Of a stretch of DNA of 64,000 nucleotides, positions 1 through 64,000 are shown piece by piece (within the stretch, counting starts at the first letter, position 1; each line of letters starts with the position of its first letter). Location of the stretch: the NCBI GenBank assembly GCA_022601195.1, contig JAHZIX010000005.1, positions 124,001 through 188,000 on the forward strand, in the 5' to 3' direction. A program made the position numbers and the translations under genes. Origin of the DNA: Deltaproteobacteria bacterium (GTDB lineage Bacteria; Acidobacteriota; Thermoanaerobaculia; Multivoradales; JAHZIX01). Under the pieces are notes generated by a model, which worked only from the letters and a program-made list of their open reading frames with translations, did no database searches and had not been told where the DNA came from.

Positions 1-787
1 ATGCGGGGTCGCGGCGGGCGACATGAGCCATCTCGTGGGCCAAGAGGCTTTCTTGCTCATCTCGAGACAGTTGGAGAGCCTTCTCTGGGACACAGATTTC
101 GGCGCGCACCACTCCTCGAGCGATGGGGATCTGTAGCGCCCGACTCTGAAGCAACTCGACCCGACGCCGCTGAAGGAATCTCTCGCGAAGCTGTTGAAAG
201 AGGCCAGCTAAGGAGCCCTCTGGGATCGGGCGTCGATCCGCGAGCCTCTGCCGCAGTCGGCGGTAGGAGATGGCGAGAGCTCCTAGGCCGAGGGCTGCCA
301 AGGTCAGCCAGACGGCTGAAACCACCGCTGACCAGTTCTCCAGGGACGTCCGGGCCGGTGCTCCCTGGGGGGCCACCTGAGCTTCCAGCAGGGATTTTGA
401 CGGCGAGGCGAGGAGGGTGGTTGGAGATGACCTGGAAACCGGTGTCGCTTCTGGAGGGACTTCAATGGTGGCTGAGTTCGGAAGGGGAGTTCCTCCTGCT
501 AGGAGGGAACCCGACTCTTCCGCAATGGGAGATGCGGCCAGGGCCGGCTCCCCTCCGAGAGACCAGGTGCCGAGAGCAGGCTTCCAGGGAGAGGCCAATT
601 GAAGGCTCGCAGTGATCAAGCCACCGACCAAAGCAGTCTTCCAGGCAAGCTCGCGAGCCGGTAGAGACCATCGCGAAGAGAGAGCCCAGGCTGCTGCCAG
701 GAAGAGAGTGCTATGAACCGTGTAGGTCAGGAGCCAGGCGGTGGTCGTTTGGGCTAGAGACAAGAAGTCGGCGAGGGTCGGGGTCAT
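1..787 (-). CDS. BlaR1-like M56 sensor metallopeptidase (partial)
   Basis: Reading from ATG at 787 toward the left edge gives 262 open codons with no stop, so the gene is cut by the window. Hydrophobic segments lie at about residues 17-37, 48-66 and 152-173, and the zinc motif HEMAH is at residues 251-255 in the context LLAHEMAHVARRDP, typical of family M56 (BlaR1/MecR1). In that family a membrane sensor activates the cytoplasmic zinc protease, which inactivates the partner repressor. The start overlaps the repressor stop in an ATGA, so translation is probably coupled. The Pro/Ser-rich segment (about 85-150) between the second and third membrane segments is of unknown role. The ligand cannot be told from this end; many BlaR1-like proteins are not linked to beta-lactams. 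Confidence 0.85.
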   Translation of the reverse strand, partial: MTPTLADFLSLAQTTTAWLLTYTVHSTLFLAAAWALSSRWSLPARELAWKTALVGGLITASLQLASPWKPALGTWSLGGEPALAASPIAEESGSLLAGGTPLPNSATIEVPPEATPVSRSSPTTLLASPSKSLLEAQVAPQGAPARTSLENWSAVVSAVWLTLAALGLGALAISYRRLRQRLADRRPIPEGSLAGLFQQLRERFLQRRRVELLQSRALQIPIARGVVRAEICVPEKALQLSRDEQESLLAHEMAHVARRDPA

Positions 788-1245
788 GGGCGGGTCTCCT
801 TATTGGGCTCACTGGGCCTGTCCTGTCTTGTGGGCCTGTCCTGTCTTGAGGGCTCTTCTGATCTTGTTGGTTCTTCGGACTGGAGAGCGATCATTTCCCT
901 CAACCGCTCCAAGTCGGTCGGGTCGATTTCATGCTCCACTAGGAGGTGACTGACGAGGGCAGCGGGGTCTCCGGCAAAGAGTCGCTGGGTCAGGTCGCCG
1001 ACCATCGTGGAGCGAACTTCCCCTTCGGAGACGATGGCTCGGTAAAGGAACCGCCGCCCTTCTCGGGAGTGAGCTACCACTCCCTTTTTTTCTAGCTTGA
1101 CCAACATGGTGGCGATGGTCGTAGGGGCCAGGCCGCGTTCTTCCTCGAGGTCCTTGTGTACCTCGGTTACGGCAGCTGTGCCCCGGCGCCAGAGGACGCG
1201 GAGAATAGCGAGTTGAAGATCTCCGAGGCGGTGGGTCTTCGACAT
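784..1245 (-). CDS. BlaI/MecI/CopY-family transcriptional repressor
   Basis: This 153-residue protein has the family's winged helix-turn-helix in its first ~75 residues (RLGDLQLAILRVLW, then TTIATMLVKLEKKGVV, then GRRFLYRA), followed by a helical dimerisation region and a charged Ser/Glu/Arg tail of low complexity. I chose ATG 1245 (MSKTHRL), which has AAGGACGG about 8 nt upstream, over an ATG 27 nt earlier that lacks such a site. In the family the dimer represses its own operon until a BlaR1-type protease acts on it. The sensor gene follows with ATGA overlap. A strong promoter containing two dyads lies about 110 nt upstream, which fits autorepression. No beta-lactamase gene is seen next to it. 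Confidence 0.9.
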   Translation of the reverse strand: MSKTHRLGDLQLAILRVLWRRGTAAVTEVHKDLEEERGLAPTTIATMLVKLEKKGVVAHSREGRRFLYRAIVSEGEVRSTMVGDLTQRLFAGDPAALVSHLLVEHEIDPTDLERLREMIALQSEEPTRSEEPSRQDRPTRQDRPSEPNKETRP

Positions 1246-1354
1246 GGTGGCTCCGTCCTTTGCAGTCTGCACCGGTGATGGTGCGACAAGGTTCTTATTC
1301 GCAAGCCACGGGATTTGGTTTCAATGACGATGACCCCAAGGCTGCGACCGATAA

Positions 1355-1392
1355 ACTACCGCGATAGTACTACCGGGGTAGTTGTGTGTCAA
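1355..1392 (-). promoter_or_regulatory. blaI promoter with two abutting operator dyads
   Basis: On the minus strand a TTGACA box (1392-1387) is followed after exactly 17 nt by TACTAT (1369-1364), close to a consensus sigma-70 promoter firing toward blaI. Two 14-bp dyads overlap it: ACTACCGGGGTAGT at 1369-1382 (6-bp perfect arms) in the spacer, and ACTACCGCGATAGT at 1355-1368 (12 of 14 positions symmetric) over the -10 and likely start. They abut without a gap. Half-sites of the ACTAC type are known for BlaI/MecI-family operators. I infer that the repressor binds here and blocks its own transcription, and possibly also the divergent gene at 1565. Confidence 0.75.
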
Positions 1393-1564
1393 GGAGAGGA
1401 GTGTCCGACTGACCATCTAGCGAATTACTGATGGGATTTCAGTTCCTTCGATCTTCGAGGTTGACGAAACACTCTCGCTCCGGTCGGCGTATGCTAAGGA
1501 AAGCCCATCGACTAGAGAAAGCCAGAGGAGCTGGCGAATTTGGCTGAAGAGCCGAGGAGGATGC

Positions 1565-2812
1565 ATGGAGTCTCCGAGTGTCACTGTAGGCCCGGTAAGG
1601 AAGGCCGACCGATTCGGGTCTTTGGACGTGTTACGAGGATTGGCAATATTGGGAATTCTGGTGATGAACATCCAGAGCTTCTCCATGCCCATGTCGGCCT
1701 ACACGAACCCTTCGGCCTATGGAGACCTCACCGGCGGAAATTTGTGGGTCTGGCTGTTGAGCTACATCTTCACCATGGAAAAGTTCATGACTCTCTTCTC
1801 AATTCTCTTCGGGGCCGGGATCGTTTTGATGACCAGTCGGGCGGAAGCGCGAGGGGGGAAGCCGGCGAAGTGGCACTACCGCCGGATGCTGTGGTTGATG
1901 GTGATCGGCTTCTTGCACGCCCACCTGCTTTGGTATGGAGACATTCTTTTCACCTATGGGGTCTGTGCTCTGTTGGTCTATTTCCTCCGCAAGAAGTCAC
2001 CGAAGACCTTGCTCATCGTTGGGATTGCTGTCTTTTCGGTCGCGAGCCTGTTGGCGATCATGGCGGGGGTGACCCTGCCCAGTTGGCCCGAGGTCCAGAT
2101 CGACGAGATGACTCGAAGCTGGAACCCGGAGCAGTACATCCTCCAGGACGAGGTCGACAACTATCGGGGTGGATGGTGGCGGCAGATGGACACCCGAACA
2201 CTAGCTGCTCTCATGTTGCAAACCGGAGCTCTGTTGATGTTCGTTTTCTGGAAGTCTTCAGGCTTGATGCTCATCGGAATGGCTCTGTTCAAATGGGGAA
2301 TTCTCACCGCTCAGGCGTCGAAGAAGGTCTATCTTTCCTTGATGGCGGTAGGCTTTGGGGTTGGCTTTCCGTTGGTCATTTGGGGTGCCCTTCAGCATTT
2401 GGAGCACGGATTCGCTTTCGAATACTCGATGTTCTTAGGGAGCCAGCCGAACTATTGGGGAAGTGCCTTGGTCTGTCTGGGGTATATCTCGGCAACGGTG
2501 TTGGTCTATCTCTCAGGTCGCCTAAAGGGGGTGATGGACCGACTGGCAGCGGTGGGCCGCATGGCCTTCACGAACTACCTCATGCAGACGGTGATTTGTA
2601 CTTCCCTCTTTTACGGCCATGGCCTTGGCCTATTTGGGCAGGTCGAACGAAAAGAACAGATTCTATTCGTCATGGCTATCTGGGCCTTCCAGCTATGGCT
2701 CTCACCGATTTGGTTGCGCCGGTTTCGCTTTGGACCGGCCGAGTGGCTGTGGCGTTCTCTCACCTATCGTCGGTTACAGCCCATGAAGATTGGGGCAGTG
2801 CCCACGTCCTAG
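1565..2812 (+). CDS. DUF418 (YeiB-like) multi-pass membrane protein
   Basis: A 415-residue protein with many hydrophobic segments. Its N-terminal RFGSLDVLRGLAILGILVMN and the FTMEKFMTLFSILFGAG segment are typical of the DUF418/YeiB family of inner-membrane proteins, whose biochemical role is not established. The C-terminal half (GRMAFTNYLMQT) matches the conserved DUF418 core. ATG 1565 is preceded by GAGGAGG at a good distance; a different-frame ATG at 1561 leads to a shadow ORF. The gene diverges from the BlaI/BlaR1 pair and shares the region holding the operator dyads, so it could belong to the same regulon, but this is inference. Confidence 0.88.
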   Translation: MESPSVTVGPVRKADRFGSLDVLRGLAILGILVMNIQSFSMPMSAYTNPSAYGDLTGGNLWVWLLSYIFTMEKFMTLFSILFGAGIVLMTSRAEARGGKPAKWHYRRMLWLMVIGFLHAHLLWYGDILFTYGVCALLVYFLRKKSPKTLLIVGIAVFSVASLLAIMAGVTLPSWPEVQIDEMTRSWNPEQYILQDEVDNYRGGWWRQMDTRTLAALMLQTGALLMFVFWKSSGLMLIGMALFKWGILTAQASKKVYLSLMAVGFGVGFPLVIWGALQHLEHGFAFEYSMFLGSQPNYWGSALVCLGYISATVLVYLSGRLKGVMDRLAAVGRMAFTNYLMQTVICTSLFYGHGLGLFGQVERKEQILFVMAIWAFQLWLSPIWLRRFRFGPAEWLWRSLTYRRLQPMKIGAVPTS

Positions 2813-2879
2813 GGACGAGTGTCCGAGCACCCGTGTCCTAGCGCCAGGATCCGGGCGCTCGAGCCTAGAGCTCCGGAGC

Positions 2880-3884
2880 TCAGGCTGGCTGCAATTGGCG
2901 GTGGAAGGTTTCCGGGTCGATATTGCTACCGCACACGATGAGGCCCACTCGCTTGCCGCGAAGCCGGTCCGCCAAGGGACCGAGCAAGGCTGCCGTCGCA
3001 GCAGCGGCAGCGGGCTCTAGGGCCAGTTTGACCTCCTGAAACAACAGGGCCATGGCTCGGCGCAAATGGTCGTCTTCGACCATGACGAGACCATCCAGGT
3101 AGCGCTGGCAAAGGCTGAAGGTATAGGGAGCAGCGTGGGGTGCGCCGAGGCTGTCGGCGATGGTCCGAACCCGGTCGAGGTTCTCCGGATGGCCCGAGGC
3201 GAAACTGCGGTGCATGGTATCTGCTCCGGATGGTTCGACTCCAAAGACTTGGCATTGAGGAGAAAGCTGTTTCACCGCGGCAGCTACCCCGGCACCCAAA
3301 CCACCACCCCCAATGGGCACGATGACAGCTTCGAGGTCCGGTTGGGCCTCCATCAACTCCAAGCCGACCGTGGCGGTGCCCTCGACTGTCTGGCGCCCTT
3401 CGAAAGGATGTATGAAGGCTCGCCCCTCTTCCCGTTCGATGCGACGGACCTCTTCGAAGGCGCGATGGACGTCGTCTACCAACACCACCTCGGCTCCGTA
3501 GGCTCGGCTGCCTGCTACTCGGGCTGGGTTGGCGTTGCGGGGCATCACGACCTTCGCTGATGTTCCCAGGATGTTGGCTGCGTAGCCCACGGCCATGGCA
3601 TGGTTGCCGGCGCTTACCGCGGTGACGCCGCGAGCCAGAGCGGCAGGTTCCAGGGCGAGCATATTGAGCAGAGCCCCGCGGGGCTTGAAAGTGCCCGCGT
3701 ACTGCCACAGCTCCAGCTTGAGGAAGACTCTGGTGTCCTCTCCGAGTACCGAAGCGGGAGTCCCCTCCTGCCATTGCCAAACGGGGGTCGTTCGGACGTG
3801 ATCTCCCAACCGGCGTCGAGCCCCTCGGATTTCTTCGAGGGTGGGAGGGGTGAGGTCGAGGGTTTCAGGGTTCGTCGAGGACAA
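2880..3884 (-). CDS. Threonine/serine dehydratase, PLP-dependent
   Basis: A fold-type II PLP enzyme of 334 residues. The Schiff-base lysine is K67 in TFKPRGA, SAGNHA (91-96) fits the substrate loop, the phosphate-binding glycine loop GGGG is at 191-194, and CGSN (318-321) closes the cofactor site. It would deaminate L-threonine to 2-oxobutanoate, or L-serine to pyruvate. It lacks the C-terminal ACT regulatory domain of biosynthetic IlvA, so a catabolic or serine/threonine dehydratase role is more likely. The only possible start is TTG 3884, because an in-frame TAG lies just upstream and no early Met exists. It lies alone, convergent with the DUF418 gene, and downstream of a terminator. Confidence 0.88.
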   Translation of the reverse strand: MSSTNPETLDLTPPTLEEIRGARRRLGDHVRTTPVWQWQEGTPASVLGEDTRVFLKLELWQYAGTFKPRGALLNMLALEPAALARGVTAVSAGNHAMAVGYAANILGTSAKVVMPRNANPARVAGSRAYGAEVVLVDDVHRAFEEVRRIEREEGRAFIHPFEGRQTVEGTATVGLELMEAQPDLEAVIVPIGGGGLGAGVAAAVKQLSPQCQVFGVEPSGADTMHRSFASGHPENLDRVRTIADSLGAPHAAPYTFSLCQRYLDGLVMVEDDHLRRAMALLFQEVKLALEPAAAAATAALLGPLADRLRGKRVGLIVCGSNIDPETFHRQLQPA

Positions 3885-3925
3885 GGTTCCGGCATGCTAG
3901 CAGAAACCATTTCATCTACTGGAAC

Positions 3926-3958
3926 CAAAAACCCCCGCCGGGTCAGGCGGGGGTTTTT
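3926..3958 (-). terminator. Rho-independent terminator after the M36 gene
   Basis: The arms AAAAACCCCCGCC and GGCGGGGGTTTTT pair perfectly around a 6-nt loop (GGGTCA). The A/T runs at both ends make it potentially bidirectional. It sits between the stop of the M36 protease gene (4006) and the start of the dehydratase gene (3884), both on the minus strand, so it should separate the two transcripts. Confidence 0.88.
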
Positions 3959-4005
3959 GTGGGTGTGCCCTGTGGGCAGCGACCTAGGTCGCTCGGTTCG
4001 CGACC

Positions 4006-6390
4006 TTAGGGGAAGGTCAGGGTCCAAGCGCTGGTGTCACCACTCTCGAAGCCATCCGAAAAGATGGCGTTGGCATTGCAGTCTGCCGGAGGAAGGAAGC
4101 TTTCGACTTCATCTCCTAAGACGTTGACACTACCGGAGCTGGCACCTTCACCCATACCGCGGGCGGCAAAGGCATTCCAGATCAAGCAGCGGTTGGTGCC
4201 ACCGGTGAGGGCCAATTCCGCCGCCAGGATGCCATCCCGGCCGGCGATGAATCCCGGTCCGCAGGGCTGCATTTTCAATCCCTCGGTGACTACGTCATTG
4301 GCCAGGTTGTTCCCACCGGTGCTGGCCGTGAAGTCGGCGTTGAATCCGTAGGTGTCGACGTAGCCCCAGTACATATCCCAGGTGATGGCTGCCCAGACGG
4401 AGCCGACTCCATGGGGAACAGCGACACCGGTGCCAATGGTGGCAAAGGTGTCAGGGTTGATTGCCGTATCCGTGCTGTAGGGGAAGCGCCGAATGCCGGG
4501 TCCCGTGGGCGGCTGGTAGGCCACGTAGGGAGCGATGCCTCGGGCCTGGGTGGCGGTGTCCGTATCCTTGGCGGTCAGCACTAAACCATACCAATCGCTC
4601 CAGCCCTCACCCATCTGTTCTTGGGTGCCCAAACAGCCTGAATTGGCCGGGCCACCGGTGAGTCGGTTGGAGATACCGTGGCCGTATTCATGGACGATCA
4701 CCGTGTTGTCGTTATCACTATCTCGGTTGGGAACAGAGGAGCCAAGGGACTTGACCGTGGCGTTGACACCGCCACCGACCAGAACCTCGGCCTTGATGAT
4801 GTCGCCGTCTTCCATGCTAATCATGCCGGCGGAGATGGTGAGGCCACCTGGGTCCGCGCCACCCAGAGTGATGGGAGGACCGCCGGCGTTGTTGACGATC
4901 ACCGCCGCAGAAGCGGAGGCTGCCTGGGCGTTCTGGACTTTTTGCACGAAGGAACAAGCGCCCCGGTCGATGAGAGCGATGCGGCCAGCGGTAAAGCCCA
5001 CGAGAGCCTGACAGCCGTCGTTCACGGACCCGGTGCCCCCTTCGTCGTCCCCATCGTTGACGTACTCGACGTCACCGGTGATACCGGTGGTATCGAAGGC
5101 GGGGCCAAAGTTGGCTCCGGATGTCGTGTAGTCGCCGGCGATGGGTCCCGGTGAGTTGACTTGAGTGACATTGGGGAAAGGGTTGGTCCAGATGAACATT
5201 TGCATGCGCGGGTCGAGGCCATCCGGGGGAGTGGCAAAGTTCGCGTTGTTGGTGCCGGAGCCGTCTTGGGCATCCGCCTGTACCGGGTCACCGCCGGCTC
5301 CACCGTTGCCATAGTTGTTGGTCTGGAAGTTACCGCTGGCTTCGTCGAAGCCGTGGTACCACATGACATCGTGGATGATGTTGTTCCAATAAAACAGATT
5401 GACGATGGCTGCTTCTTGGTTGGTGGCATCCGTCGGTCCCATGGTGCCATCGAAGGCGAAGTCATAGTCGTTGCCGGCACCGCCGGAAGGACGGAATCCG
5501 GGGACGTTGTTGGCGTCCGTATCCTCGCTCGCTTCTACGTTGTTGCCGCGAGTGTCGGTGAATTCGGCACCTGCGACGCCATCGGTGTCGTGCCAGCCGA
5601 ACTCGGACGCGGAGCTATCCGCCGGGTCTGTCACCACGACATGGGCGCCATCTTCCGGATCGGTCAGGGGCGAAGGAAAGACGCGGTAGGAGTCGGCAGC
5701 GATCCAGTCATTTTGATCGAGAATGTCGCCGTTGCTGGCGTCGACTCGCAGTTGCCACCAATTCTCCCCGTTATGGAGGCGAAGGCCGACATTCCAAGCT
5801 AGCTGAACAGAGCCGTCTTCCTGTTTTTGGTAAACCAACCGGGCAGGAATTTCCTCCTGGGAGATTCCACCGCTGGAAAGCAGTACCTCGTTGGCAGGGC
5901 CACCGATAGTCTCGATGGGCACCAAGGCTTCGGAGATCTCCAACTCCAGGTGAAAGGCGGCCCGTTGGACGGCCTCTTCCGCTGACAGGGTGGCGGCCCG
6001 GTCGGAATCCGTCGACGCCAAGTCGGAAACCCAGCTATTGCCCAGGTGGACGATGCGTCCGTCCGGCATGACGTGGAGATTCAAGATGCCGTTGTAGACC
6101 TCGACACCTTGCAGTCGCTGTTGGAGGTAGATGTGGGTGACTCCCGACTTCCTGGATACGTACCGGTCGGAGACGAGGAGATCCTGGAAGTCCTCGGCAG
6201 TGAGACCCAGTGCCTGATGGTTGCTAGTAGCGTAGCCCAAGGCAATGTCGAGGGCGTCTCCCTTGGCGGGGCCGCTCAGGAATCCGTTCGAGTCTTTGAG
6301 GTTGGCTGCGTCTGCAGCGGTGGCGGGTAGCGGGGCCAGGGCGATCCAACCGGTGGCTAGCACCAGGGAAGCCATCTGGAGAATTTTCAT
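4006..6390 (-). CDS. Secreted M36 (fungalysin-type) metalloprotease with PA insert
   Basis: A 794-residue exported zinc protease. Start ATG 6390 (MKILQM) has AGGAG 8 nt upstream and opens a signal peptide ending near ATAADA; the same frame stays open upstream to 6624 but lacks a signal there. An FTP-type propeptide covers about residues 45-125. The catalytic motif HEYGH is at 567-571, with the third zinc ligand E595 in GEGWSDW. A protease-associated domain (about 450-545, with ALIDRGACSFVQKV) precedes the catalytic motif. The protein ends in the tail IFSDGFESGDTSAWTLTFP, shared with two other secreted proteins in this window. It probably degrades extracellular protein. The gene is a single transcript ended by the terminator at 3926-3958. 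Confidence 0.93.
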   Translation of the reverse strand: MKILQMASLVLATGWIALAPLPATAADAANLKDSNGFLSGPAKGDALDIALGYATSNHQALGLTAEDFQDLLVSDRYVSRKSGVTHIYLQQRLQGVEVYNGILNLHVMPDGRIVHLGNSWVSDLASTDSDRAATLSAEEAVQRAAFHLELEISEALVPIETIGGPANEVLLSSGGISQEEIPARLVYQKQEDGSVQLAWNVGLRLHNGENWWQLRVDASNGDILDQNDWIAADSYRVFPSPLTDPEDGAHVVVTDPADSSASEFGWHDTDGVAGAEFTDTRGNNVEASEDTDANNVPGFRPSGGAGNDYDFAFDGTMGPTDATNQEAAIVNLFYWNNIIHDVMWYHGFDEASGNFQTNNYGNGGAGGDPVQADAQDGSGTNNANFATPPDGLDPRMQMFIWTNPFPNVTQVNSPGPIAGDYTTSGANFGPAFDTTGITGDVEYVNDGDDEGGTGSVNDGCQALVGFTAGRIALIDRGACSFVQKVQNAQAASASAAVIVNNAGGPPITLGGADPGGLTISAGMISMEDGDIIKAEVLVGGGVNATVKSLGSSVPNRDSDNDNTVIVHEYGHGISNRLTGGPANSGCLGTQEQMGEGWSDWYGLVLTAKDTDTATQARGIAPYVAYQPPTGPGIRRFPYSTDTAINPDTFATIGTGVAVPHGVGSVWAAITWDMYWGYVDTYGFNADFTASTGGNNLANDVVTEGLKMQPCGPGFIAGRDGILAAELALTGGTNRCLIWNAFAARGMGEGASSGSVNVLGDEVESFLPPADCNANAIFSDGFESGDTSAWTLTFP

Positions 6391-7248
6391 CTTCTCGTCT
6401 CCTGCATGAATGGAGTCAATCTTGAGTTGGTTTGACCAACGGACATCACCTATGAGCCAATCTGAGAACCTATCGGTCTGAGAGGGCAGGTATCTCCTCT
6501 GGCGGAGGGTCGTTGCCAGGACCAGCAGCTGGAGGAAATAGCGGCCTCGGACTTCAAAACAAGTGGCTAGCAGAATATCACAGCTCACAAATGTTGTAGG
6601 CGGAGCTCGTTTCTTAGCTGTCACCAGACAGCTCTAAATCTATGATCTTGAGTTATTTAGAGGCTTCATGGTGGGACGCTTGTGGAAAACCGCTGCCTAG
6701 AGAGGGGGGCGGTATTGAGGCGGTATTTAATCCGCTGCTTCAAGGCATTGATTTTAAATGGTTTAGGTTTCTTGCACAAAGATCTGTTCAATCCGGGCAA
6801 ACCCCCATGAAATCTAGGTTCATGGCTCCAAGGGGGGAGTTTTCCACAGAGTTTTCGACAGCTCCTGTGGATCCATAACAGGAACCTTACCTCGGTGACT
6901 TCGGCTCCCTTTTGTCTTCAACGAGGGGGAATGCTCTCAAGACTCGATGAACTAAGGATTTGCGCTCTTTTCTCGAGCCTCCGAAGCCTCCCGTGAGGTT
7001 CCAATGGCAGGGAGGAAGGCCAGAGGAGTTGCCAGGGGACGCGAAAACGTCCCGGAGCTTGGGACCGTCCACCGGCACACATTAACGGGCCCAGATGGAC
7101 GAGGAGTCCCTTCCCCTGTTTTCGCCTATGGGAACTCTCTGGAATCGGATATGATCCTCGGGTTACAGCGGTTCCATTTGAAGTCGTTCTGCAGGTCTCC
7201 CCTAAGGTGGAGATAAAGGTTACGGTTCACAGGTTTGGAGGGTCGCCC
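6391..7248. other. Gene-free stretch with DnaA-box-like sites
   Basis: I see no convincing gene in these 858 bases; it separates divergent M36 and glutamate dehydrogenase genes, so both promoters should lie here. Nine-mers fitting the DnaA-box consensus TTWTNCACA occur at 6840-6848 (TTTTCCACA) and, on the other strand, at 6681-6689. One-mismatch or weaker copies are at 6852-6860 (TTTTCGACA) and 6866-6874. An AT-rich patch (about 6722-6785) lies between them. This could be a DnaA-responsive promoter or, less likely, an origin-like element; dnaA and dnaN are not in the window. Confidence 0.35.
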
Positions 7249-8664
7249 ATGTCCGGGAGGATCAGTTTCTTCGCCCAGGTCAATCGGAATTTTGACAAGG
7301 CAGCGGCATTTACGGGTCTCGGCCGAGACCTGCTCAGGCAGATCAAGCAGTGCAATTGTGTCTACCAGGTAGTCTTCCCTCTAAAGCGAGATGATGGCTC
7401 TATCGAGGTCATTCGCGCTTATCGGGCCGAGCACAGCCAGCACAAATTGCCCACCAAAGGTGGAATTCGCTATGCCCCCAACGTCAATGAGGACGAGGTC
7501 AAAGCCCTATCGGCTCTGATGACCTACAAATGCGCTGTCGTGGACGTTCCTTTCGGTGGCGCCAAAGGGGGGATCAAGATCAATCCTTGGAAGTACTCCG
7601 AAGCGGAGTTAGAAAGGGTGACCCGTCGCTACACCGTCGAGTTGATTCGAAAGAACTTCATCGGTCCCGGTATTGATGTGCCCGCTCCGGACTTTGGTAG
7701 CGGCGCTCGGGAAATGTCTTGGATCGCCGATACCTACATGATGATGTCCACCGGAGAGTTAGATGCCATGGGCTGTGTGACCGGCAAACCGGTGGCCCAG
7801 GGGGGAATTCGAGGGCGGACGGAAGCGACCGGTCTCGGGGTTTTCTACGGTATTCGGGAAGCCTGTAGCCAGCCGGAGGATATGAAGCAGATCGGTCTGG
7901 ACCCAGGGATGGAGGGCAAGCGGGTCGTGGTGCAGGGCTTGGGCAACGTCGGCTATCACGCAGCCCGTTTCATCCAAGACGCGGGAGGGGTTCTGGTGGG
8001 ATTCGCCGAGTACGAGGGGGCTATCTACAGCTACAAGGGCCTCGACCTCGAAGCCGTGATGAATCACCGAAAAGAGACCGGCTCGATTCTCGATTTCCCA
8101 GGGGCAAAAAATCTACCCAACTCTTCGGATGCCCTGGAGCTCGACTGCGACATCCTGATTCCTGCAGCCCTGGAGAATCAGATCCATAGCGAGAACGCTC
8201 CCCGAATCAAAGCCAAGGTGATCGCCGAGGCAGCTAACGGACCCGTGACTTCGGATGCTAGCGAGCTTCTCAAAGAACGGGGCGTTCTGGTTATTCCAGA
8301 TAACTTCCTCAATGCCGGAGGCGTCATCGTCTCCTACTTCGAATGGATCAAGAACCTCTCCCACGTGCGTTTTGGCCGTATGGGCCGCCGCTTCGACCAG
8401 CAGGCCTACCAACGGCTGCTCAAAGGGGTGGAGCAGGCCACGAACCATAGTTTTTCTGAGGCCGAGTACACGGAGCTGGCGCGTGGCGCAGACGAGCTCG
8501 ACCTGGTGCGTTCGGGATTGGAAGACACGATGGTGACCGCCTATCACTCCATTCGCGAGATCAAGCTGCAGAAGGGGGAGAAAGCCGACCTCCGAACCGC
8601 AGCCTTCGTTGATGCCATCACGAAGGTGGCTCTGTGCTACCAGGAACTTGGCATCTTCCCGTAG
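7249..8664 (+). CDS. Glu/Leu/Phe/Val dehydrogenase (glutamate dehydrogenase)
   Basis: A 471-residue NAD(P)-dependent amino-acid dehydrogenase. Substrate-binding PTKGGIRYA (68-76), the catalytic lysine region VPFGGAKGG (about 100-108) and the dinucleotide fold GLGNVG (230-235) are all present. It would interconvert glutamate with 2-oxoglutarate and ammonia, linking amino-acid degradation to the TCA cycle. I chose ATG 7249 (MSGRISFF), preceded by GGAGGG at 6 nt, rather than an upstream in-frame start at 7207. The iron alcohol dehydrogenase starts 16 bp downstream, so the two probably form an operon. The family may also use other amino acids, so substrate is inferred. Confidence 0.92.
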
Positions 8665-8680
8665 TCTCGAGGTAGCCACC

Positions 8681-9835
8681 TTGCAGCCCTTCCGAATCCC
8701 GACCCGAGTCGTCATCGAACCCGGAGCCTCGTCTCGTGTAGCGGAGTCCCTCTCCGCTTGCGGGGTGAAACCTGGGAGTTCCGTTCTGCTGGTTCTGGAT
8801 CGAGGCCTGGCTGAGACTCCCTGGGCAGAGAAGGTCGCCCAACAGATAATCGCGGCTGGGTTCTCGGTGCACCGCTTCGACGGTGTGGAAAACAATCCTC
8901 GGGTTCCTACCGTCGAGGCACTGGCTGAGAATGCCCGGGAGGAAGGCGTTCAGGGGGTGGTTGGCCTAGGTGGAGGGAGTGTCTTGGACGCTGCCAAGGC
9001 AGTGGCGATGCTGGCGGTCAATGGCGGGCGCTGCGAGGACTATGAGGGAGCCGGTCGGTTCGACGAGAAGCCTCTACCCTTCGTCGCACTGCCGACCACC
9101 TGCGGTACCGGTTCCGAGGTCACCTGGGTATCGGTGCTGACGGTGCGAGAGCGGCGCACGAAGATCAGTATCAAAGGGGACGGTATGTTCCCGGACTTTG
9201 CCCTGGTGGACTCAGACCTTCTCACCACCTTGCCGCCCCAGTTGGTGGCTTGGACAGGGCTCGACGCCCTGACTCATGCTTTGGAAGCCCGGACGGTCAC
9301 CCTAGCCAACCCGATCTCTGACGCTTTGGCAACCCGCGCCATCGAGATGTTGTTTCGATACCTGCCTCGGGCGGTCGAGGACATCGCCGGCGATAGGGAA
9401 GCTCGGGATGCGGTCATGACGGCTTCTACCCTCGCTGGAATGGCTTTCGGAAATGCCGATGTAGGGGCAGTGCACTGCCTTTCCGAGACTCTCGGCGGTC
9501 TTTGGGATGTTCATCATGGCTTGGCCAATGCGATTCTCTTGGCACCGGTCCTGCGGGCCCATGGAAAAGCTGTGCAAGGGCCCCTGGCCAGCTTGGCGGG
9601 ACTCGTGGAGGGAGGCGGTGATCTGGCCCATCCAGGCGCCCGAGCGGAACATTTCCTAACTGCCCTGGATGCTTTGGTTGTGGAATTGAAAGTACCGACT
9701 TTTTCATCTCTCGAGCTCGATTCCGAGGGCTATCAGGAGATCGCTGAACGAGCGGTGACCAACGGTTCGAATTCTTCCAACCCCCGTCCCATGGGGAAAA
9801 GGGACTACCTAGAGATCCTCCGCAGCTTGGTCTGA
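8681..9835 (+). CDS. Iron-containing alcohol dehydrogenase
   Basis: A 384-residue group III alcohol dehydrogenase. The NAD-binding GGGS motif is at 97-100 with D103, PTTCGTGSE lies at 138-146, and the iron ligands fit D195, H199, H265 and H278 (DALTH, VHCLSE, DVHHG). The start is TTG 8681 with GAGGT 6 nt upstream; an in-frame ATG at 8609 would overlap glutamate dehydrogenase by 56 bp and is less likely. It should interconvert an alcohol and an aldehyde with NAD(P)H; the substrate cannot be read from sequence. It is downstream of gdh and its last 27 bases overlap the tail of the convergent gene at 9809. Confidence 0.9.
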   Translation: MQPFRIPTRVVIEPGASSRVAESLSACGVKPGSSVLLVLDRGLAETPWAEKVAQQIIAAGFSVHRFDGVENNPRVPTVEALAENAREEGVQGVVGLGGGSVLDAAKAVAMLAVNGGRCEDYEGAGRFDEKPLPFVALPTTCGTGSEVTWVSVLTVRERRTKISIKGDGMFPDFALVDSDLLTTLPPQLVAWTGLDALTHALEARTVTLANPISDALATRAIEMLFRYLPRAVEDIAGDREARDAVMTASTLAGMAFGNADVGAVHCLSETLGGLWDVHHGLANAILLAPVLRAHGKAVQGPLASLAGLVEGGGDLAHPGARAEHFLTALDALVVELKVPTFSSLELDSEGYQEIAERAVTNGSNSSNPRPMGKRDYLEILRSLV

Positions 9836-10786
9836 GCAGTAGCGCTCCATCAGGTCGGTTTGCAGCTGACCGAGCCAGAAATCGTCGAAGACGAACTGTA
9901 GGAATAGGCGTTTGTCTTCTGGCTCCAGGGCCACTTTGGTTTCGACCCATTTCCCCAAAAGCTCTCCTTCCGCAGCGGGCAAGTAGTACCGAGCGACATA
10001 CCTTCCAGAGAGGAACATAGGCTCCCAGGCGGCGAATAGAGAATAGGGTCGGTCCGCCTGACGGCAGATATCGGAACCTCTCTGGCGGTGCAGACGAGCG
10101 CTGCGTTCCAACTGATTCGCCACGGAGATGGTATGCCCACCGAAAGCGGCGAGGCCATTGAGATAGCCCTCGAGGCGGGCCGCTGTCGCTACATTGGGGA
10201 GCAGCTCGGTGGCTCTGTCTCGTAACAATTGAGCGTAGGGAGCGCCGGTATCTAAGACATGGAGCCGAAGGTAGGCCAAAAGGAGTTCGTGGAATAGGTA
10301 GTCCGTCGAATCTACAGTGAGATCTGTCAGAGCCAAGGGCTGATCGGTCTCCCGGTAGGCCGATGCCCGCAGATAGAGCGTTGGGGCCCTCTGCCCCTGT
10401 CCCTGGGCTTGGCCCGGAGGCGAAGAGGGGAGCTTCGGCGCCGGAAGAAAAGGCAGCGGCTGGAGGGCAAAATGGGCCAAAGCGAGTCGTGGCTCTTCGT
10501 GAAAGATGACTTCCAGATCCGGGGCGATCTGGCGGGCGAAACGCAAAGGAAGGTGCTCGGTGCTCCCCTCGGCGAGGAGAACTTTCTCGAGGTCCGTAGG
10601 GGCTGTGGTGACCTCGTTGGGAGGGAGCCTGTCTCGTGGAAGGCTCTGGCCGGAAACGACGAGGCCGGGGAGAAGGACAAGGAGGGACGATAGAATCTTC
10701 AGTCTCCCGGATCTGGTAGCATTCCGCAACGGCGGTTCGCAGCCTGGAACACAAGACTCGGTGGGATTTTCTTGGCCTTGGGGCAT
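9809..10786 (-). CDS. Hypothetical exported protein
   Basis: A 325-residue protein I do not recognise. ATG 10786 (MPQGQENP) has AGAGG upstream; the frame continues farther upstream to 11089 but would then overlap the divergent S9 peptidase gene. A hydrophobic segment (RLKILSSLLVLLPGLVVSG) near residues 27-45 looks like a signal or anchor, followed by a Pro/Gln-rich patch and then a mostly helical region rich in Leu, Tyr and Arg. No catalytic motif is seen. The tail-to-tail overlap of 27 bp with the alcohol dehydrogenase is normal for convergent genes. Confidence 0.7.
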   Translation of the reverse strand: MPQGQENPTESCVPGCEPPLRNATRSGRLKILSSLLVLLPGLVVSGQSLPRDRLPPNEVTTAPTDLEKVLLAEGSTEHLPLRFARQIAPDLEVIFHEEPRLALAHFALQPLPFLPAPKLPSSPPGQAQGQGQRAPTLYLRASAYRETDQPLALTDLTVDSTDYLFHELLLAYLRLHVLDTGAPYAQLLRDRATELLPNVATAARLEGYLNGLAAFGGHTISVANQLERSARLHRQRGSDICRQADRPYSLFAAWEPMFLSGRYVARYYLPAAEGELLGKWVETKVALEPEDKRLFLQFVFDDFWLGQLQTDLMERYCSDQAAEDL

Positions 10787-10841
10787 TCTCTGGTGCCTCT
10801 CAATTTGATTTTTTGTGCTCGAATAAACTGCGGAGAAAAAC

Positions 10842-12977
10842 TTGCAAGTCGTGAAGGAAGTGTTACACGGCATCGAGGTTACCGACGAATATCGTTGGCT
10901 CGAGGGCAGTGACGCACCGGAGATATCGGAACCGGATCCGACTCTCGATGCTCGGGTATCTCGGTGGACCAACGAACAAAATAAGCGCACCAGATCCGTT
11001 CTCGATTCTCTTCCCGGCCGGCAGAGCTTGGAGGAGAGGCTAAGGCAGCTCTTGGAAGTTGGCCAGGTCGCTAGCCCAATGGTCCGCAAGGACCGCTACT
11101 TTTTTTGGCGGCGCCAAGGTGGTCAACCCCAGTGGAGTATCGAGTTTCGTCAGGGGCCCCATGGGGAGGGGCGGGTCCTTTTGGATCCCAATGCTCTAGA
11201 TCCAAAGGGTCATACGGCCCTCGGCTCCTTTATGCCCAATCAGGATGGCACTCTAGCGGCTTTTACCCTATTTGAAGCCGGTGATGAGAATACGACTCTC
11301 TACCTCCTGGAGGTGGATTCGGGCAATTGGCTGTCTGACGAGATTCCCGGCAAGGTAGAAGGCATCTACTGGCTGCCGGATTCGTCAGGTTTTCTTTACC
11401 ATTGCCTCGCGGACGTCGATGACCCTTATTCTCGCGAGATCAGAATGCATCGGGTGGGCTACCACCATCGCTGGGACGTGGTCCTGGTAGAACAAGACAA
11501 AGAGGGCCCCCTAGCGACCACTTGGGGGCCCTTCGCCAGTTTGAGCGAAGACGCCCGTTGGTTATTGCTCGGCTATTGGACTGGCACCGACTCCAACGAC
11601 GTTTGGGTAGTGGATTTCCAGCGCTGGCAGCAGACCGGTGAGTTTGAACGCCAAGAGATCATCGTGGGAGAGGCAGTGGTGAGCTCCGGCTTGTTCTCCG
11701 GCAATACACTCTTCCTCAAGACCAGTCTGAATGCTCCCAATAGCCGAGTGCTTGCGGTGGATCTCCTGGACCCACGGCCGGAGGCTTGGCTCGAGGTGGT
11801 GCCGGAGCGTCCTGGGGCCATTGTGGAGAATGTCTCCCTAGCGAAAGAGATCCTGGCCGTTCGTCTTTTGGAGAACGCGGCGAGCCGGATTCTGCTTTAC
11901 CACTTCGACGGTACCCTCCGAGGCGAGTTGGAGTTGCCGGGAGTCGGCTCCGCCTCGTTGAGCACCTCCATGGATCGGTGTGAGGCCTTTCTCACCTTCG
12001 AGAGTTTCGACCTTCCGCCGACCATCTACCTGGTGGATTTGGACAGCGGGGATCGCAAGCTGTTGGCGAGGCCGGAGATTCCCCTAGGGGAGCTATCCTT
12101 CGAGGTGCGCCAGGTCTGGTTTCCATCGAAGGATGGTGTCGACATCAGTATGTTTCTGGTCCACAGGAAGGGCTTGGAGCTCAATGGGAAGGTTCCGACC
12201 CTTTTGGGGGGGTACGGTGGATTCGGGATTTCACTGACGCCATCTTTCGATGTTCGAATGCTCCCCTGGTTGGAAGCCGGTGGAATTTGGGCAATCGCCA
12301 ACCTTCGGGGCGGTGGGGAGTACGGTCAGTCCTGGCACGCAGCGGGAATGTTGGGGAGAAAGCAGAACGTCTTCGACGACTTTATTTCTGCGGCCGAGTG
12401 GTTGATCCAGAATGGCTATACGAGCTCTTCCCATCTGGGAATTCGTGGTGGGTCCAACGGAGGGCTCCTGACCGGGGCAGCCTTGGTGCAGCGGCCGGAG
12501 CTGTTCGCTGGTGTCCTTGCTGCTGTTCCCCTACTCGACATGGTTCGCTATCAGCACTTCCTGATGGCCCGGTACTGGGTGCCCGAATATGGCACCAGCG
12601 AGAATGAGGAACAGTTTCGCTACCTCTTACAGTATTCCCCGTACCACAACGTGAAGACAGGTATTCGGTACCCCGCGGTGCTGCTCACGGCCGGGGAGAA
12701 CGATGTGCGTGTCCATCCTCTCCACGCCCGAAAAATGGCGGCGCGGTTGCAGGCTTCTTCCGTGAGTGATCCGGAGCAGGATCCCGTTCTACTTTGGGTC
12801 GATAGCGTCGCCGGTCACGGCCGGGGCAAGCCCCTGGCGGCACAGATCCAATCCGTTGCCGACGAATTGGGATTCATGATGTGGCAACTGGGAGTTCCGA
12901 GTCCGTCCCGTAGCCATCCTCGAACCGGTGGCCCCGGGGCCGAGTCGGCGTCCGGTCGGATCGAAGCTGCCTACTAG
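10842..12977 (+). CDS. Prolyl oligopeptidase family serine peptidase (S9A-like)
   Basis: A 711-residue enzyme with the S9A layout: a short N-terminal segment, a seven-bladed propeller (about 70-430) and a C-terminal alpha/beta-hydrolase domain. The catalytic triad is S538 in GGSNGG, D621 in GENDVRV and H659 in AGHGRGK. It lacks a signal peptide, so it should be cytoplasmic, cutting short peptides after proline or acidic/basic residues depending on subtype. The start is TTG 10842 with GGAG 6 nt upstream and an in-frame stop just before. The start lies 55 bp from that of the divergent secreted protein gene, so their promoters share that gap. Confidence 0.92.
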   Translation: MQVVKEVLHGIEVTDEYRWLEGSDAPEISEPDPTLDARVSRWTNEQNKRTRSVLDSLPGRQSLEERLRQLLEVGQVASPMVRKDRYFFWRRQGGQPQWSIEFRQGPHGEGRVLLDPNALDPKGHTALGSFMPNQDGTLAAFTLFEAGDENTTLYLLEVDSGNWLSDEIPGKVEGIYWLPDSSGFLYHCLADVDDPYSREIRMHRVGYHHRWDVVLVEQDKEGPLATTWGPFASLSEDARWLLLGYWTGTDSNDVWVVDFQRWQQTGEFERQEIIVGEAVVSSGLFSGNTLFLKTSLNAPNSRVLAVDLLDPRPEAWLEVVPERPGAIVENVSLAKEILAVRLLENAASRILLYHFDGTLRGELELPGVGSASLSTSMDRCEAFLTFESFDLPPTIYLVDLDSGDRKLLARPEIPLGELSFEVRQVWFPSKDGVDISMFLVHRKGLELNGKVPTLLGGYGGFGISLTPSFDVRMLPWLEAGGIWAIANLRGGGEYGQSWHAAGMLGRKQNVFDDFISAAEWLIQNGYTSSSHLGIRGGSNGGLLTGAALVQRPELFAGVLAAVPLLDMVRYQHFLMARYWVPEYGTSENEEQFRYLLQYSPYHNVKTGIRYPAVLLTAGENDVRVHPLHARKMAARLQASSVSDPEQDPVLLWVDSVAGHGRGKPLAAQIQSVADELGFMMWQLGVPSPSRSHPRTGGPGAESASGRIEAAY

Positions 12978-13183
12978 AGGCCGTCGGTGATCGGGTCAGA
13001 TCCCCTTCCTTCGTTCCTTCCTCGAACGGACCCTCGTCGCTTACGGTAAGCCCGCCTGACAGAGATCTGGGTCCGGTCAAGACACTCTGGTCTAGACATT
13101 TGCAGAAGGGCCTTTTCTCCCCAGCCGAGTCGAGTTTCTTTGCCCAGCGATGTGCAGTCTCGTGACCTACGATTCGCACGCCA

Positions 13184-13648
13184 CTAGCTCTTCTTAGCAG
13201 AACCTCGGGCTCTCAGCTTAGAGGCAATGAAGTCTTTGTGGGGAATGTGGAGCAAGTGCTGGATCTTGCGCATGAGGTGTTCTTCGTGATGGTCCAACTT
13301 GCCGTCCGCAAAGGCGACTCCCCATAGCAATTCCATGATGCTCACCTTGTCCTCCGGGGTGAAGTTCTGGTGCACCAGATTGGTGAACTCGAAGAGGGAG
13401 ACCGATTCATCCGCCTCTCGCTCAGCCAGCTCAACGAGCTCGGAAGTCGCTGTAGGGTCGAGACCCAACAGCCTGGCCAGGGAGGCTTCCACAGCTCTCT
13501 TCTCGGTCTCGTGGACTTCGAAATCACTGCGCACGACCTCGATGAAGAGGGCCGCTGTTGCCAAGTGAAGGGCCTGTTCGGCATTCTCCGGCTCCGATTG
13601 GGGCCGCAGGATTTTTTGTTCGAAAAACTGTTGAATGGATTTGAGCAA
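13184..13648 (-). CDS. TerB-like helical acidic protein
   Basis: A 154-residue protein with the TerB/DjlA N-terminal-like helical fold: an ATAALFIEVVRSDFEVHETEK segment and a second FADGKLDHHEEHLMRKI segment, the two D-x-E repeats seen in TerB domains. The start is TTG 13648, 8 bp after the cytochrome gene stop (13657) and preceded by GAGG at 6 nt; a longer frame up to 13852 would overlap that gene. In the family the conserved acidic residues are thought to bind metal, but function is unclear. The tight spacing suggests co-translation with the diheme cytochrome. Confidence 0.78.
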   Translation of the reverse strand: MLKSIQQFFEQKILRPQSEPENAEQALHLATAALFIEVVRSDFEVHETEKRAVEASLARLLGLDPTATSELVELAEREADESVSLFEFTNLVHQNFTPEDKVSIMELLWGVAFADGKLDHHEEHLMRKIQHLLHIPHKDFIASKLRARGSAKKS

Positions 13649-13656
13649 GGGCTGCC

Positions 13657-14460
13657 TCAAGGTTGGTTCCGGATGGGGTCTTTCCGGGATGAATAATAAG
13701 AGCGAGTGGCCTTCACCCAGGCCCATAACTGCTGAAGCTCGACCTCGTCTAGGGCCTCCCCGTAAGCGGGCATAGAGAGTTTCTGGCGGCGGAAGAAGAA
13801 GGCGGCCACCGAGTTCGATTCCAGCCGCTTTAGGGTACCGGTTCGAACCCATTCCTGAAATTCCTGCTCATTGCGGACCAGGTCGGTGAAGTTCTTTCCG
13901 AGGAACCCTGGAATAAATCCTCCCATGGACCCGGGATTGGGTTGCCCGCCGGAGCCCTCGACACCGTGGCAGGATAGGCAACCGTGGCGCAAGGCCAAGG
14001 TCCTTCCGGCGCTTGCCTCATCCCCTCCGGGCTGAATGAGGGCTTCTTCCGCCGCCACGTAGGCGACCAGATCGCTGAGTTCTCCGGAGGAAAAGTGGTC
14101 ACCGTAGGCTGGCATCCGAATCGGCTGTCTCTCCAACCGTTGCCGTATCTTTGAGTCTGCCAGCCAAGAAAGGGGAGCACCATGAGAGATAAACTCTTCG
14201 ATCTCCCCGACATCGGCTGCGTACATCATGGCATTGCCGGCTCGAAAACGCGGCACCGTACCCCAGCGGCTACCAGGATTGCCTAGCTCTTTGGAGCCGT
14301 AGGGCAAATGGCAAGTCCAGCACCCATTCTCTCGAGCGAGTTGCTGGCCGGCTAGGATGGGATTGGTCTCCCATTTCAGAAGTAGCCAGCGGAACGACCC
14401 GGGGATCGCTAGGAGGAGAATGGAGGCGAGGAGGAGCAGTAGCTTCCAACGGCGGTGCAT
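13657..14460 (-). CDS. Membrane-anchored diheme c-type cytochrome
   Basis: A 267-residue protein with an N-terminal membrane helix (KLLLLLASILLLAIPG) and two heme c motifs, CWTCH and CLSCH, each followed by a downstream Met in a loop (RMPAYGDHF, SMPAYGEAL) that could be the sixth ligand. The two heme domains look like tandem cytochrome c modules of the electron-transfer type, facing the periplasm. I favour ATG 14460 (MHRRWK); GTG 14487 in the same frame is possible, since neither has a clear ribosome site. It is directly followed by the TerB-like gene. Confidence 0.85.
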   Translation of the reverse strand: MHRRWKLLLLLASILLLAIPGSFRWLLLKWETNPILAGQQLARENGCWTCHLPYGSKELGNPGSRWGTVPRFRAGNAMMYAADVGEIEEFISHGAPLSWLADSKIRQRLERQPIRMPAYGDHFSSGELSDLVAYVAAEEALIQPGGDEASAGRTLALRHGCLSCHGVEGSGGQPNPGSMGGFIPGFLGKNFTDLVRNEQEFQEWVRTGTLKRLESNSVAAFFFRRQKLSMPAYGEALDEVELQQLWAWVKATRSYYSSRKDPIRNQP

Positions 14461-14588
14461 GAGAGAGGTGCAAGGGAGCTGCCCCACCCCTCTCTGCGAG
14501 GAAAGTCCTCTCTCTCGAGAGGCCCTTTCCGGGAATCAAAGGGGGAGGGGTGAGAGCCCGTGTCGCTTGTTTTAGATGCGATAAGAGA

Positions 14589-14969
14589 TCAGGCGGCCGC
14601 TTTCGAGCCAGTCACATTGATCATCTTCATGCCACCTTTCTCAGCGAGGCTTCCGGTCACCGAAGCGTTCTCACCGGCGAGGTCTTTGAGCGCTTCGAAG
14701 GGTGCACCGTCTTTGTGATCCGCGGTGAGCAAGTAGACGACGCCGTCATCGGTGAGTAGACCCATAGGTTGGCCATTCTTGACGCAACTCTTGGCGCATC
14801 CCGCATGGGCCTCTCCCTTGGCGCCTTTGGGGATGTAGCAGGCGATATCGATGACTTCGCCGGTCCAGGTCATCACGGCGTCGGAGCTGTCTTCTGCCAG
14901 GGTTGTGGAAGTCAGGCCGAAGGCCGCGAGAAGGCCGAGCATCATGGTCGCTAACAGGATCTTCTTCAT
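14589..14969 (-). CDS. Small secreted protein with conserved cysteines
   Basis: A 126-residue protein with a clean signal peptide (MKKILLATMMLGLLAAFGL, cut near TLAED). The mature part has an OB-like beta pattern, TGEVIDIACY, then GCAKSCVKNGQP and LLTADHKDGAPFEALKDL. The three cysteines could bind metal or form a disulfide. I recognise this as a recurring small exported protein type but do not know a function. Start ATG 14969 has AAAGGA upstream. It lies alone, separated by about 130 bp from the cytochrome gene on the same strand. Confidence 0.8.
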   Translation of the reverse strand: MKKILLATMMLGLLAAFGLTSTTLAEDSSDAVMTWTGEVIDIACYIPKGAKGEAHAGCAKSCVKNGQPMGLLTDDGVVYLLTADHKDGAPFEALKDLAGENASVTGSLAEKGGMKMINVTGSKAAA

Positions 14970-15109
14970 AGCGGTATTCCTTTCAGGGAGCCGGGGGATT
15001 GGATCTTCGGGCTCAGCAGCCCGACTTCGAGAGTAGAAGCTTAACAGACGAATTTCTCTGGCCCGGTAGTGGACTGGGCGGGAGATCTCTTTCCCAACGC
15101 GGGCGCGAT

Positions 15110-16477
15110 ATGATCTCGCTCACTATGAGTGAGTTGTTACCGGACCCGGATCTGGATGAGTTGGTGCAGGTTCTCAATCGGTCGTCGGCGGGCTCGAAGA
15201 CGGAGCTCCAGCCATCACCCCAAGACCTGCCACGGGAAAACCTGCCCCTGGAAGAAATTGCCCCCAACGAGGCCTTGCGCGGAGTTCTGGCTCCCCAGGG
15301 GGAAGCGGGCCTAGACGTTCAAAGAGGTAACTCGGCATCGGCTTCGCTGCTCCCAGAGCAGTCCACCGCTGTTCAGGCTGGGCTCTTGGAACCCTTGTTT
15401 CAAGACCTGGCCGAGACCGGGGCGAGCGATCTTCTGCTGGTGCCTGGCGAGCCCCCGGTGTTGCGCCTTCACGGACACCTCCGCCGTTCCCAGCGGCCCA
15501 CCTTGACCCCTGAGGATATGACAGCCCTCTTCGAGCCCTATCTCGGTGGCTACCGGAAGCAGAAGCTGGAACAGCGGGGTTCGGTAGACTTTTCCCTGAC
15601 CTGGGAGGCAGCACGATTTGGCGCCGGTGGCGCCAGTGATTCCGGCAAGACCACTCGGAGATTTCGCATCAATCTGCATCGGCAGCGGGGGAGCCTTGCG
15701 GCAGCGGTGAGGGCGCTACCGAGTGAGATTCCCAGTCTTGAGAGTCTAAATTTGCCCAACAGCCTAGCGTCCTGGGGGACGACAGCCCAGGGTTTGGTCC
15801 TGCTCTGTGGGGCAACGGGATCTGGCAAGTCCAGTACGTTGGCGGCCTTGGTGGCAGAGATCAACCGGACTCGGGCTTGCCATATCGTCACCATCGAAGA
15901 TCCTGTGGAGTATGTACACCCGCCGGGGAAATCGGTGGTGGAGCAGTTGGAGGTGGGCCGCGACACCCCGAGTTTTGCCGAAGCCCTACGCTCGACCTTG
16001 CGCCAGGACCCGGATGTCATCCTGGTGGGGGAGATGAGAGATCTGGAGACCATCTCCGCGGTACTTACAGCGGCGGAAACGGGGCATTTGGTTTTTTCCA
16101 CGCTCCATTCCGGTGATAGCACCCGGGCCATCTACCGCATGGTCGACGTCTTCCCGGCGCAACAGCAAGCTCAGGTCCGCCACCAACTGTCCCAAGCCCT
16201 GAGCGCTATCGTAGTGCAACACCTCATCCCGAGAATTGGTGGTGGCGGCAGGGTGCCGGCGGTCGAGATTCTTCGAGCCACCTATCCGGTACGGCATCAC
16301 ATTCGCCGACAGCAATTCGAGAAGCTATACAACGAGATTCACCTAGGCCAACGCCAAGGTATGCGCACTCTCGAAGCTTCCTTGGCGTCTTTGGTTTCGG
16401 CCGGAGCTATCCATGTGGACGAAGCTCGGTTGCGGGCCAATCACCCTGAGGAGTTAGAGACCCTTCTTGGAGTTTGA
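15110..16477 (+). CDS. PilT-like type IV pilus ATPase (paralog 1)
   Basis: A 455-residue GspE/PilT-superfamily ATPase. The ~100-residue N-terminal extension is hydrophilic and of low complexity. The core has Walker A GATGSGKSS (about 235-243), the Asp box IVTIEDPVEY, Walker B ILVGEMRDLET (about 303-313) and the His box HLVFSTLHSGDSTRA. In the family hexamers drive pilus retraction. Compared with standard PilT it carries a short Gly/Ser insert (about 168-178) before the N-domain strand. The start is uncertain: ATG 15110 or 15125, or TTG 14999. It stands apart from the pilT pair at 49-51.6 kb and has no pilus gene next to it. Confidence 0.85.
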   Translation: MISLTMSELLPDPDLDELVQVLNRSSAGSKTELQPSPQDLPRENLPLEEIAPNEALRGVLAPQGEAGLDVQRGNSASASLLPEQSTAVQAGLLEPLFQDLAETGASDLLLVPGEPPVLRLHGHLRRSQRPTLTPEDMTALFEPYLGGYRKQKLEQRGSVDFSLTWEAARFGAGGASDSGKTTRRFRINLHRQRGSLAAAVRALPSEIPSLESLNLPNSLASWGTTAQGLVLLCGATGSGKSSTLAALVAEINRTRACHIVTIEDPVEYVHPPGKSVVEQLEVGRDTPSFAEALRSTLRQDPDVILVGEMRDLETISAVLTAAETGHLVFSTLHSGDSTRAIYRMVDVFPAQQQAQVRHQLSQALSAIVVQHLIPRIGGGGRVPAVEILRATYPVRHHIRRQQFEKLYNEIHLGQRQGMRTLEASLASLVSAGAIHVDEARLRANHPEELETLLGV

Positions 16478-16662
16478 TCCCTCTTTTGAGGGTGCGACTC
16501 CAGTTGTCGGACCTGATAGGATGCGTTTTCCAGAAATTCGTTGCCGATCGCGCAACGTGACCTGGATGCCCTGATGATCCCTGGCAATCGACTCAGGTCG
16601 ACACCACATTACATCCCCACAGGATCTCAGGGTGTCCAAACTCAACTCAGGAGACGAAGACT

Positions 16663-17313
16663 ATGCAGCGGAATACCACGTTTCTTCTCATGTTTGCCCT
16701 TTGCTTGGGCCTCTTGGCCGTGGCTTGCGCGGACCCGGCAGCCAACGCTCCAGACGCTGTCGTTCAGGAGGCCGAGCCGGAACCCGTCGCTGAGACCCCT
16801 AAGGACGAAGCGGCTGCCATGGAGGGAACTCTCTACTCCTTCGCTGAGGGGTCTACCGTCGGCTTCGTCGGCTCGAAGGTGACCGGCAGTCATGAAGGTG
16901 GATTCAGGTCCTTCGAAGGCGGCATCACCGTGCCCAATGGCAATTTGGAAAAGGCCAGTGTCGACGTCCAAATCGACGCCACTTCTCTTTGGTCCGACAG
17001 CGACAATCTCACCGGCCACTTGAAGAGTGCGGACTTCTTCGATGTCGAGAATTTCCCCACCGCTCGTTTCACGACCACGGAGATCGCCAGCGCCGAAGGT
17101 GGCGGTTTCACGGTCACCGGCAACCTGGAGCTTCACGGCGTGACCAAACAGATCTCCTTCCCCGCTACCATCGCCCTGAGCGAGACCGGCGTCAGCGCTG
17201 AGGCGGAGTTTTCGATCAATCGTTTTGACTTCGAGATCGTCTACCCCGGCAAGACCGACGACCTGATTCGCGAAGAGGTTCTGATCAAGCTTGCCTTGAC
17301 CGCCACGGCCTAG
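16663..17313 (+). CDS. YceI-family lipoprotein
   Basis: A 216-residue lipoprotein with lipobox LAVAC (Cys22), a Glu/Pro/Ala linker and then a YceI domain (about 53-216) whose markers are DVQIDATSLWSD, HLKSADFFDVENFPTARF and LELHGVTKQISFP. YceI proteins form a lipocalin-like barrel that binds long isoprenoid or similar lipids in the periplasm. ATG 16663 has CAGGAG about 9 nt upstream. Its likely place is the periplasmic face of the inner or outer membrane. The DJ-1-type lipoprotein gene follows after 171 bp with a hairpin between. Confidence 0.92.
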   Translation: MQRNTTFLLMFALCLGLLAVACADPAANAPDAVVQEAEPEPVAETPKDEAAAMEGTLYSFAEGSTVGFVGSKVTGSHEGGFRSFEGGITVPNGNLEKASVDVQIDATSLWSDSDNLTGHLKSADFFDVENFPTARFTTTEIASAEGGGFTVTGNLELHGVTKQISFPATIALSETGVSAEAEFSINRFDFEIVYPGKTDDLIREEVLIKLALTATA

Positions 17314-17357
17314 GCTGGGTAGGGCCCCTCCCTGAAGGGGTCCGATCAGAGAACCCG

Positions 17358-17391
17358 GAGCCCTCCTCTCCGGCCGGAGAGGGGGAGGCTC
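17358..17391. terminator. Long imperfect hairpin after yceI
   Basis: GAGCCC-TCCTCTCCGG pairs with CCGGAGAGGGGGAGGCTC with a small bulge, giving a very stable GC-rich hairpin 45 bp after the yceI stop. There is no T-run, so it is either a non-canonical terminator or an RNA-stabilising element. Confidence 0.4.
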
Positions 17392-17484
17392 CTGGCCAGG
17401 AAAAGGCGATCCCGATGGCCAATCTTGATGAGCAATCTTGCTGGTCAATGCTAGACGGCGAGCTGTTCGCGGGAGGAATTTGGA

Positions 17485-18315
17485 ATGAGTGCAGAGAATT
17501 TGAAACTCAGTGTTGCCAGGAGCCTCCCTCGCGGAGCTTGGGCAGCGTCCCTCAGCCTGCTGTTTTGCTGGAGTCTGCTGGCTGCCTGCACCGATCCGCC
17601 AATGCCTCCTGCCAAGGAGGAGCCGGCATCCAGTTCGCTACCCGCTGTGCCGAAGTGGAGCGTGCCCGCTCCCCCTGCGGATCTGCCTCACGACCGTCCC
17701 CTCTCGGTGGGTTTCTTAGTGGTCGATGGGGTCTATAACACCGAACTGACGGCGCCTTTCGATATCTTTCAGCACACTCGCTTTCACACCGATCCAGGCA
17801 TGGAGGTCTTTACGGTTTCACCGGACGGGTCGGAGGTGAGGACCTTCGAGGGACTTAGGTTACTGCCGGACTACAGCTTCAAGACCGCGCCCAATATCGA
17901 CATCTTGGTAGTACCGAGCGCCGAGCACAGCATGGACAGCGATTTGCAAAACGAGGCCATGATGACCTGGGTCCGTGAGGTGGGGGAGTCTGCCCGCTAC
18001 TTGGTTTCCCTGTGCGACGGGGCCTTCGTTCTCGCCGCTGCGGGTCTACTGGACGGTCGGGCGGTGACCACCTTCCCGGGGGATCAGGATCGTTTCGCCG
18101 AGATGTTTCCCCACCTCGACCTTCGTCGAGGTGTTTCCTTCGTGCACGATGGGAAAGCCCTGACCTCCGAGGGAGGAGCCAGAAGCTTCGATGTCTCCAT
18201 GTATCTGGCCGCTTGGCTCTATGGGGAAAAGGCTGCTAAGGGGATCGGACGGGGCATGGTCCTCGCCTGGCCTCCGGCTCAAGAGACCATGCCCGCTTTG
18301 GTGGTGAGCCCCTGA
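17485..18315 (+). CDS. DJ-1/PfpI (GATase1-like) lipoprotein
   Basis: A 276-residue protein with lipobox LLAAC (Cys35), a Pro-rich linker and a DJ-1/PfpI domain (about 72-265). The nucleophile-elbow cysteine is C177 in SLCDGAF. VDGVYNTELTAPFDIFQ and EGLRLLPDYSF match the N-terminal ligand-binding part seen in AraC-linked or isonitrile-hydratase-like members. Such a domain is normally cytoplasmic; its export as a lipoprotein is unusual. Function (glyoxalase, hydratase or sensing) cannot be chosen. ATG 17485 has GGAGG 7 nt upstream. Confidence 0.87.
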   Translation: MSAENLKLSVARSLPRGAWAASLSLLFCWSLLAACTDPPMPPAKEEPASSSLPAVPKWSVPAPPADLPHDRPLSVGFLVVDGVYNTELTAPFDIFQHTRFHTDPGMEVFTVSPDGSEVRTFEGLRLLPDYSFKTAPNIDILVVPSAEHSMDSDLQNEAMMTWVREVGESARYLVSLCDGAFVLAAAGLLDGRAVTTFPGDQDRFAEMFPHLDLRRGVSFVHDGKALTSEGGARSFDVSMYLAAWLYGEKAAKGIGRGMVLAWPPAQETMPALVVSP

Positions 18316-18441
18316 GACTCGAAGAGGTTCGACTTTTCGGGTCTCAACCTCAAGCCTGCCGCTCCGGGGCGAACCTATTTTCAGCTTGCCGAAGCGTGTC
18401 GCGCTGGAAAGAACCTGCGCCGGAGAGGTTTCCTCGGGCTT

Positions 18442-19407
<966 letters not shown>

Positions 19408-19427
19408 TGATTGGGTTCCTACCGAGG

Positions 19428-19715
<288 letters not shown>

Positions 19716-19818
19716 GGTTTCTCCCGTGGTCTCTAGGACTTCAGATACTCGCTCTATGAGTTTTGGGGTTGGTGGTTCTTTAGGTCGGCCGCGGCGGAAC
19801 CGAGGCTGGACTGGAATG

Positions 19819-21201
19819 TTATTTCCCGGCTTTCTTGAAAAAATCTGCCATCGCTCCAAAGCCGCCTCCTCCCGAGGGTTGGGCTTGATAAGCCTCTCCC
19901 TGGAGATCGTATTCCGGAGTAGAAGAGGCCAGGGCGAGAGAGATGCGTCGCCGATCCGTCTCTACGGCCCGGACTGTGACCTCGAGGCTTTGCCCGAGCT
20001 CCACGGCTTCGCGGGCGTGATTCAATCGCCGCTCGTTGGCCAACTCACTAATGTGCAGCAAGCCATCGAGACCCGGAGCCAATTCAACGAAAGCTCCGAA
20101 GACCTCCGTCCGAACAACCTTTCCTTGCGTCGTGGTGCCGACGGAGAAGCGCTGTACAGCTTCCTCCCAGGGGTCCGTGGCGAGGGCTTTGCGAGATAGA
20201 GAGATCCGGTCCCGGTCGCGGCCGGTTTTGGGATCCTTCCCGGATTCGATTTTCAAAACCTTGACTTCGACCATCTGGCCCACTGCCAGAGCCTCTTTGG
20301 GATGCTCGATCCGGGTATGTTCGATTTCGCTGACATGGAGCAAGCCTTCCAGGCCCCCCAGGTCGACGAAGGCTCCGTAGGCTGCAAGGGAGGAGACGGT
20401 GCCGCGCACGATAGCGCCCTCATGGAGCTTGGCTCGGGTCTCTTCGGCCTTGGCTCGGGCCTCTTCTTCCAACAGTGCTCGGCGGGAGACGACGATGTTG
20501 GGCCCCCGGCCTCGGCTGTCGTCTTCGAAGCGAGTGATGCGAAACAGATATTTACCACCCACGAAGGCTGTCGCGTCTTCGACGAAACCCCGTTCGAGCT
20601 GTGAGATGGGGCAAAAGGCTCTCAAGGTACCCACGAAGACGTCGACACCGCCTTTGTTGACAGCCCCAACCTTTCCCTCCACGGGCAAACGGTTTTCGTA
20701 GGCCTGGCGCAACTCGTCGGCCATGGCCGAGCCGCCTCCCGGACGAACGCGTAACTTGAGGCTGCCGGTCTCACCGTCGATGGCCGAGACTTGAGCTTCG
20801 ATGGTATCGCCAAGGGCGGCTGTGACATTGCCCTCCGAGTCGGTGAGCTCCGAGAGCTCGACGATCCCTTCGGCTTTGATGCCCAAGTCGACGAAGGCGG
20901 CATTGGGAGAAAAGGAAACGATGCGACCGGTGATTTTCTCTCCGACCTTTGGAGTCGCCTTGCTACCGGCTTGAGGTCTAGATTCCTCGAAGGCAGCTAG
21001 AGCCGAGGCAAAGTCCTCCTCCGCGGCGGGCTCGGTGGCTGTTACTGGCTCTGGGGCTGCCTCTGGCTCAGTTGCCACGACTGGCTCATCAGCCACTTCT
21101 GCCGGAGCTGTTTTCGGCTCTGAGGTCGCTGGTGATTCCGGTGCCGGCGAAGTCTCCTTCGGCGACTGGGTCTCTGCTACGTTTTCTAAATCGTCCGACA
21201 T
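19819..21201 (-). CDS. S1-domain RNA-binding protein (ribosomal protein S1-like)
   Basis: A 460-residue protein with an acidic, Pro/Ala/Glu-rich N-terminal ~80 residues and four S1 OB-fold repeats at roughly 85-155, 171-245, 259-335 and 349-420 (for example GRIVSFSPNAAFVDLG, GTVSSLAAYGAFVDLGGLEGLLHVSE, GKVVRTEVFGAFVELAPGLDGLLH). It is shorter than six-repeat ribosomal S1 and may be a second S1-like translation or RNA-decay factor. ATG 21201 with AAAGGA upstream is preferred to GTG 21225. A 67-residue ORF lies just upstream on the same strand. Confidence 0.9.
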   Translation of the reverse strand: MSDDLENVAETQSPKETSPAPESPATSEPKTAPAEVADEPVVATEPEAAPEPVTATEPAAEEDFASALAAFEESRPQAGSKATPKVGEKITGRIVSFSPNAAFVDLGIKAEGIVELSELTDSEGNVTAALGDTIEAQVSAIDGETGSLKLRVRPGGGSAMADELRQAYENRLPVEGKVGAVNKGGVDVFVGTLRAFCPISQLERGFVEDATAFVGGKYLFRITRFEDDSRGRGPNIVVSRRALLEEEARAKAEETRAKLHEGAIVRGTVSSLAAYGAFVDLGGLEGLLHVSEIEHTRIEHPKEALAVGQMVEVKVLKIESGKDPKTGRDRDRISLSRKALATDPWEEAVQRFSVGTTTQGKVVRTEVFGAFVELAPGLDGLLHISELANERRLNHAREAVELGQSLEVTVRAVETDRRRISLALASSTPEYDLQGEAYQAQPSGGGGFGAMADFFKKAGK

Positions 21202-21243
21202 GTCTAGCGATGTCCTTTCCGGCACTTACTCAGGGGGAGGGCC

Positions 21244-21447
21244 TCAATCTTCGATGGTCACGTAGCGGCTGGCGACTCCGAGGATTTCTTCCGGTTCCGC
21301 GGCAAAAGCTTCTTCGGTGAACTTCAAAGCCGCTTCGCCGTGCCCGGCCTTCTGCAGGTTCCGCCTGACGTAGGCGATCAATCCCACGGGCTTGTCGATG
21401 TGCTCTCGCAAGCTCAGCACGATACTGGGGAAGAGAGGCTCGCTCAT
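21244..21447 (-). CDS. Small conserved-looking protein upstream of the S1 gene
   Basis: A 67-residue soluble protein with regular helical pattern (SIVLSLREHIDKPVGLIAYVRRNLQKAG). It ends 42 bp before the S1-type gene start, on the same strand, so the two are likely co-transcribed. I do not recognise the family. The even amino-acid composition and the operon position support a real gene. Confidence 0.6.
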   Translation of the reverse strand: MSEPLFPSIVLSLREHIDKPVGLIAYVRRNLQKAGHGEAALKFTEEAFAAEPEEILGVASRYVTIED

Positions 21448-21623
21448 AGCTTTGACTGGGTAGCTGTAACTAAGTAGCTTTGAATGGGTTCATGGAAGTG
21501 AGGCCATTGCGAAGCGGAAACGCCCAGCAAAAGGGTAGGATACCGAGGAAAGCCCCTCAGGTCGAGAGCCCCGAGAAGAAAAGTGTGGAACATCTTTTCC
21601 CTCGGGATCGTCTAGTTGTGAAG

Positions 21624-24095
21624 ATGAAAAATACACTGAGTCCTCTTCGTCTGCTGCCAGAAATTCGCCGGGTCCTTCGTCAATGGTCTCGTCGGCCAGG
21701 TATCAATGCTCTGGCTATCGCTTCCATCGCCCTCGGAATTGGTGTCAACAGTTCCATTTTCAGTCTGGTCAACGCGGTCCTGCTCCGGGATCCACCGGTG
21801 CGCGATCCCGGCAAGCTGGTAGAGATCTACACCAGTGACTCCAGTGGCTTTCAGTATGGGACCAGCTCCTATCCGGACTATCTGGACCTACGCCAGGACG
21901 CCACCCTCCTCGAAGGATTGGCGGCCTACAGCTTGTTCATTGCCACCTACGACGATGGTGCCAAGACGAGACTCTTGTTCGGAGAAGCGGTGAGTAGCAA
22001 CTTCTTCGACCTCCTTGGGGTCCGTCCGGTCTTGGGGCGAAGCCTGTCTGCTACCGAAGCTGAAAGCGCCTTGGGGAGCCATCCGGTGGTCTTGTTGGGC
22101 TATGGTTTTTGGCAGCGAGAGTTTGCCGGGAACACGGAGATCCTCGGTAGCAGTTTGAAGCTCAACGGGCAGACTTTTACCATCGTTGGAGTCGCCCCGG
22201 AACTCTACGCCGGGACCTTCCCAGCTCTGGTTGCGGACTATTGGATTCCCTTGCAGATGTACGACAAGGTGGCGGAGAGTCCTCGTCTGGAACGTCGAGG
22301 GGCGCGCTCCTTTTTTCTCAAGGGGAGGCTGGCCGAGGGGGCCAGCATGGAGCAGGTCCAGGCCCAAATGGACAATCTAGCGGCTGGATTGGGCGAGGAG
22401 CATTCGGACACCAACGAGGGCCGGGGTATCACTCTGGTGTCGAGTCGGGAGGTCGCCTTCAACCCGGGAGTGGACGGTCAGCTCTTTGGAGTCGCCGGTC
22501 TTCTTCTAGCGGTAGTCGGCCTGGTACTGCTGATCGCCTGCTCAAATATTGCCAATCTGCTCCTGGCCAGAGCTTCCGACCGGCGTCGTGAGATCGCCGT
22601 TCGCCAGGCTCTTGGGGCCGGGCGAGGGCAACTGCTGCGTCAGCTGATGTTGGAAAGCCTCTTGTTGGCATTGGTTGGAGGAGCTCTCGGTCTGCTCCTC
22701 GCCCTGCTTTTGTCTCGCCTGGCGGTGCAGTTTCAGCCCCCCCTGCCTTTTCCTTTGGCGGTGGATTTGGGACTCGACTTACGAGTGGTCGGCTTTACCC
22801 TCCTTCTCGCTCTCGGAACCGGATTGCTGAGTGGCTTGGCGCCGGCCATCAAAGCGTCCCGTCCCGATCTGGTGTCTGCCCTTCGAGACGAGTCGGGCAG
22901 TATCGGGCGTGGCTACCGTCGTCTCGGGCTCCGCAATCTCCTGGTGGTGATCCAAGTAGCTGTATCGACGGTGTTATTGCTCGGTGCTGGGCTCTTTCTA
23001 CGTAGCCTGGCCAGTGCTCAGGCGATTGATCCAGGGTTTGATCTGCGTCAAGGAGTGGTGGCATCGCTGGCCCTGGGGCTGGGTGGCTCCTACTCCGAAG
23101 CCGAAGGTCGTCTGTTCCTGGAGAGGGTCGAAGAGAGGGTAGAAGCCTTGCCGGGAGTGAGCTCTGCGGCTCTCGCCGAGAGCCTGCCCTTGGGATTCAG
23201 CGTTCGGCTTCGCGGCATCGATATCGAAGGGGCTGCAGCGAAAGAGGATGACGACTGGCCCCAGGTAGATTTCACCAAGGTGGGGCCCGGTTATTTCGAA
23301 ACCATGGGTATCGCCGTACCTTGGGGGCGAAGCTTCTCCCCCCAGGACGATTCCGGAGCCCCGGGCGTCGTGATTGTCAACGAAGAAGCTGCCAAGCGCT
23401 TTTGGCCCGGAGAGAGCGCTTTGGGCAAGACCCTGCGCTTCGACACCGACGAGCCGTATCTGGAGGTCATAGGGGTCGCTCGCACGGGGAAGTACCGAAC
23501 CCTGGGGGAAGAGCCGCGGCCGTTCGTCTATCAACCCTATCGTCAAAGTTATACCTCCTTCATGAGCTTGATCGTGGCCGGTCAGGGAAATGAAGCTCAG
23601 TTGCTACGAACGATTCGGCAGGAGCTCGAAGTCATGGACCCGGATCTGCCTCTGTTCGATATCCGCACGATCACCGATCACTTGGCCATCATGCTCTTCC
23701 CGGCCCGGGTTGGCGCGGTCCTGCTGGCAGCCTTCGGCCTGTTGGGCCTGGTACTCGCCTCCGTGGGGCTCTATGGAGTGGTGGCCTATTCGGTGGCCCG
23801 GCGAACCCGAGAGGTGGGGATTCGGATGGCCATCGGTGCCCACCGCCGGGACGTGTTGCGGTTGGTCGTCCGGGAGGGGATGACCCTGGTCGTCTTCGGT
23901 CTTGCGTTGGGTTTGGCCCTTGCGGTTGCCGCAGGTCGGTTACTTGGCCGCTGGCTCTATGGGATCGAGCCGACGGATCTGTTGACCTTCACCGCCGTAC
24001 CCCTGTTGCTCCTAGGGGTGGCTTTGGTGGCCAATCTGGTACCGGCCCGCCGGGCGACTCGTATCGATCCGATGGTTGCCCTACGCCACGACTAA
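21624..24095 (+). CDS. ADOP-type duplicated FtsX/MacB ABC permease
   Basis: An 823-residue permease made of two MacB_PCD/FtsX units: a first transmembrane helix at about 35-60 (ALAIASIALGIGVNSSIFSLVNAVLL), a periplasmic domain, three helices at about 300-420, a second periplasmic domain, and three final helices from about 690. This doubled form without a linked ATPase is the acidobacterial duplicated orphan permease. It is probably part of an efflux or lipoprotein/peptide-handling system with an ATPase encoded elsewhere. ATG 21624 (MKNTLSPLRLLPEIRR) fits family length; the ribosome site is weak and the frame stays open back to TTG 21480. Confidence 0.9.
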   Translation: MKNTLSPLRLLPEIRRVLRQWSRRPGINALAIASIALGIGVNSSIFSLVNAVLLRDPPVRDPGKLVEIYTSDSSGFQYGTSSYPDYLDLRQDATLLEGLAAYSLFIATYDDGAKTRLLFGEAVSSNFFDLLGVRPVLGRSLSATEAESALGSHPVVLLGYGFWQREFAGNTEILGSSLKLNGQTFTIVGVAPELYAGTFPALVADYWIPLQMYDKVAESPRLERRGARSFFLKGRLAEGASMEQVQAQMDNLAAGLGEEHSDTNEGRGITLVSSREVAFNPGVDGQLFGVAGLLLAVVGLVLLIACSNIANLLLARASDRRREIAVRQALGAGRGQLLRQLMLESLLLALVGGALGLLLALLLSRLAVQFQPPLPFPLAVDLGLDLRVVGFTLLLALGTGLLSGLAPAIKASRPDLVSALRDESGSIGRGYRRLGLRNLLVVIQVAVSTVLLLGAGLFLRSLASAQAIDPGFDLRQGVVASLALGLGGSYSEAEGRLFLERVEERVEALPGVSSAALAESLPLGFSVRLRGIDIEGAAAKEDDDWPQVDFTKVGPGYFETMGIAVPWGRSFSPQDDSGAPGVVIVNEEAAKRFWPGESALGKTLRFDTDEPYLEVIGVARTGKYRTLGEEPRPFVYQPYRQSYTSFMSLIVAGQGNEAQLLRTIRQELEVMDPDLPLFDIRTITDHLAIMLFPARVGAVLLAAFGLLGLVLASVGLYGVVAYSVARRTREVGIRMAIGAHRRDVLRLVVREGMTLVVFGLALGLALAVAAGRLLGRWLYGIEPTDLLTFTAVPLLLLGVALVANLVPARRATRIDPMVALRHD

Positions 24096-24271
24096 ATGGC
24101 CCCTCTGGCCAGGGCCTCTAATGAAGAAGCCAACCGGGTCCCATGGGCAACAACAGCCTGAGGGACCTCTCCCGGGGCTCCGCCAGTCACCAAAGGTCTT
24201 TGCAGGAAACGCTCCCAGCTCTCTTGGCCCATTCCGCCGTCGAGGGGAGAAACAGAGTAAGATCCGGCATC

Positions 24272-25105
24272 ATGAAGCAGCGGGCGGAAACCTCTTCGGG
24301 TCGTCGATTCGAACGCTATGTAGCCATCGGCGATAGTTCGACGGAAGGTCTGGAAGATCCGGATGGCCAAGGCGGTTACCGAGGGTGGTCAACCCGACTG
24401 GTGGAACGCCTGGCCCTGGCCCAAGGGTCGATCGAATATGCCAACCTAGCGGTGCGGGGCCGCCGTACTCGCCGTATTTTGGAAGAACAGCTGGAGCCGG
24501 CCTTGGCCCTTCGTCCCGACTTGGCGACCCTTTTTGCTGGCACTAACGATGTGGTGGCGAGCCAGTTTGACCTGTCGGCAGTAGCAGCGGACCTGGAGCT
24601 CATGCATGGTTCTCTGACCAAAGCCGGTGCCACCGTTTTGACTTTCACTCTGCCAGATCTTTCTCCCGTCATGCCTCTGGCTCGAGCCGTGTGGCCAAGG
24701 GTTCAGGCTCTCAATGAAGCGCTACGGGGAATCTGTGCTCGGTCCGGTTCTCTTCTGGTCGACTTGGCTGCCCATCCGGTCGCTTCAGATCCCCGGCTTT
24801 GGAGTGATGATCGGCTCCACGCCAACTCCGCGGGGCACGAGCGAATCGCTGCTGCCTTGGCTCATGCCTTGGGTTTGCCCGGTACCAACCAAGGCTGGTC
24901 GCTGCCCCTCGAAGAAAGTCTTGATCGCGGAATTCTCCAACTTCTGGGGGCCGAGATCGCCTGGGTTTGGCGTTTTCTCGTACCTTGGGTTTGGCGCCAC
25001 TCTCGGGGTATTTCGTCCGGTGACGGGAGATCCGCCAAGCAGCCCGACCTGGTCGTCATCGAAGCGACAGCCCTCCTTGATGCCTCCGACCTTGCCTCTC
25101 ACTGA
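24272..25105 (+). CDS. SGNH/GDSL-family hydrolase
   Basis: A 277-residue esterase-like protein without a signal peptide. Block I is AIGDSSTEG (nucleophile Ser), block III GTND and block V DRLHANSAGH with the catalytic Asp and His. In the family such enzymes cleave acyl or acetyl esters of lipids and sugars. The last ~70 residues extend beyond the SGNH fold with a Trp-rich hydrophobic patch (IAWVWRFLVPWVWRH), perhaps a membrane-touching tail. ATG 24272 (MKQRAE) is preferred; an in-frame ATG at 24143 is also possible. Confidence 0.85.
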   Translation: MKQRAETSSGRRFERYVAIGDSSTEGLEDPDGQGGYRGWSTRLVERLALAQGSIEYANLAVRGRRTRRILEEQLEPALALRPDLATLFAGTNDVVASQFDLSAVAADLELMHGSLTKAGATVLTFTLPDLSPVMPLARAVWPRVQALNEALRGICARSGSLLVDLAAHPVASDPRLWSDDRLHANSAGHERIAAALAHALGLPGTNQGWSLPLEESLDRGILQLLGAEIAWVWRFLVPWVWRHSRGISSGDGRSAKQPDLVVIEATALLDASDLASH

Positions 25106-25250
25106 TCTTCTCACCGCTACAGTTCTCGCCAGGCCTCGTTTCCCTCGCCTTAACCAAAGGATGAGGGATTCCCTCGATTCCTTTCGCGTCGTTGGTTGAA
25201 GGAAAACAACCGAGGGCCGTCCATCGGCTCTCCAGATGGGAAAGGACAAT

Positions 25251-26453
25251 ATGAAATTCTCATTTTTCGTTTCTGCCTTGGCAATCGTCGCGGCGGTGGT
25301 GACCGGCCCTGCTGCCTGGGGGATCGTTAGCGCGAACCCGGCATCCGGTGATCCCAACGTACCAGACCCCCACTTGGTGACGGGTCTGTTCGATATCAAT
25401 CAGCATGTGTTTCTGCTGACCGATCTACCAGCCATCAATCCGGATGGAGTCGTAGAGATCGAAGTGTTGAGAACGGATCGTTCTCTGACCTGTTCGGCGG
25501 CAGTGATACATACCCCGACTGGTCCCCAGAACAGAGCGGTTCTCACTGCAGCTCACTGTGTTGATGACCCTCGGGTGCGCCAGGTTTCGGTAGAGATCGA
25601 CGAGCAGGGCTTGCCGACGACCTATCAAACCTGTCACGGCGATGCCCCGGGCTGCGTGTTGTCGGATCAGGTGCTAGTTCATCCGTCCTATGTGGGAGTC
25701 AGGTTTGGCTACGACCTAGCTCTGATCTATTTCGAGTCTCCAATGAGCGGCCTGGCGACTGCCTACCAGGTGAGCGATTCCTCGACCCAGCCCTTTGGCC
25801 CAGGTCTCTTCGTGAAATTTGGCTTCGGGTGTAGCGGCTACGGCGGCGACGGGGTTGATGATTGCGACTTGAATTCCTACGACCACCAAAAGCGCTGGGC
25901 GGTAAATCGCTGGGATTCTCTTGGTCTGGGAAACTTCGGAGTGGAAGTGGATGGAACCCCCTTTCTCAATAACCATACTCAACTGGTGTTGGACTTCGAT
26001 AAATTCACCCAGATAGACAACAATCTCTTCAATTTCTATCAAAATACCTTTGACCCAGCCACGGGTTATATCGAAATCGATAACCAAGCGTATTCCTGGG
26101 GAGTGGGCGGTGGGGAAGGATGGGGCTGTGCTGGAGATTCCGGCGGTCCTAATTTCGTCTTCGACCTAACGACCAGTACTTGGGTGATCCGCGCCGTCAA
26201 CTCATACGTCCTGCGTATGGATGATGACTACCCTGGGTTCGCCGGCAACTCAGACTTCACCGCATTCTCCGGTAGTTGTTCCGGGACCGGGCGTGACTTC
26301 TCCTTTGGTGAGTTCGAAGGAGATGCGCTGGTCACTCGGTCTTTGCTCGATCAAGTTCTCGGTCTCGCTCCCACTTCTCCCACGCCCGTTGCGAAAGGGA
26401 AGGTAGAGCCGAACCATGGGGCTATGGGTTTCCCGCCTCCCTCCCAGCGGTGA
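25251..26453 (+). CDS. Secreted trypsin-like serine protease (S1)
   Basis: A 400-residue exported protease. The signal peptide starts at MKFSFFVSALAIVAAVVTG. The chymotrypsin triad is H102 in TAAHC, D155 in YDLAL and S297 in GDSGGP. A ~140-residue stretch between Asp and Ser is longer than in trypsin. ATG 25251 has AAAGGAC just upstream; ATG 25236 in frame is less well placed. The gene is followed after 78 bp by two mini-ORFs on the same strand with strong ribosome sites and no visible promoter, so they may share its transcript. Confidence 0.9.
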   Translation: MKFSFFVSALAIVAAVVTGPAAWGIVSANPASGDPNVPDPHLVTGLFDINQHVFLLTDLPAINPDGVVEIEVLRTDRSLTCSAAVIHTPTGPQNRAVLTAAHCVDDPRVRQVSVEIDEQGLPTTYQTCHGDAPGCVLSDQVLVHPSYVGVRFGYDLALIYFESPMSGLATAYQVSDSSTQPFGPGLFVKFGFGCSGYGGDGVDDCDLNSYDHQKRWAVNRWDSLGLGNFGVEVDGTPFLNNHTQLVLDFDKFTQIDNNLFNFYQNTFDPATGYIEIDNQAYSWGVGGGEGWGCAGDSGGPNFVFDLTTSTWVIRAVNSYVLRMDDDYPGFAGNSDFTAFSGSCSGTGRDFSFGEFEGDALVTRSLLDQVLGLAPTSPTPVAKGKVEPNHGAMGFPPPSQR

Positions 26454-26531
26454 GATTTTCACTCTGAAGATCCTTTTTAGAGATCTCCAGTTGAATCGAT
26501 AGAAAACTTTGTGGGAAAGGAGGTGAAAAGA

Positions 26532-26582
26532 ATGGCTACCAAGACCAAGATTCGTGCAGGAGTGTTCGTTTGGAATGATTAG
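26532..26582 (+). CDS. Mini-ORF 1, candidate peptide MATKTKIRAGVFVWND
   Basis: A 16-codon ORF ending in TAG. It is preceded by AAAGGAGGTGA (26516-26526), a perfect 11-nt Shine-Dalgarno sequence 5 nt before the ATG, the strongest ribosome site I saw in the window. It aligns without gaps to the second mini-ORF 74 bp downstream: K4, T5 and I7-R8-A9-G10 are identical, and five of these six codons differ only at the third base. That pattern suggests selection on the peptide. I do not recognise it. A leader-like N-terminus and variable Trp/Asn C-terminus would fit a modified-peptide precursor, but no modifying enzyme is next to it. Confidence 0.6.
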   Translation: MATKTKIRAGVFVWND

Positions 26583-26656
26583 CCGATAGAAGCTTCGGAA
26601 GAATGGCTCGGGGAGTTCCGAACCATTTTCGAAAAACAACTCTTGGAGGACTCGAG

Positions 26657-26716
26657 ATGAAGCAGAAAACGACGATTCGCGCCGGTATGCGGATCGAGAT
26701 CATCGGTCTGGGCTAA
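26657..26716 (+). CDS. Mini-ORF 2, candidate peptide MKQKTTIRAGMRIEIIGLG
   Basis: A 19-codon ORF ending in TAA with GGAGG (26646-26650) about 6 nt before ATG 26657. It shares K4-T5-x-I7-R8-A9-G10 with mini-ORF 1 and then diverges to a hydrophobic Ile/Gly end. An in-frame ATG at 26603 would add 18 residues, but the ribosome site favours the short form, which also has the same spacing to the shared core. Role unknown; see mini-ORF 1. No terminator is seen before the convergent lipoprotein gene. Confidence 0.55.
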   Translation: MKQKTTIRAGMRIEIIGLG

Positions 26717-26896
26717 CCCTTCCTTTACATCAACTTTTTCTGCGGCTCCGTATCTCCCAGGATCTCCGGCGTCAAAAGGCGATTCTGCTTCTCGGCAGAG
26801 AAACATCATGCCTGCGTCGCAGAACTCACTTTTTTCCTTGGGTTCCCCGGGATCTACGGCACCTCGCGACAAAGTTGGAGAGAAGAAAGGGCTAAG

Positions 26897-28009
26897 TCAG
26901 TCCCCAGTTGGCCGGTGGTCCGCTTTCCAGCGGGCCACCCGGCCTTCTGATCCCGCTGCCCAGAGGCTACCGTCCGGGGCGGCGCTGAGGGTGTAGAAGC
27001 CTTCTTCCGAGAGCCGCTTCCAACGGGTACCGTCGTCTTCAGAGATGTCGCAGCCGGCACGGCCGCAGCTGACCCACGTTGGGTCGGGGCGGTAGTCTAG
27101 GAACACCACGGCGGCACGGTGGCCAGAGGGGGGGAGGGTCGAGGCTGGAGTCCAGGTAGTTCCGCCGTCCCGGGTGATGGCGAGAGAGCGTTCTGCCAGC
27201 TCCGGCTGCAAGTAGTCACCGCCGGCAGCGATGCCGTGGAGAGAGTCCCGAAAAGCGACCGAGAACACCCCTTGTGAGGCTTCCCCGTGGGCGAGGGGAG
27301 CCTCCGACACTTTCCAACTGGCGCCGAAGTCTTCGCTGTAGAGGACCCGGGCCGCGCCCCCTCCGGTGCCGAGCCAGGCACGACCCTTCGGTCCCACGGC
27401 GAGGTTGCTGCCGCTGGCGGCGAAACCGGCTTCTCCCTCCCGGGGAACCGGTAGACTGGCGATGGGGAGCCGTTGCCAGCTACGCCCTCCATCACGGGTC
27501 TCGAGTAGCAAGAAGTTTCCTTCAACCGGGTCACTCATCACCAACCCCCTTTGGTCGTCCCAGAAGGCCATGGCGTCAAAAAAGGCGCCAGGGTAGGAGC
27601 TCTCATGAACGAGGGAAAAGGACTGCCCTCCATCCTCTGTACGGTACAGCCGAGCCGGCTGGCCGGCGGTCATGAGGACGGCGACGCCGTTCCCCAAAGC
27701 CTGTACGTCGCGGAAGTCGAGGTCCTCTCCTCCCAGCACCAGAAGGCTCTTCCAGGTCTGTCCACCGTCTTCCGTGCGCAGGACGGTGCCACCGGTGCCG
27801 CTCGCCCAGGCGGTTTCTCGATCGACGGCACTCAGTCCCCGTAGGCTTGCGGTGGAGCTGGTATCGAAACTCTCCCAGCTTCCCTCGGAAGGTTTTTGTG
27901 CCTCCGCCGATTCAGCTTGACTCGACTGGTGGTGGGAGCACGCCAGGGGGCCTAAGCAAAGACCGATGACTGAGGCGGCGAGGAAAGATCTCATTTGGAG
28001 GATGTTCAT
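26897..28009 (-). CDS. YCF48/BNR-repeat beta-propeller lipoprotein
   Basis: A 370-residue lipoprotein with lipobox GPLAC (Cys24). Repeated S/T-x-D-x-G-x-(T/S)-W motifs (RTEDGGQTWK, RTEDGGQSFS, TRDGGRSWQ, SEDFGASWK, TRDGGTTWT, SEDDGTRWK) give about six Asp-box blades, as in the photosystem II assembly factor YCF48 and sialidase-like propellers. In heterotrophs such proteins are of unknown role, probably scaffolding on the cell surface. ATG 28009 gives a standard lipoprotein signal; the longer frame to 28069 would put 20 extra residues before it. Confidence 0.87.
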   Translation of the reverse strand: MNILQMRSFLAASVIGLCLGPLACSHHQSSQAESAEAQKPSEGSWESFDTSSTASLRGLSAVDRETAWASGTGGTVLRTEDGGQTWKSLLVLGGEDLDFRDVQALGNGVAVLMTAGQPARLYRTEDGGQSFSLVHESSYPGAFFDAMAFWDDQRGLVMSDPVEGNFLLLETRDGGRSWQRLPIASLPVPREGEAGFAASGSNLAVGPKGRAWLGTGGGAARVLYSEDFGASWKVSEAPLAHGEASQGVFSVAFRDSLHGIAAGGDYLQPELAERSLAITRDGGTTWTPASTLPPSGHRAAVVFLDYRPDPTWVSCGRAGCDISEDDGTRWKRLSEEGFYTLSAAPDGSLWAAGSEGRVARWKADHRPTGD

Positions 28010-28338
28010 GGCGCCAGTGTACCTTGTGTCCCAGGAAGTAAGTCTTTTGCCGTTCAGCCACGGTTTCATCCTGGCCTGCTTTGTTGCTTCTCCTCACCTT
28101 GGTAACGGCTCTGAGCTCGTTGTGAGACGCCGGATAGAGTGGAAACGCAGTTGCAGTATTCTTGTAAGATCTGGTGACTGCATATATCCTCGTTCCACCT
28201 AATCGGAATCCGGGCAGAGCCTGCCTCGTTTTTGCTCTCGTCACGCCATCTGGCTGCCGTGCCAGTGGAGAGATTGAGAGAGGTCAATGAAGCAAGGGCT
28301 CCTTTCCCGAACCTGCCCCCCCGGGAGGAGATCTCGAT

Positions 28339-29052
28339 ATGAATCACAGATCACTAAGCAGGGATTTAGAGAGAACGACCTGTGTGAGCCGGCGGCTCTT
28401 GGGGAACACCTGGGGCATCTTGGGACTGATGGGCCTCTGTTGGGCCGGCGCCCTAGGTTGGGCTAGCCCCCTAGGCGCCCAGCCAACGGTGGTTCAGAAC
28501 GACTCCATCGTCGACTTTGGTACCGCCGCCGTCCAGGCAGGGTTCGTAGCTGGAGAGATCGGTGCAGCCTGGCTCACTTCTCCTTGCGACGGGACCATCA
28601 CCCACGTGCGAATCATTTGGTTGTCGTTCACCGGGGGAGCCCTGGATACCATCGGGGAATGGGTGCGGATCATGGAGGCCGGGACTTTCCCAACACCCGG
28701 AGCCGTGCTCGCCGACCTTCCCGGACCCGTGCTGAGCGATGGATTCGAAAACGAGTTCGCCGTACCTCAGCCGGTCGCCGTGGCTCAGGACGAGACTTTT
28801 GCCGTCGGCTTCAAGTTCCTGGAAAGCCCTCCAGCGGTCGGGCCTAGTCTGGTGACCGACACGGACGGCTGCCAGGCGGGACGAAACGGCATCTTTGCGA
28901 TTCCACCGAGTGCCTGGTTTTCGAGTTGCCTGCTCGGTGTCTCGGGAGACTTTGGGATTCGAGCGGTGGTCAGTTGCGGTGGGCCAGTACCGTTTTTCGA
29001 GGACGGCTTCGAAAGCGGCGATACATCCGCTTGGACGGCCACGACGCCCTGA
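28339..29052 (+). CDS. Secreted protein with DGFESGDTSAW tail
   Basis: A 237-residue exported protein; the signal peptide is long (hydrophobic core about 24-42, cut near LGAQ). ATG 28339 is preceded by GGAGG. The mature domain (beta-rich, with SPCDGTITHVRI and a Cys pair) is of a type I cannot name. It ends VPFFEDGFESGDTSAWTATTP, almost the same tail as the M36 protease and the 1371-residue cytochrome protein. The tail is likely a sorting or anchoring signal, or the first strand of a shared fold. Confidence 0.8.
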   Translation: MNHRSLSRDLERTTCVSRRLLGNTWGILGLMGLCWAGALGWASPLGAQPTVVQNDSIVDFGTAAVQAGFVAGEIGAAWLTSPCDGTITHVRIIWLSFTGGALDTIGEWVRIMEAGTFPTPGAVLADLPGPVLSDGFENEFAVPQPVAVAQDETFAVGFKFLESPPAVGPSLVTDTDGCQAGRNGIFAIPPSAWFSSCLLGVSGDFGIRAVVSCGGPVPFFEDGFESGDTSAWTATTP

Positions 29053-29091
29053 CTTCGCGATAGCTTCTTCTTTTCTCCTGGCAGCTAGGAA

Positions 29092-29118
29092 TCCCCCGAG
29101 AGGCCGGCTCTCGGGGGA
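29092..29118. terminator. Stem-loop between convergent genes
   Basis: TCCCCCGAGAG pairs perfectly with CTCTCGGGGGA around a 5-nt loop (GCCGG). It sits between two convergent genes (stops at 29052 and 29134). There is no proper T-run on either side, so termination here is plausible but not certain. Confidence 0.5.
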
Positions 29119-29133
29119 AAAGAGAATACGAAA

Positions 29134-29544
29134 TTACCGATCTTGACTATGAGGCTGCTGCTCTTGTTCGTGGGGCACGGGCTCGGGGGCTGGCTTCGGC
29201 TTCTTTTTCCGGGTCAAACCGGTCATGTCGCCCATGTCGGAAGTGATGGTGACTTCGTTGTCATTGTCGAAAGCTTTTTCCAACTGCTTGCCGAAATCAG
29301 AGATGTCGTTGTCGATCTCTCCGTTCGTGATCGTGTTGGTATTCCCATCGTTGTCGGTGAACTCAACGCTACTGAGATTTCCGTTGGAATCATAGGTCAC
29401 ACTTGTCACGGTACCAGTGGCAGTGCCATGGGCATTGGAACCGTTACCGGTGGTGACATCCGCTCCTGCGACGGAAGTCAGGACGAGGGCGAAGGCAAAG
29501 GTCATCGCGTAACAAGTCAGTCGCTTCGAAAGATTTCTCAGCAT
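29134..29544 (-). CDS. Small secreted hypothetical protein
   Basis: A 136-residue protein with a signal peptide (LTCYAMTFAFALVLTSVAGA). The mature part is rich in Asn, Asp, Thr and Gly (TVTSVTYDSNGNLSSVEFTDNDGN), with a beta-strand and calcium-like D/N pattern, and ends in a Lys/Pro/Glu/Gln tail (RKKKPKPAPEPVP). ATG 29544 has AAGGAG 7 nt upstream. I do not recognise the family. The upstream 215 bp separates it from the PQQ gene on the same strand. Confidence 0.72.
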   Translation of the reverse strand: MLRNLSKRLTCYAMTFAFALVLTSVAGADVTTGNGSNAHGTATGTVTSVTYDSNGNLSSVEFTDNDGNTNTITNGEIDNDISDFGKQLEKAFDNDNEVTITSDMGDMTGLTRKKKPKPAPEPVPHEQEQQPHSQDR

Positions 29545-29759
29545 GATGTTCTCCTTGTGAAAATATGTACTGTTATTTTCATAGGAGTTGCTGTCGGTCA
29601 ATTTTGCCCCACAAGAAATGGGAAAATTCTCACCGATAAAATGTGCCGGGTTTTCGAAAGAGACTAAGCTTTCTCCATAGAGGAACCGAGCGGAGATACT
29701 TCGGTGATATCTCCAGCAACAAATTCTTTCCCTCACCACGAGTGGATGAGAAGGAAATA

Positions 29760-31112
29760 CTAGCGGGTGGAAGCTTGGTCCTTTTCGGCAGCTGCCTTTG
29801 GAGGCTTAGGGGCGACTAAGTCGTATACCAGCAGCGTGTCCTGCTCGCGGAGGTAGAGCATTCCACCGGCGATCACTGGATGGGGCCAGCTGGGTTTTTC
29901 GGCGTCGGGGATGGGGAAAGAACCCTTTTCCCGATAGCTTTCGAGGGTCGCCTCCGCGAGCACCATGAGGCCGTTCTGGTAGCGCAGGTAGAGGTGGCCG
30001 TCCGCATAGGCGACAGCTGCGGAGCCGGACCCCTTGTTGCGTTCCGGGCCCCAGGCGATCTTGCCCGTTGCCAGCTCCACCGCGATGGGAAAGCCTTTGT
30101 TATGGCCCGTTCCAGCATAGACATAGCCGTCCTTCAGGATCATGCCGCCATGGTGATTCTGGAAGGTGTCTGCGGTGAGGAAATAGACTTCTTCAGCCTG
30201 CACTCCCGTCTTGTTCTGGGTGAGGCGCAATAGAGCCGCTCCGGTGCCATAGCCGCTGGAAGCGAAGATGTAGTCACCCTGGACCAACGGAGTTGGAATG
30301 TTGGCGACCTCGTTGGCCACTTTGTCATAGCCCCAAAGAAAGCGCCCGGTCTTGGCTTCGAGACCGATGAGGCCACGGCCAAGGAGTTGAATGTATTGAC
30401 GAACGCCACCACCATTACTGATGACGATGGAGGAGTATCCGGCGCCGTCTAGTCCTTTAGAACCGAACTTCGGTAGGGCCGTGCGCCAGATTTCCTTTCC
30501 GCTGTTCTTGTCGAGAGCCACGACTGCCGCTTGTGGGCCTCCTGGGGTCACCAAGATTCGATCACCATCAATCAGAGGAGACTCGCTGAACTTCCAGTTA
30601 TAGGTGCCGTCGTCGCCGACACTCATCATGCGACCGCCGAAATCTTTGATTAGGGACCGCTGCCAGACAATTTTCCCCGTGGAGCTATCCAGGCAGAGGA
30701 GAGTGCCTTCTGTGCCCAAGGCATAAACGCGATTGCCATCCACCGTCGGTGTCGAGCGGGGGCCGAGATATTGATCCTCCCAGGAAGGACCGATCTTGAC
30801 CTTCCACAGGTGGGCTCCCTTGTGGCGATCGAGAGCCAGGACGTATTGGGCGTCGCCGAGATCCCCCATGGTGAAGATCTTGTCGCCGGCCACCGCTACA
30901 CTGGAGAAACCTCCGCCCAGGCCGGTCTTCTTCCAAGCCAGGGGAGGACCCGCCTCGGGCCAGCTCTGGAGCAAGCCGGTATCCGAACCGTGACCGTTTC
31001 TCTGCGGGCCTCGCCATTGGGGCCAATCGCTGCTCTCTGCGGCAGCAACACCGCCAAAGGAAATGAGGACCAAAAGGGCTGTCAGGGCTTGGCGAGGGTG
31101 ACCAAAGAGCAT
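29760..31112 (-). CDS. PQQ-repeat beta-propeller protein, exported
   Basis: A 450-residue protein with signal peptide (about 1-25) and the WPQWRGPQRNGHG start typical of planctomycete and acidobacterial PQQ-like propeller proteins. Repeated A-x-D-x-x-x-G-x-x-x-W blades are visible (ALDRHKGAHLWK, CLDSSTGKIVW, ALDKNSGKEIW, ELATGKIAW). It lacks heme motifs and the paired cysteines of quinoprotein alcohol dehydrogenases, so it may be a non-catalytic scaffold of the BamB kind. ATG 31112 has GGAG 8 nt upstream. Confidence 0.87.
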   Translation of the reverse strand: MLFGHPRQALTALLVLISFGGVAAAESSDWPQWRGPQRNGHGSDTGLLQSWPEAGPPLAWKKTGLGGGFSSVAVAGDKIFTMGDLGDAQYVLALDRHKGAHLWKVKIGPSWEDQYLGPRSTPTVDGNRVYALGTEGTLLCLDSSTGKIVWQRSLIKDFGGRMMSVGDDGTYNWKFSESPLIDGDRILVTPGGPQAAVVALDKNSGKEIWRTALPKFGSKGLDGAGYSSIVISNGGGVRQYIQLLGRGLIGLEAKTGRFLWGYDKVANEVANIPTPLVQGDYIFASSGYGTGAALLRLTQNKTGVQAEEVYFLTADTFQNHHGGMILKDGYVYAGTGHNKGFPIAVELATGKIAWGPERNKGSGSAAVAYADGHLYLRYQNGLMVLAEATLESYREKGSFPIPDAEKPSWPHPVIAGGMLYLREQDTLLVYDLVAPKPPKAAAEKDQASTR

Positions 31113-31157
31113 CGGCGGACTCCTTTTTTCGGTTGTTGAGACATAGATGGCTCAGAG

Positions 31158-31234
31158 GTGAATACGTAACGACAGGAGTTGGGTTGCGGCCTACGGCCTG
31201 CCAAAAGGGGGTTCCCTGTGGGGAGCGTATTCAC
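31158..31234. repeat. Inverted repeat upstream of the PQQ-propeller gene
   Basis: GTGAATACG (31158-31166) and CGTATTCAC (31226-31234) are perfect 9-bp inverted arms about 60 bp apart. A related pair (AACGAC and GTCGTT) lies beside them. They lie 45-120 bp upstream of the PQQ gene start on the minus strand, a fitting place for a regulator site, though the spacing also allows an RNA hairpin. Confidence 0.35.
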
Positions 31235-31401
31235 GAGTCGTTATTCGCGTCGAGTTCCCGTCTCTGAGTTTGGCAGCGACCAGGGAGTTTGGCAGCGCCT
31301 CCTTGGCATGGGAATCTCGATCTCGGCATGGTTCGGTACCTACTCTGGGTGGCCCGTGCTGGATCGACGTTCTGGATGGCCTTTTCCCGCTGGGCAGGGG
31401 C

Positions 31402-31803
31402 TCAATGCACCGTATAGGGCCCTACCAGTTCAAATGTGGCGATCTCAGCGTCAAAACTATGCCCACTTTCGGCCACCATCTGGTAGGTGCCTCGCATAGA
31501 GCCGAAGGGGTGAGAGAGGGGGCAGCCGGAGGTGTAACTGAAGGATTCACCGGGGGCGAGAACCGGGGTTTCGCCAACCACTCCGGGTCCCTTGACTTCT
31601 TCCTGACTACCGTCTCCATCGGTGATGATCCAGTGGCGAGTCACCAGCTTTGCTTTCTCGAGACCCTCGTTGGAGATGGTGACGGTGTAGAGGAAAAACC
31701 ACAATCCCTGCTCCGGGACGGATCTCTCAGCGAAGTACTGGGGTTCCACTACCACCCGAATACCCTGGGTCACCGCTTCCGATCCTTCCAGATCTGTATT
31801 CAT
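31402..31803 (-). CDS. apaG: ApaG domain protein
   Basis: A 133-residue single-domain ApaG (fibronectin-III-like beta sandwich). Markers are FLYTVTISNEG, VTRHWIITDGDG, GPGVVGETPVLAPGESFSY and SGCPLSHPFGSMRGTYQM. Role in the family: linked to magnesium/cobalt homeostasis and to nucleotide (Ap4A) metabolism in E. coli; the mechanism is not settled. ATG 31803 overlaps the stop of the M20 peptidase gene (ATGA), so the two are translationally coupled. Confidence 0.95.
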   Translation of the reverse strand: MNTDLEGSEAVTQGIRVVVEPQYFAERSVPEQGLWFFLYTVTISNEGLEKAKLVTRHWIITDGDGSQEEVKGPGVVGETPVLAPGESFSYTSGCPLSHPFGSMRGTYQMVAESGHSFDAEIATFELVGPYTVH

Positions 31804-33317
31804 TGTCGAGCCGCCAGTTCTGCCAACATTGCCGCGTACATTTTTAGATTGAGAGCGAATTGGTCGATGGTCAAGAACTCGTGCTCCGTATGGCCGGTGT
31901 AGTCCTCTCCTGGCATGGACGGGCCAAAATTGACCCCGTTTGGAACCAGACGGGCATGGGTTCCGCCACCAATGGACAGAGCTTTCGGGGCCTTCTGACC
32001 GGTGAAGTGCTCGAAAATATCTAGTAGAACGGGGACATGGGGAGCGTCTTCGGTGTAGTGGGGATCCGACACGAGCACCTCGACCTCTAGGTCCTCATAT
32101 CCAGCCTTTTTCTTCCAAGCGTCGAAGGCCGTGCGAAAGCTCGTTTCTACCTGGTCACCGCTCCTGCCTACGGGTCGGCGGAAATTCAAGCTGACTCTCA
32201 GAGCGTCATCCCCCCAGGGCTCCAACAGGGTCCACGAGAGGGTCATGGGGCCCATGAATGGATGGGAGTAAGCGGAGTCACCAAATAGCTCAGAATTGTG
32301 ACCGAGGCCCACCAGGTCGTTGGCGAAGCGCACGGCGCGGGCCGCTTGGGAGTCGGGCCAGCGGTGAACTCCCAAGACAGCCGCCAGATGGCTCAGAGCA
32401 TTCTGTCCAGCCCAGGGCTCAGAGGAGTGGGCGGCTTTGCCCCGAGCTTCGATGGTCAGGGAATCCGGACCGGGAGTGAAACGGAACTCGACATTGGGGT
32501 AGGAGCGGGCTGCGGCGAGAAGGCGTCGCTCTAGCTTCGCAGTGGGTCGGGAGATTTCAGCTCTGGCGTCTTCGGGAATCTGGGTCAGAAAGGCGCCTCC
32601 GGTAAATACCTCGAGCCGGGGCTTGCGGCTGCTCCCGGTGTCTTTCGTAGCCGGGATGGGAATGCGCAAGCCACCAAACCCTTTTTCTGCAATCACTACC
32701 GGATACTGAGCGTCCAGGGCCACGTTGATCTGTGGTGGAGGGTTTTCCTCCAGAAAGGCTTGAAAAGGCTGCCAATTCGATTCTTCTGTATAGGAAATGG
32801 TCAACTCGATCCGCCGCCGCAGTTCCATGCCGGTATCCGAAAGAGCCTTCATGGCATAGAGAGCCAGAGCGATGGGGCCTTTGTCGTCCTCCGCGCCGCG
32901 AGCGATGAATTTTCCGGGCTCGCTCTGGGTGTCGAGAAAGAACGGGCTCTCGGTCCATTTTGAGGGATCGGCGGGTTGAACGTCGCCGTGGGTGATGATC
33001 CCCAGTCGGTCCGTGCTGTTACCCATTCCAATGACCACGACTTCACCGTGATCAGCAAAATCAAAGCCCAATTTCTTGGCCTTTTTTTCGAGATAGGCCG
33101 TCATGGCCTGAAATTCCGGGTTGGCGCTGTTGGGCGTGCCGGGTTCGTAGACGGTCTTGAATTTCACCAAGTCCTGGAGCGTCTCCACCGCTGCTTGGCC
33201 GTATTCGTCCACGGCAAAATCAGCGAGAGGCAGAGTCACTTCCGAGGGGAAATCCTCGGCGGTGGCAGCCAGGGACAGAAGGGGCAGCAGGAGTAAGGGA
33301 ATCAGAGTTCGTTGCAT
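31800..33317 (-). CDS. Exported M20-family (Sapep-like) dipeptidase
   Basis: A 505-residue zinc peptidase with a signal peptide (MQRTLIPLLLLPLLSLAATA). The metal motifs are THGDVQPAD (first His and bridging region), GAEDDKGP (bridging Asp) and TEESN (catalytic Glu), with a late H in GGGTHARLVP. Similar to Sapep/PepV dipeptidases, which cleave short peptides, but exported, so it likely works on peptides in the periplasm. The stop overlaps the start of apaG. It is downstream of the repeat patch at 33.3-33.6 kb. Confidence 0.9.
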   Translation of the reverse strand: MQRTLIPLLLLPLLSLAATAEDFPSEVTLPLADFAVDEYGQAAVETLQDLVKFKTVYEPGTPNSANPEFQAMTAYLEKKAKKLGFDFADHGEVVVIGMGNSTDRLGIITHGDVQPADPSKWTESPFFLDTQSEPGKFIARGAEDDKGPIALALYAMKALSDTGMELRRRIELTISYTEESNWQPFQAFLEENPPPQINVALDAQYPVVIAEKGFGGLRIPIPATKDTGSSRKPRLEVFTGGAFLTQIPEDARAEISRPTAKLERRLLAAARSYPNVEFRFTPGPDSLTIEARGKAAHSSEPWAGQNALSHLAAVLGVHRWPDSQAARAVRFANDLVGLGHNSELFGDSAYSHPFMGPMTLSWTLLEPWGDDALRVSLNFRRPVGRSGDQVETSFRTAFDAWKKKAGYEDLEVEVLVSDPHYTEDAPHVPVLLDIFEHFTGQKAPKALSIGGGTHARLVPNGVNFGPSMPGEDYTGHTEHEFLTIDQFALNLKMYAAMLAELAARQ

Positions 33318-33349
33318 CGGTAGATTCTAGCAGGGGCGCTCCCTTTTGG

Positions 33350-33600
33350 GGGGAGCGGACCGCTCTTGCTAGGACTCTCAGAGCGAGCACTCTTAGAGCC
33401 AGCACTGTCGAAGCTGGTCATCCTGAGGCCCTTGGCCTGAAGTCGCTGCCCTCGAAGTCGCTGCCCTCGAAGTCGCTGCTCTCGAAGTCTCTGCTCTCAA
33501 GGGCATCGTCTCCAAGGGCACTATCTCCAAGACTAGTTTCACTCAAAAGGCTACCGTCTCGAAAGCAAGGGGCTCCAGACCCACTGCCCTTGAAGCTCGC
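33350..33600 (-). repeat. 15-bp tandem repeat patch (pentapeptide-like)
   Basis: On the minus strand a 15-bp unit of the form GACTTCGAGGGCAGC recurs nearly perfectly four times at about 33435-33490 and in diverged form on both sides. In frame it reads SALGD-DALES-RDFES-SDFEG-SDFEG-SDF, a pentapeptide-repeat pattern. The open frame (33418-33663) lacks a good start and overlaps the neighbouring gene, and a stop at 33418 breaks the series, after which related 15-mers continue in another frame. This looks like a decayed or newly arising repeat gene. Confidence 0.5.
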
Positions 33601-33605
33601 CTCGG

Positions 33606-34580
33606 CTACTCCAGGCCGAGCTGACTCCGTAGGGCCAGATCTTCCAGGGAGTTGCGATTCCAATAGTCCGAGAGAATCCTCTTGTTACGAACGGCTCGGG
33701 TGGTGAGGGGTTTCGCTCCAGGGCCGAAGCCGGAGGTGAAGGTCTCTTCCCAAGCTTCGATTTCGTGGGGGAAGGCTTTGTTGAAGTGAATCGCCAGAGT
33801 GCGTCCGAGGCTGGGGTAAGTCAGGGTGTAGGTCATCTGCCCAGGTTTGCCCTCTGCAGGTATCAAGGTCGCTCGGGCTGCCTTCGGTTTCCAATCGGCA
33901 TGGCGCAAGCGTTCATAGAAGGTTCCCGGAAGGAGAGTGATATCACCCGTGGGCAGCGTTTCCGGTGCCAACCGAATGAGGTTCCAGAGCTGGTCTTCCA
34001 ATTGGACTCCGTCTATCCGGAGAACTTCGTCTCCTTCCGATTCGAAATAGGATCGAAGCTCTCCCCGGTACCCATCGTCCGCGCGGTTGAGTTGGGTCCA
34101 GGTGTGACCGCACCACTCCTGGGAAGAGGTGGTGACCTTGAGAGCGAAGGGGTCGGAATTGGCATCGATGGGGGAGAAGACCGAGGCCATCATGGAATAG
34201 GGGTAAATGCCCGTGTTGAACTTCTTGGTGGCATTGAGCTTGAGAATCTTGACGGCATCGTCTCCGGCGAGCCGAGGGTTGTCCAATTTCACTTGCTTGC
34301 TGCGGGAGAACTCCTCGGTGACGTAGACCAGAACCGAGTGGCCGGGATGGGCTTCGCCGTAACGAGCTTGCTCCAAACGGTAGCTAGTGATCTCTGCCTT
34401 GCCTCGGTACCAATACTCTTCGAAGGCGCCGGCTTGGGCTGGGGCACAGGCTAGGAGGGGCAGGAGGAAAGCCAGGACCCAGGACCCAGGAAACAACCGT
34501 CGCAGGTTCTGCCTAGGTTCCAATCGCCGGCTGGTAGGACCCCTTCGCAGGGCTGTCCTTCGGGAGTGATGAATGCGCAT
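33606..34580 (-). CDS. Secreted conserved protein (often mislabelled Maf)
   Basis: A 324-residue exported protein. ATG 34580 has GGAGGT 5 nt upstream; the Arg-rich n-region is long (about 28 residues), then the hydrophobic core VLAFLLPLLACAPAQA. The mature part starts EEYWYRGKAEITSYRLEQARYG and has KKFNTGIYPYSMM and SSQEWCGHTW. I recall this family from Bacteroidetes and Acidobacteria, where it is sometimes wrongly named septum formation inhibitor Maf; no Maf motif is here. Function unknown. The frame ends beside the 15-bp repeat patch. Confidence 0.8.
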   Translation of the reverse strand: MRIHHSRRTALRRGPTSRRLEPRQNLRRLFPGSWVLAFLLPLLACAPAQAGAFEEYWYRGKAEITSYRLEQARYGEAHPGHSVLVYVTEEFSRSKQVKLDNPRLAGDDAVKILKLNATKKFNTGIYPYSMMASVFSPIDANSDPFALKVTTSSQEWCGHTWTQLNRADDGYRGELRSYFESEGDEVLRIDGVQLEDQLWNLIRLAPETLPTGDITLLPGTFYERLRHADWKPKAARATLIPAEGKPGQMTYTLTYPSLGRTLAIHFNKAFPHEIEAWEETFTSGFGPGAKPLTTRAVRNKRILSDYWNRNSLEDLALRSQLGLE

Positions 34581-34760
34581 GGTACACCTCCAGTTGGTTA
34601 ACTCGATGGCCTCGTGCTGCGATCCGGTCTTCTGGTGCCCGAAACCTAGTGAGGGCCGAGCTCTCTAAATATCCTACGAAGCCTCCGGTGGCCTTGGCTG
34701 TTGGTTGGGGCTGTGGATGTCATACTGGTGGCTCTTTTTTTGAGTCAGAAAGGAGCCGCT

Positions 34761-35222
34761 ATGGAATCTGTAGTCTACGCCGTCGGCTTGGCGATGGGCA
34801 GCGTGATGTTGGGCTCGGTTTGTTATGTCTGGGTGCGCAAGCAGCAGCTGGGGATGGGTGGGGGCTTCTTGGGCGCCATGGGAGTGGTGCTTCTCGGGTT
34901 GTCGGTTTGGACCGGGGTAAGCGTCGAGGTTTCCAAGAGCGGAATCAAAGCGGACTTCGAGCGACTTCAGGGGCGCCTCGATGAGGTCACCGAGGCCAGC
35001 CAGGTCGTTTCCGAACAGGTACAAAACATCGCCCAGTCTACCGAGGCGAACCGGAGCCAATTCGTTCAGCTGACTCGGGTCTTGGAAGCGGACACGACTC
35101 CCACAGCGCCGGTCTTGCGGCAGCTGCGGGAGCGTATGGTGGCCGTTCCTCAGGTCAATCACCAGGAGTTGGAGCGCGCCTCCCGCACTCTTCAGGTGTC
35201 GCCTGGTCTAAGACAGAACTGA
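34761..35222 (+). CDS. Membrane protein with C-terminal coiled coil
   Basis: A 153-residue protein with two transmembrane helices (about 3-23 and 35-55), then a long heptad-patterned helix (about 62-125: ADFERLQGRLDEVTEASQVVSEQVQNIA). ATG 34761 with AAAGGAG 6 nt upstream is clearly better than the in-frame start at 34701. Looks like a small coiled-coil membrane protein; family unknown. Its stop is 11 bp from the stop of the convergent M2 peptidase gene. Confidence 0.75.
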   Translation: MESVVYAVGLAMGSVMLGSVCYVWVRKQQLGMGGGFLGAMGVVLLGLSVWTGVSVEVSKSGIKADFERLQGRLDEVTEASQVVSEQVQNIAQSTEANRSQFVQLTRVLEADTTPTAPVLRQLRERMVAVPQVNHQELERASRTLQVSPGLRQN

Positions 35223-35232
35223 GGCTCTCTTC

Positions 35233-37068
35233 CTAGCCCGATAGGTCCGGAAGAGTGTGTGCCCGGCCTTCGTTCTGCTGCTTCAAATAACCCATGAGAG
35301 GTTCGAAGTAGTTCAACATGGCCTTGGCACTGAAATCCTCACCAACGGTGTTGACCAAGACTTCCCGCCAATCCTGCGTCGCCCCCAGGGAGAGCACGCT
35401 ACGAAGGAAGGTGCCGACCTCTTTGCTGCCGTAGTAGTCGGTGTTGCGGGGGTCCTGGTGGAGGATGTTGTTAGCGATGTGGGCATGGAGCTGGTGCAGG
35501 ATGGCGTAGGACAGAGCGTAGTCGTAGTACTGCGCTGCGTCGTTAATGACGTGGGTCTTGGTGCAAGCATCGCAGAACTCTTCCCCTCGCTCGCTAGGAG
35601 GAACAACCCCTTGGTACTGCAGCACGTAGTCCCACCACCGCTGGTTGTACTGCTCCGGCTCGAGGCCTCCAGCGTAGAGATCCCGCTCGAAGTGGCTCAT
35701 GGTGCCGGCGGCGAAGGGAATGAACACCACCGAGTCCAAGGCCTCTCGGAGTAGGGCCTGAATCTGGTTGGCCTGTTCGGCTTCTTCGGAACCGGCAGAT
35801 TCTTCGATCAGCCCCCGGCCAACCAAGAAGGGTTTGTGGGTGGCAGCCATGCCGAGCATGGTTCCAACCCCTTCGTGGAACGCCCGGTTGGCTCCGGACC
35901 GGAGTAGGGGCGGGACTTCAGGAACTGTGTAGGCCTGGTAGTAGTAGATGTGTCCTAGCTCATGGTGGACTGTGGCCCACCATCTTTGATTGGACTGGAC
36001 GCTCATCAGGCTGCGCAGATCGTTCTGAAGATCCATGTGCCAAGCGCTGGCGTGATTGTTCTTTTTGTAGTCGGCGTCTGCAGGAGCCGGGTAGAGAGAA
36101 GACTTCTCGTAGAAGGAAGGGGGAAGGGGATCGAAGCCGAGGCTGACGAAGAAGTCCTCTCCCTGCTTGACGAGCCATTCCGGATCTTTGTCCGCCAGTA
36201 CGGAATCGAGATCGATGCCCTCGACCTTCACCGACGCCGCCCAATCTTGAGCCCAGCGGTTGGGAAGCCAATGGGCGGGTAGAAGGTCTGGTACTTCTTC
36301 GCCATAGGTCTCGGCGAGCTCATAGCGGGCCCAGGTGTGAAGCTCGCGGTAGAGAGGCCAGATATCGTGGATGAAACCTTCGAGAAGCTCCATCATGTCG
36401 CCGGTGCCCATGCCGTAGTCGGACACCTGATAGTTGAAATAGTCTTCGTAGCCGACCGATTGAACGGTGCCGTTGCGCAGCCGAACCATGGTCTCCAGGC
36501 CTTCCTTGAGAGGTTTTCCCACTTCCTTGGAAGCCTCCCAGGCAGCCTGCCTGCGGGCCAGGTCGTTGGAATTCTCCAACAGATCATCGATGTCGTTGGT
36601 GGTGACCGGTTCTCCATCGATGGAGAATTCGAAACCGAAGAGCTTCTCGTTGTTGATCGTTTCGGAAGAGATGCGTTCTGCAACCAGTTCCGCCGCTACT
36701 TGAGGGAAATTCCCGGCTTGGTAGGAGATAGCGCTCAATTGTTTTTGTTGTAGAGAAGTGAGGATGTCACCGTACTCTTTTAACTTTGTAGCGCGCTCGA
36801 TGTTCTCGGTGGAACCGGTAAAGTCGGCTAGGGCCTGTTGCGCCGCTTCCGCCTTGAGACGGTTGGTGTCATCTCCTTCGACAATTCGAGTATTCGCTTG
36901 CCATTCAGCTTCGGCAGCTTTGTAGTAAAGATCTAGGAATTGCTCAGTATAGGTAGAGAGGAAGGCCTCGGCCTCCTCCTGTTGAGCCGCTCCGGAAGGT
37001 GCGTCTTCGGGCTGGCAACCCAGCACGAGAGCAGCGCAGATCAGGGCGGAAGTGCAGGTGCGAAGCAT
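35233..37068 (-). CDS. M2-family peptidyl-dipeptidase (ACE-like) lipoprotein
   Basis: A 611-residue zinc peptidase like angiotensin-converting enzyme. Lipobox LVLGC puts the lipid at Cys18. The zinc motif is HELGH at 369-373 and the third ligand E399 in HEGVG; other ACE marks are AHWLPNRWAQDW and the ASAWHMDL segment. It should remove dipeptides from peptide C-termini outside the cytoplasm. ATG 37068 has GGAGG 8 nt upstream; the frame stays open to 37428 but without a signal. Single catalytic domain, as usual in bacteria. Confidence 0.93.
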   Translation of the reverse strand: MLRTCTSALICAALVLGCQPEDAPSGAAQQEEAEAFLSTYTEQFLDLYYKAAEAEWQANTRIVEGDDTNRLKAEAAQQALADFTGSTENIERATKLKEYGDILTSLQQKQLSAISYQAGNFPQVAAELVAERISSETINNEKLFGFEFSIDGEPVTTNDIDDLLENSNDLARRQAAWEASKEVGKPLKEGLETMVRLRNGTVQSVGYEDYFNYQVSDYGMGTGDMMELLEGFIHDIWPLYRELHTWARYELAETYGEEVPDLLPAHWLPNRWAQDWAASVKVEGIDLDSVLADKDPEWLVKQGEDFFVSLGFDPLPPSFYEKSSLYPAPADADYKKNNHASAWHMDLQNDLRSLMSVQSNQRWWATVHHELGHIYYYQAYTVPEVPPLLRSGANRAFHEGVGTMLGMAATHKPFLVGRGLIEESAGSEEAEQANQIQALLREALDSVVFIPFAAGTMSHFERDLYAGGLEPEQYNQRWWDYVLQYQGVVPPSERGEEFCDACTKTHVINDAAQYYDYALSYAILHQLHAHIANNILHQDPRNTDYYGSKEVGTFLRSVLSLGATQDWREVLVNTVGEDFSAKAMLNYFEPLMGYLKQQNEGRAHTLPDLSG

Positions 37069-37231
37069 GTTGAAAACCTCCACAGTAAGGATTGAGATTG
37101 TTGGATCGAGAGAGTCGGTCCATCCAGGGGGACCAGACTGAGTAGATTCGGGATAGGGCATGCTACCAGAGGTTGATACGCCGGGTTTTGTTAGGGGTTT
37201 CGAATTGATTTTCCGGCTCGCGTCCAATGAC

Positions 37232-38980
37232 TCAACCTCGAAGAGCATGCCAGAAGACGGCCGGTAACTTAAAAACGGACGGCTCGGCTTCGAAGTTGGC
37301 CAAGCGTTCCCCCAGGGTGTCCGTGGAACCATGAGAAACGAACCAAGGGGGCTTGGGAAAAGTCTTGAAGGGGGCTTGGAGCACACTTTTCTCGGCTCTT
37401 TCAAACATGAAGGTGTTGTGGACGACACCGCTGCCGCTGCGGATGTCGTAGAGGTCGTGGCCGGGAAAGGCTCCCCAGGTGGTACTCATGAGGCCGAAGC
37501 CAACCGCCGCCCAGTGATTGACCGAGACGGTCCCGAAGCGCAGGCTCTCCAGGGCCCGGTTGAGGGCATCTCGGACCTCCGGGTCTCGGAGAGAGGCGGG
37601 GTGGATCAAAAGGGTGACGTTGAGGGTGCCCCAAAGAACGTCGTTGGCAAATTCGACAGCGCGGTTCAGAAAGTCCGCCGGGTTGTCAGCTTCCAGGGCC
37701 GTTTCCCCGAACACCGAGCAGAAGGCTTCGGTTTGAAAGCAGATGTCTTGCTCCTGGGTCGGGTCCAGTTGGGGAATCAGCGCCCAGGGTAGCTCTCCGC
37801 CGCTGCGGTTGCCGTAGGTCTCCGCCTCCGGGTGGGCTGCCAGGAAAGCGTCGAAGCGATCTTCGGCTCCTGGGTAGTAAGCGACCCGATTCGGAGTCGT
37901 CTTCAATCGTCGGCGCAGGGCATCGAGGAGCTCCCGTCGCTGATTCCAGCCACTGTGTTGGATCACCATGCGAGTCGCATTGCAGTTGAATCCGGCGTTG
38001 TTGGTCAAAGAGGACACCAGATTTTCGGCCTGGTACTCGATGTCGGAAGAAGTCCAGGGGCCAGGGACGACGATGACTCCGCTGACGTTTCCGAGCTCTG
38101 AAGAGAGAGGTTTGGTGAGGCGGGGCTTGCGCTCTTCCTTGCGCCGTTGTCCTTCTTCTCCGGAACCGAAGACAATGGCCTCCACCGTATGGTGGGAGCC
38201 GGTGATGTGAATTTCCTCGACACCCGGGTGATCGCAGAGGTAGGCCCCTTCTTCTGCACCACCGTAGACCACTGCCAGAAACCCTCGCTCCACCATGCAG
38301 GAGAAGGCCTGCTCGATGAGAGGGCCGAGATAGGCGTTGAGGGGGTGCATTTTGTAGAGCACCACCCGGTTTTCCACAAAGAATTTGTACAGGGCGTCGG
38401 TGGGGCCGATGGACGAAACATTGCCAGCGCCGAGGACCAAGGCGACTCCCCCTTGTGGGTCCGGCTGTCGGTAGACCTGGGCCTGGGTCTCGGCAAGCTT
38501 TTCCGCTTCAACTCCGGGCTCCATCCAAACCTCGGCGGTAACGCCGGGAAAGAGCAGACGATCCCAGATTCCGCAGGGGAAAACCTGAGCTGTCACTTGG
38601 CCATTGGGCCGGGTCTTGATGGGACCGGGAATGCGAGGTTGTCCATGGTCCCGGATATCCACCAGGGAATCTCTCAACAGGCGCAGGTTGCGCAGGATCA
38701 AGTAGGGGCCGGCGACCCATTCCTCGCCACTCTGGGGGGTGCCGAGGGGAAGACTCTCGCCGGCGCAACTCGCTGCCGACCACTGGGCAGAGATCTCGGA
38801 AAAGCCGTTGATCATCTCCTCGAGAAGAATGAGGCGCTCGACGATACCCGTGATTGCCCAGGTGGCCTTGCGAGACTGGAGTGCCTCGACGGCGGCATCC
38901 AACTCACTTCGAGTGCTGGGTGGAGGAGCTTCGGTAAGAGGACGGCCAGAATTGGGATGGGCTCGAGCGGTAGCGTTCAT
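37232..38980 (-). CDS. Aldehyde dehydrogenase family protein
   Basis: A 582-residue protein with the ALDH fold; the nucleophile is C333 in NNAGFNCNATR. The HITGSHHTVEAIVFG segment fits the nicotinamide site, and SGSGVVHNTF closes the domain. It is longer than usual ALDHs (about 490) with an N-terminal helical extension. The usual catalytic Glu loop is replaced by SSELGNVSGVIV, where the Glu is likely E302 (KPLSSELGN). The substrate is unknown. ATG 38980 has CGGAG 6 nt upstream. It lies upstream of the M2 gene on the same strand with 163 bp between. Confidence 0.87.
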   Translation of the reverse strand: MNATARAHPNSGRPLTEAPPPSTRSELDAAVEALQSRKATWAITGIVERLILLEEMINGFSEISAQWSAASCAGESLPLGTPQSGEEWVAGPYLILRNLRLLRDSLVDIRDHGQPRIPGPIKTRPNGQVTAQVFPCGIWDRLLFPGVTAEVWMEPGVEAEKLAETQAQVYRQPDPQGGVALVLGAGNVSSIGPTDALYKFFVENRVVLYKMHPLNAYLGPLIEQAFSCMVERGFLAVVYGGAEEGAYLCDHPGVEEIHITGSHHTVEAIVFGSGEEGQRRKEERKPRLTKPLSSELGNVSGVIVVPGPWTSSDIEYQAENLVSSLTNNAGFNCNATRMVIQHSGWNQRRELLDALRRRLKTTPNRVAYYPGAEDRFDAFLAAHPEAETYGNRSGGELPWALIPQLDPTQEQDICFQTEAFCSVFGETALEADNPADFLNRAVEFANDVLWGTLNVTLLIHPASLRDPEVRDALNRALESLRFGTVSVNHWAAVGFGLMSTTWGAFPGHDLYDIRSGSGVVHNTFMFERAEKSVLQAPFKTFPKPPWFVSHGSTDTLGERLANFEAEPSVFKLPAVFWHALRG

Positions 38981-39224
38981 GGCGGCTCCGAGGTTGGGAT
39001 GTGGAAGGAAGGCCAAGATAGCATAGGCCTGGAATCCGCGGAGCTTCTACAAATTAAGACTCTACTTGCACTTCGTATTCCTTGACTTGATGGCGATAAT
39101 TCGATAGATAGCTATGTGTCCGCAGGGATCGCGGCGCCCCCCTTCACGGTAGTCACCTCGCTCTGCAAGCTCGGCTTGCTACCCCATAGCGAGATCTCGC
39201 TGCCAGGATCACCAGGAGTCGATC

Positions 39225-42200
39225 ATGAAGTTCTGTCGTGGGCCCTATCTTCGCTACCCCCTGATCTCTAGCTTCTTCTTTCTTTTTCTAGGGAGCGGAT
39301 TACCGGTCCCCTTGAACGCCCAGGCCGATCCTCCGGTAACACCTGGATTTCCCAACGTTACCCAAACCGCCGGTGCCATCCTGAGTGGCTTGAACGAGCC
39401 GAACCAGGGGCGGACGGCCATCATCGCTTACCACAACGGCATTCTCTTCACCTTGCCGGAGCTTCCTTCCAGTCAACCCGGGTCGGATTTCCAAGTGCGC
39501 ACTTGGGATATCTCTGACCCGACCCTTCCCGTTGTCACCTCTTCCCTGGGAATTTCCCCCATGCCCATCAACGCCCACGGCTATTTCAAGAGCGGTGACT
39601 ACTTGGTGGTCGGCTCCAATTGGCCCCCGGAAGCGCCCTGGTCGTTTCGGGCCGACGGCGTGGGCGCCGTAGAACGAACGGAATTTCCTGGTCTGGTGTG
39701 CGCAGGGGGACGCGGCTGCCTCTCTCAGCCCTGGCTGGTGGGACAGACCTATTGGAGCTATGGCGAGGTCTCCGGGGATGCCTTCATCGAGCTCAACGGT
39801 AATCGGTTCTCCCAATGGGATCACCTCGGGCTGACGGGAGTGGTGGGGCATCCCTTTCTGGTTGGAGATCTGCTGATCTTCGCTTCGGACCAGAGTCGCA
39901 CGGGTCTGGCCACCTACGATGTCAGCGACCCTTCCAATCCAGTGCTGTTGGACGTCCTGACGACCGGCGGGCCAGGAGGCTATTGGCCGGAGCTGTGGGG
40001 AGGCGACGGGAAGCTCTACGCTGTCTTCCCCTATCGGTCCAACGGCAATGGCATCCGCGTTGCCGATCTGACGGATCCTTCGGACCTGAAGTTTCTCGCC
40101 GACACTCCCCTCCCGGGTGACGCTGCCATGTATATGCAGTTTCAGGATGAGTACGCCTTTACCGGCGGCCACAAGGTCGATATGCGCACCTTCGAGTCGG
40201 TGTTGTTTCTCGACGGTGCCAACACCACACGGCCCAACGATGGGGGCTTGGGAATCGACACCAGCCAATTCGCGCTGCCCTTGGGCAATTTGTTGGTCAC
40301 CGGCGGCGTCGGAAGCCTGCAGGGCATGGCGATCTGGGCTCACCAGGCAGCTCCGGATACCCGGGGCCCTTCGGTGGGTTTCCATATTCCTCAGGCAGGT
40401 AGGACCAACTATCCCGTGGGAGCTCCCATCAGCTTGCTCATTCACGAGACCCTCGAGACCACTACGATCATCAACGGCGCCACCTTCATCGTGCAGCCTC
40501 TAGGGGGTAGCCCAATCACCGGGAGGACGGTCTTTTCCTTCAATGACATCCTCACTTTTACTCCGGACCAACCCCTGATGCCGAACACGACTTATGAGGT
40601 CTTGCTGCCGGCCGGGGGTATCAAGGACGCTGCCGGCAACGGCATTGTGGGCTATGGCTTCACCTTCTCGACCGGCTCTACCGTGGGCGGCAACGTGGCT
40701 CCGGTGGTGGAGAGTTTCTCTGCCTCGGTTTATCCCGCAGCGCCCGGGCAAACCGTAACTTTGTCCGCCTCGGGCAGCGATCCGGACGGGGGAGCCGTGG
40801 AGTATCGTTTCGACTTCGGCGATGGCTCTCCAAGGACATCTTGGTCGAGCGGCGCTACTGCCGGCCACGGCTATGGCGAACGGGGTCACTATCAGGCTCT
40901 GGTTCAGGTCCGAGACGCCGCTGGAGCGATCGCCACCGCTACCCATACGGTGACGGTCACCACAGCTGCCGCCGGTCCTCAGCCCACCCATAGCACCGCA
41001 GTTTTTTGTGACGATGCTCAGCGTCGGGTGTGGACGGTCAATCCGGATAACGATTCCCTTTCCGCCGTCGATGCGGATACCCAAGCCAAGGAGCTGGAAG
41101 TCCCGGTCTGTGCAGATCCCCGCAGCGTCGGTCGCTCCGCCCAGGGGCAGATCTGGGTCACTTGCTTCGACGACGACCGGATTCGCGTGCTGGATGCAGC
41201 AGGGGGATTCGTCGCCGATATTCAGGAAGACTATGGCAGTGCTCCCATGGGGCTCGCCTTTTCCCCGGACGGCGCCACGGCCTACGTGACCTTGCAAGGC
41301 AGCGGTGAGCTGGTGAGCTATGACGCCACCAGCCGCCAGAGCACCGGACGGCTTTTCCTTGGACCGAGACCCAGGGCTCTGGCCGTGTCCGGAGATGGCG
41401 CTCGGGTCCTGGTCACCCGTCTTCTGTCGCCCAGAGATCACGGCGAAGTCTGGGAGGTCAACGCTCCGTCTCTGACCTTGAACCGCACCTTGCGCTTGCC
41501 CAAGTTCGGAGGGGATTCGAATCGGGATTCGACCGCTGCTGGGCGAGGAGCCGCCAACTACCTGGTAGGCATTGCTCTGTCCCCGGACGGCCAATCCGCC
41601 TTCGTGACCGCGAACAAACCGAATCAAGAAAAGGGCCTTCTCTTTGGGGACGACCTGGATCAGGACAACACGGTTCGCAACATCCTGGTCCGAGTCGATC
41701 TCACTACCGGCCTGGTCACCAATGGGGTCGACCTCGACAACAGCGATTCCGCCTCCGCTGTCGCCTTTTCTCCTCTAGGGGACTACCTTTTTGTGGCTCT
41801 TCAGGGGAATGACGAAGTGGTGGTACTCGATGCGTTGCGCCTCGAGGAAACCGTGGGGTTGGGGAGCCTGGTCACCCGCCTCGGCGCCGGCAGCGCTCCT
41901 CAGGGAGTTTGTACCGATGCCACGAGCCAACGCACCTTCGTGAAGAATTTCACCGGCCGAAGCCTGACCTCTTTGGATACCCTCGAGTTGTTTCGATCCG
42001 GAAACAAGAATGTCGGTTCAACCGAGATAGCTGCCGTCGCGGCGGAGGCCTTGCCGCCTCAGGTGCTGACCGGAAAGCAGATCTTCTACCATGGGGGAGA
42101 TCCTCGCATGAGTGGTGAAGGCTACCTGAGTTGTGCTTCCTGCCACTTGGATGGAGGCCACGATGGCCGTACCTGGGACTTCACCGGACGAGGAGAGGGC

Positions 42201-43340
42201 CTGCGCAACACCACTTCCCTCCGGGGCCGAGGAGGCATGGCTCACGGCAACGTTCACTGGACGGCCAACTTCGATGAGATTCAGGATTTCGAGAACGATA
42301 TCCGAGGCGCTTTCGGAGGGGATGGCTTTCTCAGCGAGGCTGATTTCGGTGCCACCAGTGATCCTCTGGGGCCTCCCAAGGCGGGCCTCGATGCAGATCT
42401 CGATGCCTTGGCCGCCTACGTGACTTCCCTCGGAAGCGAATCGGTCCCCAAGAGTCCCCACCGGGCACCCGACGGTGCTCTGACGCCCCAAGGAGAGGCG
42501 GGACGCACGGTTTTCGAGAGCCTTAACTGCACCCAATGCCACTCTGGGACTGCCTTCACCGACAGCACCTTGGGGGTGGCGACGCTCCATGATGTGGGAA
42601 CCATTCGGACCACCTCCGGCCAACGAATCGGCGGTCCTCTCGACGGCCTCGATACCCCGACGCTGGCCGGATTGTGGAATACCGCACCCTATTTCCACGA
42701 TGGCTCCGCGGGGACTTTATTCGAAGTCTTTCAGGAAGCCGGCGGTGTGGTTTATCCGGCGGAGACGGGAAGTGTTTCCGGGGGAGCACAGATCACCGAC
42801 CAGTACGTCGAGCTCAATAACGACGACACGGTGCATGGCCGCGCCTATGTGGGCCTCAACAATACCGGTGCCCGCGTCACCTTGAATGGGGTCGACGGTG
42901 GCAACGGTGGTCTTGGTGCGGTGGAGGTCCGCTACAGCGTTTGGAACGTGCAAGACCTGGATATCACCGTCAATGGAGCCACTCAGACGGTCCAAATGGA
43001 AGACGTCGGCAACGATCCGCGCTGGAGACACACCAATTGGAGATCCCTCCGCCTAGAAGACATCTCCTTGAACGCCGGCGCCTCCAATACCATCGAGGTC
43101 TCCAGTGCGGAGGCCTTTCCCAACGTTAGCCTGGACGAGGTCGTCGTCACCACCATCGATGACCGTCTCGCCGCCCAACCTCACCGGCAGGTGATGTTGC
43201 TGTCCGAAGGGGATCGGGAAGCGTTGATCGCCTTCTTGCAACAACTCGATGGCCAATCCCTCGGCGATCCCGATGCAGCGATCTTTTCGGATGGTTTTGA
43301 GTCGGGAGATACGGCGGCCTGGACTTTGACGGTGCCCTGA
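39225..43340 (+). CDS. Large secreted multi-domain cytochrome c/propeller protein
   Basis: A 1371-residue exported protein (signal to about residue 32). In order: an LVIVD-like propeller (about 40-380), a Big_5-type Ig domain (about 382-487), a PKD domain (about 491-580; FDFGDGSPRTSW), a YVTN propeller (about 585-930), then diheme cytochrome-peroxidase-like modules with CASCH (970-974) and CTQCH (1102-1106). A CBM6-like jelly roll (about 1176-1305) is placed between LFEVFQEAGG and the last heme-domain helix LSEGDREALIAFLQQ. It ends AIFSDGFESGDTAAWTLTVP. It may move electrons at the cell surface while binding polysaccharide. ATG 39225 has AGGAG 7 nt upstream. Confidence 0.9.
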   Translation: MKFCRGPYLRYPLISSFFFLFLGSGLPVPLNAQADPPVTPGFPNVTQTAGAILSGLNEPNQGRTAIIAYHNGILFTLPELPSSQPGSDFQVRTWDISDPTLPVVTSSLGISPMPINAHGYFKSGDYLVVGSNWPPEAPWSFRADGVGAVERTEFPGLVCAGGRGCLSQPWLVGQTYWSYGEVSGDAFIELNGNRFSQWDHLGLTGVVGHPFLVGDLLIFASDQSRTGLATYDVSDPSNPVLLDVLTTGGPGGYWPELWGGDGKLYAVFPYRSNGNGIRVADLTDPSDLKFLADTPLPGDAAMYMQFQDEYAFTGGHKVDMRTFESVLFLDGANTTRPNDGGLGIDTSQFALPLGNLLVTGGVGSLQGMAIWAHQAAPDTRGPSVGFHIPQAGRTNYPVGAPISLLIHETLETTTIINGATFIVQPLGGSPITGRTVFSFNDILTFTPDQPLMPNTTYEVLLPAGGIKDAAGNGIVGYGFTFSTGSTVGGNVAPVVESFSASVYPAAPGQTVTLSASGSDPDGGAVEYRFDFGDGSPRTSWSSGATAGHGYGERGHYQALVQVRDAAGAIATATHTVTVTTAAAGPQPTHSTAVFCDDAQRRVWTVNPDNDSLSAVDADTQAKELEVPVCADPRSVGRSAQGQIWVTCFDDDRIRVLDAAGGFVADIQEDYGSAPMGLAFSPDGATAYVTLQGSGELVSYDATSRQSTGRLFLGPRPRALAVSGDGARVLVTRLLSPRDHGEVWEVNAPSLTLNRTLRLPKFGGDSNRDSTAAGRGAANYLVGIALSPDGQSAFVTANKPNQEKGLLFGDDLDQDNTVRNILVRVDLTTGLVTNGVDLDNSDSASAVAFSPLGDYLFVALQGNDEVVVLDALRLEETVGLGSLVTRLGAGSAPQGVCTDATSQRTFVKNFTGRSLTSLDTLELFRSGNKNVGSTEIAAVAAEALPPQVLTGKQIFYHGGDPRMSGEGYLSCASCHLDGGHDGRTWDFTGRGEGLRNTTSLRGRGGMAHGNVHWTANFDEIQDFENDIRGAFGGDGFLSEADFGATSDPLGPPKAGLDADLDALAAYVTSLGSESVPKSPHRAPDGALTPQGEAGRTVFESLNCTQCHSGTAFTDSTLGVATLHDVGTIRTTSGQRIGGPLDGLDTPTLAGLWNTAPYFHDGSAGTLFEVFQEAGGVVYPAETGSVSGGAQITDQYVELNNDDTVHGRAYVGLNNTGARVTLNGVDGGNGGLGAVEVRYSVWNVQDLDITVNGATQTVQMEDVGNDPRWRHTNWRSLRLEDISLNAGASNTIEVSSAEAFPNVSLDEVVVTTIDDRLAAQPHRQVMLLSEGDREALIAFLQQLDGQSLGDPDAAIFSDGFESGDTAAWTLTVP

Positions 43341-43477
43341 AGGGGGCTGGATCTTCCCAGATTCGTCTCGTCAGATAGCAGAGCCAGGAGGAAAAGGGGC
43401 CGGGGAAGCGCAGGAGGAATTGTGTCGTCTCGCAGTAATCTTCCCTCTGTAGGCTCCTCGGGAAAAGTGCGCCCCCC

Positions 43478-44179
43478 CTAAGGGAACAGGGGTTTGGTAG
43501 GTGGGGAAGCCACCTTCGGCGGGGGCAGGTCTGTGGGAGTCTCCGTTTGGTTCCCCAGCTCCTGCCGCAAGAAGGCCTTAGCGGTACGCCAATCGCGAAC
43601 CACCGTAGGTTTGGAGATTTTTAAAACGGCACCTGTCTCCTCGACGTTGAGGCCGACGAAAAATCGTAGACGCACGATTTTCGCCAGGCGGGCGTCGAGT
43701 TTTTCCAATTTGGCGAGGGCATCGTTGATGGCGAGGATAAGCTCTCCCCGATCTTCGAATACCGCTTCGAATTCCTCGTCCAGCGGTACGAGAATCACAT
43801 CTCTTCCTCTCTTGATGCGCTTGCGGGTACGGGCATGATCTATGAGGATTTTGGCCATGCAGTCAGATGCGAAGCCGAAAAATTGGCCACTATTTTTCCA
43901 AGTCAGACTCCGTCTGCCGTTCAACTTGAGGAAGAACTCATTGACCAAGGCGGTCGGTTGCAGGGTGATGTTTCTTTCCCCGTGCATGCACCGGCGGGCG
44001 ATAGAGCGAAGTTCGTCACAAACTTTCGGCATCAGAGCGACGAGAGGCTCTGAATCCCCTTCGCTCCAATCCATCAAGACCGTGGTGACGTCCCCCGGCT
44101 CCTCGGTTTGTAGTTCGTTGTCTTGGCCGTCCTTTCCTGAGTCTTCATTGCCAGGTAGGTCGGTATGCTGGTGATCCAT
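43478..44179 (-). CDS. ECF sigma factor, TIGR02999/Sig-70_X6-like
   Basis: A 233-residue ECF-type sigma factor. Region 2 is around LPQ/ELRSIARRCMHGERNITLQPTALVNE and MAKILIDHARTRKRIKRG; region 4 is LRFFVGLNVEETGAVLKISKPTVVRDWRTAKAFLRQEL. The QPTALVNE motif and the tail are typical for the acidobacterial/planctomycete family linked to Ser/Thr kinases. No anti-sigma gene is adjacent; control by the divergent kinase is plausible. It starts at ATG 44179 with CGGAGAG upstream. Confidence 0.93.
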   Translation of the reverse strand: MDHQHTDLPGNEDSGKDGQDNELQTEEPGDVTTVLMDWSEGDSEPLVALMPKVCDELRSIARRCMHGERNITLQPTALVNEFFLKLNGRRSLTWKNSGQFFGFASDCMAKILIDHARTRKRIKRGRDVILVPLDEEFEAVFEDRGELILAINDALAKLEKLDARLAKIVRLRFFVGLNVEETGAVLKISKPTVVRDWRTAKAFLRQELGNQTETPTDLPPPKVASPPTKPLFP

Positions 44180-45874
44180 GGGCTCTCCGGATGATTCTTG
44201 GCACGAATTCCAATGCTATCAAGATCGTTCTAAGGGAGAAAATCCTGAATCGGTCCTCGCGCAGATCGATAGGTTCACCCCCCGTAGAGCCACTACAATT
44301 CTTCCTCTCTAGGTAGCTCCTGAGATCAGGAGCAGTGAACCTACCCTCCTGCCAGTTTCTGCAGTCTTCTACCGTCACAAGTCGAGAGAGACCCTCCGGT
44401 AGACACTGTTCACCCCGAAAGGGCTGAACAATCCCCCTTCCAGCCCCGGAATTGCGGAACCACGCTGGTTCCTGAGTCGCCTGCCGGAAGGATCTCTCTC
44501 TAGAAGGGAAACGCGATCTCTATGAAAATCTGGGCTCATGAGCGATGAAAAAAGTTGGAGGCGTCCCAAGAAACCTTGGGAATAGGGCCTGAAATTGGGC
44601 TAGACCAGCTGCATCTAGCAAACTGTTGGGCTGGCAACTATTGGGAATGCCGATTTGATTGATAGGTCGGCGGGAGGGCCGCGAGGAGATACGTTCGCTG
44701 ACTGTCTCACATTCCAGAATCGATGGGCAATTGGCAGCCCCGTCCAAGACCCCGATGGGATCGGTGGTTAGGAACTGCCGATCGGCCTCTCGATTCAAGG
44801 GTCAAGTCTTGGGAACAACGGCTCTTTCCTGTTGTGTGGGTTTCTGTGTTGGATTGGGGCTGTTCAGAGGGTCATCGTCGATGATGTGGGAGCTATGCTC
44901 AGTACCCAAACCAGAGCCGGGGCTTTGCAATCCACTTGGTTGGCCATTGGATTTCTTGTCCTTTCCTTTGGCGTGCACTGCTCCCGGTTTGGCATTATCT
45001 AACCCATTTTCCCAAGTAGGTAGCATATTCCGGTTAAGTCTGGTTGTCTCCACTGCGTTCGATTGCAACATGTGTTTCCCCTTTAGGATAGGAATATTGG
45101 AACACTTGGGCTGGAATTGGGGGTGTTCTAGAAAGTGGACTTGTAAGAACAACAGTACGTTGATGGGATATCGATGTTTCGAGCGTCTTTCTGTAGTACG
45201 AATCTCGTCACTATCGCATCCATGGTGCAGAAGTACGTCTCCGGAGCGGCTCAAACAGGAACTAGATATCTGTGAGTACCACAGGACTAACTCGGAAACT
45301 CAATAAGAAGATAGAAGCTTGAGGATGGTACCGAAAAAGTAATCCGTAAGCAAGCCTAAGGTGTGATAATGAATCTTTAGGTGTGTCACTGTCTGAGGAG
45401 TATGCTGATATTGTGAAGTCTGCAAGTTCGCGAGACTTGCTCTGTGGGGATTACCGAGACGCTTGTCGAGAAGCTTGCAGTGTTTGCTTGTCGCGAAGGA
45501 TCCAAGCCCGGCCCAAGAGAGCTACTGCTTACCTGCTTGAGGTTTGGAGTTGTCACTGACAACCAGTTCTCTAGGGGGAGACTCTGGGTGAATAGAGGAT
45601 TCTGGGAGAAGTTTCAGGGCTTCTACGAAAATGACTGTAGGTTGATAGATAGGGGGCCATGAATCTCCGTCGCAGCTTGTTGAGGAGGAGGAAGAGCTGA
45701 GGAGCAAAGTGGAGAAGATAGCGGTCCAGAACGATGCGAACCGAATGGATGCAAGGGGTCGCGAGGTATACGGTCTAAGGAAGTCCTCTTATGGGTCGCT
45801 CGATTCTGGAGCCAGGAATCTTAAAGAGCCTCTCTGAGAATCTGATGAAAGTTGATCGAGAAGGGACGGGCGTC
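44180..45874. other. Gene-poor interval between ECF sigma and kinase
   Basis: This 1.7-kb interval has no confident gene. Near the sigma gene, TAGGTTCAC (44270-44278) and GTGAACCTA (44335-44343) flank the 18-bp palindrome GCTCCTGA-GA-TCAGGAGC (44316-44333). A possible small gene lies at 44802-45071. From about 45350 to 45790 short open stretches in different frames (for example SSRDLLCGDYRDACREACS, and VEEEEELRSKVEKIAVQ) look like pieces of a decayed protein. The stretch appears poorer in GC than its neighbours by eye. Confidence 0.5.
44802..45071 (-). CDS. Possible small hydrophilic protein
   Basis: An 89-residue frame from ATG 45071 (MLQSNAVETTRLN) with AAAGGGG 6 nt upstream. It is hydrophilic, rich in Asn, Pro, Lys and Ser, with no membrane or signal segment, and I do not recognise it. 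The frame continues upstream to 45254. A natural-looking composition and a fair ribosome site support it; the location in a gene-poor region and an overlapping opposite-strand frame argue against. Confidence 0.35.
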   Translation of the reverse strand: MLQSNAVETTRLNRNMLPTWENGLDNAKPGAVHAKGKDKKSNGQPSGLQSPGSGLGTEHSSHIIDDDPLNSPNPTQKPTQQERAVVPKT

Positions 45875-48400
45875 ATGGACTTAGAGCTTTGGCAGAAGGT
45901 CCGGCGAATCTATGAGGAGGCACGAGATCGCCGCGGAGAGGATCTTCAAGAGTTTCTTGACAAAGCCTGCGGGAAGGACGGGCGGTTGAGGGATGAAGTG
46001 AAGGGAATGCTGGCCAACGACGACGGTGCCCTCACGGGGACGGATACATTCGCCACCCCGATTGTGCGAGTGCCAGAGAAAGAAATGTTGATCCCTGGAG
46101 ATCGGATTCTCGACGGTCGGTTTGAGATCATTGAGGTCCTCAAGGAAGGAGGGATGGGAGTCGTCTACCTAGGGAGGCGATCCGATGGTGCTTTTGAACA
46201 GGAAGTAGCTATCAAAGTGATTCGCCCGGGGCTCGACGCCGAGAAGTGGTTCGAACGCTTTCGAGTCGAGCGCCAGATTCTGGCTCGGTTGGAACATCCC
46301 AATATTGCCCGCCTCATTGATGGGGGCGAGACCAAGGAGTGGAAGGGTAGTCCTTGTCTGGTGATGGAGTACATCGATGGTACACCCATTGATCAGTTTT
46401 GTAAGACCCGGGAATTGACTGCACAACAGACACTGGAGCTATTTCTCTCTGCTTGCAAGGCGATGATCTATGCCCATCAGCGCCTGGTGATCCACCGAGA
46501 CATCAAGCCCTCGAACATCCTGGTGACCTCTGGAGGCGTCGTCAAACTTCTGGACTTCGGCATCGCAAAGATCGATGATCCGGGGCCGAGCCCGAGACCT
46601 CAGCCTCTCGCTGAACCCGGAGACTCGGAGCCCCTGACCTGGGAGTGGGCAAGCCCAGAACAGCGGCAGGGGGATGTGGTGGGTGTCGCCAGCGATATCT
46701 TTTCTATGGGCACCCTCCTCTACAAGATGCTGACAGGGGAGATGCCTCAGAAGGAGGAAGATCCGTATCACTTCTTGACGAGGAATCATTTGGCAGCTCG
46801 CAAGGGTTTCGGTCAAAAAGGAAGGATTCGCCAAGGTCTTGCTCAAGATTTGAGAGCGATCGTTAGTCAGTGTCGAGTTGAGGAACCGGAGGATCGTTAC
46901 AAGAGTATCGATGACCTATCGGAAGATCTCCATCGAGCTCTGGAAAATAGACCGGTCGAGGCGCGCAAGACAGAAGTAACATACGCGTTTCGCAGTTTTC
47001 TTCTTCGGCGAAGAGTTCCTTTGTTCCTAGGCTTGATAGCAAGCCTGCTGGTGGCTTGGAGCAGTATTCAACATCGAAACAGAGAGGCGTTGATTAAAGA
47101 GACCTTCTCGAGCGCTCGTTCAGTGGTTACGGAGTTTCTCTTCAAGTTGGTGGAGAATGCTGATCCCTTACGCAGCGAAGGGCCAGATCTTTCGGTAAGG
47201 GAGTATTTCCTAGAGTCGATTCCCGCTCTACTCGAGCCTCTGGCCAATGCTCCCAAGGAACAGGCAGAGCTTCTGGGAGAGATCGGAGGGGTTCTCATTC
47301 GCCTGGGCAATCCGGATGACGCTGTGCCTCTCCTAGAAAGGAACTTAGAGATCCGGAGGGAGATTTTCCCTCCCTCAAGTCCTTGGGTTGCTCTCAGTCT
47401 GAAGAATCTCTCGGAGGTCCATTTGGAACTAGAGAATCTCGGTACCGCCCTCGACTTAGGGAAAGAGTCACTACAGATTTATTCCGAGCAAGGGCTAGTT
47501 GAAGAGAGATTGAAGTTGTTGAATCAAATTGCTGTGATTCGGAAGAAGAAGGGGGACTTGCCGAAAGCTGAGAGAGCTTATCGAGATATCTTCGAAGGTT
47601 ACCTGAAGGGTACCGAAGACAAGGACGATGAAGGGAAAGCGGCAGTGCTCCATAATCTTTCTGTGCTGCTGCGGGAACGCGGTGACCTTGAAGCAGCCGT
47701 TGAAGCTATCCAGCATTCCATCCAATTGCGAGAGGATGCAAAAGGGACTGAACATACGCCTCTGATTAGTCCCTATCGGCTGCTTGGACTCTACTATCTC
47801 GACGGCGGTCAATTGGAGGCTGCTTGGGAGAACCTGAGTCGAAGTCGAGAAATCTTCCAAGCCACCGTCAATGAGGAAGATCACCCCTCGTTCTCCTCGA
47901 TTCAGAGAACCTTCGCCGCCTACTATGGTGCTCGGGGAGAGTATGACGAGGCGGTGCGGTTGCTGCAGGAGGCACTTTCGCCCCTCCAGCTCCGGTTGGG
48001 ACCCGACCATCCGAGGATTGCCCGCGTCCTACGGGATCTAGCTATTGCTCTCGCCGAGACAGGAGATCTCGAGATGGCCCACGCCAAGATGAGGGAGAGT
48101 CTCGAGATGTTCGAATCGACCCGATTGACAGGTCATTGGGAGGTCGCTGATGCTCAAGCTGCCCAGGCCTATCTTTTTTTGCTTGCTGGAAAGGCTAGGG
48201 CTGCTGAAGTGTTGCTCCTCCAAAGCTATCCGGCGCTGGTCGCCCGGAAGGGCTCATCCAGTCTGCAAAGCCGCCGCATGATCCGTTTTCGATCCGGGCT
48301 CGGGGGACGAGTCGTAGCGCCAACCCGTACCCGGCACACGGGCATCCCGGTCGGGCATCCTCATGGCAGGGATGGTCTTGGTCTCGGCGAGGGACGTTAG
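45875..48400 (+). CDS. Ser/Thr protein kinase with TPR repeats
   Basis: An 841-residue membrane kinase. A ~85-residue N-terminal helical part (LWQKVRRIYEEARDRRGEDLQEFLDKACG) is typical for acidobacterial kinases. The kinase domain (about 88-365) has K114 in VAIKVIR, D209 in IHRDIKPSN and D227 in DFG. One helix (about 380-400) crosses the membrane, followed by TPRs (about 445-800), probably sensing outside the cytoplasm. Start ATG 45875 (MDLELWQ) has AGGGA 8 nt upstream. The last ~40 residues (after QSRRM, about 48275) lose the family pattern, so the 3' end seems altered. Confidence 0.88.
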   Translation: MDLELWQKVRRIYEEARDRRGEDLQEFLDKACGKDGRLRDEVKGMLANDDGALTGTDTFATPIVRVPEKEMLIPGDRILDGRFEIIEVLKEGGMGVVYLGRRSDGAFEQEVAIKVIRPGLDAEKWFERFRVERQILARLEHPNIARLIDGGETKEWKGSPCLVMEYIDGTPIDQFCKTRELTAQQTLELFLSACKAMIYAHQRLVIHRDIKPSNILVTSGGVVKLLDFGIAKIDDPGPSPRPQPLAEPGDSEPLTWEWASPEQRQGDVVGVASDIFSMGTLLYKMLTGEMPQKEEDPYHFLTRNHLAARKGFGQKGRIRQGLAQDLRAIVSQCRVEEPEDRYKSIDDLSEDLHRALENRPVEARKTEVTYAFRSFLLRRRVPLFLGLIASLLVAWSSIQHRNREALIKETFSSARSVVTEFLFKLVENADPLRSEGPDLSVREYFLESIPALLEPLANAPKEQAELLGEIGGVLIRLGNPDDAVPLLERNLEIRREIFPPSSPWVALSLKNLSEVHLELENLGTALDLGKESLQIYSEQGLVEERLKLLNQIAVIRKKKGDLPKAERAYRDIFEGYLKGTEDKDDEGKAAVLHNLSVLLRERGDLEAAVEAIQHSIQLREDAKGTEHTPLISPYRLLGLYYLDGGQLEAAWENLSRSREIFQATVNEEDHPSFSSIQRTFAAYYGARGEYDEAVRLLQEALSPLQLRLGPDHPRIARVLRDLAIALAETGDLEMAHAKMRESLEMFESTRLTGHWEVADAQAAQAYLFLLAGKARAAEVLLLQSYPALVARKGSSSLQSRRMIRFRSGLGGRVVAPTRTRHTGIPVGHPHGRDGLGLGEGR

Positions 48401-49005
48401 TTGGAGGAGATCGAGTTTCTGCAGCTGGGCAAGTGCCGGGATCTGGTCGAAGGCAGCTAGTGGGAGCCCATGAACTTCCATAGCTCCCAGCGAGAGCTTG
48501 ACTCCGACAGAGGACGAGGCCGGTTGCGGTCTCGCTTTCCAGATTGGATTTCTCCATCCAGTCCTGACTCGAGGTCTCGGGGGCTCGTGGGTATTTCTTG
48601 GCTCTGGCCGGTTGCCGGGATGGCTGGGAAAGCTGCGGGGTAGTCGGCTTCGGTGCTGGGGCGACAAGGGACCGGTCTATGTGGTCATAACTCATTATTT
48701 ATAAGCTGGAGTCGACCGAATATCCGTTAGATAATTTCCGGCAGGAAGACGGCTTTGTTCTGGAGCTGAGTCCCTGGCTCGAGGGGCTATCGGAAATGGA
48801 CGATTCTTCTGCCCCCCGCAGGAACCTAGGATGGCTTCACCCGTCTACCTGGTCCCGCACACCCAGTTCGTAAGCTCGCCAGATGAGCCGCAAAAGCGGT
48901 CTCCGGGTCGGTGCTCTAGAGGGGCGGCCTGCTCGAAGTCCGGCGGGTCGGTAGCCGAAGATGATGTCGATGAGAGTTGTTTGCTCATGAAAGCCCAAGG
49001 TGTCT
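48401..49005. other. Interval between kinase and PilT genes, possible gene remnant
   Basis: No confident gene is seen. On the minus strand an open frame (48254-48667) contains a protein-like stretch (VGVKLSLGAMEVHGLPLAAF, then IPALAQLQKLDLLQLTSLAE) that runs into the 3' end of the kinase gene. The plus strand 48831-49019 has a 62-codon frame overlapping the PilT gene start. The most likely view is a remnant of another gene joined to the kinase 3' end. Confidence 0.4.
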
Positions 49006-50475
49006 ATGGAAGGTTCTAGTTTCCCGTCGCCTCCTCAGCCGTCGAGGAAGCCGAAGCCTCTTGGGGGCGAGGCGGAGGAATTGCTGATTGGCCGGTTGGC
49101 GATCCACTTCAAGCTGCTAGAGAAAAAGCGTGTTCACGAAGCTTGGCTGCGCAAGAAGGAGATAGGGAGCGAGTTGAAGCTCGGAGCCTTCTTGGTGGAG
49201 GAAGGGTTGTTGAACCGTGAGCAGCTGGTCCAACTGGAGCAGGCACGAGTACAGTATTTATCGCGAAAAGGCAGCCTGAAACTCGATACGGGGGAAACCA
49301 GCGTTCCTTTTTCCCGCCCTCCTACGGGGGCGAGGGAAGCTCCTCGAGAGCTGGAGTCAGTGGCTCCTGCGGTGGTCGACCCGTTGGCCAAAGTTCGCTA
49401 TTCCCCGGAGAGGTCTTTGGAAGACCTGCTACGGGAAGCTCACCTGGCAGGAGCGAGCGACTTTCACTTGCACAGTGGGGCGCCCCTCAAGGTCCGTCTC
49501 TACGGAGAGCTACGCGACGTCGAAGCGAAAAAGATCACGGCAGAGCAGGCTGAGGAGCTGATTCGCGGCCTGCTGAGTGCGGAACAGCAACGCATCCTCG
49601 ATGAGGATCACCAGATCGATTTCTCCTTCGAGATCGCGGGAGTGGGCCGCTTTCGCTCCAATGCTTATCGGCAGCAGAAGGGCTTCGATGCCGTCTTTCG
49701 AACGATCCCAGCGGAGGCTCCCGGTTTGTCGGAGCTCGGGTTGCCGGAGGTACTGGTTGGGTTCACGGAGTTCCACCAGGGTCTCGTACTGATCACCGGG
49801 CCGGCGGGATGCGGAAAGTCGACCACCATGGCGGCGATGGTGAACCAGATTAACCGCAACCGCCCGGAGCATGTCATCACCATCGAGGATCCCATCGAGG
49901 TTGTGCACCGGTCGAAGCAGAGCATCGTCAACCAGCGGGCGGTCGGTGCCCATACGGAGAGTTTCGACCGCGCCTTGCGGGCCGCCTTGCGAGAAGACCC
50001 GGATGTCATCGTGATCGGCGAGCTAAGGGATCTGGAGACGATCTCCCTTGCCTTGACGGCGGCGGAGACCGGTCACTTGGTCTTCGGCACTCTCCATACT
50101 TCGAATGCGGTGAGAACGGTCAACCGCCTATTAGGGGTGTATCCTGCCGAGCAGCAGGCACAGATTCGCACCATGCTTTCCGAGTCCCTGCGGGTGGTGG
50201 TGTCTCAGCGCCTGCTTCCCCGAGCGGATGGTTCCGGCCAGGTAGCCGCCTTGGAGATTCTGGTCAACAGCAGTGCAGTGGGCAATCTGATCCGAGAAAA
50301 CAAGACCTTTCAATTGCACTCCATCATGCAGGTTGGTGGCAATCGCGGCATGTGTCTGCTCGACAATTCACTACAAAAACTCGTGGATGACGGGGTCATT
50401 TCCGCCGAAGTGGCACTTCGAGAAGCAGAGGATCCAAGTCGCTTTCAGCCCCAACAGGGCGACGATGAGGAGTAG
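49006..50475 (+). CDS. PilT/PilU-type ATPase with N-terminal extension (paralog 2)
   Basis: A 489-residue ATPase. Residues about 25-85 form a helical module (LGAFLVEEGLLNREQLVQLEQAR) like the MshE N-terminal or GspE N1 domain, not present in normal PilT (about 350 residues). The PilT core follows from about 140: Walker A GPAGCGKSTT (265-274), IEDPIEVVHRSK, Walker B VIVIGELRDLET and the His box HLVFGTLHTSNAVRT. It probably takes part in pilus retraction or a related motor. ATG 49006 with AAGG upstream. The next pilT starts 8 bp downstream, so they form one operon. Confidence 0.9.
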   Translation: MEGSSFPSPPQPSRKPKPLGGEAEELLIGRLAIHFKLLEKKRVHEAWLRKKEIGSELKLGAFLVEEGLLNREQLVQLEQARVQYLSRKGSLKLDTGETSVPFSRPPTGAREAPRELESVAPAVVDPLAKVRYSPERSLEDLLREAHLAGASDFHLHSGAPLKVRLYGELRDVEAKKITAEQAEELIRGLLSAEQQRILDEDHQIDFSFEIAGVGRFRSNAYRQQKGFDAVFRTIPAEAPGLSELGLPEVLVGFTEFHQGLVLITGPAGCGKSTTMAAMVNQINRNRPEHVITIEDPIEVVHRSKQSIVNQRAVGAHTESFDRALRAALREDPDVIVIGELRDLETISLALTAAETGHLVFGTLHTSNAVRTVNRLLGVYPAEQQAQIRTMLSESLRVVVSQRLLPRADGSGQVAALEILVNSSAVGNLIRENKTFQLHSIMQVGGNRGMCLLDNSLQKLVDDGVISAEVALREAEDPSRFQPQQGDDEE

Positions 50476-50483
50476 GCTAAGTC

Positions 50484-51566
50484 ATGGCTGAACTGCATGC
50501 ACTTTTTAAGATTCTCAAAGATGTGGGTGGCTCGGATCTGCACCTCAGTGTAGGCCTGCCGCCGCGAATCCGTTGTGACGGTGCGCTGGTCGATGTTGAA
50601 GGCCGGTCGGTGCTTGGCCAAGACGATTTGCTCGTCCTTCTCCGTGAGGTGGTCAGTGAAGCTCAGTGGGAGGAGTACACTCGAACCGGAGACCTAGACT
50701 TCGCCTACGGTTTGAAAGGAGTGGCGAGGTTTCGAGCCAACTACTTGCGTCAGTTGAAGGGAGCGGCAGCGGTTTTTAGGATCATTCCTGAAAAGATCCT
50801 CTCCGTTGAAGAACTTGGTATGCCGCCGGCGGTGGGCGGCTTGGCGGATCTTCATCGGGGGCTGGTACTGATTACCGGTCCCACCGGTTCCGGAAAATCA
50901 ACCACCCTTGCGGCCATCATCGACCGAATCAACTCAAGATATCGCAAGCACATCGTCACTATCGAAGACCCCGTCGAATTCATCCATCCCAACAAGCAGA
51001 GCGTCCTGTCGCAGCGAGAGGTCGGTACTGATGCCGAGAGCTTTGCCGCGGCCTTGAGAGTTGCCCTGCGTCAGGATGCGGACGTCGTCTTGGTGGGAGA
51101 AATGCGGGATTTGGAGACCATTTCTTTGGCGATCACCGCCGCGGAGATGGGGGCCCTGGTTTTTGGGACCTTGCATACCAACAGCGCGGCAAAGACCATC
51201 GATCGAATCATCGACGCCTTTCCAGCCAAGGAACAGGCGAAGATTCGGACGACCCTTTCGGAATCGGTCACCGGGATCGTCTCCCAGCTGCTGTTGCCGA
51301 AGATCGGAGGAGGCCGGATTGCCGCTCATGAGATTCTGCTGCGCACCAGTGGGTTACCCAACGTGGTGCGGGAAGGTAGCAATGCGATGCTGCGGTCGAT
51401 CATTCAAGGCGGTCGAGCCATCGGCATGACCACGATGGATGATTCTTTGATGCAGCTGGTCAAGAACGGTCAGGTTTCCGCCCGTGAGGGGTATCGAAAG
51501 GCGGAGAATAGGTCGGCCTTCGAACCACTGATGAAGAAAGAGCAGGCGGCACAGGTCTCTAGCTGA
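50484..51566 (+). CDS. pilT: PilT twitching-motility ATPase (paralog 3)
   Basis: A 360-residue protein of standard PilT length. N-terminal GGSDLHLSVGLPPRIRCDG, Walker A GPTGSGKSTT (132-141), Asp box IVTIEDPVEFIH, Walker B VVLVGEMRDLET and His box ALVFGTLHTNSAAKT, then the C-terminal AIRxGR-like MLRSIIQGGRAIGM. As a hexamer it powers type IV pilus depolymerisation. It is the only one of three paralogs with the usual size and motifs, so the gene name is given here. It lies 8 bp after the extended paralog. Confidence 0.93.
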   Translation: MAELHALFKILKDVGGSDLHLSVGLPPRIRCDGALVDVEGRSVLGQDDLLVLLREVVSEAQWEEYTRTGDLDFAYGLKGVARFRANYLRQLKGAAAVFRIIPEKILSVEELGMPPAVGGLADLHRGLVLITGPTGSGKSTTLAAIIDRINSRYRKHIVTIEDPVEFIHPNKQSVLSQREVGTDAESFAAALRVALRQDADVVLVGEMRDLETISLAITAAEMGALVFGTLHTNSAAKTIDRIIDAFPAKEQAKIRTTLSESVTGIVSQLLLPKIGGGRIAAHEILLRTSGLPNVVREGSNAMLRSIIQGGRAIGMTTMDDSLMQLVKNGQVSAREGYRKAENRSAFEPLMKKEQAAQVSS

Positions 51567-51789
51567 CTCGACTTTCCCTCCGGACCTTTTCTGCGGTTCC
51601 GGGCCTGCTTAGATTCCCGGCGTCAGAGGGTGATCTTGTTCCTCGATAGAGTGTCCCTCTCGTGGCGTCGAAACTCATTCCTTCTTCCTTGGATCAAAAG
51701 GCATCTTCGGTGCTTCACTGCAGCGAAGTCGGTGAGAGTTTCGGCGGAGGGGGATCGCAATCAGGGCTAAAGAGCGGTGTATTGGAGAA

Positions 51790-51836
51790 AGAAAAGACGC
51801 GACCGGGCTGCGAGAGAGGAAATGCCCGGTCGCGTC
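51790..51836 (-). terminator. Rho-independent terminator (minus strand)
   Basis: GACGCGACCGGGC (51796-51808) and GCCCGGTCGCGTC (51824-51836) are perfect 13-bp arms around a 15-nt loop. On the minus strand the stem is followed by TTTTCTTTC, so it would end transcripts coming from about 52.0 kb or from the DUF420 gene. On the plus strand no T-run follows. Confidence 0.8.
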
Positions 51837-51917
51837 GGAGGGGGACGGCTCCAGGGGGCTCTGGTTGGCACCGACGAATCGGCTTCTGAGAGCAGTGATA
51901 GGTAGCGCGCCGCGATC

Positions 51918-52001
51918 TCAGCGGGTTGCCCCCGGGCGGTTGCTTTTGGGCAGGCCGTCGCTGCCTTTTTTAGCTATTTCGATGATCGAGGCCAGGAACA
52001 T
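51918..52001 (-). CDS. Possible short peptide gene (27 residues)
   Basis: The frame from ATG 52001 starts MFLASIIEIAKKGSDG and ends ATR before TGA. Upstream on the minus strand GGAGGT and AGGAAGG both lie within 20 nt, the latter 6 nt before the ATG. About 80 nt after the stop comes the terminator at 51836-51790, and TTGCAT with TAGGAT (16 nt apart) lie 120-155 nt upstream. The N-terminal half is amphipathic, the rest basic and polar. It could also be a small RNA. Confidence 0.35.
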   Translation of the reverse strand: MFLASIIEIAKKGSDGLPKSNRPGATR

Positions 52002-52129
52002 AGCTAGCCTTCCTACCTCCGCCTCTTTCTAGACTTTCCCACCCATGACGATCTGCCAATGGCGGTCTGCTATTGAAAGTGGCGGCTGTGGGATTGCTCC
52101 CAAATCCCTCTTCCCGAGTCGATGGATGG

Positions 52130-52157
52130 ATCCTATCAGGTATATCTTGAAATGCAA
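52130..52157 (-). promoter_or_regulatory. Promoter-like pair for the short minus-strand unit
   Basis: On the minus strand TTGCAT (52157-52152) and TAGGAT (52135-52130) are spaced by 16 nt. They are 4/6 matches to the sigma-70 boxes and stand about 120 nt before the short ORF at 52001. Weak by itself; supported by the downstream ORF and terminator. Confidence 0.3.
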
Positions 52158-52349
52158 AAGCATACATGCTGTTATTGTTGTGAGGCAGCAACACCGATTG
52201 GAAGGCTTTCTTAGCCTAACCTTCAGGTTGGCTTTTCGGCAGGTTTCCCAGAGGTTTTTCGCCTCCGAGGCAGGCACCAAGGCGACTCTCAGACCCGGTG
52301 CCAATACCGGGCCAAGGAGTCCGAAACCTGGCAAATCGATCGGTGATCT

Positions 52350-52772
52350 CTAAAACGGAATGACGTAGAGCAGGAGATAGATGAGCCAGCCGCTGGCAGC
52401 TACGTAAAGCCAGATCGGAACGGTAATGCGTCCAAAACGGCGATGGCGGTCGAAGTCTTTCTTCGCCAGGGCTAGGTAGATTTGGTACAGAGCCAAAGGG
52501 CCGACCATCATAGCCATCAAGATATGGGGCAGAAGGTTCGCGAGGTAGAAGACTCGCCATCCTCCCTCTCCTTCAAAGGGCTTCGAGCCATAGAGGTTCC
52601 AGCGAGTTAGGTAGGCGACTAGGAAAATGCCTGCACAAACGGTCGCTGCTAGCATGGCGTTACGGTGTAGAGTGATTTTCTTGACGCGAACGAAGTACCA
52701 ACCGGCCACGAGGCAAAGACCGCTGGCCACGATACTTCCGCTGGAAAAGGCGGTGAGGGTTTGCTGGTCCAT
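52350..52772 (-). CDS. DUF420 membrane protein
   Basis: A 140-residue protein with four transmembrane helices and conserved histidines (LHRNAML, NLLPHILMAM, DFDRHRRFGR), as in DUF420 (CtaM/YozB-like), a family tied in Bacillus and Staphylococcus to cytochrome oxidase assembly. Start ATG 52772 (MDQQTLTAF) matches the family start although no ribosome site is seen; the frame is open farther to 52979 but overlaps the divergent hydrolase gene. No oxidase gene is nearby. Confidence 0.85.
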   Translation of the reverse strand: MDQQTLTAFSSGSIVASGLCLVAGWYFVRVKKITLHRNAMLAATVCAGIFLVAYLTRWNLYGSKPFEGEGGWRVFYLANLLPHILMAMMVGPLALYQIYLALAKKDFDRHRRFGRITVPIWLYVAASGWLIYLLLYVIPF

Positions 52773-52920
52773 CAGGACTGTGACGATACCGCAACAGCCA
52801 CCTTCTCGGAAGTACCCCTCAACGCTTGTACATTTGATAAACTGTCTTTTCCCCCTAGGAGTTTCAACCCAGCGCAGGTCGTTCCCATAAGGGGCGTCGC
52901 GCTTCCAGGAGGCCTTCGCC

Positions 52921-53874
52921 ATGACGACGATGCAAATGGCCATCTTGACCGCGCTCTTGGTGATCGTTTTGGTGGTCAAACGGCTCGGTCTTCATAAGGG
53001 CCTGAGGTCCGGCTTCCCGGGCATGGTCGCGTCTTTGGCGACATCTTGGCGCCGGCTCTGGGTCGGAGTGATCTACAAGCAGACCGAGGTTCAGGGGTAT
53101 GACCTTGCCTACCTGGAGGGGGGCAAGGGGGAGACGGTGGTTTTTCTTCATGGCTTTGCCAGTGAGAAAGACGACTGGATGCCCATGGCGCGACGCCTTG
53201 GTCGCAAATATCGCTTCGTCGCTCTCGACCTACCGGGATTTGGAGAGTCCTCCCGGCTCGGGCACAACCGTCACGATGTGGTGTCGCAGGTACGTCGATT
53301 TCGAGCTTTCGCTCAGAAGGTCGGCCTGGGATCTTTCCACCTCGTCGGCTGCGGCGTTGGTGGGGCAGTAGCGGGTGTCTTTGCCAGCCTGTTTCCCAAG
53401 GATGTCAACAGCTTGACCATGATCGAGCCTTTCGGCATCGATGCTCCCACCAAAGGGGACGTCGAACGTCTCAGCGGGCGCGGATGGAGCCCTCTCACGG
53501 CGGGCACCGAACAGGACTATGAACGAGTTCTAAAGCTGCTCTATCGAGATCCGCCCAAGGCGACGGGTTTTCTGCAGCGCCGTCGGCGGGCAGCGGCGAT
53601 CGAGAACCAGGTTTTTGAAGAGCAGGTGTGGAAGCAGCTTTGGGAATCTCGTCCTTACGTCCTGGAGCAGGTCCTCTCGGAGATCAAAGTTCGGACTCTC
53701 CTGCTCTGGGGAGACTCGCAGAAGGTCGCCCACCAAAGTGCTCTCAAGGTCCTATCTCAGGGAATTCCTACTGCAACGCCGGTCACCATAAAGGGCTGTG
53801 GCCATCTGATGATGCTCGAGAAGCCCAAGGAAGTGGGCGACCGGGTCGGCAAATTCATTCGTGGTGAGAGCTAG
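52921..53874 (+). CDS. Alpha/beta-hydrolase fold protein lacking the nucleophile Ser
   Basis: A 317-residue protein with one N-terminal membrane helix (about 5-20) and an alpha/beta-hydrolase domain (FLHGFASEKDDW, LDLPGFGESSR). The nucleophile elbow reads LVGCGVGGAVAG: Gly145 stands where GxSxG has Ser, while the acid (WGDSQ) and H295 (GCGHLMMLEKP) remain. A neighbouring Cys144 might act instead. So it is either a pseudo-enzyme or has changed chemistry. ATG 52921 is the family-like start; it overlaps nothing once DUF420 starts at 52772. Confidence 0.85.
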   Translation: MTTMQMAILTALLVIVLVVKRLGLHKGLRSGFPGMVASLATSWRRLWVGVIYKQTEVQGYDLAYLEGGKGETVVFLHGFASEKDDWMPMARRLGRKYRFVALDLPGFGESSRLGHNRHDVVSQVRRFRAFAQKVGLGSFHLVGCGVGGAVAGVFASLFPKDVNSLTMIEPFGIDAPTKGDVERLSGRGWSPLTAGTEQDYERVLKLLYRDPPKATGFLQRRRRAAAIENQVFEEQVWKQLWESRPYVLEQVLSEIKVRTLLLWGDSQKVAHQSALKVLSQGIPTATPVTIKGCGHLMMLEKPKEVGDRVGKFIRGES

Positions 53875-53945
53875 CAGCTCGCAGGGAATCTCACCCGGTC
53901 TCCCGCGGGGCTTTTGGCCTCGGGTTTTCGTTGAGAACGTCCCGA

Positions 53946-54341
53946 CTAGAGATTCCTCAAAACCGACTTGAGCCGGTCCACGGCGGGTAGGTCAGCCTCG
54001 GCCCAGTCGAGGGAGTCAAGATCTTCGCCTCGACACCAGGCAAGGCGTCGGTGTTCTCGCAACTCGACCTCGCCCTTACCGGGGCTCGCTAAGAAGACAT
54101 CGAGGATGATGCTTCGTTTCGGTTGGTGATCGAAGCCCCGGGCTAGGTGCCCCTGGACTTCAATTTCGATTCCCAGCTCCTCGCGAATCTCGCGACGTAG
54201 AGCTTCCTTGGGGTCCTCATCGGTTTCCACCTTGCCGCCAGGAAATTCCCATTTCAGAGGAGTCGTCATCTCGGCGCTTCGCTGCACGACCAGGCATCGC
54301 CGGCGGTGAACGATGGCAGCCCCGACGACAAGAATCTCCAC
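53946..54341 (-). CDS. mutT: MutT-type Nudix hydrolase
   Basis: A 131-residue (d)NTP pyrophosphohydrolase. The Nudix box GX5EX7REUXEEXGU spans about residues 36-58 (GKVETDEDPKEALRREI then REELGI). WEFPGGK and the short size match MutT, which removes 8-oxo-dGTP. Start GTG 54341, 6 bp after the stop of the DUF533-like gene; no clear ribosome site, so coupled translation is likely. Confidence 0.93.
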   Translation of the reverse strand: MEILVVGAAIVHRRRCLVVQRSAEMTTPLKWEFPGGKVETDEDPKEALRREIREELGIEIEVQGHLARGFDHQPKRSIILDVFLASPGKGEVELREHRRLAWCRGEDLDSLDWAEADLPAVDRLKSVLRNL

Positions 54342-54347
54342 AGAGTT

Positions 54348-55109
54348 CTAGGCCAACTCCGCTTGGAGAGCAGCGGCGCGATCCGCAGAGATGCCGAAGG
54401 TTGTCGCCAGACCGTCCAACCATACGCGTTCCGCTTCGTCCACGGTGCCATCGGCTCGCAGCACAGAGGCTGCAAAGCGGAAGAGAACCTCTTTCTCGTC
54501 GGGGGATGGCACTTGGGTGGCTAGTTCCGATGGCGTTGGAGGCAACACCAAGTCCTTGTGAACTTGGCTGACTTGTTCCGGACTGAGGCCGGACTCGTCC
54601 ATGTGGCCCAAAATGAGCTGCCGCTCTTCCGCCGCTAGATGACCGTCCGCTAGAGCTGCTGCGACCATGGTGCGCACGATGCCGAAGGTGAGCTCATTGG
54701 AGAAGAGGTCATCGGGCACACTTTCAGAGGAGTCTTCCTCGGTATTGCCCGGAGGCTCGACCGCTACGGGAATCGGGGGCGGTGCCGGAGCCGCTACCGG
54801 AGCCGCTACCTCCCCAGGCGCCGCTGGTGGAGGCGGTAATGGGGGAGGTGGCGCCGTGGCGGTGGTGGGCACCGGGGGGAGAGGAGGGAGGGAGGGATTT
54901 CCCGATGCGGGGGGAGGCGTTGAAGGTGCTCCAGAGGGTGTTGCCTGCCCTTGGCCCGCCTTCATCTTGTCCATCAGCAGAGCACCTGCCACTGCCGCTC
55001 CTCCGGCCATGAGCATCTTGCCACCGCCGATGCGCCGCACCATGCGCCGGGCATTGAAACCCGTGGAGTCCTGGATCATGTCAGCAAGCAATTTATCGAG
55101 AAATCCCAT
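54348..55109 (-). CDS. DUF533/TerB-like protein with Pro-rich linker
   Basis: A 253-residue protein. N-terminal GFLDKLLADMIQ, a Gly/Ala segment (about 28-46) that may touch the membrane, a Pro/Ala linker (about 55-120) and a C-terminal TerB-like helical domain (about 135-253) with ALADGHLAAEERQLI and RADGTVDEAERVWLDGL acidic motifs. It resembles YebE/DUF533 proteins, whose role is unknown. ATG 55109 with AGGAAG upstream. mutT follows after 6 bp, and the barrel gene precedes it by 24 bp: a likely three-gene operon. Confidence 0.83.
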   Translation of the reverse strand: MGFLDKLLADMIQDSTGFNARRMVRRIGGGKMLMAGGAAVAGALLMDKMKAGQGQATPSGAPSTPPPASGNPSLPPLPPVPTTATAPPPPLPPPPAAPGEVAAPVAAPAPPPIPVAVEPPGNTEEDSSESVPDDLFSNELTFGIVRTMVAAALADGHLAAEERQLILGHMDESGLSPEQVSQVHKDLVLPPTPSELATQVPSPDEKEVLFRFAASVLRADGTVDEAERVWLDGLATTFGISADRAAALQAELA

Positions 55110-55133
55110 TATCTTCCTTTCTACCTAGCGACT

Positions 55134-55775
55134 CTAGAACTTGAAGGTCAAGCCGATGGTCGCTTCCCCTTGAAAGAGGTCATTGTTGCCATCGTCTCGC
55201 CGGCCTCGGCGCCGACAGCAATCGTCGTCATAGTCGAATTCATCCAAATCGGCCCACAAGGCCCGGCCATCCAGACGTAAGCCAAAGTGGTCATTGAAGA
55301 ATACCTTGACTCCGCCTCCAAACCCAGCTGCCAAGCGGCTCTCACTATCCAAATCCGAACCGGTGGGATCCAAACGAGCGACGCCGATTCCTCCGGTCAC
55401 GAAGGGGCGGATCTGACCAGGGTTCCACTGGTATTGGACACCGGCCAGCAAGTAGGAGACATCGAGATCCGAGATGTCCTCGTCGTCGAGAAAGAAGCCT
55501 CCATCGAAGGTCAGTTTCGTATCCTGCTGAGAATAGAAGACTTCGATGAATAGATTGCGAGAGATGGGAATGTCGAGAGCAGCGCCCAAGACGTCGCCGT
55601 CTTCCACTTCTAGGTCGGGTCCCAGAAAATCGTCGAAAGCCTCCGATGGATTGAACTCACCAGCGCTCCGGTAACCGCCGAAGATCGTCAGCTCGACTCC
55701 GGACTCTCCGCCGAACGCGGGCGTTGGTAAGAGGAGGACGCCGGCCAGGGCCGACACGTACAACAGGCGTTTCAT
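55134..55775 (-). CDS. Outer-membrane beta-barrel protein (OmpA/OprF-like)
   Basis: A 213-residue protein with signal peptide (MKRLLYVSALAGVLLLPTPAFG) and alternating aromatic/hydrophobic beta strands (ELTIFGGYR, LFIEVFYSQQ, LLAGVQYQW, IRPFVTGGIGVARL, LDGRALWAD), ending in a Phe (LTFKF) as needed for Bam-dependent insertion. About eight strands, as in OMP_b-brl porin-like proteins. The last loop holds a Cys/Arg/Asp patch (DYDDDCCRRRGRRDD). ATG 55775 with GGAGG 7 nt upstream. Confidence 0.87.
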   Translation of the reverse strand: MKRLLYVSALAGVLLLPTPAFGGESGVELTIFGGYRSAGEFNPSEAFDDFLGPDLEVEDGDVLGAALDIPISRNLFIEVFYSQQDTKLTFDGGFFLDDEDISDLDVSYLLAGVQYQWNPGQIRPFVTGGIGVARLDPTGSDLDSESRLAAGFGGGVKVFFNDHFGLRLDGRALWADLDEFDYDDDCCRRRGRRDDGNNDLFQGEATIGLTFKF

Positions 55776-56107
55776 GATGATTCCTCCGGATTCTTGCGAA
55801 TCGCGTTGGTTGGTTCCCGCTCTGAACTGCTCGGGAACATATTGGTTCTATTCTTTCATTGCTTCTTGTAAATGCAAAGAGAAGCCGGTTCTCGGTGCGG
55901 GCTTTGGGTCGCCTCTCGAGCGAAGGGCCGAGTTCGCAGCCTCCTACCTATAGGCATTACGTTTGAAATTGGGTAGGTGTTTCTTTCTGCTGCCGGGCTG
56001 TTTCCTTCGTTCTGCGCGTGACAAGAACCGGTGTCCTCGATAGCCTCGGAGTCCGGGAGCCAACGGTCTATTCGGGAGCTTCTCGAATCCAAGGAAAGGA
56101 CTCTTCT
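55776..56107. other. Divergent promoter interval
   Basis: These 332 bases lie between divergent genes (barrel protein and pdxH) and hold no gene that I can support. The AT-richer patch at about 55835-55880 would fit the barrel-gene promoter (minus strand TTTACA ... TAGAAC), but the match is weak. Confidence 0.4.
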
Positions 56108-56740
56108 ATGGAAAACGAAAATCTCTCCGCGGGAATTCCCCCTCTGCAGCCCCCTTTAGAGCCTATTGGACGGCCCTTTGAGCTTTTTGGACAGGTGTTT
56201 TCTGAAGCCTGCGACAGTGGTGCCGTCGATCCCAACGCCATGATCCTCTCAACCGTCGATAGCCAAGGGGCGCCTTCTTCTCGAGTTGTTCTCCTCAAAG
56301 ATTTTGACGAGAAGGGCTTCGTTTTCTATACCAACTTGGAGAGCCGCAAGGGTAGGGAGATCGCTGCCAACCAGAAGGTCGCTCTACTGTTTTTTTGGCG
56401 GGATCTCCATCGCCAAGTACGTATCGAGGGCAGTGCTGAGGCCGTGTCAGCAGAAGAGGCGGATACCTATTTCGCTTCTCGGCCCCACGGCAGCCAGATC
56501 GGTGCCTGGGCTTCGCAACAGAGCCGTTCCTTATCCGGGCGAGCCAAGTTGGTTCAAGAAGTCGCCAAGGTGGAAGCCCGTTTCCTCGGCAGAGAGGTAA
56601 AGCGACCTCCCCATTGGTCCGGTTTTCGAGTCGTCCCGAGCTACTTCGAGTTTTGGCAAGCGGGCGCCTTTCGGCTTCACGAGCGAAATGTCTACGAGTG
56701 GGCTGGAGAGGGTTGGCGGAGCTTGGTGCTGTATCCCTGA
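56108..56740 (+). CDS. pdxH: Pyridoxamine 5'-phosphate oxidase
   Basis: A 210-residue FMN enzyme that makes pyridoxal 5'-phosphate from the pyridoxine or pyridoxamine phosphate. Family marks: AMILSTVDSQGAPSSRVVLLKDFDEKGFVFYTN, SRKGREIAANQ, FFWRDLHRQVRIEG, the ASRPHGSQIGAWASQQS loop and the C-terminal PPHWSGFRVVPSYFEFWQ...RLHER. ATG 56108 (MENENLSAG) has AAAGGA 8 nt upstream. PLP made here would serve the PLP enzymes in the window, but there is no operon link. Confidence 0.95.
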   Translation: MENENLSAGIPPLQPPLEPIGRPFELFGQVFSEACDSGAVDPNAMILSTVDSQGAPSSRVVLLKDFDEKGFVFYTNLESRKGREIAANQKVALLFFWRDLHRQVRIEGSAEAVSAEEADTYFASRPHGSQIGAWASQQSRSLSGRAKLVQEVAKVEARFLGREVKRPPHWSGFRVVPSYFEFWQAGAFRLHERNVYEWAGEGWRSLVLYP

Positions 56741-56832
56741 TCTAAAAACGGTTCTGGCTCGGCAACCAACTTCGCTCGATTTCTGGCTGTTGGGGCTGAC
56801 TTGGATCAGGGCGAAAAGGGAAGGGAATTTTG

Positions 56833-57150
56833 ATGAATCCACGGGATTCTCAACGTAAGAAGCGACAGCGAGGCCGCCTGCTTCCGGAGCAGGTGGCCAT
56901 GGACAGAGTGCGAGAATTGGAGCTTCCTCCCTGTGTCGACAACATAGAAGATGAGTTTCAGGGGGAGTGGAATACCCTCTGCCTCTTTGTGCGTGTTCGC
57001 GCCTCTACAACAGAGCCGGAAATCGCCGAGCTCGAGGAGCGCTTCGAAGCCTGCCTCGTGGGAGCTCTGCCCCCGAGCGGAGAGTCCATCGATTGGAGCG
57101 TAGGTTTCTGGAAGGAAGGGAAGCTCCTGAGCAGCATCGAGTCGGAGTGA
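56833..57150 (+). CDS. Hypothetical protein
   Basis: A 105-residue soluble protein, basic at the N-terminus (RDSQRKKRQRGR) and acidic later. It has no signal or membrane segment. ATG 56833 with AAGGGA 8 nt upstream. It is 92 bp after pdxH on the same strand, so possibly in the same transcript. Family not recognised. Confidence 0.62.
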   Translation: MNPRDSQRKKRQRGRLLPEQVAMDRVRELELPPCVDNIEDEFQGEWNTLCLFVRVRASTTEPEIAELEERFEACLVGALPPSGESIDWSVGFWKEGKLLSSIESE

Positions 57151-57262
57151 TGGGTACCTGCCGGCGGATCTTCTCGCCAACGACCTCGTCCACAGAGTCT
57201 TCTGTCGCTGGCGCTTGGCGGAATAGTTCGGCAGGAGAGTGCCTCTCCAAGGCAGGGCGAAG

Positions 57263-60082
57263 CTAAGCCTCTCCCGCCAGTGCGAAAGCCCCTGGAAACA
57301 CCTGCTTGGGCTCTGAATCCTGCACCGGCTCGAGTCTCGCAGCGCAGACTTTGTACTCACCGGTACCCGTGACGGCGTCCCCTGCGTCGGTGGTGAGGTA
57401 GTTGGTTCTCGCCTCGGGGAAATGGAAAGGCATCCAAATGGAGCCGCGCCGAACTTGTCGGCTCACCATGGCGCGGCATCGCACTCGACCCCGGCGGCTC
57501 ACGACGTCCACCATTTGGCCATCTTGGAGGCCGAGTTTGCGGGCGTCCTTGCGGCTCACTTCCACGAAGGCTTCCGGCTGCTTCTTGCTCAAGCCTTCCG
57601 ATCGGCGGGTTTGAGTCGCAGCGTTGTAGTGGTAAAGGGTTCGTCCGGTGGACAACACCAAGGGGTATTCGGGGTCCGCGACCTCGAAGGGAGGTCGAAA
57701 CTCGACGGCTTGGAACAGGCCTTTACCTCGCAGTACCCCACCTTTGTGGAGGTATTCGGTGCTCGGAGCGTCCGGAGTCTCCACGGGCCATTGCAAGCCC
57801 CCTTCCTTCTCGATGCGGTGGTGGGAGATGCCGCCAAATTTGGGGGAGAGGGAGGCCATCTCGGCGTAGATCTCTCTGACGTTGGCGTAGTTCGGCTGTT
57901 TCAGACCGGCGCGCTTCATGATTTCCAGAATGATCTGCCAGTCGGCCCGCGCCTCACCAGGAGGTTCCACGGCTTTGCGCACTCGCTGCACCCGCCGGTC
58001 GGAGTTGGTGAAGACTCCTTCTTTCTCTGCAAAGCAGGCCGCTGGCAACACCACGTCCGCATAGCGGCAACTCTCGTTGAAGAAGATGTCCTGGACGACC
58101 ACGAACTCGAGCTCGTTCATGGCCTTTTCCACTCGGCCAACATTGGGCTCGGAGATGACGATGTCTTCTCCCATGAGGAACAGGCCCCTTAGGCGACCGT
58201 CTCCCATGGCTTTCATCATTTCGTTCAGGTTGAGGCCGGTGGTCTCACTTTGGGGCACTCCCCAGTGGTCGGCAAATTTCTGTCGAATCTCTGCTTCGTC
58301 CGCCCTTTGATAGCCCGGGTAGTAGACCGGAGTGGCCCCGGAGTCGTTGGCACCCTGTACGTTGTTCTGACCCCGCAGGGGGTTCATGCCGGCGGAGCGA
58401 ATACCCAGGTGACCGGTCATGAGCACCAGGTTGGAGAGGGCATAGACATTGTCCGTACCGGTGGTGTGCTCGGTGATTCCCAGGGTGTAGTAGATGCCTG
58501 CTTTTTCAGTGGTGGCGTAGGCTCGGGCGACCTCTCGGATCATCTCTGCCGGTACCCCTGTGATTTTCTCGGCTTCTTCCGGTGGATAGCGTAGAACCGT
58601 CTCCCGAACGGACTCGAAGTGCTCGGTATTGGCTTCGATCCACTCGCGGCTCTCGAGCCCTTCCGTGACGATGACGTGAGCCATGGCGTTGAGCAACCAC
58701 ACATCCGTACCGGGATTGAGTTGCATGTGCCAATCCGAGATTTCTGTCATCCATATGGCTCTTGGGTCCGCCACGGCAAGCTTGGCGCCACGGCCCACCG
58801 CCCGTTTCATCTCCATGGCGATAATGGGGTGGGCCTCGGAGGTGTTGGAACCAGTGACGAAGAGGAAGTCAGCGTCGCGAATTTCCGGGATCGAGTTGGT
58901 CATCGCCCCCGCTCCGTACGTGGTCACCAGACCGGCGACCGTGGGAGCGTGTCACGTGGCAGCGCATTGATGGATATTGTGGGTTCCAAAGGCTGCGCGA
59001 GCCATTTTTTGCAGTAAGTAATTTTCCTCGCCGGTACAGCGGCTCGAAGAGATGAATGCGAGGGAGTCTGGGCCGTGGCGCTCGGCCACCCCCAGCAGGC
59101 CCTTGGTGGTACGGTCGAGAGCGTCCTCCCAGCTGGTAGGTCTGAGCTCGCCATCCTCCCCCCGAACCAAGGGTTGGGTGAGGCGCTCCTCGTGATGGAT
59201 GAAATCGTTGGCGAAGCGCCCTTTCACGCAGAGGTTGCCGTCGTTGACGGTCGTGCCCGGAGGAGGACTGGTGACTTTCACCACCCGATTGGCCTCCTGA
59301 TCCACATTCAAGTCGATTTGGCAGCCCACGCCACAGAAATTACAGGTCGTGCGGACCTTTTCCAGCTCCCGCTCCGGCTTTCCCCAGGCCAGGCCGGCCT
59401 TTTCCGTCATGGCTCCGGTGGGGCAGACATCGACACAGCCGCCACAGAGCTCGCAAGTCGTGTCCGTGAGATCTAGCTGATCTACGGTGGAGATGGTGGT
59501 GTGGGCGCCGCGGTGGGCCAGCGTGATGGCACTGACCGCCTCTACTTCGTCGCAGTAGCGTGTGCATAGAGAGCAGGCGATGCAGCGGTCGGCGCGGAAT
59601 TCGATGAAGGGGTTCTCGTCTTGGGATCGGCCTTGCCGAGGAGATTCCACTTGAGTCCACTCACCGGCCGTGCCGTAACGATCCGCCAACTCAAAGAGCT
59701 TGGAGGGATTGTTGTCTTCCGCCGTCTCTCGGTCTTGAACGGTGTCCGCCAGGTGTAACGAGAGGATGAACTTACGGTTCCGTTCGACCTTACCGGTCTG
59801 GGTCCTCACCACCATGCCTGGAGTCGTCTTGGCGGCGCAGGCGGGCTGCATGAGACGTGCACCCTCCACCTCTACGAGGCACATGCGGCAAGCCCCCGCA
59901 GGGGTCAGCCGTGGGTCGTGGCAGATGGTTGGGATGTCGATATCGGCCCGGGCTGCTGCCTGAAGGATGGTCTCCCCGGAGCGAAAGTGGAGCTCGTTGC
60001 CGTCGATGATGACAAATTTGCTGATGGGCTCTCCGTTGTGGGGCTCCCTGGAGCCGGCTTTGTCCGTATCTGTTTTGCTCAT
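57263..60082 (-). CDS. fdhA: Selenocysteine-containing formate dehydrogenase alpha subunit
   Basis: Two open frames (58952-60082 and 57263-58927) are one gene read through UGA at 58954-58952 as Sec377: CAAT-U-HAPTVAGL, the Mo/W ligand site of formate dehydrogenases. Total 939 residues. Domains: [2Fe-2S] (C54, C65, C68, C82), two ferredoxin [4Fe-4S] clusters (CIACSLCTRYC 167-177; CELCGGCVDVC 210-220), the molybdopterin-domain cluster (C247, C250, C254, C285), then the bis-MGD catalytic and C-terminal domains. It oxidises formate to CO2 and passes electrons to the NAD subunit gene 19 bp upstream. ATG 60082 has GGAG at 7 nt. No signal peptide, so cytoplasmic. Confidence 0.95.
58922..58940 (-). 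promoter_or_regulatory. Bacterial SECIS hairpin for fdhA
   Basis: Eleven nt after the UGA the RNA folds GGUCGCC-GGUCU-GGUGACC: a 7-bp stem with one G-U pair and the apical loop GGUCU. E. coli fdhF has the same 11-nt spacing and the same GGUCU loop, which SelB binds. This supports recoding of the UGA. selA, selB, selD and the Sec tRNA gene are not in the window. Confidence 0.9.
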
Positions 60083-60101
60083 TTCAGGCTCCCACAGGGG
60101 T

Positions 60102-61670
60102 TCAGCTTTCGCCGGGTCCCTGGTCGTCGTCTCTATCGATTTGGCGGAACTGATCGCCGCGTCCGAACTCCTCAGGAAAGTATTTGAGGGCGCTCGACAA
60201 GGGCCAAGATGCCGCTTGGCCGAGGCCGCAGATGCTGGCCTCTCCCATGCCCCACATGACTTCGGGAATCTCTTCGAGGACCGATGCGTCCCCTGGGGAA
60301 GCGCGGTAGCGCTCGAGGGTTTGGCGCAAGATTTGGGTACCGATGCGGCAAGGGGCACATTGGCCGCAGGATTCATCCTCGAAGAACACCGCCTGGGCCA
60401 GAGCTGCGTCTACCATGTCGACCGTGTCGTTGAGGATCACGATGCCGGCAGATCCGAGCATGCTGCCAGCGCCAGCCAAGGTCTTGAAATCGAGGGCAAT
60501 GTCGAGTTGATTGGCCGGTAGAAATCCACTGGAGGCGCCACCGGGGGAGAAGGCTTTGAGGGTGCCGACGACTCCACCAGCCATCTTTAGGAGCTCTCTC
60601 AAAGAAACTCCCAGGGGGGCCTCGTATACTCCTGGCCGGGCGACGTGACCAGAAAGGCAGTAGAGCTTGGAGCCCGCCTCGGAGCGGCCTTGGCTACGGA
60701 ACCACTCACCTCCCCTCAAAAGAACCGCCGGTACGCAAGCGATCGTCTCGACGTTTTGGATCAGCGTGGGTTTTCCCCGGAAACCTATTTCTACCGGGAA
60801 CGGCGGCTTCAACCGCGGCATGCCTCGTTTACCCTCAAGGGCTTCCAACAAGGCAGTCTCTTCGCCGCAAATATAGGCTCCGTGGCCGTCGACAAAATGC
60901 CACGATAGGGAGTCGTCAAGGTCTCCTCGGGCCGTGGCCTCGTGCAGTGCTGCGGCCAGGGAGTCGCGCGCCAGGCCGAATTCCCCGCGGACATAGAGGT
61001 AGATGTCCTCGGCTCCCAACATGTGGGCGGCGATGGCCAAGCCTTCGATGACCAGGTGAGGCCGCCGCAACATGACTTCGCGATCCTTGAAGGTGCCTGG
61101 CTCGCCCTCGTCGGCATTGAGCACGATGTAACGCTCCGTCTCCGCCTGGCGGCGGACGCCATTCCACTTGATGAAAGAGGGGAAGCCAGCGCCGCCCCGG
61201 CCCTGGAGGCCGGATGTCTCGAGCTCCTGGCAAACCCAGTCGGCGCCTCGCTCTCGAGCGGTGCGCAAGGCATCGTAGGGCTGATCGTCCTGTCCCGCTA
61301 AGTCGATGGCCTGGTCCGGATGGCTGGGGGAGAGGCCGGGAGTGAGGGTAGGAGCCTCCGCCTGCGCCTCCCAATAGGCAGGAGCGGCGTCGCAGCGCCC
61401 TAGGCAGGAAGCGTAGCTAGCGGCCACCCCCCTCTGTTTGAAATCAGCCATGAGGGCGTCGCTATCGGCCATCTTGCAGGACAGGCCCTGGCACACGCGC
61501 ACGCCAGCGTCCGGCTCGGCGAGTAGGTGATAGAAGGTGGCGACGCCGTAGATATCCGCCGCCGGCACCGCCGTATCCAGATGGACCTTGCCGGCAACCC
61601 CGGGGCGCAAGCCACCGGCTTCATCGAGCTTTTCTAAAACCTCCTCGCGGCGGCTATTTCTCAGCAACAT
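60102..61670 (-). CDS. fdhB: NAD-linked formate dehydrogenase beta subunit (NuoE-NuoF fusion)
   Basis: A 522-residue fused flavoprotein. The N-terminal NuoE-like part holds a [2Fe-2S] site (C60, C65, C89, C93). The NuoF part has the FMN/NADH motifs GRGGAGFPSF (157-166) and NADEGEPGTFKDR, and a [4Fe-4S] site ESCGQCAPC (C435, C438, C441) with C481. It accepts electrons from FdhA and reduces NAD+, as in soluble NAD-dependent formate dehydrogenases. It precedes fdhA by 19 bp, same strand, so one operon. ATG 61670 has no clear ribosome site. Confidence 0.93.
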   Translation of the reverse strand: MLLRNSRREEVLEKLDEAGGLRPGVAGKVHLDTAVPAADIYGVATFYHLLAEPDAGVRVCQGLSCKMADSDALMADFKQRGVAASYASCLGRCDAAPAYWEAQAEAPTLTPGLSPSHPDQAIDLAGQDDQPYDALRTARERGADWVCQELETSGLQGRGGAGFPSFIKWNGVRRQAETERYIVLNADEGEPGTFKDREVMLRRPHLVIEGLAIAAHMLGAEDIYLYVRGEFGLARDSLAAALHEATARGDLDDSLSWHFVDGHGAYICGEETALLEALEGKRGMPRLKPPFPVEIGFRGKPTLIQNVETIACVPAVLLRGGEWFRSQGRSEAGSKLYCLSGHVARPGVYEAPLGVSLRELLKMAGGVVGTLKAFSPGGASSGFLPANQLDIALDFKTLAGAGSMLGSAGIVILNDTVDMVDAALAQAVFFEDESCGQCAPCRIGTQILRQTLERYRASPGDASVLEEIPEVMWGMGEASICGLGQAASWPLSSALKYFPEEFGRGDQFRQIDRDDDQGPGES

Positions 61671-61834
61671 GTCGCGCCCATTATAGACCTGCTGAAAGGC
61701 TGTTGCGCGGTTGGGGTGAAAGGGAGCCGGGACGAAGCCCGTGCTAGCATCCGTCTTTATCCCGAATCGTGCTAGCCGAGCGCACTTTGCGACCTAGAGA
61801 GACCCGGCTAGCGAGCCCATCGAGGAGTCTTCCT

Positions 61835-62650
61835 GTGGACATCAACGTCAATGAATGGCTGAATCTTTTTCTACGCTGGTTTCACGTCGTGGCCGGTGTG
61901 CTGTGGATCGGCCAGACGGCCTTTTTCAGCTGGTTGGACACCCGCATGAAGCTCGAGGCAGACCCGGAAACCGGTGAGCAGGTTTGGATGGTTCACAGCG
62001 GCGGCTTCTATCAAGTGAAGAAGCTGAAAGCCCCAGCCTCGGATCCGAAGGTCCTCCATTGGTTCAAATGGGAAGCGGCCTTTACTTGGCTGAGCGGCAT
62101 GCTGCTCTTGGGGGTGGTCTACCATGCCGGTGGTTTGATGGTGGAGTACGGATCCGAAATGAGCAGCGGCCGGGCCGCTTCCATCGGTACCGGTGTCCTG
62201 ATCGTCGGCTGGTTGGTCTACGATCTATTGTGGAAGTCTCCCCTGAGTCGCCACGTAGCTATCGCCAATCTCCTCTCCTTTGGCCTGCTGATTGCGGCTG
62301 CCTACGGCATGAGCCAAGTGATGAGTGGTCGGGCCGCCTACATCCACACTGGCGCTCTCATGGGAACTCTCATGACCCTCAATGTCTGGATGCGCATCCT
62401 TCCAGGCCAGCGCCGCATGGTAGAAGCAGTCAAAGAAGGCCGCGCTCCGGATATGACCTACGCCATTCAAGCCAAGAGCCGCTCCACTCACAACACCTTC
62501 ATGGCCGTCCCCCTCATCTTCATCATGATCTCCAACCACTTCCCCACCGCCTCCTACGGTCGCAGCGACCGCTGGACGATGCTGGTGGCCTTCGTGCTGC
62601 TGGGATTCGCGGCTCGCTGGCTGATGAACCGGTGGAACGAGAAGGGGTAG
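61835..62650 (+). CDS. PuuD-like urate oxidase N-terminal domain membrane protein
   Basis: A 271-residue protein with about seven to eight transmembrane helices. It matches the membrane domain of PuuD (urate hydroxylase): FLRWFHVVAGVLWIGQTAFFSWLD, HWFKWEAAFTWLSGMLLL, MLRI-type NVWMRILPGQRRMV and STHNTFMAVPLIFIMISNHFP. Full PuuD has a C-terminal cytochrome c domain, absent here. GTG 61835 has GAGGAG 8 nt upstream. It diverges from fdhB. Conserved His suggests heme binding, so an electron-transfer membrane protein is as likely as a urate enzyme. Confidence 0.83.
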   Translation: MDINVNEWLNLFLRWFHVVAGVLWIGQTAFFSWLDTRMKLEADPETGEQVWMVHSGGFYQVKKLKAPASDPKVLHWFKWEAAFTWLSGMLLLGVVYHAGGLMVEYGSEMSSGRAASIGTGVLIVGWLVYDLLWKSPLSRHVAIANLLSFGLLIAAAYGMSQVMSGRAAYIHTGALMGTLMTLNVWMRILPGQRRMVEAVKEGRAPDMTYAIQAKSRSTHNTFMAVPLIFIMISNHFPTASYGRSDRWTMLVAFVLLGFAARWLMNRWNEKG

Positions 62651-62964
62651 GGGGGGCAGGTTTCGAGTCGCCGCCAGGCTCCCGCCTCCGCCGTTCCCAC
62701 GGGCAGATCGTTCGCCAAGGTCTCGATGACTACCTAGACGACGTCGAGGGTTTGAACTTTTTCTTGCGAGTAGCTCCAGGATCCCGCAGACACGATGCTC
62801 GATTGGGAAGAGGTCAATCGGCGCCGAAGATGCCTGGAGATCCAAGGAAGGCGGCGGGTTCTGAGACGCAGGCGGAGTCGCTCTCGGTCCTGAAGCAGGA
62901 CCGCGTTCTGACGAGGGACTTCTAAGCGAACCCGATGCCGCAATAGAAGGCCGATGAGAAGTTC
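62651..62964. other. Interval without a supported gene
   Basis: Between convergent genes (stops at 62650 and 62965). I see no gene, terminator or repeat here that I can support. Confidence 0.5.
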
Positions 62965-63498
62965 TTAGCGCTGCGCTGGCGCTTCACAATCAGCGGGGGG
63001 CAGTTCCCATTCACTATCTGGAGTCGGGTCCGGAATAGCAATTTTTTCTTGGTAGGACCGGAATTGAATCAAGCGATAGGGGTCCTGGAAAGTGGTTAGT
63101 TTGTAGAAGAATTGGTGTTGCGCAATGAGAACCAACGCCAGGCCTCCATAGAAAAGGTACTTTTGCCGGGATATTCGCTTCTGGCTCGAGCGCTCTGCTC
63201 GAAACTTCGTCCACAGCCAAACCAGCCAGAGAACCTGCGCCCACATGAATCCCTGCTGAAGCGAGAACGGTTGGTCTGGCCCGACTCGAAACCACACCTC
63301 GAGGAACCAATAGAACTGGTCGGGCCTTGGAAGGACGCTGTGACGATGCATTACCTGACCGGTAACCAGGAAAAATAGATTGACCATCTGCAGTGCGTGA
63401 AGCCAGGCGATCAGGGCCAAGGGAGTGAGGCCGCTATTCAGCCAGATCCAACTCTTCTGCGGCTGGAAAACTGAAATGCGAATGGCCATTAGTTCCAT
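62965..63498 (-). CDS. Hypothetical membrane protein
   Basis: A 177-residue protein with about four hydrophobic helices (LTPLALIAWLHALQMVNLFFL; FMWAQVLWLVWLW; YLFYGGLALVLIAQHQFFY), Trp/Phe-rich, and a polar Pro/Glu tail. ATG 63498 has AGGG 5 nt upstream; ATG 63486 is an alternative. Family not recognised. Confidence 0.7.
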   Translation of the reverse strand: MELMAIRISVFQPQKSWIWLNSGLTPLALIAWLHALQMVNLFFLVTGQVMHRHSVLPRPDQFYWFLEVWFRVGPDQPFSLQQGFMWAQVLWLVWLWTKFRAERSSQKRISRQKYLFYGGLALVLIAQHQFFYKLTTFQDPYRLIQFRSYQEKIAIPDPTPDSEWELPPADCEAPAQR

Positions 63499-63794
63499 TT
63501 TACCCTAATTAGAATTGTTCTTCCAGTGTTCACGTTGGTCGACAGAATCTTCCTCCCGCATCGACTCTCCTTCCGGTAGCTAGAAAGTTTCTCCACTTCT
63601 CAAAGATTGGCGGATATGCCTGTGGTTCTTGTCGCAGACCCCTTGGTACCTTGACCGAATTGAAAGTGCCCTGTCGAGGTTGGCCAAGTTGACGGCTTCG
63701 TGAAGAGCAAGATGGCGGCCATGGGTAGACCCCTGGAGAGGTGAGTCGGGCCGGTTCCGGGCCTCGCCGCAGTTTTCGAAAAGGAGTTGTAAAG

Positions 63795-64000
63795 ATGTAC
63801 AAGACTTCGTTGTTGAGTTGGGGCATTGTGGCCCTGTTACTGCTCATCTGGCCTGTTGCTAGCGGTGGAACCACGGTTCTCAAGCAAGATGTTGGCGAAT
63901 TAGTGGACCGAGCTCCGCTAATTTTCATTGGGACTGCCATCGACAAACAGTTGGGAATCCTGGAAAAGGTTGGGTATCCAACTACTCTAGTGACTTTTCA
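63795..64000 (+). CDS. Secreted protein, partial at right edge
   Basis: The first 68 codons are open to the window end. A signal peptide (MYKTSLLSWGIVALLLLIWPVASG) is followed by GTTVLKQDVGELVDRAPLIFIGTAID, a beta-rich start I know from exported acidobacterial proteins of unknown role. ATG 63795 with AAGGAG 8 nt upstream. Confidence 0.75.
   Translation, partial: MYKTSLLSWGIVALLLLIWPVASGGTTVLKQDVGELVDRAPLIFIGTAIDKQLGILEKVGYPTTLVTF

Follow-up and report, generated by a model that had tools for sequence, protein, structure and literature searches.

Prochlorosins are known for many precursors in which a shared leader is joined to diverse cores and which lie away from the shared machinery, precursors of the NHLP type carry a long leader, and RRNPP signalling relies on short secreted peptides and TPR receptors of the HTH-TPR type. 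For double-glycine substrates of PCAT exporters, the leader ends in GG, GA or GS, with hydrophobic residues at positions -4, -7 and -12 (accessible text of PMC10885120), and in a graspetide precursor GG is the site where the C39 domain cuts (accessible text of PMC13039773; also PMC8939145). Here we describe two mini-ORFs that, judged by their sequences, belong to a widespread unannotated family, M-x-x-K-T-x-[VI]-[KR]-A-G followed by a variable tail. They are probably minimal precursors, and an exporter acting in trans would read the ten-residue leader, cut it after Ala-Gly and secrete the tail.

The window, that is, the whole 64-kb stretch of DNA analysed (G000:C28:124001-188000), comes from a genome of 8.0 Mb in 52 contigs, and coordinates are those of the window unless a locus is named. 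The initial annotation had noted tandem mini-ORFs, and both are indeed present, each with a ribosome site. ORF A (26532-26582, +) encodes the 16-residue product MATKTKIRAGVFVWND and ORF B (26657-26716, +) the 19-residue product MKQKTTIRAGMRIEIIGLG, with a spacer of 74 bases between them:

26516..26526, + strand: ribosome-binding site of ORF A, AAAGGAGGTGA (from the sequence)
26532..26561, + strand: predicted ten-residue leader of ORF A, MATKTKIRAG (from family alignment A1; putative leader role)
26562..26582, + strand: predicted core of ORF A, VFVWND, with stop codon TAG (from the sequence; putative core role)
26645..26649, + strand: ribosome-binding site of ORF B, GGAGG (from the sequence)
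26657..26686, + strand: predicted ten-residue leader of ORF B, MKQKTTIRAG (from family alignment A1; putative leader role)
26687..26716, + strand: predicted core of ORF B, MRIEIIGLG, with stop codon TAA (from the sequence; putative core role)

The arrangement resembles PCAT/AMS systems in having a C39-peptidase ABC protein with an HlyD partner and a leader followed by a variable core, and the mini-ORFs share with PCAT substrates Gly at -1 and a hydrophobic residue (V/I) at -4. They differ in that the leader ends in AG (or SG) rather than in GG, GA or GS; AG was found in 18/18 aligned mini-ORFs, a figure partly imposed by the search patterns. Furthermore, position -7 is K in 18/18 (imposed) and a leader of ten residues has no -12, which departs from the hydrophobic signature of those substrates. 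As in NHLM/NHLP systems (TIGR03796, TIGR03797), two ABC proteins are found with HlyD, and the relatives' ABC proteins have these two models among their best matches. The scores, however, are 163.9 against a cut-off of 853.3, 105.2 against 709.4, or lower, the G017, G451 and G449 proteins, scanned with NCBIfam, stay far below both cut-offs, and the mini-ORFs lack the long leader of the NHLP type. The likeness to prochlorosins is one of organization, with a shared leader and diverse cores distant from shared machinery, but here the machinery would be an exporter and not a lanthipeptide synthetase.

A trypsin-like protease gene (25236-26453) lies upstream of ORF A on the same strand, and the next large gene downstream of ORF B (26897-28069) is on the opposite strand. 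No modifying enzyme, ATP-grasp ligases included, was recognised among five neighbouring proteins tested, so the predicted tails may be unmodified. Between 26300 and 26950 we found no sigma-70-like promoter and two terminator-like sites against 1.2 expected, both on the other strand. The spacer holds an inverted repeat, TTCGGAA...TTCCGAA (26595-26629).

These surroundings bear on the suggestion that the mini-ORFs are regulatory leader peptides or attenuators. Their small size and strong ribosome sites would suit such a role, and in two relatives, G031 and G063, a terminator-like hairpin, read by eye, stands between the peptide and HlyD. We nevertheless regard this explanation, which the initial annotation had listed, as very improbable: the large gene that comes next in the window runs the other way, relatives precede unrelated genes, the spacer folds no better than its shuffles (54/200), Rfam gave no match in the window, and the motif is repeated inside longer proteins and also precedes microviridin cores.

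Within the window by itself, two copies of the motif are no more than mildly unusual, since the degenerate motif was observed twice against 0.20 expected and 2/100 shuffles reached two, as chance ORFs with an accidental resemblance might. The relatives lift the pair far above chance. A start-anchored pattern, M-x-x-K-T-x-[IV]-[KRQ and others]-A-G, which required neither a ribosome site nor a short ORF, matched 11 places in 7/98 genomes, the window's own included, and none in the reversed control, giving 9 further members in 6/97 other genomes (examples among the 11 are MQVKTKVKAGFDLEDY, MKTKTRVKAGAMPHMIHQG, MTIKTQVKAGQSAAVIFE and MKVKTNIKAGADAWD). All 11 are ORFs of 15-35 aa preceded by a ribosome-site string; in nine of the sequences such strings precede 310/4353 ATGs (7.1%), and 11/11 corresponds to a p value of about 2e-13 for strings that were picked after the 11 matches had been seen. 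With ribosome sites at 11/11, no control match, a family in the databases and co-occurrence with an exporter in two groups of genomes, accidental resemblance is hardly credible.

The initial annotation had inferred selection on the peptide from the codons, and its count is correct: the shared residues are K, T, I, R, A and G, and five of the six codons differ only at the third base, ATT being identical. The inference is borne out by the relatives, through the pattern matches, the alignment and the database relatives, as is the proposal of a precursor with a conserved start and a variable tail. Because the patterns required K4, T5, A9 and G10, the constancy of these residues in alignment A1 is circular and not independent evidence. 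V or I at residue 3, which the start-anchored pattern did not demand, does count as independent and occurs in 8/9 relatives from that pattern; the window peptides have T (ORF A) and Q (ORF B) there and R at residue 8, unlike most relatives. By simple counts, the codon changes are 11 synonymous and 8 non-synonymous between G017 and G009, and 3 and 1 between G033 and G044. The G033 and G044 copies have in common a single 152-base block, the peptide gene with about 100 bases upstream, in flanks that are otherwise unmatched, so gene and upstream region look like a unit moving or surviving alone.

Searches of wider scope gave a graded picture. Within the own genome, the pattern search returned 10 places (control 7), two of which are ORF A and ORF B; at the other eight, and in the exporter locus L117, there was no ribosome-site mini-ORF carrying the motif. 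Across the order, KTx[IV]KAG without the start anchor matched 16 places in 11/72 genomes (control 2 in 2 genomes); the 8 places new to this search were not ribosome-site mini-ORFs and were dropped. Among 396 genomes of the phylum, ten places outside the order (control 2) looked like background, being parts of longer ORFs or ORFs lacking a ribosome site. With a stricter pattern, G009 was the sole genome matched among 347 of the phylum (control 2), and G449 the sole one among 301 of the phylum to which it belongs (control 1). A scan of named contigs, whose pattern itself demanded V/I as third residue as well as a ribosome site, yielded seven mini-ORFs on four contigs (two of one Oscillochloris MAG, one of an Anaerolineae MAG, one of an Acidobacteriota MAG), including one tandem pair and one triplet, MKVKTKVKAGAGSYLDSLPKEYQAWLKSAGLS / MKVKTKVKAGRSRGRGDDEG / MKVKTRIKAGRRSKEDD. 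In one scan of viral contigs, using P0011, 8 stretches fitted the pattern, none of them confirmed as a relative.

A profile of 18 mini-ORFs searched against 5.8 billion proteins gave 167 matches at E<=10. The 120 listed are mostly repeat proteins, with two motif copies in 94, three in 17 and one in 9, and an NHNQ/NHNE-like element occurs in 106 of them. Among these listed matches some tails recur in different backgrounds (FNPQP 7, IIVVC 6, RKAGG 5, GD[IVL]xIG-type 5), as if core modules were exchanged between them. Seven repeat-type relatives compared with NCBIfam had no match above cut-off, nor had seven compared with Pfam; one listed match of the repeat-type search, P0010, carries a precomputed PF13699.

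Next to the peptides of G009 and G017 follows an exporter cassette in which HlyD is joined by two ABC proteins, the first with a Peptidase_C39 domain at its N-terminus and the second termed ABC2, and the same three genes accompany peptides in G450 and G903. On the Oscillochloris contig with three tandem mini-ORFs both ABC genes are present; in the stretch fetched from the Anaerolineae MAG the second ABC alone was found. Scoring the 12 best candidates per genome, we found the C39-ABC protein at E<=1e-60 in 16/71 genomes of the order, including all 8 that are peptide-positive by two patterns of unequal coverage (that of G009 was run on part of the order only). The exporter is thus present in 8/8 peptide-positive genomes against 8/63 others (Fisher p 1.2e-6; 2.5e-5 once G009 and G017, from which the idea of a link came, are left out; 0.0012 when counted by genus), although peptides were not found in 5/16 exporter genomes of the order.

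In a second class, that of G450 (162 genomes), the pattern matched 17 places in 5 genomes, against 6 places in 5 other genomes for the control, so that single matches are near background. All 5 pattern-positive genomes fall within the 7 that are exporter-positive, that is, 5/5 against 2/157 others (p 2.4e-8; 1.5e-5 without G450 and G903; 7.9e-4 also without G908, whose match, L095, lacks a start codon and could be accidental). The exporter was found in 0/5 genomes of this class with reversed-control matches only. For both groups, relatedness among the genomes and their draft state weaken the statistics. The initial annotation had held that absence from close relatives would speak against the mini-ORFs. 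G001, of the same genus as the window's genome, indeed lacks a pattern match, but the exporter was not found there either, so joint gain or loss fits this genome better than a spurious ORF.

The exporter of the window's genome is encoded on contig C2, in locus L117, as HlyD (7678-8868), C39-ABC (8875-11688) and second ABC (11681-13819). The C39-ABC protein scores 73.8 bits for Peptidase_C39 (cut-off 22) and 85.3 for ABC_tran (cut-off 25), and the Cys, His and Asp positions of the C39 type are kept (read by eye), so that it combines the N-terminal peptidase and ABC ATPase that define a C39-peptidase ABC exporter, an exporter type that is already known. In a PDB search with 444 matches, the best stretch covers the ATPase part in the 60 listed. 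Since none of seven cassette proteins had a tblastn match in the window, export in trans would be needed.

Linkage of peptide and exporter is partial. Fourteen exporter loci of the order were fetched, 13 with matches for all three genes, the contig of G038 ending before ABC2. A peptide was recognised beside 6/16 exporters of the order (G009, G012, where it sits beyond ABC2, G017, G019, G031 and G063) and 4/7 of the second class (G450, G903, G908 and G910). None was recognised at the other 13 (10/16 and 3/7), the window's genome among them; at two of these, G003 and G900, the contig ends near or inside the exporter genes. G063 has one copy, MKITTSLKAGQSLSVIVE, beside the exporter and a similar one, MTIKTQVKAGQSAAVIFE, elsewhere. 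In the linked loci of G031 and G063 (L125, L129) the hairpin before HlyD is G+C-rich and followed by a T-rich tail, as though transcription favoured the peptide over the exporter. Beside the exporter of G908 (L139:14052-14297, -), MKTEENIKNDEQATIEEKPEEKSEGGLKINTNVKAGGVLISD begins with a long acidic stretch, and the motif comes after it and not at the N-terminus.

Proteins with TPR domains raise another explanation, peptide-TPR communication, in which the exporter would release peptides that adjoining TPR proteins sense, as in RRNPP; the export step is common to both readings and only the function differs. TPR proteins adjoin repeat-type peptides in G450, G900 and G903 (54-56% alike) and in G019, with TPR_12 strong in three cassette proteins, the exporter of the window's genome has TPR-containing and HTH genes beside it, and the tails vary and are short. 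Such TPR proteins next to several cassettes, together with the TPR and HTH genes close to L117, make signalling a serious alternative to a bacteriocin-like role. The tested TPR proteins, however, have no HTH domain, so no receptor of the HTH-TPR type is among them, one has an RNPP_C match of 19.1 bits, below the cut-off of 26.5, many exporter loci show no TPR match with the G903 query, and similar tails are kept in sister species. We therefore see TPR sensing as possible but rather doubtful. In L117, TPR-type proteins flank the exporter on both sides (3671-7448 and 14293-16640), together with two unannotated secreted-looking proteins (459 and 479 aa) and an HTH gene.

Microviridins offer a view of the motif in a described family. 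Beside the exporter of G910 we found two microviridin-type precursors (NF033738 55.9 and 53.6, cut-off 26) with MvdC/MvdD ligases just above cut-off (425.3 against 425; 479.8 against 475); the precursor sequence runs ...PFFARYLEGQQFPQ-VKTGIKSG-LMTLKYPSD.... Among 120 listed of 121 matches to microviridin-like precursors, the motif precedes the core in 65, a share overstated because the query itself carried the motif, and so not a census. The listed precursors divide into motif alone (60), motif with a nearby GG (5), GG in the linker only (46) and neither (9), so that 46/55 of those without the motif have a linker GG. GG being the cut site of the C39 domain in a graspetide precursor, the motif, by analogy, most likely fills its role as leader end. 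The window peptides, for their part, lack the PFFAR helix and the TLKYPSD (TxKYPSD) core, and with no ATP-grasp ligase among the five neighbours the locus stands apart from graspetides.

Microviridins, which share the motif, inhibit trypsin-like proteases and are known as serine-protease inhibitors (accessible text of PMC13039773), and Trypsin (25236-26453) adjoins the mini-ORFs, so the peptides might act on this neighbour as substrates or inhibitors. This is quite improbable, for the protease is not conserved alongside the peptides, the tails have no core of the TLKYPSD type and no ligase was recognised among the five neighbours. The link to the upstream secreted protease drawn in the initial annotation likewise falls away: in 58 other genomes its only match is partial (E=8e-4), and peptides occur without it.

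The reading of the mini-ORFs as precursors exported in trans draws directly on membership in the family, the ribosome sites, the joint presence of peptides and exporter in two groups of genomes, partial linkage, the C39 residues and the motif before microviridin cores. Under this hypothesis, the leader ending in KTx[VI][KR]AG would be recognised by the C39-peptidase ABC exporter encoded on another contig and cut after Ala-Gly, unlinked copies would be served in trans, and the variable tails VFVWND and MRIEIIGLG would be secreted and may act as signals or bacteriocin-like peptides. This would be a precursor in its smallest form, with a tag of ten residues and a product of six or nine.

A broader reading, to which we give an even chance, is that bacteria use KTx[VI][KR][AS]G as a second code for export and cleavage, separate from double-glycine and read by its own two-ABC C39 exporter, and that the ten-residue tag alone would be enough for an arbitrary short core to be trimmed and secreted. 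Three architectures would have this code in common: mini-ORFs (15-35 residues), microviridins, and multi-repeat proteins of the NHNQ/NHNE kind in which core modules recur. If this is true, a gene of about 50 bases, placed anywhere in a genome, is enough for a secreted peptide to evolve. For gene finders and peptide miners the motif would serve as a compact rule covering genes down to 45 coding bases; it would also point to a candidate leader protease for those microviridin-like precursors that have no GG site, and supply a very short tag for secretion. In the open literature (most subscription journals and all figures lie outside it) none of 13 KAG-type motif strings occurs, and the letters NHNET/NHNQT occur in 16 papers, all unrelated by title. 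In the same literature we found no description of an AG leader end lacking the -7/-12 pattern, of a ten-residue leader, of dispersed copies, or of a motif common to mini-ORFs, repeat proteins and microviridins.

On contigs of Oscillochloris and Anaerolineae (L096:3414-5486, L062:3868-6505, L060:5920-6624) the peptides have two neighbours in common: a Band_7 protein, for which the scan covered L096 alone, and a small membrane-type protein of 234-294 aa that has no Pfam match. In G903, an acidic repeat peptide, VEIELTVEEAEPIIAPG...NHNET (L093:8022-8297, -), adjoins the basic KTxVKAG/NHNQT peptides like a charge-reversed counterpart, and an O-methyltransferase gene (6907-7947) follows it.
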